Positions 1-64,000 of a DNA stretch of 64,000 nucleotides are shown one piece after another; positions within the stretch are counted from its first letter, which is position 1, and each line of letters begins with the position of its first letter. The notes below the pieces were generated by a model. The model ran no database searches. It was not told the origin of the DNA and saw only the letters and a program-made list of their open reading frames with translations. The DNA lies in the NCBI RefSeq assembly GCF_033958435.1, contig NC_134137.1:228449501-228513500 (forward strand), written 5' to 3'. This DNA comes from Carettochelys insculpta (lineage: Eukaryota > Chordata > Testudines > Carettochelyidae). A program made the position numbers and the translations under genes.

Positions 1-205
1 CTTTCTGCTGGCCCTCGGGGCCTGTGTCATGCAGGGGAACGGATCAGAGGGGCACAACAGATACTTCTGGCTTTAAAATCTATGGGGTTACTGCCAGGGT
101 GGGTCACCTTGGGCGTGGGGAGACGTCCTCTGGGATGTTGGAAATCTGTTTTCTCTCCCCACGAATCCCTTCAGTTCCTCTCTGGGGGGCTCTTCTTCCT
201 CACAG

Positions 206-329
206 CGCTTTCAACAATGTCCTGAGCAACGTGGGCCATGTGCTGCTGGGCTTCCTCTTCCTCCTGATTGTGTTGCGCAGAGACATTCTCCACCGCCATT
301 TGCTGGAAGCCAAAGACACCTACACGCTG
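206..329 (+). CDS. SIDT1: SIDT1 exon (first in window)
   Basis: Acceptor CACAG ends at 205 and donor GT starts at 330. Base 206 is the third base of a codon begun in an upstream exon; the rest reads [11 protein letters not shown] and then a long hydrophobic segment ([11 protein letters not shown]) followed by RRDILHR. This is one membrane helix with positive residues after it. It ends in phase 0 with TAC ACG CTG. Confidence 0.93.
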
Positions 330-3300
330 GTACGGCATGCGCCCCGCTCAGCCTGGGCAGGGCCGGGGAGTCCTGGGACTGAACGCCCGACTGGGTTTGC
401 ACTGGCCGGTGACAGCCCCGCCTCAGGGGCAGCCGCGGTTTGAGTCACATATACGCCTGGCGCTCGGGGTCACTGCACGTTCCAGCTGGGGTGCTGCTGT
501 GGTGAAACGTTTCTGCCTTTCAGGCGGGTGGCTTGGCAGCCGGCGTTAGAGCTGAGGTCCTTCCTTCAGTGCCCTCTTGGGAGGGAAAGGGGGTAGCCTG
601 TCGTGCAGAACTCTGCTCTGGTTCGCGCCCTGGGGGCAGCGAGGGGAAAGGTGTTTGAGGGACTGTCCCTCACCAAAGGCCCAGCTTCAGATTAGTAACA
701 TGAACCTCACTGCGTGGCGTCCAAGTGCCGTTACTCCATGGAGCGTTAACGCAGCATGAGTGAGACCCTGCTGTCAGCCTTGCTGAGGGGGCTGAGTAGT
801 TCTCAGCCATCCGTTTGGGGTGGTGAACATTCCCAGGGTGTTTTTTATTTTTGTAAAAGTCCAGAGCAGCCCCTGTGAAGCGTAACGTCTCCAGGAGAGG
901 CTCCAACGTCTCTGCTCCTTTTAAGGGTGTGGGCACAAGCCCATTTTACTGGAGTAACTCGGCTGGCTCTGCCTGAGCTGCACTGAACGGGAAGTTTATT
1001 TTAACCACAGACCTAGGAACCTTCCATCTTCCAGCCAGTGCCTAATTTTTTCCCTGACACCTGTAGGGTGGGCAGTTCATAGCCCCAGCACCTCTCTGCT
1101 TGCAGCATCAGTTATGAATGTAAAAAATTACTTAAGCCCCGACACCTCTTTCCTTACATAAGAACATAAGAAGGGTCATACTGAGTCAGACCAAAGGTCC
1201 ATCCAGCCAAGTATCCTGTCTGCCAACAGTGGCCAATACCAGGTGCCCCCGAGGGAGTGGACCGAACAGGTAACAATCAAGCAATCTCTCTTCTGGTATC
1301 CATCTCCAGCCTATGACAAAGAGACGCTAAGGACACCATTCCTTAAGCATCCTGGCTAATAGCCATTAATGGACCTAACCTCCATGAATTTATCTAGTTC
1401 TTTTTTAAACCATTATATTCCTAGCCCTTACAGCCTCCTGTGGCAAGGAGTTCCACAGGTTACTGTGCGTTGTGTGAAGAAGAACTTCCTTTTACTTGTT
1501 TTAAACCTGCTGCCCATTAGTGTCATTTGGTGTCCCCTAGTTCTGACCCACTAGTTCTAATGTGGTGTGAGGCAAGTGTTCTCAGCCCCACCAACGTGCT
1601 ATGAAAACTCAGCAGCTCACCGGTGGCATTACTCATTTTCTGCGTCTAAAATCCAGGGCTGGCATTGGGGGAGCCGGCAGGGCCGTTGCCCCAGGCCCCA
1701 TGCCACAGGTGCCCCTGTGAAGTTAAGCTTCTCAGGCTTTGCTTTCAGCCCCAGGTGGCTGGGCTTGGGGCCTCAGGCTTCAGCCCCCTGTGGTAGGACT
1801 TCAGCTTTCTGCCGAGGGCCCCAGTGAGTCTAATGGTGGCCCTGCTTGATGGACCCACTGACACCTGCTCGGAGCACCCCAGGGGCCCTGGACCTCTAGT
1901 TGAGAACCATGGGTGCAGAGTGGATCAGTGTCCCTGGACTTCCAAATGAGACCCTAACATGGGTCCTCGCAAAGATCTCTTCTCAGAAGGGCTGGAGTTC
2001 AGCTCTCCACTGCCCTGCACCTTTGTTCTCATTCACACCTGGGGGAAATGGGTGTAAGATGCTGCTCTTCTGCTGTTCTAGTGCCTTACACCAGTGGTGC
2101 ATGTCATTCACCCAGTGGTAACTTACCACACGAGAGGCAGGACGGTGGGAATCTGGGCTGGGGTTTTCAGTATCATTGCACTGACAAATCCACCCGTGGT
2201 CTGCTGCATCCTGCTTAGGGTGACCAGACAGCACGTGTGAGAAATCAGGATACAGGTGCAGGGGTGCCTTCATAACACAAAGCCCCACATACCCCAGGGC
2301 ATCTGGTCAACCTAATTCTGTCCCCGGAGCCCTGCCAGCAGTTCCAGCTGGCTGGAGCTCAGACTGCAGAGCAGCATGGCCGTGTGCTGCGGTGGGAGTA
2401 ACATTTCATTTGAGCGCTGCAGGAATCTAAGTGCAAATTACTGCGCTACAGGTTGAATCTCTCTAATCTGGCACTCTCTGGTCTGGCAGCATCCATAACA
2501 CGGCATGGTTTTAGTTAGAGGGATGAACACTTGTCATGGGTGTGGCCAAGTTTCCCGCGGTCCCATAAAATTTGTTTCCAGTCACCAGCCCTGGCTCTCA
2601 GTGTCCTGTGCTGTTATTTAGCTCTAATTTACCTCTAAATGTCTTCTAAGAGCCCAGGGAGCAGAGGAAGTGCTGGTAATGTGCTGCACAATATCAACCT
2701 CCTGTGGTCCGGCAAATTCTCTCGTTCGGCACGGGTCAGGTCCCGTGGGTGCTGGACAAGAGGGGTTCAGCCTGTCTTACCCTGCGTACCTTTAGCTCTC
2801 TTCCCTCCTCTTGGCCCAGGAGTATGGAATCCCCAAACACTTTGGTCTCTTCTATGCCATGGGCATTGCTTTGATGATGGAAGGGGTTCTCAGTGCTTGT
2901 TACCACGTCTGCCCCAACTACTCCAACTTCCAGTTTGGTAAGTGGAGAACTCCAGCCCATAGAGAAACTTATGGGGAAAGGGGGCTTGGATTTCACCCAC
3001 TCAAGTGTGAAGCAGAGTTGTGCAATGGACCTTCCCCCCCTCCCCCCGGCCCTGGAGGATGGCACAGCAGACTTCACTGGAGCTGGCCACTGGCTGGGTG
3101 TGCAGGGACCAGTTAGTGAACGCTGTGGTTTTCGTACTCCATTTGATGATGGACAGTGCAAGCGGGTGGGTTAACGCTCTGCTGGCATGAATTATGGTTC
3201 CCCTCAGTTCTAGTACTCAGTGTCCAAAGGTAGCATAGACCAGGCCTAAACTCTTCGCCTCTGAGGTCCTGACTGCCCTTCTTACACCCCTTACCCCAGG

Positions 3301-6300
3301 CAATGGGCCAGGTAGCTAACACGTGTGCCTCAACCCCACCAGGCTGGAAACTGTCTGCCTGTAGGTCAGGTTGCCAGTTCCCTGCAGTGATCCCACGTGG
3401 CCCTGTTGTGCTGGCATGTTCCAACTGCTTCTCGCTCTGCATTGCTTCCCAGCGCCCAGGGGAGCTCGCAGTGAAAACCAGAGAGCAGTTGTGGCAAACT
3501 GGTGTCGCTCCCGGGAGTTTTGCCTGCCAGCCCAGGGTGTGGCTCCTGGGCTCTGCCCTGGTTTACAGAGGCTCCCTGAAGCGCCGTCCCAGTCGCCTGG
3601 GCGGTGAGTGAGGAAAAGCCCTGTCCTCATTTTCTGTTCTCTTCTTTTCACAGACACCTCCTTCATGTACATGATTGCAGGGCTCTGCATGCTTAAGCTG
3701 TACCAGACCCGCCACCCTGACATCAACGCCAGCGCCTACTCCGCTTATGCCTCCTTCGCCGTGGTCATCTGCCTGGCTGTCCTCGGGGTGGTACGAACCT
3801 TTGCCCCCTGCCCCTGCTCTGCGGGAGGGAGAAGCGCTGCTCATCCAGTGAAGGAAAAGCACCGGGGAAGGGAGCGTAGAGCAGAGGGACCTGCAAAGCT
3901 GGCCCGTAGCTGAGTGTTATCAGTGCTGCAGGGCCTTGGCTCTCCTTTAAAGCTACTCACTCTCCTGGGCTCTAGAGTTCCCCTAGAGTCCTGAGCCTAG
4001 AGCTACCCAGGTCCTGCAGACAGCGGGAATGGAGTTGTCTCCTGCAGGCCTGGCCTCCTCCCTGACAGGCCTCCTAAGCCTCCCATGGGCTGAGGCAGAA
4101 ATGGTTCATGTGCACCGGGGTGTCCTCCCCACAACAGTTGGGGGTAACGAGCTTGCCTCCCTGGAGGCCTGGGGTCTGGTATAGGTGAAGCAGGGAAGGA
4201 AAATGAGCAATACCAGGCTGTGGTCTAATTACTAGGGCACATTCTTCATCAGAAAAGCCGCTGCAATGCAGGATACAGGCCATTTCGGCCGGCAGGTTGC
4301 TCACAGGAGAGTCCCAGAGCTAGAATAGTGGGGGGTATAGAGCTGGAGGAATGGACATGCAGCTGCACTGGGGAGCCCCAGCAGTGAAACAGCGGGGAAC
4401 GCGACAGGTCAGTAGGAAGGCTCCAGACTGGAGCAGTGGGCAAGACCACGAGTTAGAAGGGCAGGGCACTGGTAGAGCATGGGGGCGGGTCTTATAACTG
4501 GGAGAGCAGGAGGCCACAACTACTCGCCCACCGGCATGAGTCCCAGCACACGGCTTTCTAGTCTATAACAGCAGCCGACCCTTCGATTATTGCTTGAAAA
4601 CAGACACGTCGTTCGATCAGATTCTTTGTACCAGCTCCCTGTTTGGGCACAGGCCACCCGACATGGAGTACTCAGGCCCTAGTTTAACTCCCCACAGAGC
4701 CTGTTACTCTCAACCCTGGGCTGCCTGGATTTGCAAATGTGAAACTTGAACCCATGCTGAAAGGGAGCAGCATGGAACAAGCGCAGACAGCGAGAGCTTT
4801 GCAACATTGCGGCCGATCATTTCGTTGCGCAGCTCATGGGAAATTCCAGTTTAAGGTTCCCTCAATAATTTTCGTAACAGAGAGAAAGTCGCGCTGTCTA
4901 CATACTATCAAGTCAAAAAAGCAGTAAAGTAGCACTTTAAAGACTAACAAAATAATTTATTCAGTGCGCTTTGGTGGGTCCCATGAAAGCTCACTGAATA
5001 AATTATTTTGTTAGTCTTTAAAGTGCTACTTTACTGCTTTTCTGTTCTCAATAATTTTAGTGCTGCCTCTGTGCATACATTAGGGCTTCATCAGGTGAAC
5101 ACCCAATGCTGGGTGAGGAGACCTATGTACTGGCAAACAATACAAAGCAAACCCAATGCATAGGATCCTATGACCCTAAATACATCTGGAGCAAGTAGGT
5201 CTTTGTGTTTTCACTGCATATATTGTGAGATCGTGTCAGGAAACTCCACTGTACTGCACACACCCACAGGGCAGCCATTGTATTGGACTCTTGTATTTCC
5301 TGACTTCTTAATATGCAGTTAATACCTTTGAGTTTAATATCGCAGTGACATGCATCTTGTGTATCTGGGCAACTCACAACTGAAAGGGAGGAGAAAGTGT
5401 GGTCATTCTGGCCTTACACTGAGCACCTTTGTCCTTTCCGGGGCTTGGAGACGCTTCTCTCAGGAAGGCCACACCTGTCGCTCGTGCTCTTTCTTGTGGT
5501 TGGCCTGTAGAGCGAGTGTTCCTCGGACAGGAGCTCTTCCCTGTGTTCTCTCCTTTGTGCACAGCGAGGGGTTGTTCTGAGTCGGCATGTTCCAGGACTG
5601 GCCCACCCGCCAGGGGCGTTGAGGGCTGATGGCGCACCTTTCTTTGGGTTGGATTTGTGCTCAGCGCTGCTGGAGCCCCAGCTCACTTTTATTTACGTAC
5701 CTAAATATAGGGTTAGGACTCGGACCCAGGCAGCCAGGTGGAACATTTTGGCTCTGTCCTTTAGCAGTTTCTGTATTTGGTGAGCGTCTCTGATGGCCCA
5801 GGGTGGAGTTGGAGGGTGAGCAACCAGCGGCAGTGCTTGAGAACCCACTGTTTTTGTGCCCAGGTGTTCGGAAAGAACGATTTGTGGTTTTGGGTCATCT
5901 TCTCAGTCATCCACGTCGTGGCCTCACTGGCTCTCAGCACCCAGATCTACTACATGGGCCGCTTCAAAATAGGTAAGCCCTCGGCCTTTGGAGAAGTTGG
6001 CTTTTTGTCCTAGATGCTGAAGTGCCTCTGACTTACTACCTTGAAATAGGCACGAGAACTAACCACCGCAGCTTAGCCCACCCCTGCAGGGGCAGCCTGG
6101 CTGTCGGGGCCTTGTTCCAGGGTCGGCGGAGTGCCGCTCGCCTGATGTGGTGGTCTTGTTCTGTGTGGTACTTTCACCTCTGCTGCCCGGCACAGTGGCC
6201 CACTTTGTGGCATTCCAGCTGACAAGGTCTGCAAGGATGTTGTCACAGGGACTCTATGCCCAGCGTGCCCCTCCCTGTTCTGTTGTGCCCGGAGGTGGTG

Positions 6301-9300
6301 CTGTACCTGGGAGTTAAACCACTCGGTATGTAGAGGGGCAGCTGGGAGGCATCTGCTCTCCTACGCCACACAATGGTTGCACGCCGCTCACAAACCTCTT
6401 TCTCCTTTCTCTTCTGCTGCCCTTGGCTTCAGATGTCCCCGACACAGGTAACCGGCAGCTCCCTTCCTTCCCGGTTTGGATTGACGAGCAACAGTGTAGC
6501 AGGTGGATGGGACACATGTCCCTCCAGCCTGCTGCGCGGGTTCCTAAGGGTCAAATCAGTGGCTGACTGTGGGCCCTGGGAAGTGCACACGGCAGTGGAA
6601 AAGCCTCTGTTCCATTGCAGAAAGGAGCTGCAGTTGGAGCAGGCAGGGAGGAGGGCTCCAGCCTTGGTTCTCTGGAGTCTGTGCTCGTTCCAGGCAAGCG
6701 TCTAAGGGGATGGGCCTGTGAGAGTGTCGGATCTCTCAGGCACGAAGCCTCCAGTAAGGGCAGTGCAGGAGTTTCAGGGGCAGGAGGAGGAGATGCCCAA
6801 CAAGACCTGCCCCACCAAGGGCTTGTCGCCATTTTCTCTGGCTGAGGATTGATGAATCGCTCCCTCGGTGCGAGCTCTCAGAGAAGGGAAGCATGCAAGG
6901 TGCTTGGCCTTTCTCCAGGCCTCGGCACATACTCCTGCCTCCCTCTGAGGACCCGCCAGAGAGTACCTCAGGCACGTGCCGGGGGGTGGGGGGGAGAGGA
7001 ACCTTGGACAGCGCCAAGGGGCGATAGGTGAGTGTTGAAACTCGGCAAGGCCAATTGCCATTCAGCTGACAGCTGTCTGTATTCTGGTGCCCCCTTGTGG
7101 CGCTGCAGCCCCCCTGCGCTGTGAGTCGGCGTGAGCTGTGGCACCAAAGATCGGCTTCCCAAAGGGGTAGCAAAGCTATCGGGTGTGGTGGGCGTGGGCT
7201 CCCCTCTTCCATGCCCTCCTCAGTTAGTGTCACCCGCTACCTGGGTAGCAATATCTTGTCACTGCCCCTGTCTGAGCTACTCAGCCGGATACATTGACTT
7301 TCCTGTCCTCTTATCTCCGGCAGACTTCGGGATTTTCCGCCGGGTGGGGATGGTGCTGTACACAGACTGCATCCAGCAGTGCAGCCGGCCGATGTACATG
7401 GTAGGTGGTTTCCCAGGTTTGCCCGTGGTGGTTACCGAGTTGCCCACAAGGGAGAGGCTAAAGCTGTGCAGAGCATGTTCAGGCAGCACATGTGGCTACT
7501 CAAATGGTGGACAAAGAAAAAAAAATTAGGAAAAGCCCTCCATACTGAAAAGCTACTGTCCTGGCTCTGGACTGCCATAGGTGTAGGGTGGAGGAGGCTT
7601 CTGGGGGGAGCTTGAGGTGAATTGGTCAAGGAAGGTTTTTATTTTCCCTTGGAAGATTTTTGAAAACTATAGTCTGTGGAGGGTGCTCCCCCGGGAGGTC
7701 AGCACTGCGCCCTGAACAGTCGCTGTCTTACAGCCTTACCCTGGGAATGGCTGCTGTTGCTTTAGCTGTAGGGCTGCAGCTCTTATTCCTGCCTCCCCCC
7801 TGGGGCATATGGCATTTCACAGGCAAAACAAAAATCCCCCCAGGGTGCGGTTATTGTGACCTAAGCCACTTGAACTGACCCCATTCAGTACTGACCCCAG
7901 TCTGGCACCTAGTGTTTCTTACAGGCCAAGCCATTCCTATCTGTCCCAGGTGCCTGTGAACTTCTGAGCAGTTCAGCTTCACACACCCTCTCTGTTACTT
8001 TTTGAAAAAGATGCTTCTTTTACGTCTCTTGGGACGGTGAGATTTTCCCATGCAGACTGCCTCCCCCTTGGCTCTGAAGAAAACACTGTTATTTGGGAAT
8101 AGAAAGTCCCATCTACAACGCCAAAGCAATCTGAATGTGCAGAAAACAGGTCAGGGGTTAAAGGGACATCCTCCACTTAAAAAGTCCGCAAAGTTTGTCA
8201 CTTACTAACATTTCTATACTTAGTTACAAGAATGGGCCCCAAACATTTTCAGTCACAGTGAACGTGGACGACTGGGGAGTTCTCTTGTGTTTGACAGCAT
8301 TCTGTGTTTCATCATTTTCCCTGTTTCCCTTTGTGTAGTCAGTTCCTTTGAGTGAGGGAGAGTTTTTTTAACGAAACAGGAAAAACATTATTTGAAAAAC
8401 CACAAAAAACTGATCAGGGGCTTCAAGGGCAGATGCATACCCTGAAATGCCTTGGAAGGAACTTCTGTTTCAGAACAGATTAGCAATGTCCCTTTAAAAT
8501 CTGTAAACATCGGAACAATTTTGTTTTCCTAGCACAAATGTTCATGATAAAAAGATCTGACAGTCACACATCCATGTATCTGTGAGAGGCAAATTTTAAA
8601 TATGGAAGTGTGAGCGTCTTGAACGACAGTGACTAAGCTCTCTGCCGGGACTCTTTGTCATATTTTGTGTAACATTGGTGACGACAAAACATTCATCATC
8701 AGTGATTGTTGTGCATTCTCCCCAGGACAGAATGGTGCTGCTTATTGTCGGAAACCTGGTCAACTGGTCCTTGTAAGTAGCAAGGGGGTCTGCATGTGTT
8801 TCGACATTGATTGTTGTAGGTGGCCGAGATGGGGTGGAAATGCAGTGCTATGTGTGGAGGTGGTGGTGGGGGGGTGGGAATTCTGTTGGATTTCAGCAAC
8901 CGTGAAATGAGGATAAGCAATTATCACCCATGCTAACGGGATTCAGGCTTGCTCAGGCAGGCTAGCCCCTAAACTGCTTGTGCTGTGTAGACACGCTCTG
9001 AGTCAGGACTCATCCACCGCCCTGCTCATGTTGCGAGAGGCGCCAACCCTTGGATGAGATACACAGTAAAAAGCCTGGCCTCTCGCTCAGGTGCGCTTGA
9101 TTGCCTTTTCCCAAGAAAAGTCTTTGTTAAAACTTAGGCTGGGTGATTGCATTGCACCTCCTTGTATCCACCCTGCCGCATTCTTCATTTTCTGTCCTGG
9201 CTTCATTTCCTCCCATGGGCAGGATCACCAAAGTGAATTGTGCGCAGGCCGCTCCCCATGCACCGGGTAGAGGAGGAGCAGCTAGTGTGGCTTTGGCACA

Positions 9301-12300
9301 GCTGTGGGTTTCCCCCCACAGCGGGCGCAGCTGCTTTAATGCAGCTTTCCAGGAATTTTGTAACCCTGTCATGGCTGAGAGGAGATGTGTCGCCTGGCTA
9401 AAGAAAGGTCTGGCCCTGGGCTCACTGAAATGAAGGCCCTTCTGCCTGCCTGACAGTCCACAGCCACCCTGGAAAAGGTGCAAACAAGAAACCCAAATGC
9501 AACTGAAAAACCAGGGAGGAATTTAGGGTGTTGGAATGTGACTTCTCAGCTGGAACGCAGGGCCCAGCTTATGCTCCTTGGAAATATCGGATGGAATTTT
9601 AACAGAAGGTCTGTATGCCCTGGCCTTTAGGTGGCTCTTCGGAACAGCAGCCTGCCGCAGGGAGATGGGAGGGCGAAAGACAGAAATTGGCAGGGGCAGG
9701 CCCTGGCACAACTACTCGAATGCCTTAGTTTAGAACTGATTAGAGATTTCAAAACTGACTGTGAAATGGAGCCAAATGGCAGATTCCTCTGTGGCCTAGG
9801 AAGACCAAGGAGGAAATCCTGCAAGCAACTGTGAGGGGCAGCAGGGGGCGCTCTAGTCATTCCTTCTCGGCCTCCCACCCACTCACTCAGCTTCTGAATA
9901 CTGCACTGAGCCTGACGGACAATACAGTGGCAATTCAGATGGGAAGCCCCAGACGTGAGGGCAGAATATATGGGTTGGCTGTAGAGAGGTGGGGGAAGGC
10001 CAGGACTCCTGAGTTCTGTTCTGAGCTCGTCCCCTGACTCATGTGGTCCCCTGGGGAGAGTCGCTTTCCACGTTTGCCTGGGTTTCCCATTTCTATAAGA
10101 GGCTGTTGGGTGGTCGGTCACCTGCCGTCCCAGAGAGCTGTGAGGCCAAACCTGTGTCTGTCAGGTCTCCCGTGGTAGCAGGAGCAATGTGTGATTGTCA
10201 CAGTCTGGAGTCTCCCTCCCCGGCATGGGTGAGACTGTTGGTTAACGTGTGTGTCTCTGTCCCTCCCTTCTCTCAGAGCTGTCTTTGGACTGGTGTATCG
10301 GCCAAGGGACTTCGCCTCCTACATGCTGGGGATCTTTATCTGTAACCTCCTGCTTTACCTGGCCTTTTACATCATCATGAAGGTGAAGGAGGCAGCCCCA
10401 GCTGCCTGGCGTGCTCTTGGTGTTTGTCTTTCTTCACAATCCTGTTCCGAAGGGGGAGCAAAAGCCTTCTGTGCATCAACTCCTTGGGTCTTCACAACTC
10501 CTGCAGTGTCAGCGAAAGTGGGGGGGGGGGCAGGCTGCCCCACATCTGCTCCCCTCACTGCCCCCCTGATCGCAATGGGACTCCCTGGTTCTGCAGCACA
10601 GGGGTTGGGCAGATCCCACTGACAATTCACGATCAGCTGTTTTTCTCACACAAATGTGGGACAACCCCTTATCAGTCCACCTTAAACTATGGGGGCATCA
10701 GTGCATTCTAGGGCCTCTCCCCTCGGATCCACTGCATGGACTTCTGGGTAATTCCCAACAGGGTGCATCGTGTGGGGGGTATTAGGGACACTGGTTGACC
10801 TGTTATTGCTGCAACATTTCTGATTGTCCAGGCATGCTGCAGAGGAAGCCTTGCAGCCCTCTTGGGTGTCCTGAATGGAGCTTGCAAAACTCCTGGGCTG
10901 GCACCAGCAAGAGGCTACAGAGCATTGTTGTCTCTTTGCAGAGTGCAGCTGAGGCCTTAAGTTCTCCCCCAGTGGCAACAGATGACCTAATCTTTCAAAA
11001 ACTCAAAGGGGCTGATGATTTTTTGTCCCAAAATTGAGCCTAAGGGATGGCCTGGGCTGCTGTTTTCAGGGCTGTGCTGGCTTATGCACAGTGACCCAGT
11101 GCGGTGTTCTTTGCTGTGACTGGAGGCGCAGCTGGTTGTTGGAAAAGACATTGCACGTTGCCTCACTTGGCTGGTTTTTGTTCCATTGTTGCAGCTCCGC
11201 AGCTCCGAGAAACTCCTGCCTATTCCATTATTCTGCATTGTGGCCACGGCTGTGGTTTGGGCCGCAGCCCTTTACTTCTTCTTCCAAAATCTCAGCAGCT
11301 GGGAGGTAAAGTTCCCCCATTTATGTCTCTTGAGCCCCACCTCTCTGTCTGTCCCTCCATCCATCAGACTCCACTCTCTGCTCCCTTTCCTTCCATGGCC
11401 CCTACTTCCAAATACCCCTTTTACTCTTGCAGTCAGTGTCTTAGAAGAGAAGTCTGAGGTGTGAGTAAGAGTGACCGGCAAAGAAAGGGCAAACTCCTGC
11501 AATGGGACTGTAACAGACATGGCCTAAAATAACCGACACTAGCACAGAGATAGCCATGGGAACTGTGTAGCAAACTGTTGACCCTGTGGTTCCTTAACTG
11601 AGAGTGATCCAGAAAGAGGCTGTTGGGGGAGAGGGAAAATATCACTATGTCTTGCTAGGTCTGTAATGTGAGCTCTTGTAGAAGCTCCCAGATTTCTCCC
11701 CTGGGCTGTTTCTTTGGAGGGCAATGTCTTTTCTCCTGCTTCTGTTTGCATAGGGTGGGTGTCTGTCACCAGTGTTTCTTTTAGACTCTCCTGTGCTCTG
11801 CATGGTCCCCATGCAGCGTTCATGGTCCCCAAACACAGTGTTCAGACAGAACATTGATTTAAGATTTTAGCCTGGAGTGAGCAGAGAACAGCTGATAAAG
11901 GCGTTAGCTTTTACACAGTGTTGTAGCTGTATCAGTCCAGGGATATTAGAGAGACAAGGCAGGCAAGGTAACATCTTTTATTGGGCCGCTTTCCCTTGGT
12001 GAGACAAGCTTTAGAGCATATCCAGAGCTGGGCCATGTCACAGTTAAGTACAAGATTGAACAGACAACGTGCACAAACTACTTCTGCTAAACTAAGGGGC
12101 CATTCCCAGAGGTGGACTCTTAATACCCCTGCAGGCCTAGGATGAAGAGGAAGTTAGTGGGTTACAAACTGCTTTAATAAGCCATAAATCCTGTGTCTTT
12201 ACTGAGTCCATGATTTTTAGTGTCTAGCAGTTGTGAACGTAAGCTCCCAGGTCCATCTTTTGAAAGCGTTGTGCAGGTTTCCTGTGAGGACAAGGACCGA

Positions 12301-15300
12301 GAGGTCAGCTGGAAAGTGACTGCTTTGTGAAGTGTCCCTCGCTGGTCAGAGGTGGGTTTTTTAATCTTTGACCAAATCTTTTTCAAAAGATGAGTCTGGG
12401 AGCTGAAACTGATTCCTGCACTAGACACCAAAAATCACAGACTGAGAAAAAAGATGGTGGATTTAGGGATTATCACAACACCGTGTAAGCCTTTTTGTCC
12501 TACAATGGTAGAGGTGGGAACGGGCCAGACTATCTGGAACAGTCCCTTACAATATGCACAAACAACTTTTGCTCAGCAATCAGTTCTTGTATTTAGCTGT
12601 GACCAGTGTTCCCTCTATTTTTTTCCATCTGTGGGAGGAACAAATTTTATGTGCACCGCCAATAGAAACACATGTTGCCAGATGTTGGTGGCTGTGGGTG
12701 TTCTGCTAACCAGATGGGTGGGCACCTGAATCTCTCCTGGTCAGCTGTCCAAACGTTCAGATTACAGGGAACACAGGCTGTGACTCTGGGAGTCCCTTCC
12801 CCACAGGGCTGCCGATTGTCCAGGAATCTCTAGGAGATCGGTGATGAAACCCTCCAGGAATACATCCAGTCAGAACTGGCAACCCTAGTCCCAGGCCTGA
12901 AGAAGAGCTCTGTGTGGCTTGAAATCTTGTGGCTCTGACCAACAGCAATTGGTCCAGTAAAAGATATTACCTCACCCTCCTTCTCTCTTCAAAGTTGGTT
13001 AATTTGCCATGAAGAACTAGAGATGGAGACGTTCTTTAGATGGGCAAGATGAGCAAAACGATAGCAGAGAGGCTGCATTACGGAGCAGCAGCAAGATCTT
13101 TTTTTGGCTTGGTAATCACAGAGGGGAGGAATTTCTCTGACCGCTTGCAAGTCATTAACAGTTCGCCTACCTGCACAATGTTACAGACCTCCTTAACCCA
13201 TATCCTGGAGCAGCTGGAGCACTCCCATTATTGTGCCCCTGAGGAAGTTGCCTGGATGCTGAAGATGGCATTGAGGTGAAAAGTTTGAGCTGCTGTTTCG
13301 AGGGGCATCAGGGTCAGGGGATAAAGACATGTAGGTGGAGAATCATAGTTTTTGTTAGGTTTTCGGTGCAACCCATAAGCTCAAACTGTCAAGAGTCCTG
13401 GAGTGGAGTCTGTGGAGATTTGTTTGAAGAGTGAGTACATGTGGATGCACGGGGGTTTTTGAGGTCTGGTTCTGCCCCCAAGTAGGCCATTGCTTTGATT
13501 AAATCCAAGGGCATGGCTGGTGATAGGAGGCTCAGGCACCCTGAGATAGGCAGAGGTTTGAACTTGTGTGCAGCCCATGCCGCAGCCACAGAAGAGCACA
13601 GAGAGAGGATGGATGAAATTCTGGAAACTCACTGAGCTGAAACTATCAAGGTCTAGTCTTGTGGTTTTTGTTTGTATTCCAGCTGAGATCAGGGCGCTGA
13701 GCGAGGCCCTGTGCAAACACAGTGTAAGAGAACAGCATTGTTTTAAAGTGCTGGCAGTGTAAAGGAGAGAGAGAGTGGGAGGGAAAACAGAGGCCCAAGG
13801 TCCCGGGGCAGGGCAGTGGCCCAGCTGGGTGTCTGAAAGCTGAAGGGGACAAATTCAGACTGGTGCTCCAATGCACATTTGTAACAGGGAGAGTCACGAA
13901 CCATTGGCACAAGCTAGCTGGGCTTTCGCAGCCTTCTCCGTCTTTGGAAGATAAGTTGTCACTTGTCAGGAAATACTGGGACAGTTCTGGAGCCTGTGTT
14001 AGACAGGAGGCCAGCCTAGCCAGTCACACTGGTCCATGCTGGCCTGGGAAGCTGTGAATCTGAGAGTAGAATGCTTGTCTTTGGACTAAGTCCAGTGTCC
14101 TAGCCCCTATACTGTCCTGCCTCTTTCTCCTTGTGCCACCTCCTCGCTCTCCCCCCTTCATGTTCTCTGCCCACTCACTCTTACTGTGCAGACACATCTC
14201 CCCCATGCAGGTGCTTGGTCTGACATCCCACGCTGTGCCAAAGGGTTAAGCTGGGAGAGCTCTGCAGAGTGTTCGGATGGGGGGTTTGAGCAACGTGCCA
14301 TGCAGGCATCTGTCCTCTCTCAGTGTGAGAGGATAGGGGAGCCTGCTCCTCCTCAGGTCTCTGCCCTCTCGCTGTAGGAGACCCCAGCAGAATCCCGAGA
14401 GAAGAATCGACCCTGCATCCTGCTGGGCTTCTTTGACGACCACGATGTCTGGCACTTCCTCTCGGCAGCTGCCTTGTTCTTCTCCTTCTTGGTGAGCCCC
14501 TCTCTCACTTCATCTCCCTCCCACTTTCCCCGACCTCTCTCTCCAGCTCTTCTTCCTCATCCCTCAGCCTCCTCCTCACCTCCCCAGCCCCATCTTCCTT
14601 CTCTTCCACTCCAGCTGAGGCATGGCTGTAGCCTTGGCCATGCTGGCAGCCCCCTGATGCCTAGTGTTGCTGGACTACTTCCTGACCCCCTGTTCACACA
14701 GCCCACTCCTGGAGACCAGCAGCTCCATCCTGGACTTGCCCTTCCAGCTCCACTGCCCCCGGGACTGCCCCAGAAAGGGGACACTCCAACTGGGAGTTCA
14801 ACAGCATGGTCTGCTGCTCTGCGTGGTGGGGTTATTTCTTACACCTTCTGTTCTGGTCATTACTTGCTGGTGTGGAGTCCCCTTCACGACTGTGACTGGC
14901 AGGACAGAGGATGTCCTTGTATGAGAGTCCCTCCTTCTCAGCTGTCACAGTAGAACCCAAGAGAGCTCCTCTGGGAGGGCCCCCTTGGACACCCAGTGAA
15001 GCCCCAAGTAGGGATCTTCAGCCTCTTCTGGGCTTCCCTAAGGAAAAGTGGCAGATACGTTTCTAAGCCCATCTGACTAAGGGTGGTGCTCTGCCCGACC
15101 TGCCAAGGACTACAACTCTCCTAGGCAGTGGTGCAAGTGGAAATCATTTCTTGTTGGTACTGTACACAAGGGGGCATGTGACCTCAACACATGACCCTCC
15201 ATCTGACTTCTCCCTAGCCCACCTTCACCTTGGGGCCCCCATGCTCTCCCCAACCCCCTCCACCTCCCACCTGTCTAAAATTTTACAACTGCATCAGGTA

Positions 15301-16802
15301 AACACGGAGGGAGCTGCTGGAGCCTCTGTGAAACCTGCTGTATTTCCAGCTGTCATAGAGGATCTGTGCCCAGCATTATAATCTTTACGTGCAGCACTCT
15401 GACCCACAAAGCTGGGAAAGGAGGCCTTTGTTTTGCCGCTCCAGCTCCAGTTAACAATATGGATATTAGACTAGCAGGGCTGCCAAGAAGAATTCTCCAT
15501 ACAGTGGGGATTCCTGCAAGGCTGCAGAACTGGGCAGACCTCGGAAACCAACCAACCTCTAATGCTTTGGCTGTGACATGATGCAGTGTGAACATGGATA
15601 ATTCAGACCAATGGGGAGAACCACAGCCTCAAAGACACCATTTAAAAATGTTTCCCCTGACCCAACCCTCCCTTCTCAGCGCTCCTGACCAACAGCACCG
15701 TGCATAATGCTACCACGCTTAAACCCAGCTTTTAAAGAATGTCTTCCCTGGCGGCCTTCTGCTCCTTTAAGCAACTCTCCCCCCTCCCACCATCAGTGAC
15801 CGGGGTTGTGGGGGGGGGTAGGGTGTCAGATGGCAGAACAAGGCGCAATGGTCTGGCTACAGGGGGAGAGGGACAGGTTGGATATTAGGAAAAACTATTT
15901 CACCAGGCGGGGAGGTGAAGCACTGGAATGTGGTCCCTAGAGGGGTTGTGGATTCTCCATCCCTAGAGGTTTGTAAGTCCTGGCTTGACAAGGTGCTGGC
16001 TGGGCTGATTTAGTTGGGGTTGATCCTGCTTCAGGCAGGGGGCTGGACTAGATGACCTCCTGAGGTCCCTTCCAGCCCTGTGAGGCTGTCATTCTAGGCT
16101 ATAGCCCCAAGTCTTGCCAGCACTTTCTGCCCTATTAAAACTCTCTTGTCAGTACTGTGCATGGGCACGTATGCCCCGACTCGCAGAGCCTGGCCTGGGC
16201 TGGGGTGCAGAGAGGAGGTGGAGGACTTGCCGTTGCTGCCTTGCGCCTGCCCCTCTTGCCACACAGGCACTTGGAATGGCACGTAGGCCAGATGCCCGGA
16301 GAGGCCAGTTGTGTTTGCTGCCCAGCTATGCAGCGCCTCGTGCTGTGGGTTGGCTTTGCCTATGAGCGTAGTACTGGTGAAAGGTGCTCGGCGCTCCATC
16401 CTGGGCAGAGACGCCCTCTAGTCAGCTGCAAGGCCAAGCCAGGCGGCAGGCGCACCCCAAGCTCCTGCCATGGTGCTTTGTGCTGACCTGGGAGGTGCAC
16501 CTCTCATGGGGAAAGGAGCGTTCAGGCTTCACAACCCATTTGAGCCCTAGCCGCTCTGCTGGGGCAACTGAGGGGCCAGCTCGTGCCAGCTCAGATGGGG
16601 GCAGCTGTGCCATAGGTAGGAAGAGGCCTGCGCGCCCCTCCCAGGCCAAGTAGCTGGTGGGTAAAGCTATCAGGTGCTGAATGCTGATCTCGCCCCGCCC
16701 CCTCCACCCCAACCCCCGGCTCCTGCTTTCTCGTTTTAGGTTCTGTTAACGCTGGATGACGACCTGGATTCCGTGCGCAGAGACAAGATCCCCGTCTTCT
16801 GA
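206..16802 (+). CDS. SIDT1: SID1 transmembrane family member 1, 3' part of gene (11 coding exons)
   Basis: Eleven exons join in frame: 206-329, 2820-2937, 3654-3790, 5864-5972, 6433-6447, 7324-7400, 8726-8772, 10277-10382, 11195-11305, 14378-14491 and 16740-16802, ending at a TGA. They encode about 340 residues, the transmembrane C-terminal half; the extracellular N-terminal half lies upstream of the window. Family knowledge: SID-1-like multi-pass membrane proteins of endolysosomal and plasma membranes, implicated in RNA and cholesterol transport, in the CREST metal-dependent hydrolase superfamily. Seen here: Ser (2892-2894) and His (2904-2906) in a SxxxH arrangement, an Asp whose codon spans the 2937/3654 junction, and an HxxxH pair (14441-14443, 14453-14455), matching the CREST set. 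Several strongly hydrophobic membrane segments are visible. The paralogue SIDT2 is very similar; I chose SIDT1 because USF3 lies convergently next door, as in human. Function is inferred from the family. Confidence 0.93.
1155..1562 (-). mobile_element. CR1 LINE 3' fragment (antisense)
   Basis: The + strand begins with the ACATAAGAACATAAGAA motif typical of the reversed 3' end of reptile CR1 elements. It continues with matches to the usual reversed CR1 3' region (gtccatccagcc, ctggctaatagcc, aggagttccacagg). The element is truncated at its 5' side. Identification is by recalled family sequence. Confidence 0.8.
2449..2774. mobile_element. Inverted-repeat DNA transposon (Tc1/mariner-like MITE)
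   Basis: The left end CAGGTTGAATCTCTCTAATC matches, as an inverted repeat, the right end at about 2749-2774 (reverse complement CAGGCTGAACCCCTCTTGTC). TA precedes the left end (2447-2448). A second internal inverted repeat surrounds 2716-2760. There is no coding capacity. The length, TA flank and terminal repeats suggest a non-autonomous Tc1/mariner-type element. It ends 45 bp before the next SIDT1 exon. Confidence 0.7.
2820..2937 (+). CDS. SIDT1: SIDT1 exon with CREST Ser and His
   Basis: Acceptor CCCAG ends at 2819 and donor GT starts at 2938. It encodes 39 residues beginning E-Y-G-I-P-K-H-F-G plus one base (G) of a split Asp codon. [12 protein letters not shown] carries the SxxxH pair: Ser at 2892-2894 and His at 2904-2906. 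These are the first two conserved CREST-family positions. Confidence 0.95.
2938..3653 (+). other. SIDT1 intron
   Basis: GC-rich intron of 716 bp between two phase-1 borders, with a pyrimidine-rich acceptor tract ending in TTTCACAG. I recognise no repeat or conserved element in it. Confidence 0.85.
3654..3790 (+). CDS. SIDT1: SIDT1 exon with CREST Asp
   Basis: Acceptor TTCACAG ends at 3653 and donor GT starts at 3791. The first two bases (AC) complete the Asp codon begun at 2937, giving FQF-DTSFMYM. The Asp is the expected CREST metal-binding residue. It reads on through [14 protein letters not shown] and a hydrophobic segment, ending in phase 0 at GGG GTG. Confidence 0.95.
3791..5863 (+). 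other. SIDT1 intron with a foldback insertion
   Basis: Intron of 2073 bp. A palindromic insertion (4873-5046) with a 12-bp target-site duplication lies inside it. I recognise nothing in 3791-4860 or 5060-5863. Confidence 0.8.
4861..5058. mobile_element. Foldback element, copy A (with target-site duplication)
   Basis: CTCAATAATTTT occurs at 4861-4872 and again at 5047-5058, bracketing a 174-bp insertion. About 65 bp on each side of position 4979 pair as inverted repeats (cagtaaagtagcactttaaa and its complement). The left arm extends further into a tail (aacagagagaaag...ctatca) also found, inverted, at the right end of copy B near 45050-45085. The duplication length points to retroposition rather than cut-and-paste transposition. 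It is probably a Penelope-like derivative (inference). Confidence 0.7.
5864..5972 (+). CDS. SIDT1: SIDT1 exon
   Basis: Acceptor CCCAG ends at 5863 and donor GTAAG starts at 5973. It encodes 36 residues beginning V-F-G-K-N-D, then the membrane helix [17 protein letters not shown], and ends at M-G-R-F-K-I plus the first base (G) of an Asp codon. The phase-1 end lets either the 15-nt microexon or the next full exon follow in frame. Confidence 0.95.
6433..6447 (+). CDS. SIDT1: SIDT1 15-nt microexon (probable cassette)
   Basis: Fifteen bases between a strong pyrimidine tract with acceptor CTTCAG (ending 6432) and donor GTAACC (6448). It is phase 1 on both sides and turns K-I-D-F-G into K-I-D-V-P-D-T-D-F-G. 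From memory, human SIDT1 has two isoforms differing by a five-residue insertion (similar to V-S-D-T-D) at this place. Inclusion is probably alternative. Flanking introns are 5973-6432 and 6448-7323, with nothing else recognised in them. Confidence 0.75.
7324..7400 (+). CDS. SIDT1: SIDT1 exon
   Basis: Acceptor CGGCAG ends at 7323 and donor GTAGGT starts at 7401. The first two bases complete Asp, then [25 protein letters not shown]. It is a cytosolic or loop region strongly conserved in SIDT proteins and ends in phase 0. Confidence 0.95.
7401..8725 (+). other. SIDT1 intron
   Basis: Intron of 1325 bp. The first third is GC-rich and the part after about 7970 is more AT-rich. I recognise no repeat or RNA gene in it. 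Confidence 0.75.
8726..8772 (+). CDS. SIDT1: SIDT1 exon (47 nt)
   Basis: Acceptor CCCCAG ends at 8725 and donor GTAAGTAG starts at 8773. It encodes [15 protein letters not shown] plus TT, completed to Leu by base 10277. The short exon sits in a longer + strand reading frame that continues into the intron and is not coding there. It is a membrane helix. Confidence 0.93.
8773..10276 (+). other. SIDT1 intron with a MIR-like remnant
   Basis: Intron of 1504 bp. About 9985-10115 resembles the MIR core in sense orientation (aggactcctgagttctg, ttcccatttctataa). I recognise nothing in the rest. Confidence 0.7.
9985..10115 (+). repeat. MIR-like SINE remnant
   Basis: The order of motifs (aggactcctgagttctgttctgagc, then a Ser/Pro-free stretch, then gtttcccatttctataa) matches the MIR core and tail as I remember it. 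It is diverged and its borders are approximate. Confidence 0.45.
10277..10382 (+). CDS. SIDT1: SIDT1 exon
   Basis: Acceptor TCTCAG ends at 10276 and donor GTGAAG starts at 10383. Base 10277 completes Leu, then [16 protein letters not shown] and the helix [18 protein letters not shown], ending in K in phase 0. Confidence 0.95.
10383..11194 (+). other. SIDT1 intron
   Basis: Intron of 812 bp with a short G run near 10519-10529. I recognise nothing else in it. Confidence 0.8.
11195..11305 (+). CDS. SIDT1: SIDT1 exon
   Basis: Acceptor TTGCAG ends at 11194 and donor GTAAAG starts at 11306. Exactly 37 codons in phase 0: L-R-S-S-E-K-L-L-P, then the helix [20 protein letters not shown], then Q-N-L-S-S-W-E. 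Confidence 0.95.
11306..14377 (+). other. SIDT1 intron with nested repeats
   Basis: The largest SIDT1 intron in the window (3072 bp). It holds an inverted-repeat-ended element (11917-12990) with two other turtle-type repeats nested in it (about 12605-12760 and 12805-12890). At about 13660-13850 there is a remnant of a common amniote SINE-like sequence (gaggccctgtgcaaacacag). The acceptor is TAG. Confidence 0.7.
11917..12990. mobile_element. Inverted-repeat-ended element with nested insertions
   Basis: The left end (gagacaaggcaggcaaggtaa, then catcttttattgg, about 11951-11985) is repeated in reverse complement at the right end (ccagtaaaagatatta, then cctcaccctccttctctc, about 12953-12990). 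About 12605-12760 (agtgttccctctatttttttcc) and 12805-12890 (ccaggaatctctaggag) are other repeats I associate with turtle genomes, inserted inside. A fragment with the same right end lies at 19822-19852. Class is unknown to me. Confidence 0.5.
14378..14491 (+). CDS. SIDT1: SIDT1 exon with CREST HxxxH
   Basis: Acceptor CTGTAG ends at 14377 and donor GTGAGC starts at 14492. Exactly 38 codons: [16 protein letters not shown], then [12 protein letters not shown] and AAALFFSFL. The H-D-V-W-H (His codons 14441-14443 and 14453-14455) is the C-terminal CREST metal-binding HxxxH pair. Confidence 0.95.
14492..16739 (+). other. Last SIDT1 intron
   Basis: Intron of 2248 bp. It opens with a pyrimidine-rich tract (14494-14612) directly after the donor. 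It contains a sense CR1 3' end (15836-16095). The rest is GC-rich with nothing recognised. Confidence 0.8.
15836..16095 (+). mobile_element. CR1 LINE 3' end (sense)
   Basis: The segment carries the typical CR1 3' end: gggggctggactagatgac, ctcctgaggtcccttccagcc, ending in a single ATTCT near 16091. Upstream motifs (ggttggatattaggaaaaac, cactggaatgtgg) also match CR1 as I remember it. Only the 3' end is present. Confidence 0.85.
16740..16802 (+). CDS. SIDT1: SIDT1 terminal coding exon
   Basis: Acceptor TTTTAG ends at 16739. It encodes [20 protein letters not shown] followed by TGA at 16800-16802. The D-D-D-L-D acidic run and I-P-V-F end are the expected SIDT1 C-terminus. Confidence 0.96.
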   Translation, partial: VLLTLDDDLDSVRRDKIPVF

Positions 16803-17259
16803 GCGCTGGGAGGCAGCCGGGCAGGCGTTCTTGATTCTGCTCAGGGGCAGGGGCAGCGCCATCAGCCAGCACGGTCGGTGGGGGGGGACAATGACCCTGC
16901 TGTCAGGCAGAGAGGGAGGCACAGCTGGCTCCCACACCAGCAAACAGGTGGTTGCTGTGCTAAACGCAGGCAAGCGTTGAAGGGCAGACAAAGCCCTTCC
17001 TCTTCCGCCTTCTGCCACGCATGGCATCAGAGTAGCCGGCCAGCATTGTGGAGTGCAGGGGCAGGCAGAGGAGCAGTGCTGGGGTTGGTTTCCCCTCCCG
17101 GTAGTCATGCAACAGTCAGAGAGCTGTGGCCATGGAGTATGTTCCTCAAAGGGGTTGGGGGGGGTGGTGTTTGACAAATTGCATTCAGCCTCTGCTGCCC
17201 TGAGAAAACCCTGACACCACCCAAGCAGCCATAGCTGTCGCACGGAGCAGTTGCGTGCG

Positions 17260-17282
17260 CTCTCTCTCTCTCTCTCTCTCTC
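17260..17282. repeat. (CT)n microsatellite
   Basis: About 11 CT units in the SIDT1 3' region. It creates an artificial Arg-Glu repeat in the reverse frame. Confidence 0.95.
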
Positions 17283-18476
17283 CCCTTTGCAATGCATGGC
17301 AACAGCCCCAGCATCACCGTGGGGCCAGGAGCCATAATGGGCTCCTCAGATGAGGAAGAGCATCTGAAACCAGCTTGTGACTCCTTCACCTGCCGTGTTG
17401 CACGTCCTGTCCCATGAGTGAGAACACAGGGGTCCCCTCATGTTTACAAGTGTTCTCTGCACCTCATGGGCCGCTACCGTCAACATCATCGCCTCTGAGC
17501 ACAGCCCTATTCCTCTGCAGCCTGTGCGGGGAAGGCGTTAGCTTCAGCCGTGTGACAGCCTGAGGCAAACAAAGGCCAGACACAAAGCTGTAGCTCCAGC
17601 ATTAAGCTACAGCTACATCTACCTGCAGCTGGCAGGAGAAAAGCAACAGGCCAAATGACCTGACAAAGCAGCAGCCCTGGGACCTGGTGCTTGACAGTGA
17701 TGAGCTCCTATTACCACTGTTCGGGTAGTCCCAGCTGCCAATGTGCTCAGTCCTGCAGGCTCCCGCCCTGGGCGTGTGATGAGGTGGTGGGGTAGAGTTC
17801 ACAATTGGTGTTCCCTGGTGAGCAGCTCATTGGGGGCGGGGAGGGTCTCCCCTCTTGTACAGGAAATGACATCCCATACCCCGTCATCCTGCCATCCTCA
17901 TTAGCGTACGTCCTGCGCAGTTCATGGCCGGCGGGCATGCTAAGGCCAGGGAGGTTTAGCATTACAGCCTAGGCCAGCCAAGCAGCAGGGCATTAGGCCA
18001 CTCTTATCAGCCAGAGGTTTGCTACTGCCGTCACAAAGCGCAGCCGCAGCCCCGCCCCCCCGCCCCATGAAGAAACTACTGGGACCTTCTGTCTTTCAGG
18101 GCATCTGACTTCACAAGCAACCATCTGCACCGGAGCACGTCAGTAAAGCTGGCTGCCACTACCAGCCAAAACAAAAGGACCTTTTGTAGAACTTAGAGGC
18201 TGTTTCCCCACAGCCTTGCTGCAATCACACCATAGTGTTTGGATTTTTTTGTAAATGGCTTCTGCCTTTGTACTGGGTCCTAGCCTGTCTGCCTCATTTA
18301 AAAACAAGGAGCAAGGTGTGAGCTGTTGCAGGCACTGCAGCCAAGCAGTGACCTACTGTGCTAATGCTGAATGTAACAACAGTATTTATTAATTCATTAG
18401 AGGCCTCCTGTGAGCTTTGGTTTTTTTTTTTTAAATTTATTTTTTAACATGTTACAGATGGATGTATGGTTGACGT

Positions 18477-18499
18477 GGGGTGGGGGGGGGGGGGGCGGG
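18477..18499. repeat. G-rich low-complexity run
   Basis: Almost uninterrupted G broken by single T and C bases, possibly G-quadruplex forming. Confidence 0.9.
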
Positions 18500-18669
18500 T
18501 GTCAAGGACACCACCTGTAAGTAGTTCTATGGTGGCTCTTACCCAGGGGCCCTGGTCCACCAGCATTTACTTTAGGAGAAAATGTCAGCAGTGGGGAAGG
18601 CGGGAGGGAAACCCCCTAAAATGTTACTTGCACAAAAGTGCAGCTGCATTCACTTCTGGAGATGAGTAC

Positions 18670-18675
18670 AATAAA
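18670..18675 (+). terminator. SIDT1: Candidate polyadenylation signal (proximal)
   Basis: AATAAA in the context tacaataaagctgtg, 1.9 kb after the SIDT1 stop, about the 3' UTR length I remember for mammalian SIDT1. Confidence 0.4.
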
Positions 18676-21088
18676 GCTGTGCCATGCGCATGTACTTTTA
18701 CTCAAGTACTTTTCCTGCAGGACAGCTGGACTTGTACTTAAGTACATCCCCTGCAAAGCAGCGGCACATTTATTCAAGTAACTTTTTCGGTCCTTTGTCT
18801 GCCTCTGTCTATGATGACGCTCTGTGCTGCACCATGTCTCAATCTTAGACAATAGCACAGCAAGTGGTTGACATTTATTAAGGCTACAAATGAAGGAAGG
18901 GTTTTCTAATACCCTGTCTCTCTACCTTCATGCCTTATGCATTGGCACTGATGCAGCCAATCCACACTCAGTGCTGCCCTTACAACCGAACCGCTGGCAG
19001 TGTGTGTAAGAGCAAAACCTGACCCTGCTAGCAGAAGTTTGTAAACAAAGCTGTGCATGCTGGCTGAGATGCCACTGTCTTTTCATTTGCCCCGGTCGCA
19101 TTGCAGGGTAACTGGAACACACAGCAAGCCTGGGCTAGCCAACCTACTGCAGCTTCTTACTTTGGCTAGTAGAATGACACCTGACCCTAGCTGTTTTCTC
19201 GGCGGTGGATGGTTATGGCTGTACGAGAGTGGTGGCAAAACAGAACAGGTTTGGGTGTTCCTTACAAAAATGCTGACTACCTGCCCCTCCCACCGATTTC
19301 ATTTGGCAGTGTGGGTGCTCTGAGGTTGAAGGTCTCATTGGGTGGGTACCCAAAATCAGTGACCCCCTTTGCAATGTTTGGCCTAACCTTTTGTACAAAA
19401 ATTGTCGGGGAATGAAACTACAACAGCCCTCACCTCTTCCGCCCACAGTAAGGTTATTTCATTCCTGGCCCTTCAACATGTTGGACTGTGAGTAGTTTGC
19501 ATCTGTTACAAAAATCTCCCACCAGATCTCACCATGTCTTGTGTTTAGACTAGATGACGCAGCCCAGATCTGCTGTGCATGGGAACAAAGCCAGGGCAGA
19601 GGAGAGTATCACAAATAAGGGAGAAACAGGGTCAAGAGGGTTTCTAATAAAATTCCTATTTATTTATTTTTGGAACAGTAAGACCCACCTATTGGCTATA
19701 GTGAACTATTAAAGGTCATGCAACGAGCATTAGAAGTAGCTGGCTTGTGCTTCTCTCGTGCTACCTAAGCAGTACCCGTACATCTGTACTTTAACTTACC
19801 AAGGCACTCACCACCAGAAGGTGGTCCAAGAAGAGCTATTACCTCACCCTCCATATGCTGCTAATAAGCTCGTTTGACATGGCTACAACCACACAGCAGC
19901 CAACACCTCAGTTAGAGGGGGACACCTTGGTGGCTCTACAGTCAGTCCGTTAGAAGATGCTAGGAAATGCCTTCTCAACATCTAGCTACAGCCTCCAGGT
20001 GACCAGCTAGCCCGGGAGTGAACATGGGAAATCAGCAGTTATTTCTGATGGCCAGGAGGTGCTTTCCTTCAAGGATCACTTGGTTCAGATCTCACTGATC
20101 CAATAAAGAACCAGCCCGTATTGACACCTGTGGACAAATGGGGGGCTAGATTAGCAAAGGAATTCTGGTGCCTCACTAAGGTACAACATTTGCGCACGCA
20201 GAGTGCTTGCTTGGCTACTTACTAAACCTGGCACTGGCACTGCTGGGGACTGCCCCATGGCATCTAAGTGTCTGCTGGTGCACCTGTGAAAAGCTGCCCA
20301 AGGCCCAATGAAGTTAAGTGCTCAGTGACTCACTCACCCCACGCACTAAGACTTCATACAATAGGCCTGCCCCCAACCAGCCCATCTGCGTAGTCAAAGC
20401 TGGTAGGCCACTGGTTGAGAGCACACCCTAGCCCAGTGGGAAGAGCACGGCATGCTCCTTGGACATATGTATGCCAGGCCCCTTCTCCACAGCCATGACT
20501 AAGTCTTGTATACATTACGGAACAGGCTCAACAGTGGTGCTTGAAAGCCCCACCCCAGAAACCAATGGTTAGGCCACATGTGAGGGAGGTGGGTTAAATC
20601 CCTTCACCAAACTAGACAATTTGCTCCCCAATTCCCACTCCTGGGTGAGTGTTAGGATGGCACAGCACCACCATCACCTAAGCCTCCCCCACCAGGAAAG
20701 GACTGAAGTGACTTATGCACCTGCCTCCACGAGGGGGTGCACAGCTGAGTGGAAGCAGGTGCCAAATCCAGCCCAGAGTTGGACACTTCCATCCCTTTGA
20801 AGGGTGGAGTTAAGCTCCTGCTCTGCTCCTGGGCAAACAGCTCCTTCCAAGCAGCTTGCCGCTTTTCTGGCCTCTGTGGCTTCCATTCTACAGCACCTAT
20901 GCTGGCACCTGCATTGTAGTGGAAACATGGGCTCCTAACTATGGCCTACGAAGTCCTCTGGATAGCAAGGTGGTGAAATGGTCGGTGGTGTGAATAGTCA
21001 TCCCAAGTCTCCTTGTCACATCCATCCTATGTAATGTACTCCATCGCTTTTCCTGCCTCTCACCCCTTTTATTATTTTCTGGTCTTAA

Positions 21089-21094
21089 AATAAA
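21089..21094 (+). terminator. SIDT1: Candidate polyadenylation signal (distal)
   Basis: AATAAA followed within 30 bp by gtgtgttatttt, a good downstream GU/U-rich element. Use by SIDT1 is unproven. Confidence 0.35.
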
Positions 21095-23689
21095 ACCCCA
21101 AACCCCTATAACTATTCACAGTGTGTTATTTTCCTCACAGTTGAATTGAAATGGCCTTAACATGCACACGGTGGCTGGAGGGGGTACTTTATAAAGGTTA
21201 AAGAACAGAGATGTAGTGCAATTAACCTGGAATTTGTGCATTAGTGAAAAAGAAAGATGTGACCAGGCACTGCACTTACAACTTCTAGAGTAGACTGATG
21301 CTACCTATCTGAGAAGTGCAAAAACGATCTATAGGATACAGGCTGTCCTTAGTGGTATTCTGAAATGGATCGTATGCTCTCCATAAGTGGAAAAAGCAGT
21401 CAAATCATCCAAAAGAACCCAGATGCAAGGCTAAATACAACAACTAATAGAACAGGGGGAGACACAAGAGAACAGCTGCCATCTGAAGCCCATTATCAAG
21501 TCTGAATACTAAGGAAAACTTCCCAAGAATGACATGCACAAAGGGGAGGCAGAGAACAGTCTTTCAGGGGGAAGAGGGAAGCCCAATTGCTTGAGACATT
21601 AAAAACTAGACTAAGAAAGCACGAGCATGCGTACTAATGAAAACAATCCTGCCCTGGCCCTCAGGGTGGGAAATAAACCAGGACATCCATTGATATTTTC
21701 TTCTCCCTTCTAAGATTTGTATGATTCAATGAGGATTTCATGGGCAAGATCCTACGAACAATCAGGATTGAAAGTTCTGTTCGCTGCCAACATTCCAATC
21801 CAACTCAGCTAAATTTGGGAATAAAACATCAATCAAAAAAACTTTGTTACATCTAATCAACTGCAGCCATTTGTGTGCAAGGTGCTTGGAGCAGGCAGAT
21901 TTTCTCAACTTCATCAGCTGGGTTTGCAGCAGCAGCAAGCAAAAGCCCTTCCATCTTATTACACACTATTGCTGCAGGGCCATGAAACCTCAGTCATAAG
22001 GCAATGGCCAAAAACCAAACAAGTGGAAGGACAGATGAGAAATATAGTCCTTCATTTTGGTGCTCTCTCACTGGAGAATGGTTTGAGAAAATACTGGAGT
22101 TTGCTACAAATGAATGTCTCTCTCAAAATCTTTTGGGAATTTCCTGAGCTTCAAATGTTAATTTAACATTTAAAAAAAATAATTTTTAACTTTTTTTCAG
22201 AAACCTGATATACTCCAATCATCATCTAAAAAGAGCACAATAAATGGCAATTTTTAATTTTTTTAATAAAATACTATAATGTTCTTATCTATACAAATAA
22301 TTATTACAACCATTAAACAAAGTGTTACATTTAACAATAAAAATCTCAGAAATTTGAACAAGATCATGGTTTGAGATATTTACACCTGAATGCAACATCT
22401 GTAAAAAGATGTCAAAATAAACAGAACAAGATCTTATTTACAATTGCAAGAGGTTCCTTTTCACAATTATGCATTTCTGCTCCGGATTTCCTTTACAAAA
22501 TAGTAGTTGGAGTTTACAGCTGTAGCAGACTGTACACAGTAAAAAATTCTGGACTGCGTATCAATAAACATTATGTTACAGAAAGCAAGAACATATCGGA
22601 TTACTTTCCTGTGGTGCAATCCATATCGGCATTCCTTCTCGCTGTGTCTGAGTGGGAAAATGGGCACTGCACATTACCATTTTTGTCATCCCCATGTTTG
22701 TGGGCAATACAAAAGGATAGCATGACAAAGTTGGAGTCTATATTAAGACTGGGAGAAATGTAGTGATGGATGGGGAAATACCTAAACTTCTCTTATGTGG
22801 AATAGTTATGACTACACACACACATACACCCAGTTAGCCACTATAGAAGGAGGCCACCCATTTGTAGATACAGTGCACTGCAAATGATAACTATTCTCTT
22901 ATATTTATTAATGAAAAATGTGAGTATCTGCAAATAAACCAATAATATGTTGCACACTTAAAGAAACTGTCATTACTATGAACGAAAGAAGGTTTTGTGA
23001 CACCAGGGCCTTGTCTGCCATGGGAGGTTTGTTAAAATTTCCAGCCATTGCTACAACAGGTTTGGCCATCACACTGCAGGAAAGCAAGAGCAGACAAGAT
23101 GTTGGCAGCAGCATTCAACAACCTGATACTTTACAATGCAAGTGCTCCCACCCACGTTACCATGAAGAATGCTAGACCAGTGTAGGAAGAGTGGAAAATA
23201 GTACCAGAAAAAGTGTACCACAGCTAATTACGAAGGGTCTTTATACTACTGGATTAAAACAAAACAATGGAACAACGGGGTATAAATTGAACTGACTCCT
23301 CCGCCCCATCTTCCCTCTTTTCCCAAGTCAAAGGAAGGTCGATTTAGGACAAGACAGCAGGGGAGTAAATAGAGAAGGGAAGAATCACAGCCCTCAGTGC
23401 TAAATACAGAAAAATAGTCTGTTGGTTCCCTGGGCCTAGAATGGCTCAGAATGAGATCAAAAAGACAACAGTAGGTCAGAAATAGCAATCTGAGTTCTTT
23501 TCTCTGGGTAGTCAGTGGGTCTCTGGAATGCTGCCAGACACCTGTCATGGCAGCAGCAGAGCGTAGCTCTAAAATACAGTGTAAAATCTGTGTAAAATTC
23601 AGGAGATACTGCACACAGAGAATGAATCCCAGAGCATTTTGCAGAGATGTGTTCTCATACCTACACAGCAGTTTAGTGATCAGAGTAGA

Positions 23690-23850
23690 GAAACAGAAGG
23701 AAAAGATTTGAGTTCTGCGTCTGTTACTGACTCAGTCTGTGATCTTGGGCAAATCAGTACAGTGTGCGCGTAGGTATTCCTAGTTACTAAACAATGGGAA
23801 TAAATACTTGCTCATTTTTGTAAGACACTATGAGACAAGTTCTTGATGAA
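23690..23850 (+). repeat. MIR-like SINE remnant
   Basis: Motifs in order: ttgagttctgcgtctgttac, tgatcttgggcaaatcag, then aatgggaataaatac. This matches the MIR core and tail in sense orientation. Borders are approximate. Confidence 0.6.
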
Positions 23851-24863
23851 AACTTGAAGTTGAACCTACCCTAATTCTTCAAGATTCCTCACAGGATGCA
23901 TGTGAAAAGATGACAAATGTTGCACTACACTGGATGTGACCCTACCCTCTATGTCTTTTAGCCATTGTTCGTTGAACTGATCCAGGGAAGCTGAGACAAG
24001 CACAGTGTTTACCAGATGTAGCAATACCACTGCAACATGGAAAGAAGAAATACTGTGAGGACTGATAGGCTCAGAACTATACCCACTTTATTCTTTGCTT
24101 TCTAAAATCCTCGTAATTCTGCATGTATCCCTCTGAATAATAATGCAATCAAAATATAGCGAGTCTTTGATAACAAAATAGTGCTCACTCATGAAGAAAA
24201 AAATGCAGTTTCAGGGATTATTATAAACTCTTTGTCGGGGGTAGGGAAAGGGATTTTAAATTGATTCTAAAATACTTTGTCTTTTTAATTGTCAATTGAT
24301 ACTTAGAAGAAACAAATGCCAAGTAGCTGTTGGTGCCACAGATACTTGATGAAGGGAACATGTGCCTGTAGAAATTCCTATTAATACTTCATCCGAACAC
24401 GCTGAACTCACGTTGCTATTTAAAAAAGGTGCTCTCAGTTTGCATAATACCTCTGAATTTCTGGCCTTTAATGTACATCAAAGATATGTAATAGTATAAA
24501 AATAGAGTTATCTGGTCAGTAGGAGTTACAGAAGCCCCCTTTCGAATAATCTTGTCCAGAAAATAATACATTTAAAATGTACTGTATTAATCTGAACCCT
24601 AAACAGCCATTTCAGTGCCAGACAAAGCATAAAGACTTGTTCCCACTGGAAGTATTTCAGAGGCTAAGTCTTTCTTCTTGCTGATCTAAAACTGAGCAGA
24701 AACAGCCTGCAAGCTGGGGAGCAGGTATCTGATGCTGTCTCCCTAAGGCAAAGATTTTCTGCAAAGAGTTTGCAGGAACACCACACTTAGCAGCAGGGCT
24801 GCTCTGTTCTCACAGTCATAGTTTGGGCACAGGGAAGAAAATCAAAGGTCACTATTGCAAACT

Positions 24864-24883
24864 TATATATATATATATATATA
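24864..24883. repeat. (TA)n microsatellite
   Basis: About 10 TA units in the presumed USF3 3' UTR. Confidence 0.95.
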
Positions 24884-25047
24884 GGATGAATATACATATC
24901 CATCCAAGCATTGCTGCTCCTGTTACGTTAATTGAACTAACCTTCATTTAGGAAAAAAAATACTGTTAAAAGCTATGCAATGAAATTTAAAGTTCCCTGT
25001 ACTAATGCATGACATTTAGTCCAGCAGCATCAGCACGGGTTGGGTGT

Positions 25048-25062
25048 GGGGGGGGGGGGGGG
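25048..25062. repeat. Poly-G run
   Basis: Fifteen consecutive G on the + strand; in the USF3 transcript orientation this is poly-C. Confidence 0.95.
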
Positions 25063-25244
25063 AAGGTGATTGCATTCTCTTCTGCACTTCTTCACACTAT
25101 CAACTTCAACCAAAAACACCTGACAACTGTGAATCCTGTGACCTACTGCTAGCTCTGGGCATGAGCAATGACATCATAATAGAAAAACGAGATGCCCTGA
25201 GGAGCCCATAGGCTGCTGCAGAGGCAATATACAGAAAAAGCTTA

Positions 25245-25475
25245 GGGCTTGTCTACACAAGGAAGCTATTGCAAAATGAGCTGGGTTGTGCTTTTGAAGC
25301 ACAGCAGCTACTCCACAGAATCTCTGTGCAGTATCTCTCATTCTGCGCTAAATGCCTTTTAAGCTGAACTGCACAGAGGCAATCTTCAGAGCAGAATAAG
25401 AGCTGATGCACAGGAAGCTAGTGCAGAGTAAGTATAACCACTCCAAGCTCTGTCCTGTGTAGACAATGCCATAGG
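25245..25475. mobile_element. Short inverted-repeat element
   Basis: The left end GGGCTTGTCTACACAAGG is matched in inverted orientation by CCTGTGTAGACAATGCC at the right end. The interior has no coding potential. Similar ends (TGTCTACACTAG) occur near 35236 and, inverted, near 36173. It is a non-autonomous DNA transposon family I associate with turtles, class uncertain. Confidence 0.55.
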
Positions 25476-28400
25476 AGAAGATGATGAGAAATGTCTTCGT
25501 TCGTACAATGCCGGCTTTGTACAACAAAAGGCAACTTTTCAGTTTGTACTTGTGTGCTATTAATAAGCAGACAGTGGTCTGTCAAGACCTAGCACTCTGC
25601 CCCACAGTTGTAAGTTGCAACCATCCAATTCCTGTTGATAGGTTTACGCATTTGGAATAAACTTTCTTCTCATTTACACAAGTGTGAAGCCTGTGGAACT
25701 CAGTGAAGTTAGGTTGTCGTAAATTTGGATTAAGTAGGGGCAGAATTTGGCCCTCTGCCAGTTGATTGGTTTTTAATAAAATTTTTAATAAAATTACTCA
25801 TAGGAACATACAAAATCCCCTAGAACAGTACTGAGAGGAAGAACAGGTACATAGATTTAGTTTCAGATTGTCACCTTAAAATGATGATGCGGGCAGTAAA
25901 TAATGACTTGAGGCATCTGTAAGGAACACATGTCTTGTAACAATCCAACTGGTCACTGGGAGACTGCTGTTAGGCAAGCAAGTGTGGAGCTGTTTCTCCA
26001 GGTAGAAAACTTGTCAGCCCTATACCAGTGGCCTCAGTTGTTCTGACTGCCTGAGGCAGGCCCAATGGCACTGTTCAACATTATGGAACCTGTTCTACTG
26101 CACGAGGCAGCCCTTATGGGACATTAAAAATATTTGAAAAAACTCTAGGTAAACAGTGATTAGCTGAATCTTATAAAGCCCTTAGGATGCCCACTGTGGC
26201 ACAAAGCTGAAACTGATAACAATCCCTACCTCCATCATTTTACTTAAACCAGTTGCCCTCGGGCTGCGGCACTGACCTCTAATGGGTTTTACCTTTCAGT
26301 GTAACCTGAAAATGGAACAAAAACATTTACTTGGCAATAAATAAACTTCTGTAATTTTTATTTCATTAGCTGTTTTTGACAAACACTGAAACTTGAAGCA
26401 CCAAATCTGTTCAGTGCCCTCAATATCCTTCCCATTTGAACAAGATTCCCAGTTTGAGAAACATTCCCTTTTACTTTGCAGGCTGAAGCACAGTCCTTTA
26501 TACCAGACAGTGGATAGTGTTACCAATGAAAATGCCCTCACAAAAGATTATAGACACAAGGCCTGATTTTCATTTATCCTGAAATCTCCTTATATTTGCA
26601 CCCACTTTTAAGTCTCCTTTACTCAGCAAAAGCAGTGCAAAGACCTACTGTAAATGAGAATCAGGCCCTCAGTTTACCAACAAAACTCTGGCTACATCCA
26701 GATGGGCCCACAGCTGCAGGTGAAGTGGGAGACTCCTTTTTCTCCCTCAAGCAAATCCACAAATGAGATTCATTAGGCTGTGGTGCTTCACAGTCACAGT
26801 GAGGCAAGGCTTGTCCTTCCTCTTCCCTCAAGCATTTGACAGTAGGCACAGGAATTCAGGCATGGGACCACAGAACACTAAATAGCTCAGTGTACTTGGT
26901 GCTGCATGAGGCATTTTGCCTGTACCTGGTCTGCACAAGGATGCCTCAAAAAAATGCTGGCTGTTACCCATCACTGTGGCACCTGAAAGAGGCCCTAGTT
27001 TGATCTTATAGTGTGGGAGATAGGGATAGGAGGGCTGATGGAAGCAAAAATTGGAAAACATTGTAATAATGGTTTTGGATGAATAATAACAACAATAAAA
27101 ACAACTTCTCCCTTTCTTCAAGAAAATTATGTTGCAATAATCACTAAATAAATACCATGTATGCTTTCCTCATTTCCACTTAATTAAATGGGACCAAACA
27201 GAGCATGATTCTTTTGCAAATATTAAAAAAGTAAACATTATCTGTTCCTCTCGCCCTCCCCACATCAATCATCATATTTAAATCAGAAAGAACCTCCTTA
27301 TATGCCATGTGTTCAAACACTAAACACATTCACTTCTCTTCCCCACCCACAATCACACTGGCTCAGCTAAAAGGTGCTCTTTAAGTGCAAAGTATTAATA
27401 TTAAATTAGACCTTGATCCTGCAATTGACAGTGGGCAGACTGCTGTAACCACAAAGAGCCCTATTACCTTCATTGAGGTTCTGTGTAAGCATAATAGTTG
27501 GCTTGTTTGCTCTGAATTACAGGAAGGGCCCTTAATCCAAAGAATGGAAGAAAGAGGACACAGATACACGGACATGGATTACACGAAAAAAAAAAAAGAC
27601 CGATAAAGAAAGTGCTAAACAAGGTATAGAGATGATACCCTGACATAACTTGCAGCATACAAACAATGGTCAAAGGGCAACAAACATGACTGAGTCTATG
27701 GTGATTACACTAAAAGGAGCAATAAATTATATTAACACCACAGTTCAACAGGAATTGATGCCGTTCCAAGTACAAATCTGAGTAAAATTCTTCTCCACAG
27801 AAAGTGACAGCAGATCACGTTTTAACACAAGGGAAACCGAATTTTTTTAAAGTAGCAAAAGCTTTACTGCTGCTCAGAAGCTGATCTTGGAAACTTGCAC
27901 ACCCATTTTTACCTGATTAAGTCAGCCTTAATTAGAACGTACGTGACAAACTTTTAGCAGGCAAAAACCCAGTATCTTTAGTAATTAAAACTGGCTTTAT
28001 ACCCACTGGGCTTAAAGACCAGGTATGTGAGAGTCTCTTTAAGATACTTTACGAAAAACCCCAAATTCTAAGCAGCTCACTTTATCTTCTGGGCAAGTTA
28101 ATTAACTAAGAATTAAAACAAAAAAGAAATCAAGCACTTATCTCCTTCAGTCTCACCTCTCACAAGGCTAAGCTTTTAGTTCATGCTTTAGATCCAAGAG
28201 CTGAAAGTGTCAGTTATTCTGGAATGATCAGATTTTCAAATGCTGTAAAATCAGCATTCAATTCAGCTGTAAGTGTTGCATCCTTACAGTTACTAATAAG
28301 AATTGCTATAGGCACTGGTGTTTTAGAGTTAGTCAGTGGGCGGATATACAGTATGTATATAAATATAGAAGAACCCACACATATCCATACTTTCAGACAG

Positions 28401-28482
28401 TGATGCTATGAATGGTCTCAAGGATGACTTTTTTTTTATATACAAACATATCCCTTCAGACTAAAGGTCAGGCTTTCAGTTT

Positions 28483-31400
28483 TCATACAGCTGAAGTACA
28501 ATCATGACCAAGAATATGGCTTATATTGTGGGCAGGTCGGTTTGAGGATTGCTTGGAAGAATCTGAAGATGACGTGTTTGCTATTGAAAGCAAAGGTGAC
28601 ATTGCCGAACCGTCTGGAGGAAGAGCTGTGGCTATCTCTGGAAACAAAGATGTCAAGTTAAAATTGGATAAGTGTGATGTATTGGTCATGTGCATCGGAG
28701 GCATATCTGGGAGAAGAGGAAAACTTGGCTGAGCAAAACCAACTGGTCTTGGAGGAGATAAAATGGATCCAAATCGATTGTTTAAACCTCCACTAGGGGG
28801 CTTCTCTGTGTTTGGATTAGGAAACATTTGATTAGGAAAGTAGGGGATTGAAATGTCATTAGACAGAGTAGGATGAGCAGGAGAATAAGGTGGATAGAAA
28901 GATGGCAGTGTATTTTGAGGATCTACTGGGATAAGAGCTGGTGTTCGAGTGGCACTGGGCTGTGTAACTGGTGGAATGAAAGTAGTATTGGCATTTATTG
29001 GTGGATTCATACTACCCTCTGGAATAAAAGGGAATCCAAAATTTTGAGACAAGGCATGCTGGTCAGCAGATGCATTATCATTAGCCACTTGAGGGCCATC
29101 AGACATAAAACGGACAATGCTGCCTCTTTTTTCTATTGCAGATTGTTGGCGTCCAAGGATCATACTGCCACCAGTAGACAGGGGAAGATGAGGCAGACTA
29201 GGGTCAAATACATTTCCATGTCTTTGATTTCCAGATCGATTCCTTTCAGGCTGACGGATTTTAGAACCACCATTATCCTGCAGGGGATGTCTTGACCGTT
29301 GAGTAACTGAAGAATTTGGCTGACGAACAGATGGCTGCCCTTGTTCAGCATTCCCATGAGAGATAGCAGGGTGTGGGAGAGCTGGCCGGACAACTCCATG
29401 CATGTTGCTAGAAACAGGTGTGGTCATGTGGTTCTTGGTGGCATGACTGTCAGTCATTCTCATGGGATTGGATTTTTGTACAGAAATATTTGGGCTTGTG
29501 TTTCGACCCTGAATATCTCCTGAGGAAGAAGAACTTGAAAAAGGAATATTTAAAGAACTGTTCCTAGTATTAATTGTTCCCATAGACATGTCACAGCTTT
29601 CTCTATTCTGACCTTCACTATCTCTTCGAATGTGGACGCTTTCTCGTGCAGGGGGACAATTATATTCAATTGTGGAGGACGCACTGCACTGCGCATTCCT
29701 CTGATGTTCGGAAATTGATCTTTGGCTTCCGCTAACCTGATCTCCAAGATGAGGAGCAAGTAAACTCTGCATAAAATTTTGGTGGCATGTATTTTCACTG
29801 TCCCTTGGTGGGAGAGCATTTCCTGTGGGAATACCCTGAACGGGTTGATAGGGCAACCTCTTTTGTCTCTCAATGGGTGGGCCAGGATTTTGACTAATTC
29901 GAAAAGTTTGTGATTGCAAGCCCCTGAGGGATGATACAGAGTTACCAATTTCGCTATTTCTTGAAGCCTGTACATCAAAATTGCCTGTTGGCTGTTGGCT
30001 GGCCCCATTGGGTTTGAATGTCTGACAATCAGAAAGCCGTTGAACTTCTGAGCCAACCGCATGGTCTACAGATACACGACTCTGCATGTTATGTATTCCC
30101 AAAGCTTTATTCCTAGAAACATCAAGGTAGTTTCTCATTTCAAGCTGGTCTGGAACTCTAGAGCCTTGAAGGGATATCCCTATTCTCTGTTCTGAATTAG
30201 AAGGTGTTTTCCCAATAAGTGCCTCTGCAGAGTAACTGGAAACTCTGTTTCTTTCTTGCCTGTGTGGGGCACAGGTCATATCTGATGGTCTGGTTACAAT
30301 ACTTGACTGGGATACCATTTGTTGCTCCAAGCCCCTGGAGGTCAGAAGTCTCTGCATCTGATTATGTCCAGATACATGTTCGGATGAAACCCCTGAGCCC
30401 TGCTGTCTGTTGCCAACGTCCTGTTGCTGATGATGCAGAATATCCTGATTTAGATGGCTCTGACGATGATTATGATGGGTTCTGCTCGTTGAAGGGTTTT
30501 CACAGTTCTTTTCAGGCTGAGATGCTCCAAAGTGCTGCTGCATTTGCTGCTGTATTTGCTGGTGGTGGGGATGAGCCTGTCCACTTTTTGGCCGAGTTTG
30601 ATCATTTCCATGATGCTTCTGCTGTAAAGAAAGATGACTAGCTTGGGTTCCCTGGACAAGGCTTCGTTTCTTTTGCATTTGCACCTCTTGCTGTATTGCT
30701 CTCTGTTGGTGGACACTGTGGGATTGAGAATGGACTGAGCTCTCCGCATGAGGAATGTGGTGCTGCAGCTGATATAAGTGATGCCTCTCTCTTAACTGTC
30801 CAGCCTGCTGTTGCTTTAAATAGGAGTGGTTACTGTGAAGATGAGATATGCCTTGGACAGGTACATGTTGTACAGATTGCAGATGCTGACCTCCTGTCTG
30901 ACCTTGCTGTTCTGAAATGGATGGCTGAGAACTGCACTGAATTTCACTTTGCCTCAAAGCAGAGGACACAAAGTTGTTGGATGGGAATAATCTATTTAGA
31001 CCATCTGTGTGCCCTTGATTGCTCACTGACACAACTGAATTGGAAGAATTCGGAGGGATCTGACTAACCAACATTTGAGTTTGATCAGCAATACTGTCTG
31101 GTGTTCGGTTCATCAATGCCATACCTTCAAGCCTGATAGGTGTTGTCTGACACGGCTTCTGCCTTTTTGCTGTAGAAAGCAGGAGGTCCTCTTGGACGGC
31201 ACGTTTAGCAGTGTCTTTGCGACTTTCATGGTTTTGCTGCTTTAAGTGTGGTTCTTGCATCTGTGGAGCCTGCATAGTGTTTCCCCTAACAGCACTCAGT
31301 TGATCTTGAGCATATTCAGTCATCATAATGGATCCTGGAGACTGAGTGACATAGGAACTAGACGATATGGACAGATTCACTGTGGCAGGAACAAGTGCTT

Positions 31401-34400
31401 GGTCTGATGGCTGGGATAAAGCTGAGCAACTTACAAGGGGGTGGATAATGCGACTTTGATGTACAAGATTATTTACACTTAAACTGGTTACATTTGGTGA
31501 CTGTGAAGTTGAAATTTGTACTGCATTTGATGTTTCAACCCCTACAGAACAACTGGGGTTTTCAGCTGGTCTGTCAACATTTATTTGCACTGGATCCTGA
31601 GCACAGAATTTGTTTGGTGCTGCTTCCAATTGTCCTACATTAGCTTTAACTGTTTGTGACTTAAAAGGCTGATGCTCATTTTCCAAAGGTGCAACTTCAG
31701 CAGATTTAGAGGCGCCATCCCTTATATTAACTTGTATTCCTCCTCCACTTTTCTCAAGGTTCTCTTGGTCAAAAATAGCTCTTGCTGCAAGAGCTACAAT
31801 GTCAGTTTGCTCTGAAAAAGTGCAACTGTTACATGTATTTGTTGAGGTGCTGCTGGTAACATCTTCCCTAGCTGCATCTGGCAACATGGATGCAACTGAG
31901 AAGCCACGACTGCTCCCAGAACTAGTTGACATTGGAGAGTCCGCTTGCCTACTACCAATAAGAGAACCACTAACAACGTCTTGATCAGAAATGCAGGAAT
32001 GATGTGTGAGAGTGTCGCCTTCGGTGTTCATTAACAAAAGCTCTTGCTTCTCAGGCAAATCAACACTTGATTTTATTGTTTTAGAATTTTCTGGAGGACA
32101 ATCAGAATGCTCCACCTGAAGTGAAAAGGAGGCTTTTAGCACCGCTGTTCTTTCTTTAGTAAGGTCAGAGAGCATTTTGGTTAGACCCTGTTCTTCTAAC
32201 AAGTCTGTGGTTTGCATCACAACTACTGATTCTTGCCCAACACTACAGGTCTGTGAAATGCTTTTTGCCTCAGAAGCATGGTCTGTCGTTACATTGTTTT
32301 GTGGCGCTGATGCCTCAGAAACCTGAGAAACTGTCACATTTGCGTCAGTGGCAGAGGACATTGAGATGCTGGTGGTAACACGTAACTTGGAAGATTCTGG
32401 CAACACAGAGTCAGGTAATGGGTTATTCTGAGATGTTTGCAGAAGAGCAGTGGAATCTTTGGAACTTGTTGGAACAGTCTGTACTGGTTCCATCATCACA
32501 GATTCTAGCGGCAATGAACTTGGTACCTCTGTTGAACTCAGCTCTGGTAAACTCATCATCTGGCCAGAACCCAGAGTCTCTTTGGACTGACAGTCAGAAA
32601 CACTAACATCAGTTGGTGCTGCTGTGCTGTTTGCTTGTGATACTACAGGCATGTTTTCAAGCAAGCGTTCACCATTTGAATGCTCCGCTGTAGCTTCCAC
32701 ATTAGTGCAATCAAGCTTTCCTGCATCTCTGCAAGGATTCACTGGACATGACGGTTTGCTGTTGGCTGCTGAATGTTTTTTAGCACTTAGCTTTTTGTTT
32801 GTTCTTTTTGATTTTATGTTTGATGACAAACCAACTGAAGCTTTTTTTGGAGAAGTGTGTATAGAATTAGAAGCACTGGATAACACTGTTGAACTTTCAG
32901 TAGCTATGGAAGACGCAGCAGAAGTTGGTAATGAAGCACAGCTGATAGGAGCAATTTGGCAGCTGGCAGTTGTTGGATTAGTGGACTGACTAAGGGACAG
33001 CTGTAAACAGCTTTGCCCAGCCATTTGTGATATGCTCTGATTGAGATTAGCTAAAGCACCAAATGTATTGAGGGCAACATTGGTATTCGGATCTTCGCTA
33101 GTGGTAGGCTGAATAATTTGCATAGGGGTTTGATTTGAAGCTCCAGATGAGGACATCACAGGTTGCAATGCAAACAGTTGTCCATTTAAAGAAATAGTCT
33201 GAGGATGTTGTTGATTTGACATTGTGACTGAAAAAGTCTGTGCAGCGCTAGAAGATGGTAAAGGTGGTGGTCTTGGTAATATATGTACAAGATGCTTCCC
33301 TCCAAAAGTTTGTGGAGCAGAGGCATTTTGTACAGAGCTGTTAGAACTTGCTATGGGACTGGTTCCATTCACAGGTACTCTGAGAGAACCAGGGGGCTGT
33401 GCAGACAGAAGAGGAAGGGAATTTTGATTAGCTGCTTGTATAATTACAATCTGCTGACTGACTGTTTGGCTGGGGATTTCAGCTCTCACCATGGGGGGAC
33501 ATGGCGTGGTGTTGGGAGGCTGGAGAATTATGACATTCTGATTAGCTGGCACTGCAGTAACAGCAGACCCAATTGTCTGAGCCATCTGAATTACCTGCAT
33601 ACCTGAATTCAGTGGAAAGATGTTTCCTGCAGGCTGTGTTTTCACCTGTGGTTGAGTCATTAATGGCTGCATAGGTACAGATGGGCAAGAGGGCAAGGTA
33701 ACAACAATTTGTTCTGCCTTCCCATCTCCAGGCACAGAATTATTCAAACTGATGCTTGGAGCCAAATGTCTGTTGTGGGTGGAAGATATGATACCAGTAC
33801 CATTAACTGGTTCACTTAACAATGCAGTCATAACACTGGATGGTGTCTGGGTTAGTGGCTGAACGGTGTTTCCTGCCAGTTGCAAAGTAGTCCAAGTGGT
33901 TTGCGTGATTCCAGCTGAAGGGATCCGCGAAAGGCTATTCATGTTTTTCAAATCAGAAGTGCCAACACCCGAAGAGCCTGAAAAAGACCAACAGTTGTCT
34001 AAGGGACCAGCAGGCAGTGTGCTTATTGCTGTTACAGCCTTAACTGCTTCTACTGCAGAAGTCACAGGCACTGCAGCACTACTTAGTAAGTCTGTACTTT
34101 TGAGGACATTTATTGAAGGGAAGCTATCGACAGCGGAGAGTCTCACAGATGGGGTACAAGTGGTTTCAGTGGCTGAGACGACAGGGCTTTCTTGAAATTC
34201 GCTTCTAGGATCCTGTATGTTTGAAGAGGTCACATTCACCCGTTGAACCTGAGAGGCCTCTATGGTGGTGTCAGAAGGAATGCTGATGCTAGGCATGATT
34301 ATTTTTTTCATGAACTTGGTGCATTCTTGTCCATTTTTAATTGTGGGGACATCTGGATCATTTGGGGGTGTGCTACTTGAAGAACACTGCAACACTTGCT

Positions 34401-34913
34401 CTGTCCCAGACTGAGAAGCATTCTGTGAGCTTGCAGTAGCAGAGGTAAGCATGCCCTCCTCATTCGCTGAGGCAGAGAGCTCAAGAATATTCTCAGCAGG
34501 AACCAGTTGACTGGATGCCAGTGGAGAAACTGTGGTCTGAGACCATGGCTTGTTTTCTGTGGGGTAAACACGGGAAATGGTCACAGGAGTCACTAAGTTG
34601 CATGTTCTCTGAACAGGTACAACGTTGGCTGTTTGTTTTTGTAAGTTATGACCAACATTAAAAGTTATTCCCTGGACCGATGTCCCTTGGTTATTTCCAC
34701 TAGGCTGACTCCCATTTGAATAGACAATGATATTCTTTTGAACCTGATCACTAGGAATAACAACAGAGACCTTTGCACTTTTGAGATTCCCCTTCCAGTG
34801 AATTGTGGGATCATCATATAGGCAAATGTCATTTGCTTTTAGTAGTTCTATGTACCGCCCATTTTCCTTCTGGAGTTCATCCAACTGTTTTCGGAGCTTT
34901 TTTATCTCTTCAG
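28483..34913 (-). CDS. USF3: USF3 giant last coding exon
   Basis: One uninterrupted exon of 6431 bp. The acceptor TTTTGCAG lies at 34921-34914. The first two bases (CT) complete an Ala codon, then E-E-I-K-K-L-R-K-Q. The open frame extends upstream to 35010, but 34914-35010 is intron. The protein ends G-H-D-C-T-S-A-V. Composition is dominated by Ser, Gln, Asn, Thr and Pro, with a FPFSS-like Ser run near 29525-29545. The intact frame over 2140 codons shows strong selection for this exon. Confidence 0.97.
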
Positions 34914-37900
34914 CTGCAAAACAGTGAGAATACAACATTACAGTGGTGTCATTAAAAATGCTGGAAAAGATTACAGTCATTTGATTTGGGAAATGGATTC
35001 TAAGAGCCACTATAATAAATTGTTAATATAACATGTTGTCTGTAAAATCTGAACTTAAAAACACTTCCAAGTATGGCCAAGACTCTCTCATGCTATGGCA
35101 CCCTACCATCTACCTTCCTAGTCAGTTCGCAATGTCACATCAGCATTCAATCACTGTAATAGGCAGATACATTTACTTTTCCAACTAGGCCATCTGTTAG
35201 TGGACTAAATAATACTGGAAATTTAAGACACTTGGACTGTGTCTACACTAGACAGTTTTGTCAACAGACTGTGTCCACCTAACTCAGGGAGCATCTACAC
35301 ACAAAGCATTCCGTGGACAGAGTCTCAATGGAACTCCGCATTTGCCTTGACAGTGTTAACTCTGAAAACTTTGAGGCATAATACTCAAATGTAGCATAGA
35401 CACTTCTATCGACAGAGAGGGCTTCTAGTTGCCAGGCAGCCCTGTTTGCAGAGCTGCCATTCTGCTTTTGTTCACCAGAGGGCAGTGCAGCCTGGCAGCT
35501 GTTGACAGAGCAAGTTAATATGGGCTGGAGCTATCCTAGAGAGTTTTGTCTACAGAAGGGGCCTTTTTAGATATCACTCCCATCTCTATGTACCTTGCAC
35601 AAATATTTTTTTGCCCATTTTTGGGCAAATACTGCAGCGCTTTCAGTAAAATGTAAAAATGAACTGGGAAGCCAAGAGAATACCAATACAATTACCAATA
35701 TAAATGCACAAGGAGAGAAAAGTCAGCTTTAAGCATCAGTCTTTTTCCAGTTGTCAGAGTATTTCATCAAGGCTCCTCTGACCCCACCCCCATACATGTG
35801 ACAAAGCAGGTCTTTACCCACAAAAGCTTATACTCCAAAACATGTTAGTCTATAAGGTGCTACAGGACTTCTTGTTGTTCTCAAAGATACAAACTAACAC
35901 GGCTACTTCTCTGATACTTGTCAGAAATTTGAGGCATAACAATCTGTCAGCAGAGCACTGTCAGAGGTGTAACGTTCACACTTCTGTTGACAGAGGGGGC
36001 TTCCAGTTGCCAGGCAGCACTCCTTACAGAGCTGCCATGCTGCTTTCTGGCACCAGAGGGCAGTGCAGTCTGGCAGTTCTCTGTCGACAAAGCAAGTTGT
36101 GTGTAGATGCAATCTGTTGACAGAGGTTGTGTCAAGATTTCCCTGTCGACAGTAACTTCGGTTGACAGATGATCCTAGTGTAGACATAGCCATGTAGCAG
36201 CAATCCGTCAACACAAATTCTGGTGAGATTTCTCTGTTGACAGATACTTAAAGTGTAGATGTAGTCTTGATGAAATACTCTGACAACTGGAAAAACACTG
36301 ACACTTAAAGTCGACTTTTCTCCCTCTGTGCATTTATACTGGTAATTGTATTGGTATTCTCTTGGCTTCCCAGTTAATTTTTACATTTTACTGAAAGCTC
36401 TGCAGCATCTGCACAAAAATGGGCAAAAAAATATTTGTGCAAGGTACATAGAGATTGGAGTGATATCTAAAATTAATTTTATATCATTTTAAAAACTGAT
36501 TATATTTCAATTTAAAATATGTCCTTGAAAAAAATCACAATTCATAGGGACAAAGAGAATCACAGACAAATGGTTCGATGGTACCGGCTGCTGTTTTACA
36601 GTGCTTACTTTTAACAAGGTTGCCCCTGAAAGCAAAATATTTTAACATGTTTTTTTATGGGGGGAAGGGGGGAAAAAAAAAATCACAAAAAAAACATGCT
36701 AATAACTTTTAAGATACTTGAGAGTAGAGAGGCAGCAGCCCCAGAGCAGCCTTTTTGTAAGAATTCCCGTGTTTGTAATGAGATGACTTAATTCTGAAAT
36801 GTGAGAATGGTTTATCATATATCCCAAGATCAGAATGTACCATTGTGAACATCAAAATTGATCTCTTCTATAACACAGACCATAGAACGCCTCAAAATTT
36901 TCTAAGAGCATATTTTTATAATAATATCCAATCTTGATTTAATGTTGTCCCTGGCCTTTGTTTGTCAGAAGCTGGAAATGGGTGACATGGGAGGGATCAG
37001 TTGATTATCTGTTCTGTTCGTTCAGTCTCGTACCTGGCACTGCTCACTGTTGGAAGACAGGATACTGGGCTACACTGACTTTAGTCTGACCTGTTATGGC
37101 TGTTCTCTACAAGACCAAGCAGCATATTTTCAAATATTTGTTCCCCAGATAGCTGCTCACAGACTGCAAACTAAGTCATTACTTAACTTTTTTGTTAAAC
37201 TAAATATTTGGAGCTTTTCGGGTCTAAGCACTGTGAGGCAGGTTTTCCAATCCTTTAATCATTTCTATGGCACTTCTGTGTACTCTCTCCAATTTAGCAA
37301 CATCCTTCTTGAACTGAGGGCACCCGAACTGGATACAAAATTCCAGCAGCCGAAGAGTCAAATACAGAAATAAATAACTTCTCTGCTCTTACTCACCATG
37401 TTAATTTTATAATTTTGTAGTTTTCAATCAAAATGTCATGTGGTACAAAATCAAATGGCTTACAGAAATATCAGTACAGGATAAACCTGGTTATCCAGAA
37501 CTCAGATAACCAGCACATTCAGTTAAACTGATAGGCTGGGGCTGGTTGCCGTAGGGCCAGCTGCCCAATGGGGTCCAGCTGCCACAGTAGCGACAAGTGT
37601 TGTGGTGTGATGTAGAGAAGGGCTGGCTGCCCACTGCCCTGAGGTGGGAACACAAAAGTGGGGACAATCGTGTGCTGCCTAACTGGGGGAGCAGTGTAGG
37701 GCCACTCCAACAACATTTTATCATCTGGCATCCCAGGTTCCCTGGGGATGTTGGATAACCAAGCTTGTACTGTATGTTATATCAGTACTAAGATTTTATC
37801 AAATAAACCTGTAATCTCATCCAAAAATGATATTAAGTTAATTTTTTGGGATCAATTATCCATAAATCCATGTTGATGGGCATTATTACACTACTTTCCT

Positions 37901-40900
37901 TTAATTCTTTATTAATCAAGTCCCATATTACCTGTTCCACTTTTTTGCCTGGGATCAGAGTCAGACTGAGAAACATATGACTACACAAGTCACCCCATTT
38001 TCCTATTTTAAAGATTTGCACAACATTATCTTTCTCTGGACTGTTTACCCTGGTCTCCTTAACTGCAGGCAACAGATGTCAGGGAAGCCAAACTAAAACA
38101 ACTCCAAACGGAATCTGCAGAAATTATTGCATTAATTGTAAACTTGTCAATGACAATAAATTATGATGTGGATGCTTCAATTTGCCATACCAGTACAACC
38201 CCAAGATGTGCATGCTCAAGTTGCACAATTCTCAGGCTAATGTCACTGAGTGGCAGGGAGCTGGCACCTGGCTGCCCATCACTTAGGGAAGTCTGGAAAC
38301 TGACCAGCTACTGCGCTGGTCAGTTTCCCAGCTCCTGTCATGAGTGGTGACAGTCAGGCTCCTGCCCCTAACAGGAACGGTTTCCTCACTCATGTCAGGG
38401 TTGGCAGCTTCCCTGCTCCTGTCAGGGGTGGCGAGAGTCAGGCTGCCAGCCCTGACAGGAGCAGTTTCACAGCTCCTGTCAGGGGTGGCACCCTGACTCT
38501 TGCCTGCTGCCTCTAACAGGAGCTGGGAAACTGACTAGGGCAGCAACAAGGGTCAGCTTCTCCTCTCCTGTGAGCAGGGACAGCCCTGGGCTAGGCTCTT
38601 GGTTGCCCACCACTCACAGGAGACAGGAAACTGAGCAGCGCTGACTTTGACTTAGGTGGGGTTGTGCAAGAATGTAATCTCTGTGTAAGTTGGGGGTCTA
38701 CTGTACTTAAATGCAAGTATGTATAGTATCACATATATCTCAGCACTCTTGTTTGCAAACGTAAGCAACCATTTCTCTTCTCTACCCTATAAAACTCTTG
38801 AGATTCCCCAGTTTGTTGATCCCTATGGAGAAAAGAACTGCTAGTCTCATTAGCCAAGAAGGCTAGGAATGAAATGCATAAAGAACACAATGAATTCGTT
38901 AACACTCTAAGCAAGAAGTTGCCTTGTAGCAATAAGAAAGAACATGGCATGGGAACAAAGGTGTCATCATATTGCTATGCTACATACTCCCTGGATTAAT
39001 GAGGAGAGAAAAGGGTTAATACACTGTTGTGGGAGAAAAACAGCAATGATCTCATACAGCACACTCAGTGATGTATTAGCATGCAGAAAAAGAAAGGAAA
39101 ATTCAAGAACCTTCATAACCTTTCACATTTACCTTGCTCATTGTTCCCGCCATTCAAGAGAAGTTCATCATTCTGCCTTTTCATTTCTGTGATATATTTA
39201 AAGGCCTGATCCAGGATCATGTTCTTACTCTATAAAAGAATGTGTGTATAATTAGGGAAAAGATTTACCAATGAAGCTTATAAAAATCAAAAGCGGACCT
39301 AGTAATGACAAGTCAGTACATGTTATTTTTCAAACCTGGGATTTCAGCTGCTGTGTTCATTTTAAGGATGTGCCAAACTTGCCTGACATTGTTAACTATT
39401 TCCTTCATATTTTTCATACAAAAAGACTGGTTGTTTTCTCTACCCTAAGTGCAGTTCTTTGAAATGAGCATCCAAGTGGCTTTCTCTTCTGATGACATGC
39501 AACCCATTCACTGATACGAAATTCTTTTTGGTTAGCAGTGTCCATTGGGTCCATAACTGCACCAGCAATATTCTTGTACCCTGCCACTCCAGGGAATAAA
39601 AAGCAGAAGGGGCACTCCTCAGTTTCTCCACTGATACGAAAACCTATTGTTATGGGACTCTGTAGAAGCAAGGAAGAAAAATGGGTCATGGAATACAAAT
39701 GAACTACACATCTTGGAAAACTTGTGTTTCTGTAAAGTAAAGTAATTGTTTTTAGAGTGATTGTCCACATGGATTCCAGCTGTTGGGGCTAGCAAGTTGT
39801 GATTCTCATAGTTAGAAGGTGGGTGCGTGAAGTCCTCTTTAAATAGGAGTTTCAGGACAACTCTGTCACTGTGGCCACCTGATCTTGAAGCCTCAACAAA
39901 AGAACATTATTGCATAAAAATATGGCATGATCCCCATGTGGCCACCTGGAATATTTCTGAAATACAAGTGCATATCTGAGAAGAAGCAGAAGCTGTCTAA
40001 ACCCAGATGAACTGATCACTGAAGGACATAAAAGTTAAATTTCCATTTAGAGAATTTTTTTTACTCATAACAGGTTCACCTTTAACCCTGTTTCCAAAGG
40101 CTGAAAGGAACATGGTAGAGCTCCTGAAGTATTTTATACTATGTCCAGGTTTTACGAAAGAGCCCTGATCACGCCAAGCAAACATGAGAGGGTTCCCTGA
40201 AATGGAAGGAGGAAGAAGGGTGGAAGGTAAGAAGGGACTTGAATGGGATGGAAACCTTCATTTATAATTCCTTAGGACTTGCTGCTCTGACATTATACTG
40301 ATCCAAGCCTCCCAAAAATAATAATAAAAAAAGGTGATACTTGTTATCTACTGGGTTGTTGGCAGCAAGGGCTAGAGATCAAGGCAAAAAGTCAGCCTAC
40401 CACTTAGAGTATCCAGAGTGGATGAAATCCATGAAATGAGCTGAGGGTCAGTACCAAAGGGCAGAAACAAGATGCCAAAGCTGGTGGAGGTAGGTAAACC
40501 AGATTCATCTGTCAGAGGTGGGGCCAGAGATCAGAAGCAGAATGTCAGTATCAGAAGGACATCTGGAGTTATAACCCAGACGCACACCTGATAACCAAAT
40601 CCAGAGGGGAGCAGAGCAGGATCAGGCACTGGAGCAAGAGCAAGCGTTGCTGCAGACATGGTATACACAGAGAAGCCACTGATCTGCTGTAGGAGACAGG
40701 CTTATAAGCCAGTTGGGGCTTCTGGGCACTCAACGTTGCAAGGCAGTACACTTGGGCTCTTTTGTTGTTTAGCAGCACGGTTAGTCAGGGAGCAACTCAG
40801 CAGCTATTCCTTGCTGGTCTCTGACTGCATCAATGCTGAGAGGGTTGTGATCAGCTGCCTTTAGTGGCATTTAACCTGCGGTGAGGAAGATACTGAATCT

Positions 40901-43900
40901 GTAGCAGAAGATGACATATAAGACCTCTGTTATAGTCTCTACAGGCTATAACAATAAGAGCTAGAGGTCTTCTGTTTGGCAAAACTTCAGGAATCTATCC
41001 TGCTTTCTCCTAGGGGTTGATGAGTATGCCTAGTGGGCATAAAGTGGCTCTCAAATCCCGTAATGAAGGACTTCTTCAGTTTGCACATTAAATAGTTCTC
41101 AGCCTTTGAGACCCTCAATGGTTATTTGTATCTCCTTGGGTTGTCAGGAAGAAGACTGGAGCCATGAAACCCTGTGCATTGTCATCGAAGTGGCCAATGA
41201 CTATGGCACAGTGTCAGAAGCCTCTAGACTAGCCTGAAAAGATGTTTCTACCCCAAACTTTCCTTCAGAAATCCAAGAAATTGACTCCTCCCTGTGGAAG
41301 GTGCTCTATGAATTTTAATACCTCATCCTTGATCAAAGTGTCACATTTTGACAGAAACGCCTAACAATTCAAACTATGCATATGGACACTAACAAAGGAG
41401 TACTCCTTTCTGCCAAACATGGCAGGATTTTTAAAGTCCATTGGGCTTGAAATTGACATTAGAGGTAGTCCTGATGTTTTGGTCCGTAGTGTACTACTGC
41501 CACTACCCTTAATCCCAGGACTGGGTGCTTGTAGAAATTTTCAGATCTCTTTGAAGGAACTTGATTACATCTGTCATTGTTCTTGGATGTGGGTGCCAAG
41601 AGTGCTAGGGACAGCCACAGAACCACAGACAGTTCCAAAACCCCCTCACTGATAGCCATAGCAAACTTGCCAGGCATTGAGGAGTGCAGAATATCCAGTA
41701 ATTTGTGGACCCTTTCTTTTTTTTTTTTGGGCACTTATTTCCCTTGGAATCTCCCAAATGTCTGCCATCTGAGCCATGAGACCTACTGCTGAGGGACAGG
41801 AGCAGAGGGGGAAACAGGACAATCATCTATCTTATTTTGCTAGATATCAAAGAAAATGACTTATATCTATATTTGTCTTGGGAGCGATGTTCCTTTCTAC
41901 CCCTTTCTGCTGATGGGATGGAGGAGTAGTCAAGGGGTTTAGTCCCTTCAGTGAACAATGAGCCCAAGAACTCAATGTAAGGATGCAGCTAACATGAGCT
42001 CTATCCAAAAGTAACCAGTTGGACATAGTGGGATCTTCTGACTAGGCTCTGAAGAGGTTCTTGTCAATCATGACAGTATAAAAGAACTCGAAGAAGGCCG
42101 CCTTCACTTTCTGTGTCCTCTTCGAGAAGTGACAGATTCCGCATTTGTCAGAGATGTGTTCCTCACACCAAGGCAAGAGAGGCACCTAGAGCAGGACAGT
42201 AGCCTTGAAAAGAGAAAGTGTTAAATGCCAGGGATTTAGTTTCAACCACAGTACCTAGGGTCCCTGTACCAGAGATATCCATAAACTATTAAGAAAAAAA
42301 AAGTATTTTGTTTGGGGGTTTCTTTGTTTGCTTGCCAACAGGCATTAAAGAAAAGTCCCAGTAACAATACTAATGACAGTATTACTGACTAGAGATTGCA
42401 TGGTGCACAGAATAGGTAGACATTGCATGTATCCATCTCACTGCCATGGATGGTAAGAAGGAACTGGAAGTTCATTGGGTCCACTCAGCCCTTTATGACC
42501 TTTGGCATGGGGATACAAGGACACAGAGGGCATAAGTGCATCCCAAAAATGGACGCTGCTAGCCAAAAATAATCCAATCCTGTGTGTATGAGGGCACATG
42601 TGCACCAGGAGTGGAATCCATAGGTACAAATTACTTTAAAAGCAGCACTAATAATTTTGCTGTGAACAAACTAAAACAGCAATGAAAACGGCCAAGATCA
42701 GATGCTAGGTCTCAAATCTTTACACTACAATGTTTTTATGTTTCCTGAATTACATTTGAAGTTTCACACTTTCTTATGCTACCACCCTGCATGGATATAG
42801 TGTTCTGTAGTAAAACAGACTGGCAAAGAGAAGTGGCTATGCTCTACTAGTAGAGCTCTTTAAATCCAGACTGGAGTCTTTTTATAAAAGGATATGCTAT
42901 CATATATTTCAACTGAAGTTATTGGGCTTTGTAGCATTTGGATTAAATAACAAAGAAAATTCCCTACCAAATCAAAAGTCAGTGTATGAAAATGGGGCCT
43001 GTATTAAGCAGGGTATCAGACTAGATGATCATAATTGTCACTTCAGGCATTAACATTATTAATCTGATCACTGAAAAATGCTTTAAAAAAGAATTAGGCC
43101 TCTTAACACTCAATTAGGGAGATATTTTCCCTATTTTATCCATGGAGAAACTGAAGTACAGAAATGAGGAAGAGATCTGCCTCGTGTCACACACAGTCAG
43201 TGGCTGAGCAAGGATTAGAACCCAGGACTCTTGAATCCCAGTCTCCTGCTCTAATGGACAGATCATTTCCGGCATTCAAATTGGGAGATGAAAGTGAAAG
43301 GGAAAAGAAGGGCAGTTTGATCAGCTCCCATTCTCAGAACAAACAGTTCTACAGTATTCCATTTTATCTTTCATCAGAATCATGTTTCTCAGTCAAACAT
43401 CATAGATTCAAACTTTTGACACACCGGCAGTGAGGAACAGAGAGAGGAAATCATCATACAGAGAAACAAAGAAGAGATAAACAAAGCACAGAGCACACCC
43501 CCACTCAGGCCAGAAGAGCTTCTGGTGGATCAAAATTCTTCTATCCCTGACAGAAGCACAGAGGTTAGACACAGAAAAGAACTCTTAGCTCAAGCATATC
43601 AAATATGAGTTATTCGCAGCCCGCAATAGCTCAGTGGTTTGAGCATTAGCCTGTTAAACCCAAGGTTGTGAGCTCAATCGTTGAGGGGGGCCAACTGAGG
43701 GGGCCGTTTAGGGATCTGACGCAACTAAATTTAAAAAAAACATCTGTCCGGAATGGTGATAGGTCCTGCTGTAAGGGCAGGAGACTGGACTCAATGACCT
43801 CTGAAGGTACCTTACAGCTCTATGAGACAGGCGTATCTCCTCCAAAAAAACCCAAATCACCTCTCTCACTACTGGTAACTGAGGACACCTATGACCCGCC

Positions 43901-46900
43901 CTCTCCCAAACTGCGCATGTGTCGCTACAATGGGCAAGGCAGAGACTTAGATCTAAAACACGTAACTGATGACGATGAGCTCATTAACTTCACCTCTTCC
44001 AGTGCAGCCAGCACTCCGTGCCCATGGTCCAAGCGTACATGTGAATGAACATGTGTATTCTGCGTGTGGTGACCTGGTGCAGCAGGATACAGTTACACGT
44101 GCACAGTCTCTCTCACCTCCCAGGGTGGGACAGCTGCACGGTGGGGAGGCTTTGCCCGACTGAGCTGCACACTTCATGCCACCTGTCTGCGCTCCAGGCC
44201 CTGCAGTGCTGAGTGCGGCGCAGCAGCGGTTGCCCAAAGCGGAGGCACAGACATTTCAGCTGGGCTTAGGCCAGAGCTGCTCTTTGGGTGGCCTGGTTAG
44301 CACCCATCTCCCTGCCAGGGCAATGTAAGTGTCCCTGGGACGTTGGGCCGGGGGCTCCCCTCCTTTCATCTGCAGTTTCTGCTCCATTCTGCCCTTGGTC
44401 CTGCCCTACTCCATCCATAGTCAGTCCCACTGTGCCTCCCCGCCAACCTCAACCAGTTTACTCCTTTGCCTCCCCACCTCCGACCCCTCAGAGCAGAGAG
44501 ACGTTCTCCTTCCCTCCCCGCCCTCTTCTCCCTAAGCCCTGCTTGGGGCTGCAACTGGGTGCTGGGCATTCCTCTGCCTACCCTGCGAGCCTGCTAGGAG
44601 TGAGTTGGGGAAAGGGGCACCCATTTTTTAGGCCCCCCAATTGGCTGGGGCCCCTGGGTACCTTAAATGTATACCTAATACATAATCTCTAATAATAAAT
44701 AATTTTTCCTTTCTGATAGAAGTACATTTTCTTTGGTGGCCCTGAAAGCTATCAGTTTTCATCGTGGTCCTCAGTGGGCTTTGAGTTTGATATGCCTGTC
44801 TTAGATCACCCTCATCTCTCTCTCATGGCCAGTGCAAATTTTTCTCCATTGCACATTTTCTGATAATAAGGAGTCAAAGTCCCAGATGATTCACTTTCCA
44901 TCCCTTCTACTAGAAGCAGTAAAGTAGCACTTTAAAGAATAACAAAATAATTTATTAGGTGAACTTTTGTGGGACAGACCCACTTCTCCCACGGAAGCTC
45001 ACCTAATATTCTGTTAGTCTTTAAAGTGCTACTTTACTACTTTTTTGTTTTGATAGTAGATAGACAAGCATGGCTTTCTCTCTGTTACTATTCTACTAGA
45101 AGATTATTTCTTGGCTTGTATCCTCTCAGTGTCTGCTATTTCTCCTCACAGTCAGCCTCTATTTCCCTTTCAATACAATCTCCTAGTAATACATGTCACA
45201 CTCCATAATTCTTCCCCCTTCACTGTTTTTGTGTCTCACCTTGAATTGTCACTTAGCCAAGCTAGACACACTTCTTAATCTTCTCCTTCTCAATCAGTTG
45301 CTCCAGTCCCTGATCATTATTGCTGCTCTCCTCCAAACTCAGCAAGTTGTCAACATCTTTCTAGTAATGCAGTGCCAAAAATTGGATGTAATATTCTAAG
45401 AATGGCTGCAACAAGAACATATAGACTGGGACTACTACTCCCTGCTGCATCACATGATGTGTTGGTATATGCAGCCAATAAGTTTATTAATATTTTTGTA
45501 GCCACATCACTTTGCAGATGAAGGGCTATTTTGTTACCTCTATACTTGGAGCATCCCTACTTTTTAGGTTTCTTTCTCTCCCACTGAGCATAAGTGTTCT
45601 GCACTCTTCTTCCCTAGTTGAACATGAAATATACAGCAATCAGGATTCCCTTTGCCTAGAAAAACTTGGGGAGAATTTTGGTTTAAATGAAAGAATTGGG
45701 AATTCAGACCAGTTTTGAGAACCTAGTAATTAGTTCAAGGGTGAAAAACCATAGAATATCCAAATGCTCCCCAAATCTAAAGGGAAAAAGACAATCTTAA
45801 CGATGAGGCTAAATAACTGAACCATTTCCCTGTAATTCTCTGCAAGACATCATGTTGTCTTTTCAACTAAGGTCACAAGGTTTCATCATTGGCAATGATC
45901 CTTCCCCACAGCACACTCAGTTTTTCCTGGGATAAATGCTTTTAACGCATATGCTGCCAGATTCCGATGCCAAAGGCCATCACCATAGGATCCGAATGCC
46001 AAGCAGTTCCAGTAGCTGGACATCTAGATATTCTTAACCAATTGATGGACCTCTATACACAATCTCCACTATGCTGTGCATCTGTTAGAACAAAGAAACT
46101 CAAATGGGAAAATTATTAAGAGGGACTGAATCTGCTCTCACAATTCAGGGAGTGAATAAAAAGGGATCTGACAAAGTCTTCCCACCTTGCAAGTTACATT
46201 TATTCTACCCACTAAGTTTTCAGAAGTGTACACAAAAATGTTTCCCACTTTCTCACACTCACATAACTCCATTGATTTCCCATTCATATTAGGATCTGGT
46301 TGAAAACCACCTTTTTTTTTTTTTTTAAATACATCCTTCCAGGTGCTTCTCTAGCTAACCTCATGGACCTTGTCCATTTCCACTTCTTTCCCTGCCCCCT
46401 CTCTGTCTGGTCTCTTCTCTGGCTGCAGCTGTTGGGAGAAGAAGTTACTCTCCTTAGAGTAACTTGAGTTCTTCTAGATGTATTGTCCATATGGGAGCTC
46501 AGCTGTAGGCTGTCCATCTGCTCTGGATCAGAGACTGTAAAACATCACTGCAAGCCCCTGCCTGTATGGAGCAGTGATTTGTGCTCTGAACAAGAGCATA
46601 AAAGGAGGTGCGAGATCACCACACCTGTTCCTTCTCAACTGTGAAGTTGAAACTCCTCAGTAGAGGGGAAGGAAGGCGGGAGATGAAGCATCCATAGAGA
46701 CAAAGAACTCAAGTTACTACAAAATAGGTACCCTCCTCCTCTTCAAGAATATGTTCCAATAGGCAATCCACCATAAAAGACTCATAAGCTACTAAAATGA
46801 ATGAGGAGGTAGGCGCTGAGGAGGTAAGTTAGTTCAGGACAGTTCAAAGAATTGAATCACTAATGAAGCAGTCATCTCAGAACACAGGTTAGATGGTGCA

Positions 46901-49900
46901 ATGCTGGAAAATATATGGAGCAAAGACCAAGTAGCAGTCCTTCACATTTCTCCTATGGGACAACTTTCAGTAAAAATTATAGATGTTGACTGAGCTTTAA
47001 TGGAATGAAATATGAGGGGGGGGGTTCAACCCAGCATTTTCATAGCAGCTCAAAACACATCCCACAGCCAGTCTGTCTGTGCAAACTGGATGGCTTTTCT
47101 TCTCACCTAAAACTGATATAATTAACCTGGGAGAGGACCAGAATGGTTTACTCCTGTCCAAATAGAAAGCAAGGACCATTCTGACATCAAATGAACGAAG
47201 ACTTGATGCTTCTCTGGAGGCATGATTATTGGGTAGAAAACTGGTTGGCAAACCTCCTGGTTAAAAGTTATATTCCAATGAAACCTTTGGGAGGAAATGA
47301 GAATGGGGACAAAGTATAACTTTGTAAAAGGTGGGTCCTATGGTGGGTCCACCAGGAGCGCTCTCAGCTTCCCAATTCATCTTGCTGATGTGACAATTGG
47401 GAACAAAGATCTGAGGGAAAGGTGCAGGAGGGAACAGGCCACCGTTCATTTGAAAAATTCCTTAAGGTGTTAAATCTGGGCTGAGGTGCCACTCATGGGG
47501 GCAGATGTTAAACAGGGAGAAACCTAGCTGTATAGCCCCTGGTGAAATCTGGTTGCTATAAGGTGGACCAAAACTGAGAGGCCCTGGATGGCTGAGTAGA
47601 GGACTGTGAAGGAGGCCAGATATACTTGACAGAGCTCACTGAGGAAGCCCTTTTTGAAGGTTCTAATTGGTAGTCCGAGATCTTAGAAAGAGGCATTTCT
47701 GAGGCTTCAGAAGAAGAGAGGGAGCACCAGGACAGAAAGTGTTTCCACTTTTGGAGTTAGTCTTGTGAGTTCTGAGCTTTCTGTGAAATAAGAGAAGTGA
47801 CTGAAGTCTATCCAAAGAGGATAACCACAAGCTTGAGAACCACTGAGGACCCAGCCCCTCAGATTCAGGGAGAAGGAGTTGGGACAGATGAGGGTCTTTG
47901 GTGATAGGAAGTCTGAGGGACAAGCCAATGAGAGGTAGGGAGGTTTGAGTATTTGGCCAAGCAGGTGCTATGAAAAACAGTTCTCACTCCTTGTCAAAAG
48001 ATCCTGAGAAACAGCAGTATTGATGGATAAGCATACAGATTATGGGGCCATAGCGGTATCTCAGCAGCCCCATTTCAGGAGAGAGACACAACTGTGAGAA
48101 CCTGTACTTCTACGTCCACCCCCCCACACTTTAAAAAAAAAAAAAAGATAAATTCTGTACAAAGTATTCCTTGTGAAGTATTGTTTGAAAATTCATAATT
48201 TACTGACCATTAGTCTAGTAAAATGTGTGGCAACAGTGTACATAAAATTTAAAAATACTCTTTAAAAAAGACGTGAGATCCAACTGTGGAAACAATTTCA
48301 GATCAATTCCCCAGACACAAGAAGATTAGCCAGTATCTCAGCCAGGTGTTATAATCAAATGGACTAACACCAGTTAAGCAGCCATTCTTTGGCAGAAAGA
48401 AGGGGGTGAGCAAGATCTTCAAATATTGGCAATGCAACAGCTGGGATGCCCTTCAAGTGGTTTGGTATCAGCTAAAATGCCTTTTTATTGCTGACACAAG
48501 TCACCAGTGACTACAATACCGATCTGGAATCTTTGAGTATGTGGACAGAGTTAGTCCTTGTTTTTAGGGAGATTTTCCAGGGTATAGTGAACTTCTCTTG
48601 GAAGGCCTAAGGCCTTGAAAGAGTAGATTCTTCTCATGACCATTGTCATGGCCATGCTCCTGGGAACTGTCACAGATGTCTAGAACAGCTTCTGGGGAGG
48701 TTTTCAGAATCAAGTGTCCTTCAATGACAATAACCTGAAAGTGATCTTTCTGGTCCTGTGGCAAGCATTAAATAAAAAACATACACATTTCAAGCTGCAG
48801 TGTCATTCAGTGTAGGGGAAAGACACGTAACATGTCAAACCAGGGCTGAGCAAACTTTTTATGTGGGGCCCCACTTTTCAACCCTGCAGTTGGCAGGCTC
48901 CCTCCTCGCACCTGTCTAATGTAATTCAAACCAATGCAAATTTTGGTTATGTTCATATGGAAAAATCCCCTTTTGGCCTGTGTCAGAAAATAAGTATGTA
49001 GAATGTAAAAACTTTATTAATCGGTATATAAGTGTGAACACACACACACACACACACACACAGTAAGTTACAGATTTCAACGTTTTTAGTAAGATAGATG
49101 AGCCTGAGACCCAGCAGCCAATTGTGCTCCACCCCCTTATGAAACTTTATGCCCTTCATTGCTCACGCGTCTTAAACCCTGGGGAGAGCGGAGAGGCCTC
49201 TATGCATAACAAACTGTATGCCAACACTGCCAAATGATCCATGGTGAGGGTAAGAAACTCCTCTGCCTCCTCTACCAAGACAACACTGTAGATACCATAT
49301 AAAATAAATAATGAAAAGAAACTACTAAAACAAATAAGAAAGTAAAGAGGAAGCGGTGCTAGTCTATACACTATCAAAACAAAAAGCAGTCAAGTAGCAC
49401 TTTAAAGACTAGCAAAATGGTTTATTAGGTGAGCTTTCGTGGGACAGACCCACTTCTTCAGACCAGAACAGACTCAATATTTAAGGCACAGAGAACCAAA
49501 AACAGTAAGCAAGGAGGACAAATCAGAGAAAAATAATCAAGGTGAGCAAATCAGAGAGTGGAGCGGTGGGGGGGAAGGTCAAGAATTAGATTGAGCCAAG
49601 TATGCAGACAAGCCCCTATAGTGACTCAGAAAGTTCCCATCACGATTTAAAACATGTTTAAATGTGTTCGGCACATTAACACATGGTTTAAATCGTGATG
49701 GGAACTTTCTAAGTCACTATAGGGGCTTGTCTGCATACTTGGCTCAATCTAATTCTTGACCTCCCCCCGCACCCCTCCACTCTCTGGTTTGCTCACCTTG
49801 ATTATCTCTCTCTGATTTGTCCTCCTTGCTTACTGTTTTTGGTTCTCTGTGCCTTAAATATTGAGTCTGTTCTGGTGTGGCTATGGTCTGAAGAAGTGGG

Positions 49901-52900
49901 TCTGTCCCACGAAAGCTCACCTAATAAACCATTTTGCTAGTCTTTAAAGTGCTACTTGACTGCTTTTTGTTTTAAATAAGATAAAGCATTCACAAAGTGA
50001 AGGCAGGAAGTGGAATGCAACACAGAAGAACTCTCCATGCTAAGTGGGAACCAGCTGAAAAAGAAGTTGAATGGTGGTAGACTTGCATCTCTCCATATGC
50101 CTTTGTTTGGAGCATGAGGTGTTGCTCTGCATAGACACAGGCCTGGTCACATTATTTTGCAGTCTCTGGGAGTACAAAGGCATGTACACATTGTACAGTG
50201 CAGCATGACCAACGTACCATAAGCACATGTACAAGAGCCTTCTCTGTAGCCTGTGCCACCTTGAAAAGCCTCGTCCTATATTTCAATCTACATAATTTCA
50301 TATCTTGCACACTTTTCCCCCCCACACATAGACCTCACTTCCCATTACCTTTATTAGCATGTCAAGGCTGTTTTCCACTCTGACACTTCTAGTGCAGAAG
50401 GTGGGGGCCCACAAGAGGCCTTAAAAATTCCTTGCTTCTATTGGCTTCTGCTTAAAAGCTTCCAAACTCACATATTCTCTGACCTGAGAAGTAGGTGCCA
50501 CCACCCAAGTGAGAAAACCCCTCTTTAGAATACAGGAAGACACAACTGGGAGGTCTCCCTGGGGGGCTACCCCAAGCTCTTAACCCTCCCTTAGGAGAGA
50601 GCTTGACACAAAGTGGAAGAAATTAAGCTGCAATCTGATAGCTGACCTTTTCAGTCTTAGGCATGCATACACACAGACTCTTCTCTAGGACACAGGAATC
50701 AAACCATTGCCTTAAAAAAAGGCGATTTATTAACAAAACAAAAGATTCACTTGATAAATCATACTTGGTTGCCAGGTGTTACATAGCAACATAAAAAGGT
50801 ACATTAAAGCACAGAGAATTACTTCCTTGGGATTCAGTTTAAAAATTACAGGGGGGTACAGCAGCCAGCCTGAGAAGTACAGCACCAAATCCAAAATCAG
50901 AAAATAACCTGATCGCATCTGACTAAACATTTCCTTTCTACTTACACATCATTATGTTCAAATTTCTTTGAGGCCTGGATATTTACTGAATTCTCCAAGC
51001 CTTCTCAGGCTAAAACCATTTCTGTCTCTCCCTCACTCCAGCCACACTAAAGAAATACACCTTTGGCAGATAACTGCTTCAATTAAAAAAAAACAAAACC
51101 ACACACACCTCTCTTCCCGTTGGTTCACCTGGCTGTTTGCCAACAGAGAACCCACTCTCCGTGGGTTTAACCCTTTACAGGCATTCATTCATGACAACAC
51201 AGTGAACTGTTCATGACCATTTAAGTAAAGTACTACAAAAAACATACAAAATTGTATTTGCATTGTATGGCAGCTTACTTAGTGAAGACAGGAAAGAGGA
51301 AGGCATGAGAAAGAAGAGTCAATGAAAACACTCCTCCCTCACAGGTCTATAAATTTCTTTACTTATGCAAGACAGAATAAACTTAATAGTGTCCCCACCT
51401 AGACCTTGTGGGAATTGTGAATCAGATCCTAGGTACAACCAGGCTGATCAGAAGAGTAAGGGCAAGAAAAACAGGTGCCAAAGTTACAATGTGTAAACTA
51501 CGGAAAAAAACAAAACAACCTTTCCGCAGATGTTTCTACACAGCCTGCTAACACATTCTCACACCCCTTGAATTCGCATTGTCAATGCAAGGTCACTACA
51601 GCTAGCTGAGCAAATTCTTTTTGAAATTATCTGCTCCAAAGAGTAGACTACATAAACTAGGCCATCTGATGGAGGAGAATGCCTTTCATGTGTGAAGCCC
51701 AGACCACTCCCATTTCCTCCACAGTGATACCAAATTCCCAGTAAGCTGGGAGATTCATGCTTCAAAGAGATGTATTCATAATACCCAATAATTTCCAAGG
51801 GCATTTCCATCAAAGATAACTTTACAAATAGGATTTTCATCCAGGCTTCTGTGACTGTATCAAAGCCCATTGTGCCTCCTGAATAAAAAGACTGAAGTAA
51901 GATGTATCCATATGTATTTACAACTGCTAAGAACCAAATTAAATGAGCACCATGCAGAAAACGGCTGTGCACATTTAAGATGTCCAATTACCTGCTTAAG
52001 TGCCGGGGAGCACGGAATGAGCTCTCCAATTCGGTTTATCCCAGCATTGATCTTCTTCTTCCGATGTCTCTCCACTAAGTAAAAAATACAAAGCTTTGTC
52101 ACTGGGGTACTCAGAACAACACTGCAACTGCACACCTGACACCCATGTGCACTCTTAAATATATTACTTTATGCTTGTCACAGTTTAGTACCAAGAAGTA
52201 TTCTGGAAACAAAACCAAACCAAACCCTGAACTGTTGAGTTCTCACTCAATGGAGTTTGCGAGCCATGACAGAGAAAGGGATATTTTAAAAGGCGAGGAT
52301 CATCAGAAACACTCAATGAAAACAATGGCACATCATAAAAAAAAATACTTCATATTTTTATAGTGCTTTTCAGGTGATGAGTTTAAAGACCAAGAAAGTG
52401 TTTCAGCATTCTTTAGTAATTATTATTTCCATTTCAGAGATGGACAAACTGATCAGCACAAAAATAAAGCACTAGCTGCAGAGTGGGAATGAAACCTTGG
52501 TCTCCCATTCAGGTTCTCAGCCCTTAAAACCAGAAATGTCTGATTTTCAGAGGATGAAGCACCAATTCTATATGTGGTTGGGAGCGGAAGAACAGAGAAC
52601 ACAGTTCAGGCTCTGGGTGTGTGGAGCATCGACCATATGTTTTCACTGTCTTCCAGAAGAGCAGTTACAGTTATTACAGGGTCTAGCTATGGGTGGCAGT
52701 GAAGGGCTCACCAAGAAAATATTTTATGAAAATATTTCCACTTTATGGCCCTTATGGGAGAAGAGAAGGCCAAATTAGTTTTAGTCCTCCTGTGATTAAT
52801 CTCCATTCAATAGCACAATCATGACATCTGTGGTTTAGAATTCACTAAGGGCAGCTATCCAAACTCACAAGACTTTCAAACGTGATCTTTTTAAGGTCTG

Positions 52901-55900
52901 TTAGCCTCCCCCTCTTCCCAGTGCAATCAGATGTTGCTCATCCACATGGGAACATGTTGAGCAGCTGTTTCTGCAGCCTATTCCAGAGATAACTTTTGAT
53001 CTGTTACTCAGATCAAAGTTAACAAATGGCATGCAGTTTCTTCCCAGAGTACATAATTTGCTGACATGACACGATCCATGGGTCTTCCAACTGCCAAATC
53101 ACCAACCAGAATTCACTCATATACCCAAATAGCAGGCCAGCAGGCCTCCATTATGGCAAGGATCAAGAGTTGCTCATGTTTCTTGTAACAGGCCACTTTA
53201 CAGTGGAGGTGTGAGAGAAGAACAGAAATATGTATGTAGACAGGTTTAGTTACAGATATGCAGATTTACTACAAGTGGGACAATACATTAGTTTTACTAC
53301 TTTCACTTTAGGTGAGTGCACTCTTTTTTAAACTGCATTTATCATGTCAGCATATCAATAACTATGGACAAACCCACAGAATATTTTTAAAATTTGTATT
53401 ACAGTAGTGGCTAACAATCTTCTGTCTGGGGCTAAATTATGCAACCCCCTTTCCTCATCCAAAGAAATCCATACAAATGTATAGTAAGAGGCAATACCTG
53501 CCTGTAACAGCTTATGATCTAATCAGTGCAGAGAATGAATGGTTGAAAAAAGTATTCTCTCTTACTTTACAGATGTGGAACTGAGCCACAGGGAGTCACT
53601 GGCACTAGTTCAGCAGGGTACTTAAGTATGTGCCTAACTTTAAACACACAGTATTTTCATAAGGTACTTTCCTGAACTAAAGCCTAAATGATTTGCCCAA
53701 GTTCACACATCACACTTGAGGCAGAGTTGAGCCCTGATCTCCCAAGTCTCAGTCCCATACCTGGACAACAAGACTATCCTTCTCTACGAACAGTAATTGC
53801 AAAAAGATCCTCAAAGGGTTTAAAAAAATCCTACAAAGATGAAGAATGAATTACTACAGATTAAAACAGAGTGATCTGAAGAAGTGGGTCTGTCTCACAA
53901 AAGCTCATCACCTATTTTTGTTAGTTTTCAGAGTGCTACATGACTGCTTTTTTGTTAAGTTATAGACTAACAAGGCTACCTCTGTTACTAATATTTTTGT
54001 GCGGCTTATTGTGACATCCTCCAAGATACAATCTGAAACTGTGGGATAGCTGTGCCCCCTTCTCTCTCCAGCCTGGGTTGCCTTGCCATGCTTTGCTAAC
54101 AACAAGCTACAGTCACTCAATCAATATTATGCAGGGACAAGCCCAGCTAAGTTGAATGAATGTTCCTCTAGGCTCCCATGAACACATCCTGAGACACTGG
54201 TAATTCCCTTCTGCTCTCAGCCTTGCAGCCCAGAAACATACGATCTTACTCTGCTCAAACCCTTTTCTTGAACAGTACAAACTCATTAATTAGCTCATCA
54301 CATTGTCAAAAGATAGTGGACATAAAACAGCCTATGTGATCTGACCAGATTCCCCAGGCACTTTAGACAAACTCACTGAGCAAAGATAAAACAGTAAAAT
54401 AAGTTTATTAACTACAGACAGATATTAAGTGATTACAAGTTTGAGGCACAGTGATCAGGGTTGGTTACATAAGAAATAAAAAGGTAAAATCACAGTAAAT
54501 CCTGAACTTTTTTAGATCAAGCAAGATTTGAGTCAAGCCATGTTTCTCATCCTACTGGATACTGCAGGCAGAATTCAGTTCAAAGTTCATACTAGCTAGA
54601 AAGCTTTCTAGCTGGGACCATTCCTTCCCTCCAGTTCATGGAGGCTTCTCTCTGTCTTCCAAAAGCTCCTATTTCCAGGTTTTGAGATGGAGGCAAAAGG
54701 TAGTTCGTTCCTGATTGCATACTTGTAATACTTCCTTAAACACAGAATGTAGCTTCATATGTCCTGATACCTTGCTTAGTCATGGAGTTAAGCAATCCCC
54801 ATTATGTAGCAATTGTCTCTTACTGAAGTGTAAGCCTCTTGTTTATAGTTCCCCTGCTGGTCAACGGCTGATGGTCACTTAACACCAGTCTGGGTATCGG
54901 CCATCTTTCTTGTAGCCACTGATTGTCTCCCAGACTCACAACATACTTTAGTGAAAACCATATAGCAAAATCTCGTAACTTCATATACAGTGATGATACA
55001 TATAATTAAACAGGATAGTAACGTTCAACAGATCACGATTTATCAAAATGACACCTCACAGGACATACTTTGCACAAAATATACCAATCATATCAGAGGG
55101 TCACACACAATATGTAACAAATTTCACGACTACAAAGAATAAAGTCTATATATGAATTAAAGGTTCATTAAATTACAAATTCCAATGGGCTTGATAACTC
55201 TTCTTCAGTACTAAGCTCACGGTGTCCTAAGTATTCAACTGCCTAGCTAGAACAGTCTTGGTTTAATTAAAAGCTTCAAACAGGAAGTTCTCTGGAAGCA
55301 GGGTTTGCACCCCCTTCTGTGTCTGTACAACAACCTACACAAGCGTGCTACTTTTGACCACAGGTTTTGGGTGCCCTTATGTACATACTAAATTAATAAT
55401 AAAAATAAAAACTAAAACAACTGTTAGGACAAAGTTTAAGCCAAGTTTAAATCTAAAGACAGACAAAGACTTGGCTCTTAAAAGCAATAATAATAATTCT
55501 CTCTCAGTGTGCTTTTTGATACATCGCAAAATTTGTTTAAAAAAAAAATTTAACTTCCCGCATTCCCCCTTACTGACCTGGCATGTTAGCCTCTCACAAT
55601 AAACAGGTGTTAGTAAGGCTATCTGTAAGTGTAAAGGATTTTGCTGAAAGAATTGCAAAATAGTCCTTATTTGTAATACAGGGTAGCACGATATTTGAAG
55701 TAGAAGATTAACTTCATTCACATAAAACAAAAAAGTGAAAAAAGCAATCCTGTAGCACTTTAAAGACTAATATAGTTTATTAGGTGATGAGCTTTTGTGG
55801 GAAAGACCCATTTCTTCTGATCTGGAAAATTCAGGAATAGCTCACTGGTTAGGCCTTGTAAACCCAGGGATATGAATTCAATTCTTGAACAGGCCTTTCA

Positions 55901-58478
55901 CAGGGTCTAGAGTAGTTCAGATTTAAATAAATTAAAAACAAAACAAAAACAAAAACACCCTCTCAGGGATGGTGATAGATCCTGCTGTGCAGGCAAGGGA
56001 CTGGACTCAATAACCTCTTGAGGTCCCTTCCAGTTCTATGAGATATGTATATCTCCATGTTTTGGCTAAATCCACACTGACTGCTAGTCATCACTCCTTT
56101 ATTCTCTGGGTATTTGCGAACAGAATGTTTTATGCATTGCTCTCATAACTTCCGAGGTATCAAAGTCAGACTGACTAGCCTACAGTTACCCAGCTCTCCC
56201 CATTTTAAAAATGAGCACTAGATTATCCCTTCTCCAGTTTTCTGGGACATCACCTGCCACCTGTGAGTTTGCACATATTATTGAACTATTATTGATAGAG
56301 GCTGCAAGATTTCTTCAACTAAGTCCTTCAGTGCCCTAAGGCATATATCAAGCTCTACTGATGTGAATTGATTCAAACTGGTCAGAAGATCTCTAACACG
56401 TTCTTTACTTATCCCCACCTGCATCACTTCCCTTTTATCATCTATGGTAACTTCCTGTGGCATCCAACCAGATGTTACTTTTTGCAATAAGACTGATAAA
56501 AAGTAGGTATTGATCTGCTCTCCCTTCCCATCACCTTTATTACTGGCTCACATTCTCCATTGAGTGGACCCACAACTTTCTTGGCCTGTCCTTTTTGTCT
56601 GACATGAAGACCCCCTTTTCTCTCCAACATTCTTTGGCAGATGTAAGTCATTCTTTGTCTTGGCTTTCCTGATTTTATTCCAACGTGCATGGGATAGTCC
56701 CATGTATATTTCTTTGGTGACATGCCTCTCTTTCCATTTCCTGTATGGAATCATAAGACTGGAGAGGTCTTCTAGTCCAGTCCCGTACATGCAAGACATG
56801 ACTAAGTATAATCTAAACCACCCCAACACTTTATTGCTTAACCTGCTCTTAAAAACCTCCAGTGATGGAGATTCTACCACCCCCCTACACAATTTATTCG
56901 GGTGCTTAGCCACCATGACAGTTATTTTTCACAATGTCCATCTTAAATCACCTTGGCATCAATTTAAGCCCTTTGTTTCTTGTCTTATCTTCAAAGGTTA
57001 AAGAGAATAAATTTTTCTTCCTCCACTTTGCAACCACTTCTATGTGCCTGGAAATTGCTATTTCCCCTCTTCCCTCAGTTGTCTCTTCTCCAGAATAAAT
57101 TAACCCTCTGTTTTGTCAATTTTCCCTAATAGGTCAAGTTTCCTACATCTTTAAATATTTTTGTTGCTCTTCACTGGACTTTCTCAAACTTGTCCACCTC
57201 TCTCCTGAAATTGGACCCAGAACTGGATATAATACGCTAGGCTAAGGCCTGAGCTGTGTGGACTAGAGCAGAAGACTTACTTCTCATGTCTTTACACTTC
57301 TACTAATAATCACAGAATGTTTGCTTTTTTTTTTTTTTTTTGTTGCACACAAGCAAGACGCTGTTGATTTACATTTAGCTTGTGACTCACTATGACCCCC
57401 AGATCGCTGTCTGCAGCACTTCTTCCTAGGTAGTCCCTTCCCATTTTCTACGTGTGCAACGGATTGTTCTTCCCCAAGTGTAGTATTTTGCATGTGTCTT
57501 CAATGAATTTTATATTTATTTCAGACCATTTCTTCAGTTTGTCCAGATCATTTTGAATTTTAATCTTATCCTCAAAAGCACTTACAACCTCGCCTACCTT
57601 GGTATTATCTGCAAAACTTTGTAAGTGTGCTCTCTATGCCATTATCTAAATCACTGATGAGACTCAGAACTGATCACTGAAGATCCCTACTCAATATGCC
57701 CGTCCAGCTTGACTGTGAACCCCTGATAACTAATCTCTAGGAATGGTTTTCCAATCAGTTATGCACCCACCTTATGGTATGAGGATTACCAGTGGGCTTA
57801 CTGATTAACCATACCTTGCCAGTTAACTCTGGCAAAGGCCAATAGTACCAGGCCAGAGCAGCCCTTGCTGTGATGGAGCTAGGCAGCGGAACTTTGGCCA
57901 TGGTGGGGCCAGTGATGGGCTGGACAGCAGGACCTTGGCTGAAATGGTTAACTGGTTAGGCGCTATTGTTTAACCAGTTAATCATTTTAACATCCCTAAA
58001 TCCCATCTCAGAATATTTAACCCAAGACCTTTAAAAGTTAAAAGGCAAACTGTGGGTCAGATGCCTCCCCTGACCTCCATACAGTTTATATGCTTATTCT
58101 CAAAATATACTCTCATTAAAACAACATCTGATTTTGCTTATATCTTCCTTTAGAGCTGGGATATGAGTGAAGGGTCACACTCAGAGGGCCTCTTCTGTTT
58201 ATCTAAAGGTAATATTTCTATTACTGCATACATTTTCCATAATCTAAGCAACTTAAAAAATGGTTATGGCTGTTCACAGAGCAGCCCTGCTGCAGGTGTT
58301 CCATATGAGGCTCTGAAGTCTTTTCATATAATACACTACAATAAATGGACCCTTCCCTATTCCAAAGGCACTGATCCTTATATGCTATCAAGCAGATTGA
58401 AGTAAAGAATTCAGAGATGTGCAGCTCAACAAAACATGCCAGTTCCTACCTGCATTGTGTGTCTCCCGGTTTTTCTTT
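28483..58478 (-). CDS. USF3: Upstream transcription factor family member 3 (bHLH), lacking first coding exon
   Basis: Four - strand exons join in frame: 58478-58450, 52074-51992, 39229-39133 and 34913-28483 (stop TGA at 28485-28483). Together they encode about 2210 residues; adding an unseen N-terminus of under 20 residues gives a length close to the roughly 2245 I remember for human USF3 (KIAA2018). Order: basic region (KKNRETHNAVERHRKKK), helix-loop-helix (INAGINRIGELIPC and SKNMILDQAFKYITE), then a coiled coil with Leu spacing (EEIKKLRKQLDELQ). The rest is Ser/Thr/Gln-rich with a His/Gln-rich block and no other recognised fold. The His, Glu and Arg of the basic region that read E-box DNA are present. 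Nuclear DNA-binding function is inferred from the family. The start codon was not found between 58479 and 64000. Confidence 0.95.
30425..30845 (-). other. USF3: His/Gln-rich segment of USF3
   Basis: Within the last exon, about residues 1440-1580 of the inferred full protein, His and Gln dominate (KQQQAGQ, LQHHIPH, HPHHQQIQQQMQQHF, HHQQQD). Such tracts are common in transcription-factor activation regions. The codons are mixed CAA/CAG rather than a pure CAG repeat, so length instability is unlikely. Confidence 0.85.
35234..36470. repeat. Composite repeat with 205-bp inverted arms
   Basis: The arms 35567-35771 and 36266-36470 are inverted copies; the innermost 25 bp near 35747-35771 and 36266-36290 match exactly. 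In addition 35371-35520 and 35929-36100 are direct copies of one sequence (both with gttgccaggcagc and ccagagggcagtgcag). A fragment like the Penelope-related repeat (acaaaagcttatactcc, gctacaggacttcttg) lies at about 35800-35925. TGTCTACACTAG-type ends occur at 35240 and, inverted, at 36173. Several insertions and a duplication are needed to explain it. Confidence 0.7.
37195..38080 (-). mobile_element. CR1/L3-like LINE fragment, interrupted
   Basis: Antisense LINE motifs (actctctccaatttagcaaca, ttcttgaactgagggcacc, gaactggatacaaaattccag, then ccataaatccatgttgatggg) follow the order of the reversed CR1/L3 3' half. The copy is old. It is split at 37471/37773 by a 301-bp inverted-repeat element. 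Confidence 0.6.
37472..37772. mobile_element. Inverted-repeat DNA element nested in a LINE
   Basis: CAGTACAGG...GGTTATCC at the left is matched by the reverse complement of ggataacc...gtactg at the right (ends 37772), with TA after it. Flanking sequence on both sides belongs to one LINE fragment, so this is a nested insertion. Ends and TA flank suggest a Tc1/mariner or pogo/Tigger-type non-autonomous element. Confidence 0.65.
38191..38703. mobile_element. TA-flanked element with internal minisatellite
   Basis: Left end CAGTACAACCCCAAG and right end (reverse complement CAGTAGACCCCCAAC) form terminal inverted repeats, with TA after 38703. The interior has several imperfect units built on agctcctgtcaggggtggc and its partial complement (about 38250-38600). 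Confidence 0.6.
39133..39229 (-). CDS. USF3: USF3 exon: second helix of bHLH
   Basis: Acceptor TTTATAG lies just above 39229 and donor GTAAAT just below 39133 (in - strand order). It encodes S-K-N-M-I-L-D-Q-A-F-K-Y-I-T-E-M-K-R-Q-N and then DELLLNGGNNEQ plus one base of Ala. It starts in phase 0 after the 51992 exon and ends in phase 1 into the 34913 exon. Confidence 0.96.
43120..43275 (-). repeat. MIR-like SINE remnant (antisense)
   Basis: The + strand carries the reversed MIR core order: ttttatccatggagaaactga, then cacacacagtcagtggctgag, then attagaacccaggactctt. Confidence 0.65.
43617..43838 (+). mobile_element. tRNA-headed SINE with CR1-like tail (turtle type)
   Basis: A tRNA-like head has a box A (tagctcagtggtttgagca) and box B (ggttgtgagctcaatc). 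The 3' part (ggtgataggtcctgctg, gactggactcaatgacctc, tacagctctatgaga) resembles the CR1 3' end. This head-plus-CR1-tail structure is that of the cryptodiran turtle tRNA-Lys SINE. It supports the host assignment. Confidence 0.85.
44905..45102. mobile_element. Foldback element, copy B (with target-site duplication)
   Basis: TTCTACTAGAAG is found at 44905-44916 and 45091-45102, an exact 12-bp duplication around a 174-bp insertion. Arms 44917-44978 and 44979-45043 are imperfect inverted repeats. The right side carries an extra tail (gatagtagatagacaagc...ctctctgttac) that in copy A occurs, inverted, on the left. Confidence 0.75.
45125..45720 (-). mobile_element. CR1-like LINE fragment (antisense)
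   Basis: The + strand has the reversed CR1 order: tccagtccctgatcattattg, ctgctctcctccaaactc, tcaacatctttctagtaatg, ttggatgtaatattctaag, then tttgtagccacatcac. Borders are approximate. Confidence 0.6.
46420..47720. repeat. Decayed retroelement-like region
   Basis: Starts with a sequence of the same kind as the 60878-61751 inverted repeat region (gttactctccttagagtaac, ttcttctagatgtattgtcc, and inverted agttactacaaaataggta, cctcttcaagaatatgttcc near 46712-46755). No intact reading frame. DIRS-related origin is a guess. Confidence 0.3.
49039..49062. repeat. (CA)n microsatellite
   Basis: Twelve CA units. Confidence 0.95.
49431..49461 (-). ncRNA. Hammerhead-ribozyme-like core, left arm
   Basis: Read on the - strand: CTGAAGA, one extra A, stem GTGGG, loop TCTGT, stem CCCAC, GAAA, then GCTC. 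This fits the hammerhead CUGANGA...stem II...GAAA core apart from the extra A. A very short stem III (AG with CT) followed by A could form the cleavage triplet. Hammerhead motifs are known from Penelope-like retroelements. Activity is unproven. Confidence 0.5.
49888..49918 (+). ncRNA. Hammerhead-ribozyme-like core, right arm
   Basis: Same core as 49431-49461 in the opposite arm, on the + strand: CTGAAGA at 49888-49894, stem II halves GTGGG and CCCAC, GAAA at 49911-49914. Sequence identity with the left arm is complete over this core. Confidence 0.5.
50560..51230. repeat. Unclassified interspersed repeat
   Basis: Sequence such as tttattaacaaaacaaaag and acttggttgccaggtgttaca resembles repeats I have met in turtle genomes. 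No coding capacity and borders uncertain; possibly LTR-derived. Confidence 0.3.
51992..52074 (-). CDS. USF3: USF3 exon: basic region end and first helix
   Basis: Acceptor TACTTAG lies just above 52074 and donor GTAATT just below 51992. The first two bases finish a Val codon, then E-R-H-R-K-K-K-I-N-A-G-I-N-R-I-G-E-L-I-P followed by CSPALKQ, ending in phase 0. This is the DNA-contacting ERHR and helix 1 of the bHLH domain. Confidence 0.97.
53871..53995 (+). repeat. Foldback-family monomer
   Basis: Single arm of the family seen at 49 kb: ctgaagaagtgggtctgtct, then agtgctacatgactgc, then tatagactaacaaggctacc. The hammerhead-like core has decayed (GAAA is AAAA and stem II has one mismatch). Confidence 0.65.
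54000..55140. repeat. Unclassified long interspersed repeat
   Basis: Contains taaaacagtaaaataagttt followed by attaactacagacag, and later atgacacctcacaggacata, phrases I associate with a long turtle repeat, possibly LTR-type. No reading frame. Borders and class are uncertain. Confidence 0.35.
55741..55825 (-). repeat. Foldback-family monomer (reverse)
   Basis: On the + strand tgtagcactttaaagactaa, tttattaggtgatgagctttt and gacccatttcttctgatct, the reverse of the 53871 monomer. The hammerhead-like core is mutated. Confidence 0.65.
55832..56045 (+). mobile_element. tRNA-headed SINE with CR1-like tail
   Basis: Head aatagctcactggttaggcc with a diverged box B (gatatgaattcaattct); tail ggtgatagatcctgctgtg, gactggactcaataacctc, cttccagttctatgaga. 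Same family as 43617-43838, more diverged. Confidence 0.8.
56055..56744 (-). mobile_element. CR1 LINE ORF2 fragment (antisense)
   Basis: The + strand carries the reversed order of CR1 reverse-transcriptase-region motifs (ccacactgactgctagtc, gactgactagcctacagtt, ttaaaaatgagcactagatt, cttctccagttttctggga). No intact frame remains. Confidence 0.6.
56745..57780 (-). mobile_element. CR1 LINE 3' part (antisense)
   Basis: Starts with the reversed CR1 3' end (atcataagactggagagg, tcttctagtccagtcc). It continues through cttcactggactttctcaa, gacccagaactggatataat, tatgacccccagatcgctg and ttgtccagatcattttgaat in the usual order. It is the longest CR1 copy in the window. Confidence 0.8.
58450..58478 (-). 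CDS. USF3: USF3 29-nt exon: start of basic region
   Basis: Acceptor TTATTACAG lies just above 58478 and donor GTAGGA just below 58450. It encodes (end of Arg)-K-K-N-R-E-T-H-N-A plus one base of Val. The T-H-N-A-(V-E-R) sequence is the bHLH basic region. The phases match both the human protein order and the next exon. Confidence 0.93.
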
Positions 58479-60103
58479 CTGTAATAAAAGAGAACAAAAT
58501 AAATTATGTGAAATGAAAGAAAAAAAAGCCAACTCCACATGATTATTTCTTTAATGTTTTAAGGCACTCTCATTGTTAGGGTTAAAAAATGCATTTAATA
58601 CAAACTTCTGCTTTCTTGACAAGAACGAACATGGGGATGAGAGAAATGAAAAACTATAAAAATCCACTAAAGTGGCACTGGTATGGGAGTACATTATATT
58701 AATGATCTCTGAGAAAAGATAATCAATGTTCAGACTAAATGGATGAGAGTACAATAACACGTATTCTTTGCATAATTGGTGCAATTTATAAATGTATAGG
58801 GGCAGGGATGATTTCTTCCTGTGTATTTATATGGCACCTATCACAATCAGGCCCCGGCGTTCCCTGAAGTCTTTGGGAAACTATCGCGATACAAATAAAG
58901 ATGGTTTAAAAAACTAAACAGATTTCTGACCAGTGGGAAAGCTCATCTCATGAAAAAGCTGCACTGAACAGAGCTCATTCCATTTTGTGTACAAATAGCC
59001 ATGCTATCTTACTAGTTCCAGGCCTCACTGGCACAGGTGGAAAAGAAACAAGTTACTTAATTTACAGTAAGCTCAGTCCTTGAAGACATTTGTCCACGTA
59101 GTTCACATTCTAGGTGCACGTGCCCTATGGAGTGCACAAGATTGGATTCTTTTGACCAGCAATGTCTGTTGGAGCTGTGACTACACCTTGCTGAGAGCAA
59201 CCTGAATGTAGCAAAGACTTATTGTTGATGGCGGGTGTAAGAATCAGAAACACCCTTCATTGAAATTACTTTTTTTGGAGCTCTCAAACATCTCAGACTA
59301 TGAGAGTGTTTTGAATAAGCCTTGCATGCGTGGAACACTTGTCTGGAAGGCAAAAAAACCCATTAATATTCCTATCATTTACGGGCATAGCTGCCTCATC
59401 AGCAACACAAACTTGTCAACCTCCCAGAAAAAATATAGAAAAATTAACATTAAACACTAAAGATAATTAAGAGCTACGGAGTAATAGTTGGAATACGGAG
59501 TAATAGTCCTGTCTCGCTGTCATGGCTAGTAAGATGGAACTAAGTCACAGATGAGACTCGCTCTGCCTTATGTGCCCTTGGTTAGAGGCATGAGGCCATA
59601 CAGGGACCCTGCACAGCCCCAGGAATTTGCCGGCCAAAAGATTCCCGTCTTGCATGCACAGATGCATGTGCCCTGAGTGGGAACCATGGGGACAAATACT
59701 CAAAGAAGTTCAACTGCTTGTGAGGTAGGGGGAAAACGCAGCAGATTTCAACACCCACTTTTATTCAGCAAAAGGCTGTGGTCTAGATTAAAACAAGCCA
59801 AGTCCTCAGGTCAAGAAAGAGCTATGCATATGTTTAAATGCCCTTCCTGAATCAAATACCTCACACAAGAATAACCTTTTCCATGTCTTTTGCCACCAAA
59901 TGTTTTCTGCTGAGAGAGGGAAAATGGACGCTCATTTGCAAATCTTGTTCAAATCTCATTGTTGAGATAATCCCATCCAGGTCCTGCTCCCACTGAAATC
60001 ACCAGGAGGAGGATCAGGCCTTGTGCTGCTGGGTGCGTTATCTTTCGGATACTTCATAAAACTGAGGACCTGGTGAAATCCCATCTCGGGGAATCACAAA
60101 CTC

Positions 60104-60133
60104 TTCTCTCTCTCTCTCACACACACACACACC
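60104..60133. repeat. (TC)n(AC)n microsatellite
   Basis: Run of TC units directly followed by AC units. Confidence 0.9.
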
Positions 60134-60877
60134 TGTCTTGTCTTCTCCCATAAATTTGAGAGAAACACTGCCTTTCCCCCTCCCACTCCCCCAAACCTTG
60201 AAGCCTACGGAATGATTGTTCACGTAATTCTTCCCCCATGTCTTCCCTCTACTCTTTTTTTGACTGCTGGGGAAAGCACCAGCACCTTCCTTGTCACTGA
60301 AAGCCATAAGCTGAGTATCATCTTCAGCCTGGAGCTCTCTCTAGGTCTTTACATCCAGGCTATGTTTAAGTCTTGCAGATTCTTTCTACATAACATATCT
60401 AATCATCCACCCAGCTAAATCTCTTATCCAGGGTCTCATCTCAGTTACTCCAATATTCTTCTCTCCAATGCTGACAAATGCAAGGAGGCTTATATGGCTA
60501 TATGGACACAAGAGCCCAGAGCTGCTCCTTCTTGCTGTTGGAAAGATCCTGGCTGAATGCCTGTATCTTAGAATAGTTTATGTAACTATTTGTTCATGGA
60601 AGCCTCATAACTGGAGATACAAAACTGAAGCATGACAGAGGAATAAACATATGACCAAACCGGTTACTTCTAGTTACTTCCAGAGCCTGGTTAGGTGGTA
60701 TTGGTGCTCCTGCACGGACGACCAGGGAGTTTGAAGTGGGGGTGGGGTTAAAAATCTAATGTCCTTAGCAGGAAGTTATTTTTATCTACCCACTTATAAG
60801 TTGGCAGGATAGAGTCCGGGGGTCTACCAGAGCACCTCGGCCAGGTCCAAGAGTACCTCACTGATAGGGACATGATA

Positions 60878-61751
60878 GTAGACATGAGCAAGCACTCCGA
60901 AGAAGAAAGACATTACCTTTTCCAAAGCTGCTGTTCAAGATGTGTTGCTCGTGTCCGTTCCATGATCCCACCTCCGTTCCCCACTGTCAGAGTTTCTGAG
61001 CGAGCAGGGAGTTGGTAATGCCCTTTACACTGTGCCAAACAGGCACCATTCCAGAGACATTGAGGAGTACCTCACTGATAGGGAACGCTATCTTCACCGA
61101 CACAGAGGTCTGCAGGAAATCTAGAAGTTTGTGCTGTTACTCTTTCACTTCCTCCACAGGGATCTGTAGGGAGCCCACAATCCTGGGGAACAGTTCTTAC
61201 AAATGTTTGAAATTGTCTGCTGATGCAAGAGGTGAAAGCATGATTTCCTCCTTTTCCCTTGATGAGGCTAAGCAGAGAGTGCTGGTGTAATCTTCTCCTC
61301 TGTTTTCTGTTCCTCCAAAGGAAGTGGATTACCTCTGGTGGTAGAGAGGTGGATGAGAATGGTGATGTCAATGCCTTTGTTCTATGGAGGCTTTGGAAAC
61401 CATGCTTTGTACCTAGCACGGAGATCCAGGTGTGGAGGGACTGGAAAGACAGTTACTTTTTTTTGTAACTGGTGTTCTTCAGGATACGTTCCTCATGTTC
61501 ATTCCATATTAGGTGTGTGCTCATCACATGCACTATTTTCCCCAGTATCTGCAGGGGACTGGCTCTGGTGGCCTCTGGAATGGTGCCTGTTCGGCACAGT
61601 GCAAAGGGCATCACCAACTCCCTGCTCCCTCAGAAACTCTGACAGTGGGGAAAGGAGGTGGGATCATGGAATGGACAAAAGCAACACATCTTGAACAGCA
61701 GCTTTGGAAAAGGTAATGTCTTTCTTCTTCGGAGTGCTTGCTCATGTCTAC
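60878..61751. repeat. Inverted repeat with 179-bp arms
   Basis: 60878-61056 and 61573-61751 are reverse complements over 179 bp with no gaps and about eight mismatches by eye. The 516-bp spacer has no intact frame. The right arm abuts the DIRS reverse-transcriptase remnant, so it may be a DIRS-type inverted terminal repeat pair or a foldback insertion. TTCTTCGGAGTGCTTGCTCA-type motifs are common in turtle repeats as I remember them. Confidence 0.85.
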
Positions 61752-61799
61752 TCCACACTAGGTGAATGGAAGCAGGTGGAAGCTCAGTGTAGATGGCAA

Positions 61800-62345
61800 C
61801 ACAGTTTTGCTGAACCCAGCATCGTCTTTGGCCTGGAGACCTCAGAGGTGAACACCCCAGTCAAGGTGTAAGAATTCCGATATCAGCTTGATGGAGTGAT
61901 AGGTGGTGTTGATCAGAACTCCCTTTAGGACTTTCCCATAATCAGTCTACCAACTCAGTAAGGTATCGCTGGTGGAAAGGTAAAAATCTCTCTCCTGTGA
62001 TCAAGGTATCGGTAGACTTGGATACTCTGGCACCTCAGGTAAGCAGCCACCACCACCACCACCACACATATGGTAAAACACCTATAGTTTGCACCTAGGC
62101 CAAACAGGAGAACCATAAACTGGTAGTAGGCAGAACCCACCATAAAGTGGAGAAAGCATCTGTGACCCTAGAACAGCACTACATGAAAGTACATATACTT
62201 CAAGCTGAGGGAGGCATCTCAGTCTCCTGGATCCAGGGAAGGAATAACAGAAGCCAGGAAGACCATATGGAACTTCAGGTTTTTTTAAATATCTGTTGAG
62301 GCCTCGCAGGTCAACAATGAAACAGAGGCTGCCCTGAGCCTTTGG
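61800..62345 (-). pseudogene. Decayed DIRS-type reverse transcriptase
   Basis: On the - strand, in more than one frame and with stops: D-L-R-G-L-N-R-Y-L-K-K-P (62265-62325), A-S-V-I-P-S-L-D-P-G-D (62222-62258), Y-Y-Q-F-M-V-L-L-F-G-L and then VVVAAYLRCQSIQVYRYLD (about 62000-62130). The order and phrases match the DIRS/tyrosine-recombinase retroelement reverse transcriptase, with the catalytic YLDD changed to YLDH. Several frameshifts and stops; not functional. Confidence 0.75.
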
Positions 62346-62360
62346 AATTATTTATATTTT

Positions 62361-62372
62361 ATATATATATAT
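62361..62372. repeat. (AT)n run
   Basis: Short AT microsatellite inside the DIRS remnant. Confidence 0.85.
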
Positions 62373-62579
62373 GGACTAAAACCCCTGTTCCTGTACGCTA
62401 GACAATGCACTTAGCTGTGGCAGCCCCTGAATCTCCCACACAAGGAAACATGTGGATGAGGGAGGAGGGTAGGGACTGAAAAGAAAGTGAAACGGATAGC
62501 CCTGTGACATCATGTTCAGGACCCAATGGTATAAGGTTATAGCTGTCCACGCAGAGAGTAAAAAAGAAAGTCAAGGGGG

Positions 62580-62601
62580 AAAAAAAAAAAAAAAAAAAAA
62601 A
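62580..62601. repeat. Poly-A run
   Basis: Twenty-two consecutive A on the + strand between the two DIRS remnants. Confidence 0.95.
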
Positions 62602-63201
62602 GGAGGTACATGGGTCTGAAGAACAGTTTGACCAGTCAGCCTTAGGTGTACCCTCAAAATTATTTCCTGGCTCCCTGCTTATTATGGGTTGAGCCTGATA
62701 GGACAGAGGCAGAAAGTAGGTGGTGCGGACAGTGCTTGTAGCTCCTACTTTTTGTGTGAGGTGGCTTCCTTCCTGGCTGGTTCCCTTAACCCTGAGACTA
62801 CTGTGGCTTAAACTACTTATGTCTTGGGTGGGGATATTCAGTCCTAGGGTCTTAGTGTAGTTTGTGAGTCCTTAAGCCCATGCAGTTTGTGTCCATTTGC
62901 TCTGCAAATGCAGCTCAACTATCAAAGTGGAGGTTCTACACTGACTGCTGCACTGCTGCCAGCAGGCCAGAGTGAAGCAGCCAGGATACCCACCAGGCCA
63001 GAGTGAAGTAGCCATAGCACAAGCTGCAGAGTCCAACACATCAGAATCTGCTTGGAGGGCTGCTCTAGCAAACACTGTGCCCTCCTTGAAGATTGCTCTG
63101 AATTCCTTCTTCGACTCTTCAGGGGGTGACTTCTCAAATTTAGGTATGGTCCCTCACGTTGAAATCACAGGAGCCAAAGAGAAGATGGTGTTTGGCCACC
63201 T

Positions 63202-63656
63202 TCAACTAAATGCTAGAAGATGAATGAAGTTATGTCCAAACAGATTAAGTCTCTTGGAGTACTTATTTTTTGAGGTAGGCACAGACTGGCCCTTTCTGGC
63301 CCTCTGACTGACTGCCTCAACCACTGGGGAGTTACCAGCCTGGTGGGGGTAAAAATACCTGTAGCCCATTTCTGCCAAAAAGTATTTCTGCTTGGCCCTT
63401 TTTGAAATGGAGTGCAGAGAGGAGGGCTGTATCAAAGGGTATTAGTGATCTTTAACACTCCATGCAGGAGCACAGCCACCTTAACGAGCAACAAGGAACA
63501 CGGTACATCAAACAAGGCATCCAGCGGCTCCTTCAGCTCCTCTACATGGAGGCGGATGTTGAAGGTAACCTCTTTCAGAAGTTCCAGATGTACCTTAGTG
63601 TTGTCTTGTGGAACTGGGTGAGCAGGATCCATAACGGCCTTGTCCAGATACGACAA
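63202..63656 (-). pseudogene. Decayed DIRS gag-like region
   Basis: Two overlapping - strand frames joined by a frameshift near 63432. The second contains K-R-A-K-Q-K-Y-F, then Y-F-Y-P-H, then S-K-R-L-N-L-F-G, phrases of the DIRS first reading frame in vertebrates. It lies upstream of the reverse transcriptase remnant on the same strand, the expected DIRS order. Confidence 0.65.
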
Positions 63657-63946
63657 TGATGCGGTCGATGCCTTGGGATCTACCCTGCTCCTGCGGGCTT
63701 TTCCTCCACGACCTCATGAGCTGGAGGATGGGATCCTGTCCTCAGTGGCCTGCAGCTGTGGGGGAGGACAGGACACTGAGGCTGATAGCCTCTCCGAGTC
63801 CCTGTTCCCTCAAAGATAATTGGGTGACCTGAGAAGGTTGTGTAAACCCCTGGGGTTTCATGGTATCATGGTGTAGTACCCAGAGGCACTGAGACCTCAT
63901 CTGGGGTGAGTGAAGTGTCTGCTCTACAGCGTCAGCTAAGAGCCAG

Positions 63947-64000
63947 CTGGCCTTTAGCTCATGTGGTAGAGTGCAGGGCTTTAGACCCTATGCTTGCAGG
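63947..64000 (+). mobile_element. Start of a tRNA-derived SINE (cut by window end)
   Basis: Box A-like tagctcatgtggtagagtgc is followed by an anticodon-stem-like ggg-ctttaga-ccc. The loop would give a TTA anticodon, so a functional tRNA is unlikely. The sequence is cut at box B by the window end. Confidence 0.55.

Follow-up and report, generated by a model that had tools for sequence, protein, structure and literature searches.

Small Penelope hammerheads that cut as dimers are reportedly the subject of Lunse et al. 2017 and of Cervera and de la Pena 2014, going by the titles of these papers. That Penelope elements carry minimal hammerheads is not new. According to the available part of one review, all available Penelope sequences carry hammerhead motifs, usually of the minimal type in which helix III is absent (PMC6155905). 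In excerpts of the work on PAc, a Poseidon/Penelope element of Anolis carolinensis, reverse transcription starts 111–118 nt into the ORF and the hammerhead cut is 26 nt into it, which by subtraction places them 85–92 nt apart (PMC11167929). The same excerpts describe an optional 30–40-bp tail between two starts, target strands that are both cut and extended, no observed difference in start site between the top and bottom strands, and hammerhead mutants that insert normally. The Penelope families of the rotifer Adineta vaga, as presented in the accessible text of PMC3846280, have head-to-head inverted pLTRs, one of which bears a 31-bp tail, and an inverted copy that is 37 bp shorter; their target-site duplications (TSDs) are 8–10 bp, and palindromes at their junctions were interpreted as self-priming.

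A 2018 survey, in the portion available, gives Penelope as unreported from any amniote (PMC5753468). Penelope proteins are listed from turtle and alligator work in part of a 2022 paper (PMC9004415) and, taken with the 2024 study of the lizard element, they mean that amniote Penelope copies are no longer news. The locus described here is in DNA recorded as from the turtle Carettochelys insculpta and lies in a stretch of 64,000 nucleotides of contig NC_134137.1, the window. A palindrome of ~600 nt within 49332–49986 is quite probably an old insertion of a likely Penelope-like retroelement, consisting of two head-to-head terminal repeats, each with a hammerhead-like core and neither with a stem III of its own.

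The palindrome and its relatives in the window

The features of the palindrome are as follows (positions are those of the window).

49332–49339, no strand: left copy of a possible target-site duplication, AAATAAGA, which alone is not significant
49342–49375, minus strand: optional 3' tail, in the left arm only, with its end 89 nt past the predicted cut
49376–49666, minus strand: left arm, a terminal repeat of the element; minus is the sense strand of the USF3-like gene
49431–49461, minus strand: hammerhead-like core in the left arm, with the predicted cut between 49431 and 49430; it has the sense orientation of the USF3-like gene
49579–49665, minus strand: open remnant of 28 codons in the left arm, TFKHVLNRDGNFLSHYRGLSAYLAQSNS
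49661–49677, no strand: hairpin at which the palindrome turns around, with a 6-bp stem and a 5-nt loop (AATGTG-TTCGG-CACATT)
49672–49973, plus strand: right arm, a terminal repeat of identical type with the tail absent and an extra 11-nt stretch directly 5' of the core
49673–49759, plus strand: open remnant of 28 codons in the right arm, terminated by a stop, TLTHGLNRDGNFLSHYRGLSAYLAQSNS
49888–49918, plus strand: hammerhead-like core of the right arm, with the predicted cut after 49918
49974–49981, no strand: right copy of the possible target-site duplication, AAATAAGA

Between the arms there are 10 substitutions and an indel of 11 nt. These differences, together with the tail on one arm and the occurrence of the pattern at three loci, rule out an assembly artefact. 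The 28-codon remnant is likely to be the C-terminus of the element's protein.

The palindrome belongs to a repeat family with six loci and nine arms in the window; three of the loci are head-to-head palindromes and three have a single arm. An initial annotation of this DNA had suggested several fossil copies, and the decayed relatives that it listed have recognizable cores at 53876 (plus), 55819 (minus) and 35798 (plus). Two further palindromic loci, at 4873–5046 and 44917–45090, are absent from that annotation.

4861–4872 and 5047–5058: flanks of the second palindrome, CTCAATAATTTT
4873–5046, no strand: second head-to-head palindrome, with the turn-around at the hammerhead stem II
35798–35829, plus strand: more decayed core, with C3, G8 and G12 changed; tail present
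44905–44916 and 45091–45102: flanks of the third palindrome, TTCTACTAGAAG
44917–45090, no strand: third head-to-head palindrome; the 3' strand of stem II is where one arm starts, and the start of the other lies 14 nt beyond it
53876–53906, plus strand: decayed core, with G12 changed to A and a 5-bp stem I; tail present
55789–55819, minus strand: decayed core, with U4 and G12 both changed to A; tail not clear

Arm length in the family ranges from about 70 to 300 nt, with a GC content of 34–43%. With the ends picked by eye, one arm of each of the three palindromes reaches 88–92 nt beyond the predicted cut and the other about 45–55 nt, a difference of 34–43 nt. Over the five tailed arms, whose ends were picked likewise, the tail stops 82–92 nt past the cut; between cut and tail, three of the five have stops in all frames and two have one open frame. 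The single arm at 55819 (65 nt) fits neither pattern clearly, with a tail or without one. All nine arms extend upstream of the predicted cut, which rules out hammerhead-cut RNA as the template for these copies and agrees with the normal insertion of the Anolis hammerhead mutants in the available text of PMC11167929.

Target-site duplications of about 12 nt are clear at two of the six loci (12 of 12 and 14 of 15 positions). The exact 12-mer flanking the 44917 palindrome is found on both sides of it, and the window has no other occurrence on either strand. At the main locus the flank match is weak, with a score of 4 that was equalled by 159 of 3000 random pairs, and the flanks of the three single-arm loci held nothing convincing.

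Hammerhead-like cores and their folding

Both arms of the palindrome contain CTGAAGA-A-GTGGG-TCTGT-CCCAC-GAAA, that is, CUGANGA and GAAA around stem II with one extra A ahead of the stem. This sequence, with GCTC, stands at the two places where hammerhead-like cores had been annotated (49431–49461 on the minus strand and 49888–49918 on the plus strand). The extra A, also remarked on in the initial annotation, is present in all five aligned cores, which makes it a feature of the family and not a sign of decay.

A full descriptor was composed after inspection of the sequence: CTGANGA, 0–1 nt, a stem II of 5–7 bp with a 3–8-nt loop, GAAA, a self-complementary AXYT, a non-G, and a stem I of 3 bp or more. 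Both arms match it, with the core, stem II, the self-complementary AGCT for a two-copy stem III and a 3-bp stem I, and nothing else in the window does; the two arms, being mirror copies, count as one observation. In 96 Mb of random sequence with the dinucleotide frequencies of the window, searched on one strand, the core with stem II occurred 28 times; a single one of these also had the stem III tetramer, and there was no instance of the full descriptor. The core and stems are far above chance.

Among five aligned arms, the two pairs of stem I adjacent to the core form in all five and the third pair in four. One change in this stem is double-sided (A-U to G-C), and the stem is retained with differing letters across subfamilies. 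Stem III is predicted only as a helix between two copies, and AGCT is at the cut site in seven of the nine arms. Slid alignments pair less than the true one (30–52% versus 76%). None of five measures of covariation in the five sequences beats shuffling, the observed values being reached in 217, 465, 350, 500 and 128 of 500 shuffles. In nearest-neighbour energies the two-copy fold (−20.7) is not favoured over two monomers (−23.2) or the best cofold (−28.1); stem II of the isolated core has a probability of 0.99. The cores are likely of the minimal hammerhead type that has no stem III of its own, in which cutting would need a second copy.

Among the findings that the initial annotation named as counting against its reading were the lack of stem I or III pairing in the family consensus and the lack of a covariance-model hit. 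Stem I does pair in the aligned arms, and the Rfam search gave no hammerhead match. At the gathering score there were no matches in the whole window. With E up to 10, there were 23 matches in 47000–57000, none to a hammerhead, and three unrelated matches in 49840–49990, again none to a hammerhead. Twelve of the 23 fall on the tip of the palindrome, mostly to microRNA models, and are read as an effect of the long hairpin. The negative result is not taken as decisive because Penelope hammerheads usually have no helix III, as stated in the available part of PMC6155905.

A scan of viral contigs with the core pattern gave no matches. The same scan of genome contigs gave one, in a bacterial contig with 12 bases in common with the arm, and it was counted as chance. 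So was the occurrence of a 16-base piece of the tail in two viral contigs, where at most 21 bases are common to the five tails and the contigs (best E 0.001).

The insert in a USF3-like gene

Matches to a USF3 query place exons on the minus strand at 51992–52075 and 39131–39229, on either side of the insert, and on this sequence evidence the insert is likely within an intron of a USF3-like gene. The initial annotation had suggested that a USF3 transcript would carry two ribozymes in opposite orientation, one of them sense. The positions bear this out, with the left core in the sense direction, but not the idea of a working ribozyme. In the folded palindrome (minus strand) stem II of the sense core has a probability of 0, and all bases of the core are partnered at 0.997 or more, with 49888–49918 as their partners. 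The complementary, antisense arm is also transcribed first; with this arm made before the sense core and predicted to pair along all of it, self-cleavage there is unlikely, as far as the folding model goes. The USF3-like transcript would carry the insert with its sense core sealed in a predicted hairpin of ~290 bp, and cutting by the core or an effect on the gene's regulation would not be expected. In all likelihood the insert is a fossil of a known kind, well preserved, and not a new genetic switch, and for the host gene it is most likely meaningless.

Origin of the insertion and comparison with known systems

The resemblance to a hammerhead could have arisen by chance, from a short conserved hairpin that terminates a retroelement and never cut RNA. 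The absent Rfam match, the extra A between A9 and stem II, the absence of stem III within one copy, the disfavoured two-copy fold and the covariation no higher than in shuffles all speak for this. It is nevertheless unlikely, as the full descriptor did not occur in 96 Mb of random sequence, stem I is kept with different letters in different subfamilies, and the distance from cut to tail agrees with Penelope; 1- or 2-nt insertions beside CUGAnGA, moreover, occur in known hammerhead alignments (excerpts of PMC10085705). That a hammerhead still works here, domesticated in the intron, is scarcely credible. The left core is intact save for the family's extra A and lies sense within the intron, and conserved intronic hammerheads are reported from amniotes (available part of PMC6155905). 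Against this stand the predicted pairing of the whole core with the antisense arm transcribed before it, the lack of an Rfam hammerhead match, and the membership of the insert in a repeat family with six loci in the window.

Two other kinds of mobile element would account for some of the anatomy. A non-autonomous retrozyme with a circular RNA, as opposed to a Penelope end, would fit the short repeats, their GC content of 34–43% and the type I-like core, and vertebrate retrozyme hammerheads, too, work better as dimers in the accessible text of PMC7229834. It is very improbable given that helix III is absent, that the six loci comprise head-to-head palindromes and single arms with no head-to-tail copy among them, and that both arms have the 28-codon open frame. 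The least probable of these, along with domestication, is a foldback or MITE-type DNA transposon with the palindrome as its inverted terminal repeats: long inverted repeats flanked by duplications are found, but the ends are unequal (one arm reaches 34–43 nt further in all three palindromes), three of the six loci have a lone arm with this 3' part, and the arms vary in length from about 70 to 300 nt.

The preferred reading remains a Penelope-like insertion. The link between hammerhead and Penelope drawn in the initial annotation holds for the anatomy (optional tail, inverted terminal repeats, start-site distance and minimal hammerhead), by which membership of the family in Penelope is likely; protein similarity gives no such support. 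The 28-residue remnant had no match among PDB sequences, and a protein search with an X-padded query returned no homologue that would link it to a reverse transcriptase or GIY-YIG domain.

While the element was active, AGCU would have paired one core with another, and cleavage would have followed GCUC. Two start sites may have served for reverse transcription, of which one would yield the tail and the other would not; one start per strand is not favoured, since no difference in start site between the strands was seen for the Anolis element in the available description (PMC11167929). The first cDNA would then fold back on a short self-complementary stretch to give the mirror arms or, alternatively, would meet a second cDNA from the other target strand. 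The turn-around is at or next to the hammerhead stem II in two of the three palindromes, and at a different hairpin with a 5-nt loop in the third. The stem II turn-around is put forward tentatively as a new observation. It is possible, though doubtful, that stem II doubles as a DNA hairpin, at which the cDNA folds back and self-primes the second strand to form the head-to-head palindromes typical of Penelope. If true genome-wide, the conserved hammerhead of Penelope would have a function in the DNA as well. As natural products of insertion, the fossils offer a check on the in vitro model of Penelope integration, and a single set of them combines the two-start, one-tail anatomy of Penelope with what is likely a dimer-type hammerhead.

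Going by titles only, the family resembles the minimal Penelope hammerheads that Lunse et al. and Cervera and de la Pena are said to describe in being small and predicted to cut as dimers. The satellite hammerheads of axolotl and newt, with a short helix III and better cutting as dimers, resemble this predicted form, but they form head-to-tail tandem repeats with circular RNAs (excerpts of PMC7229834). The Penelope families of Adineta vaga share with the family the inverted pLTRs, the one-sided tail, the shorter inverted copy, palindromes at the junctions and, as far as the two loci with clear duplications go, short TSDs. Their TSDs are 8–10 bp, compared with about 12 here, and their self-priming was proposed on an antisense template, whereas two of the three family junctions are at or beside the hammerhead stem II; hammerheads have no occurrence in the available text of PMC3846280. 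PAc, compared here by its description, has an ORF running from stem II through the start sites, whereas three of the five tailed arms of the family have no open frame from the cut to the tail. Its optional tail of 30–40 bp corresponds to the arm difference of 34–43 nt, and its start 85–92 nt past the cut to tail ends at 82–92 nt (available text of PMC11167929).

Hammerhead-like cores in the repeat family

BLAST searches and a profile of nine arms placed the repeat family at six loci in the window; the profile, built from those nine arms, returned no further arms at E values up to 10. As the initial annotation had described, both arms of the main palindrome carry the core motif.

4873–5046, head-to-head palindrome
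35798 (+), single arm
44917–45090, head-to-head palindrome
49342–49973, head-to-head palindrome (main), with arms at 49376–49666 and 49672–49973
49461–49431 (-), left arm, hammerhead-like core CTGAAGA-A-GTGGG-TCTGT-CCCAC-GAAA, then GCTC
49888–49918 (+), right arm, the same core, then GCTC
53876 (+), single arm
55819 (-), single arm

A full descriptor – core, stem II, a self-complementary stem III tetramer and three stem I pairs – occurs in exactly two places in the window, the cores of the main palindrome arms. It was absent from 96 Mb of random sequence matched to the window's dinucleotide frequencies, a count that is a guide and not a test since the descriptor was composed after the sequence was seen; core and stem II alone occurred 28 times in the same random sequence. 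These two are also the only cores that are complete except for the extra A before stem II, which is present in all five aligned cores. G12 of the core, in general hammerhead numbering, is kept in four of the nine arms and is A in four and C in one. Intact cores have G12 within a CpG, which would account for the losses; methylation-driven decay there could quickly disable such ribozymes.

Of 291 positions compared between the main palindrome arms, 10 carry substitutions. An 11-nt stretch (49873–49883, right arm only, an insertion or deletion) also sets the arms apart; it lies between TGG repeats directly upstream of the right-arm core, adjoining its 5' side. All ten substitutions (within 49376–49973) fall in the inner 137 of the 291 positions, and the outer portion, hammerhead included, has none. 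Under uniform decay such clustering has a probability of about 5 in 10,000 (calculated post hoc); the pattern may reflect conversion between the arms or two templates.

Predicted pairing and the host transcript

Stem II is paired in 22 of 25 cells. In stem I both main palindrome arms have GGU/ACC; the arm at 53876 has GUGAU/AUCAC, that at 55819 has GAU/AUC, and that at 35798 has two pairs. A single pair is altered on both sides. Pairing is 76% in place versus 30–52% with partners slid. Among the five sequences, none of five covariation measures beat the shuffle control (217, 465, 350, 500 and 128 of 500 shuffles reached the observed value). Rfam gave no hammerhead match, in a run without a known Penelope hammerhead as positive control. 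Stem III is absent within a single copy. In the general dimer model of hammerheads, AGCT, found in seven of nine arms, could pair across two copies to form stem III, and the cut would follow GCTC. The energy model, in which non-standard hammerhead core contacts are unscored, does not favour the two-copy fold.

Exons matching a USF3 query, probably those of that gene, lie at 51992–52075 and 39131–39229 (-), with splice-site sequences alongside. They flank the main palindrome, which places the insert in an intron with its left-arm core in sense. USF3-like coding exons in 28483–58483 (-) comprise 58451–58483 (weak, E 0.05), these two, and sequence from 34914 down, with an open frame of 2179 codons. 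The right arm is transcribed before the left. When the 598-nt palindrome is folded by itself, with no surrounding intron sequence, all bases of the sense core are partnered with a probability of at least 0.997, the partners being 49888–49918. Stem II has a probability of 0 in this fold versus 0.99 in the isolated core, where three stem I pairs reach 0.90–0.96. The initial annotation had two opposed cores in a USF3 transcript; the intronic position and the sense left core stand, and a working ribozyme is unlikely because the sense core is predicted to be fully paired with the right arm, leaving no stem II.

Ends and junctions of the palindromes

In each palindrome one arm ends 88–92 nt beyond the predicted cut and the other about 45–55 nt beyond it, with end points picked by eye. 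One arm thus has the tail, an optional 3' extension, and the other lacks it in all three, an arrangement with a chance probability of up to 1 in 8. Two loci have clear flanking duplications, one matching at 12/12 positions and the other at 14/15, where 1 of 3000 random pairs scores as high. The main locus has a weak one (159 of 3000 random pairs do as well), and none of the three single arms has a convincing one (best match 10/16 each time).

The main junction (49661–49677) is a hairpin whose stem has 6 bp and whose loop has 5 nt. At 4873 the junction is GTGGG-T-CCCAT, both stem II strands with most of the loop lost, and at 44917 one arm begins at the stem II 3' strand, its partner 14 nt farther along. 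Fold-back priming by the cDNA would give near-equal arm starts, with stem II a possible fold-back point. A tail on one arm and none on its partner could result if reverse transcription began on both target strands, at two start sites. The two may act jointly, and three palindromes are too few to choose between them. No paper combining Penelope, hammerhead and self-priming was found in a search that lacked two primary Penelope-hammerhead papers, and the stem II fold-back idea may already be in print.

Comparison with Penelope elements

Both main palindrome arms contain a 28-codon open remnant ending in a stop, which likely encodes the C-terminus of the element's protein; its LNRDG stretch is reminiscent of Penelope proteins. 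Protein searches with the remnant gave no match.

According to PMC11167929, the Penelope protein of Anolis carolinensis cleaves both target strands and extends them, with no start-site difference observed between top and bottom. Reverse transcription starts 111–118 nt into the ORF and the hammerhead cut is at 26, which by subtraction places the starts 85–92 nt past the cut, and an optional 30–40-bp tail lies between two start sites. The hammerhead cleaves only with protein added and is dispensable for in vitro insertion, and no reads start or end at the cut site. In PMC3846280, rotifer Penelope copies have head-to-head inverted pseudo-LTRs, one with a 31-bp tail; the inverted copy is 37 bp shorter, target-site duplications are 8–10 bp, junction palindromes are interpreted as self-priming on an antisense template, and hammerheads are unmentioned. 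PMC6155905 reports hammerhead motifs in all available Penelope sequences, usually minimal and without helix III.

Penelope membership, also proposed initially, is probably right, the family's anatomy fitting most of these traits. The Anolis ORF spans the cut-to-tail stretch, whereas in the window all frames are closed there in three of the five tailed arms; one frame is open in the other two. Among these two is the oldest-looking copy, at 35798, in which one frame runs without a stop between the predicted cut and the end of the tail (35830–35917, +), like the Anolis ORF. The family is a new and partly decayed example of a kind already known, likely Penelope-type terminal repeats that bear a minimal hammerhead.
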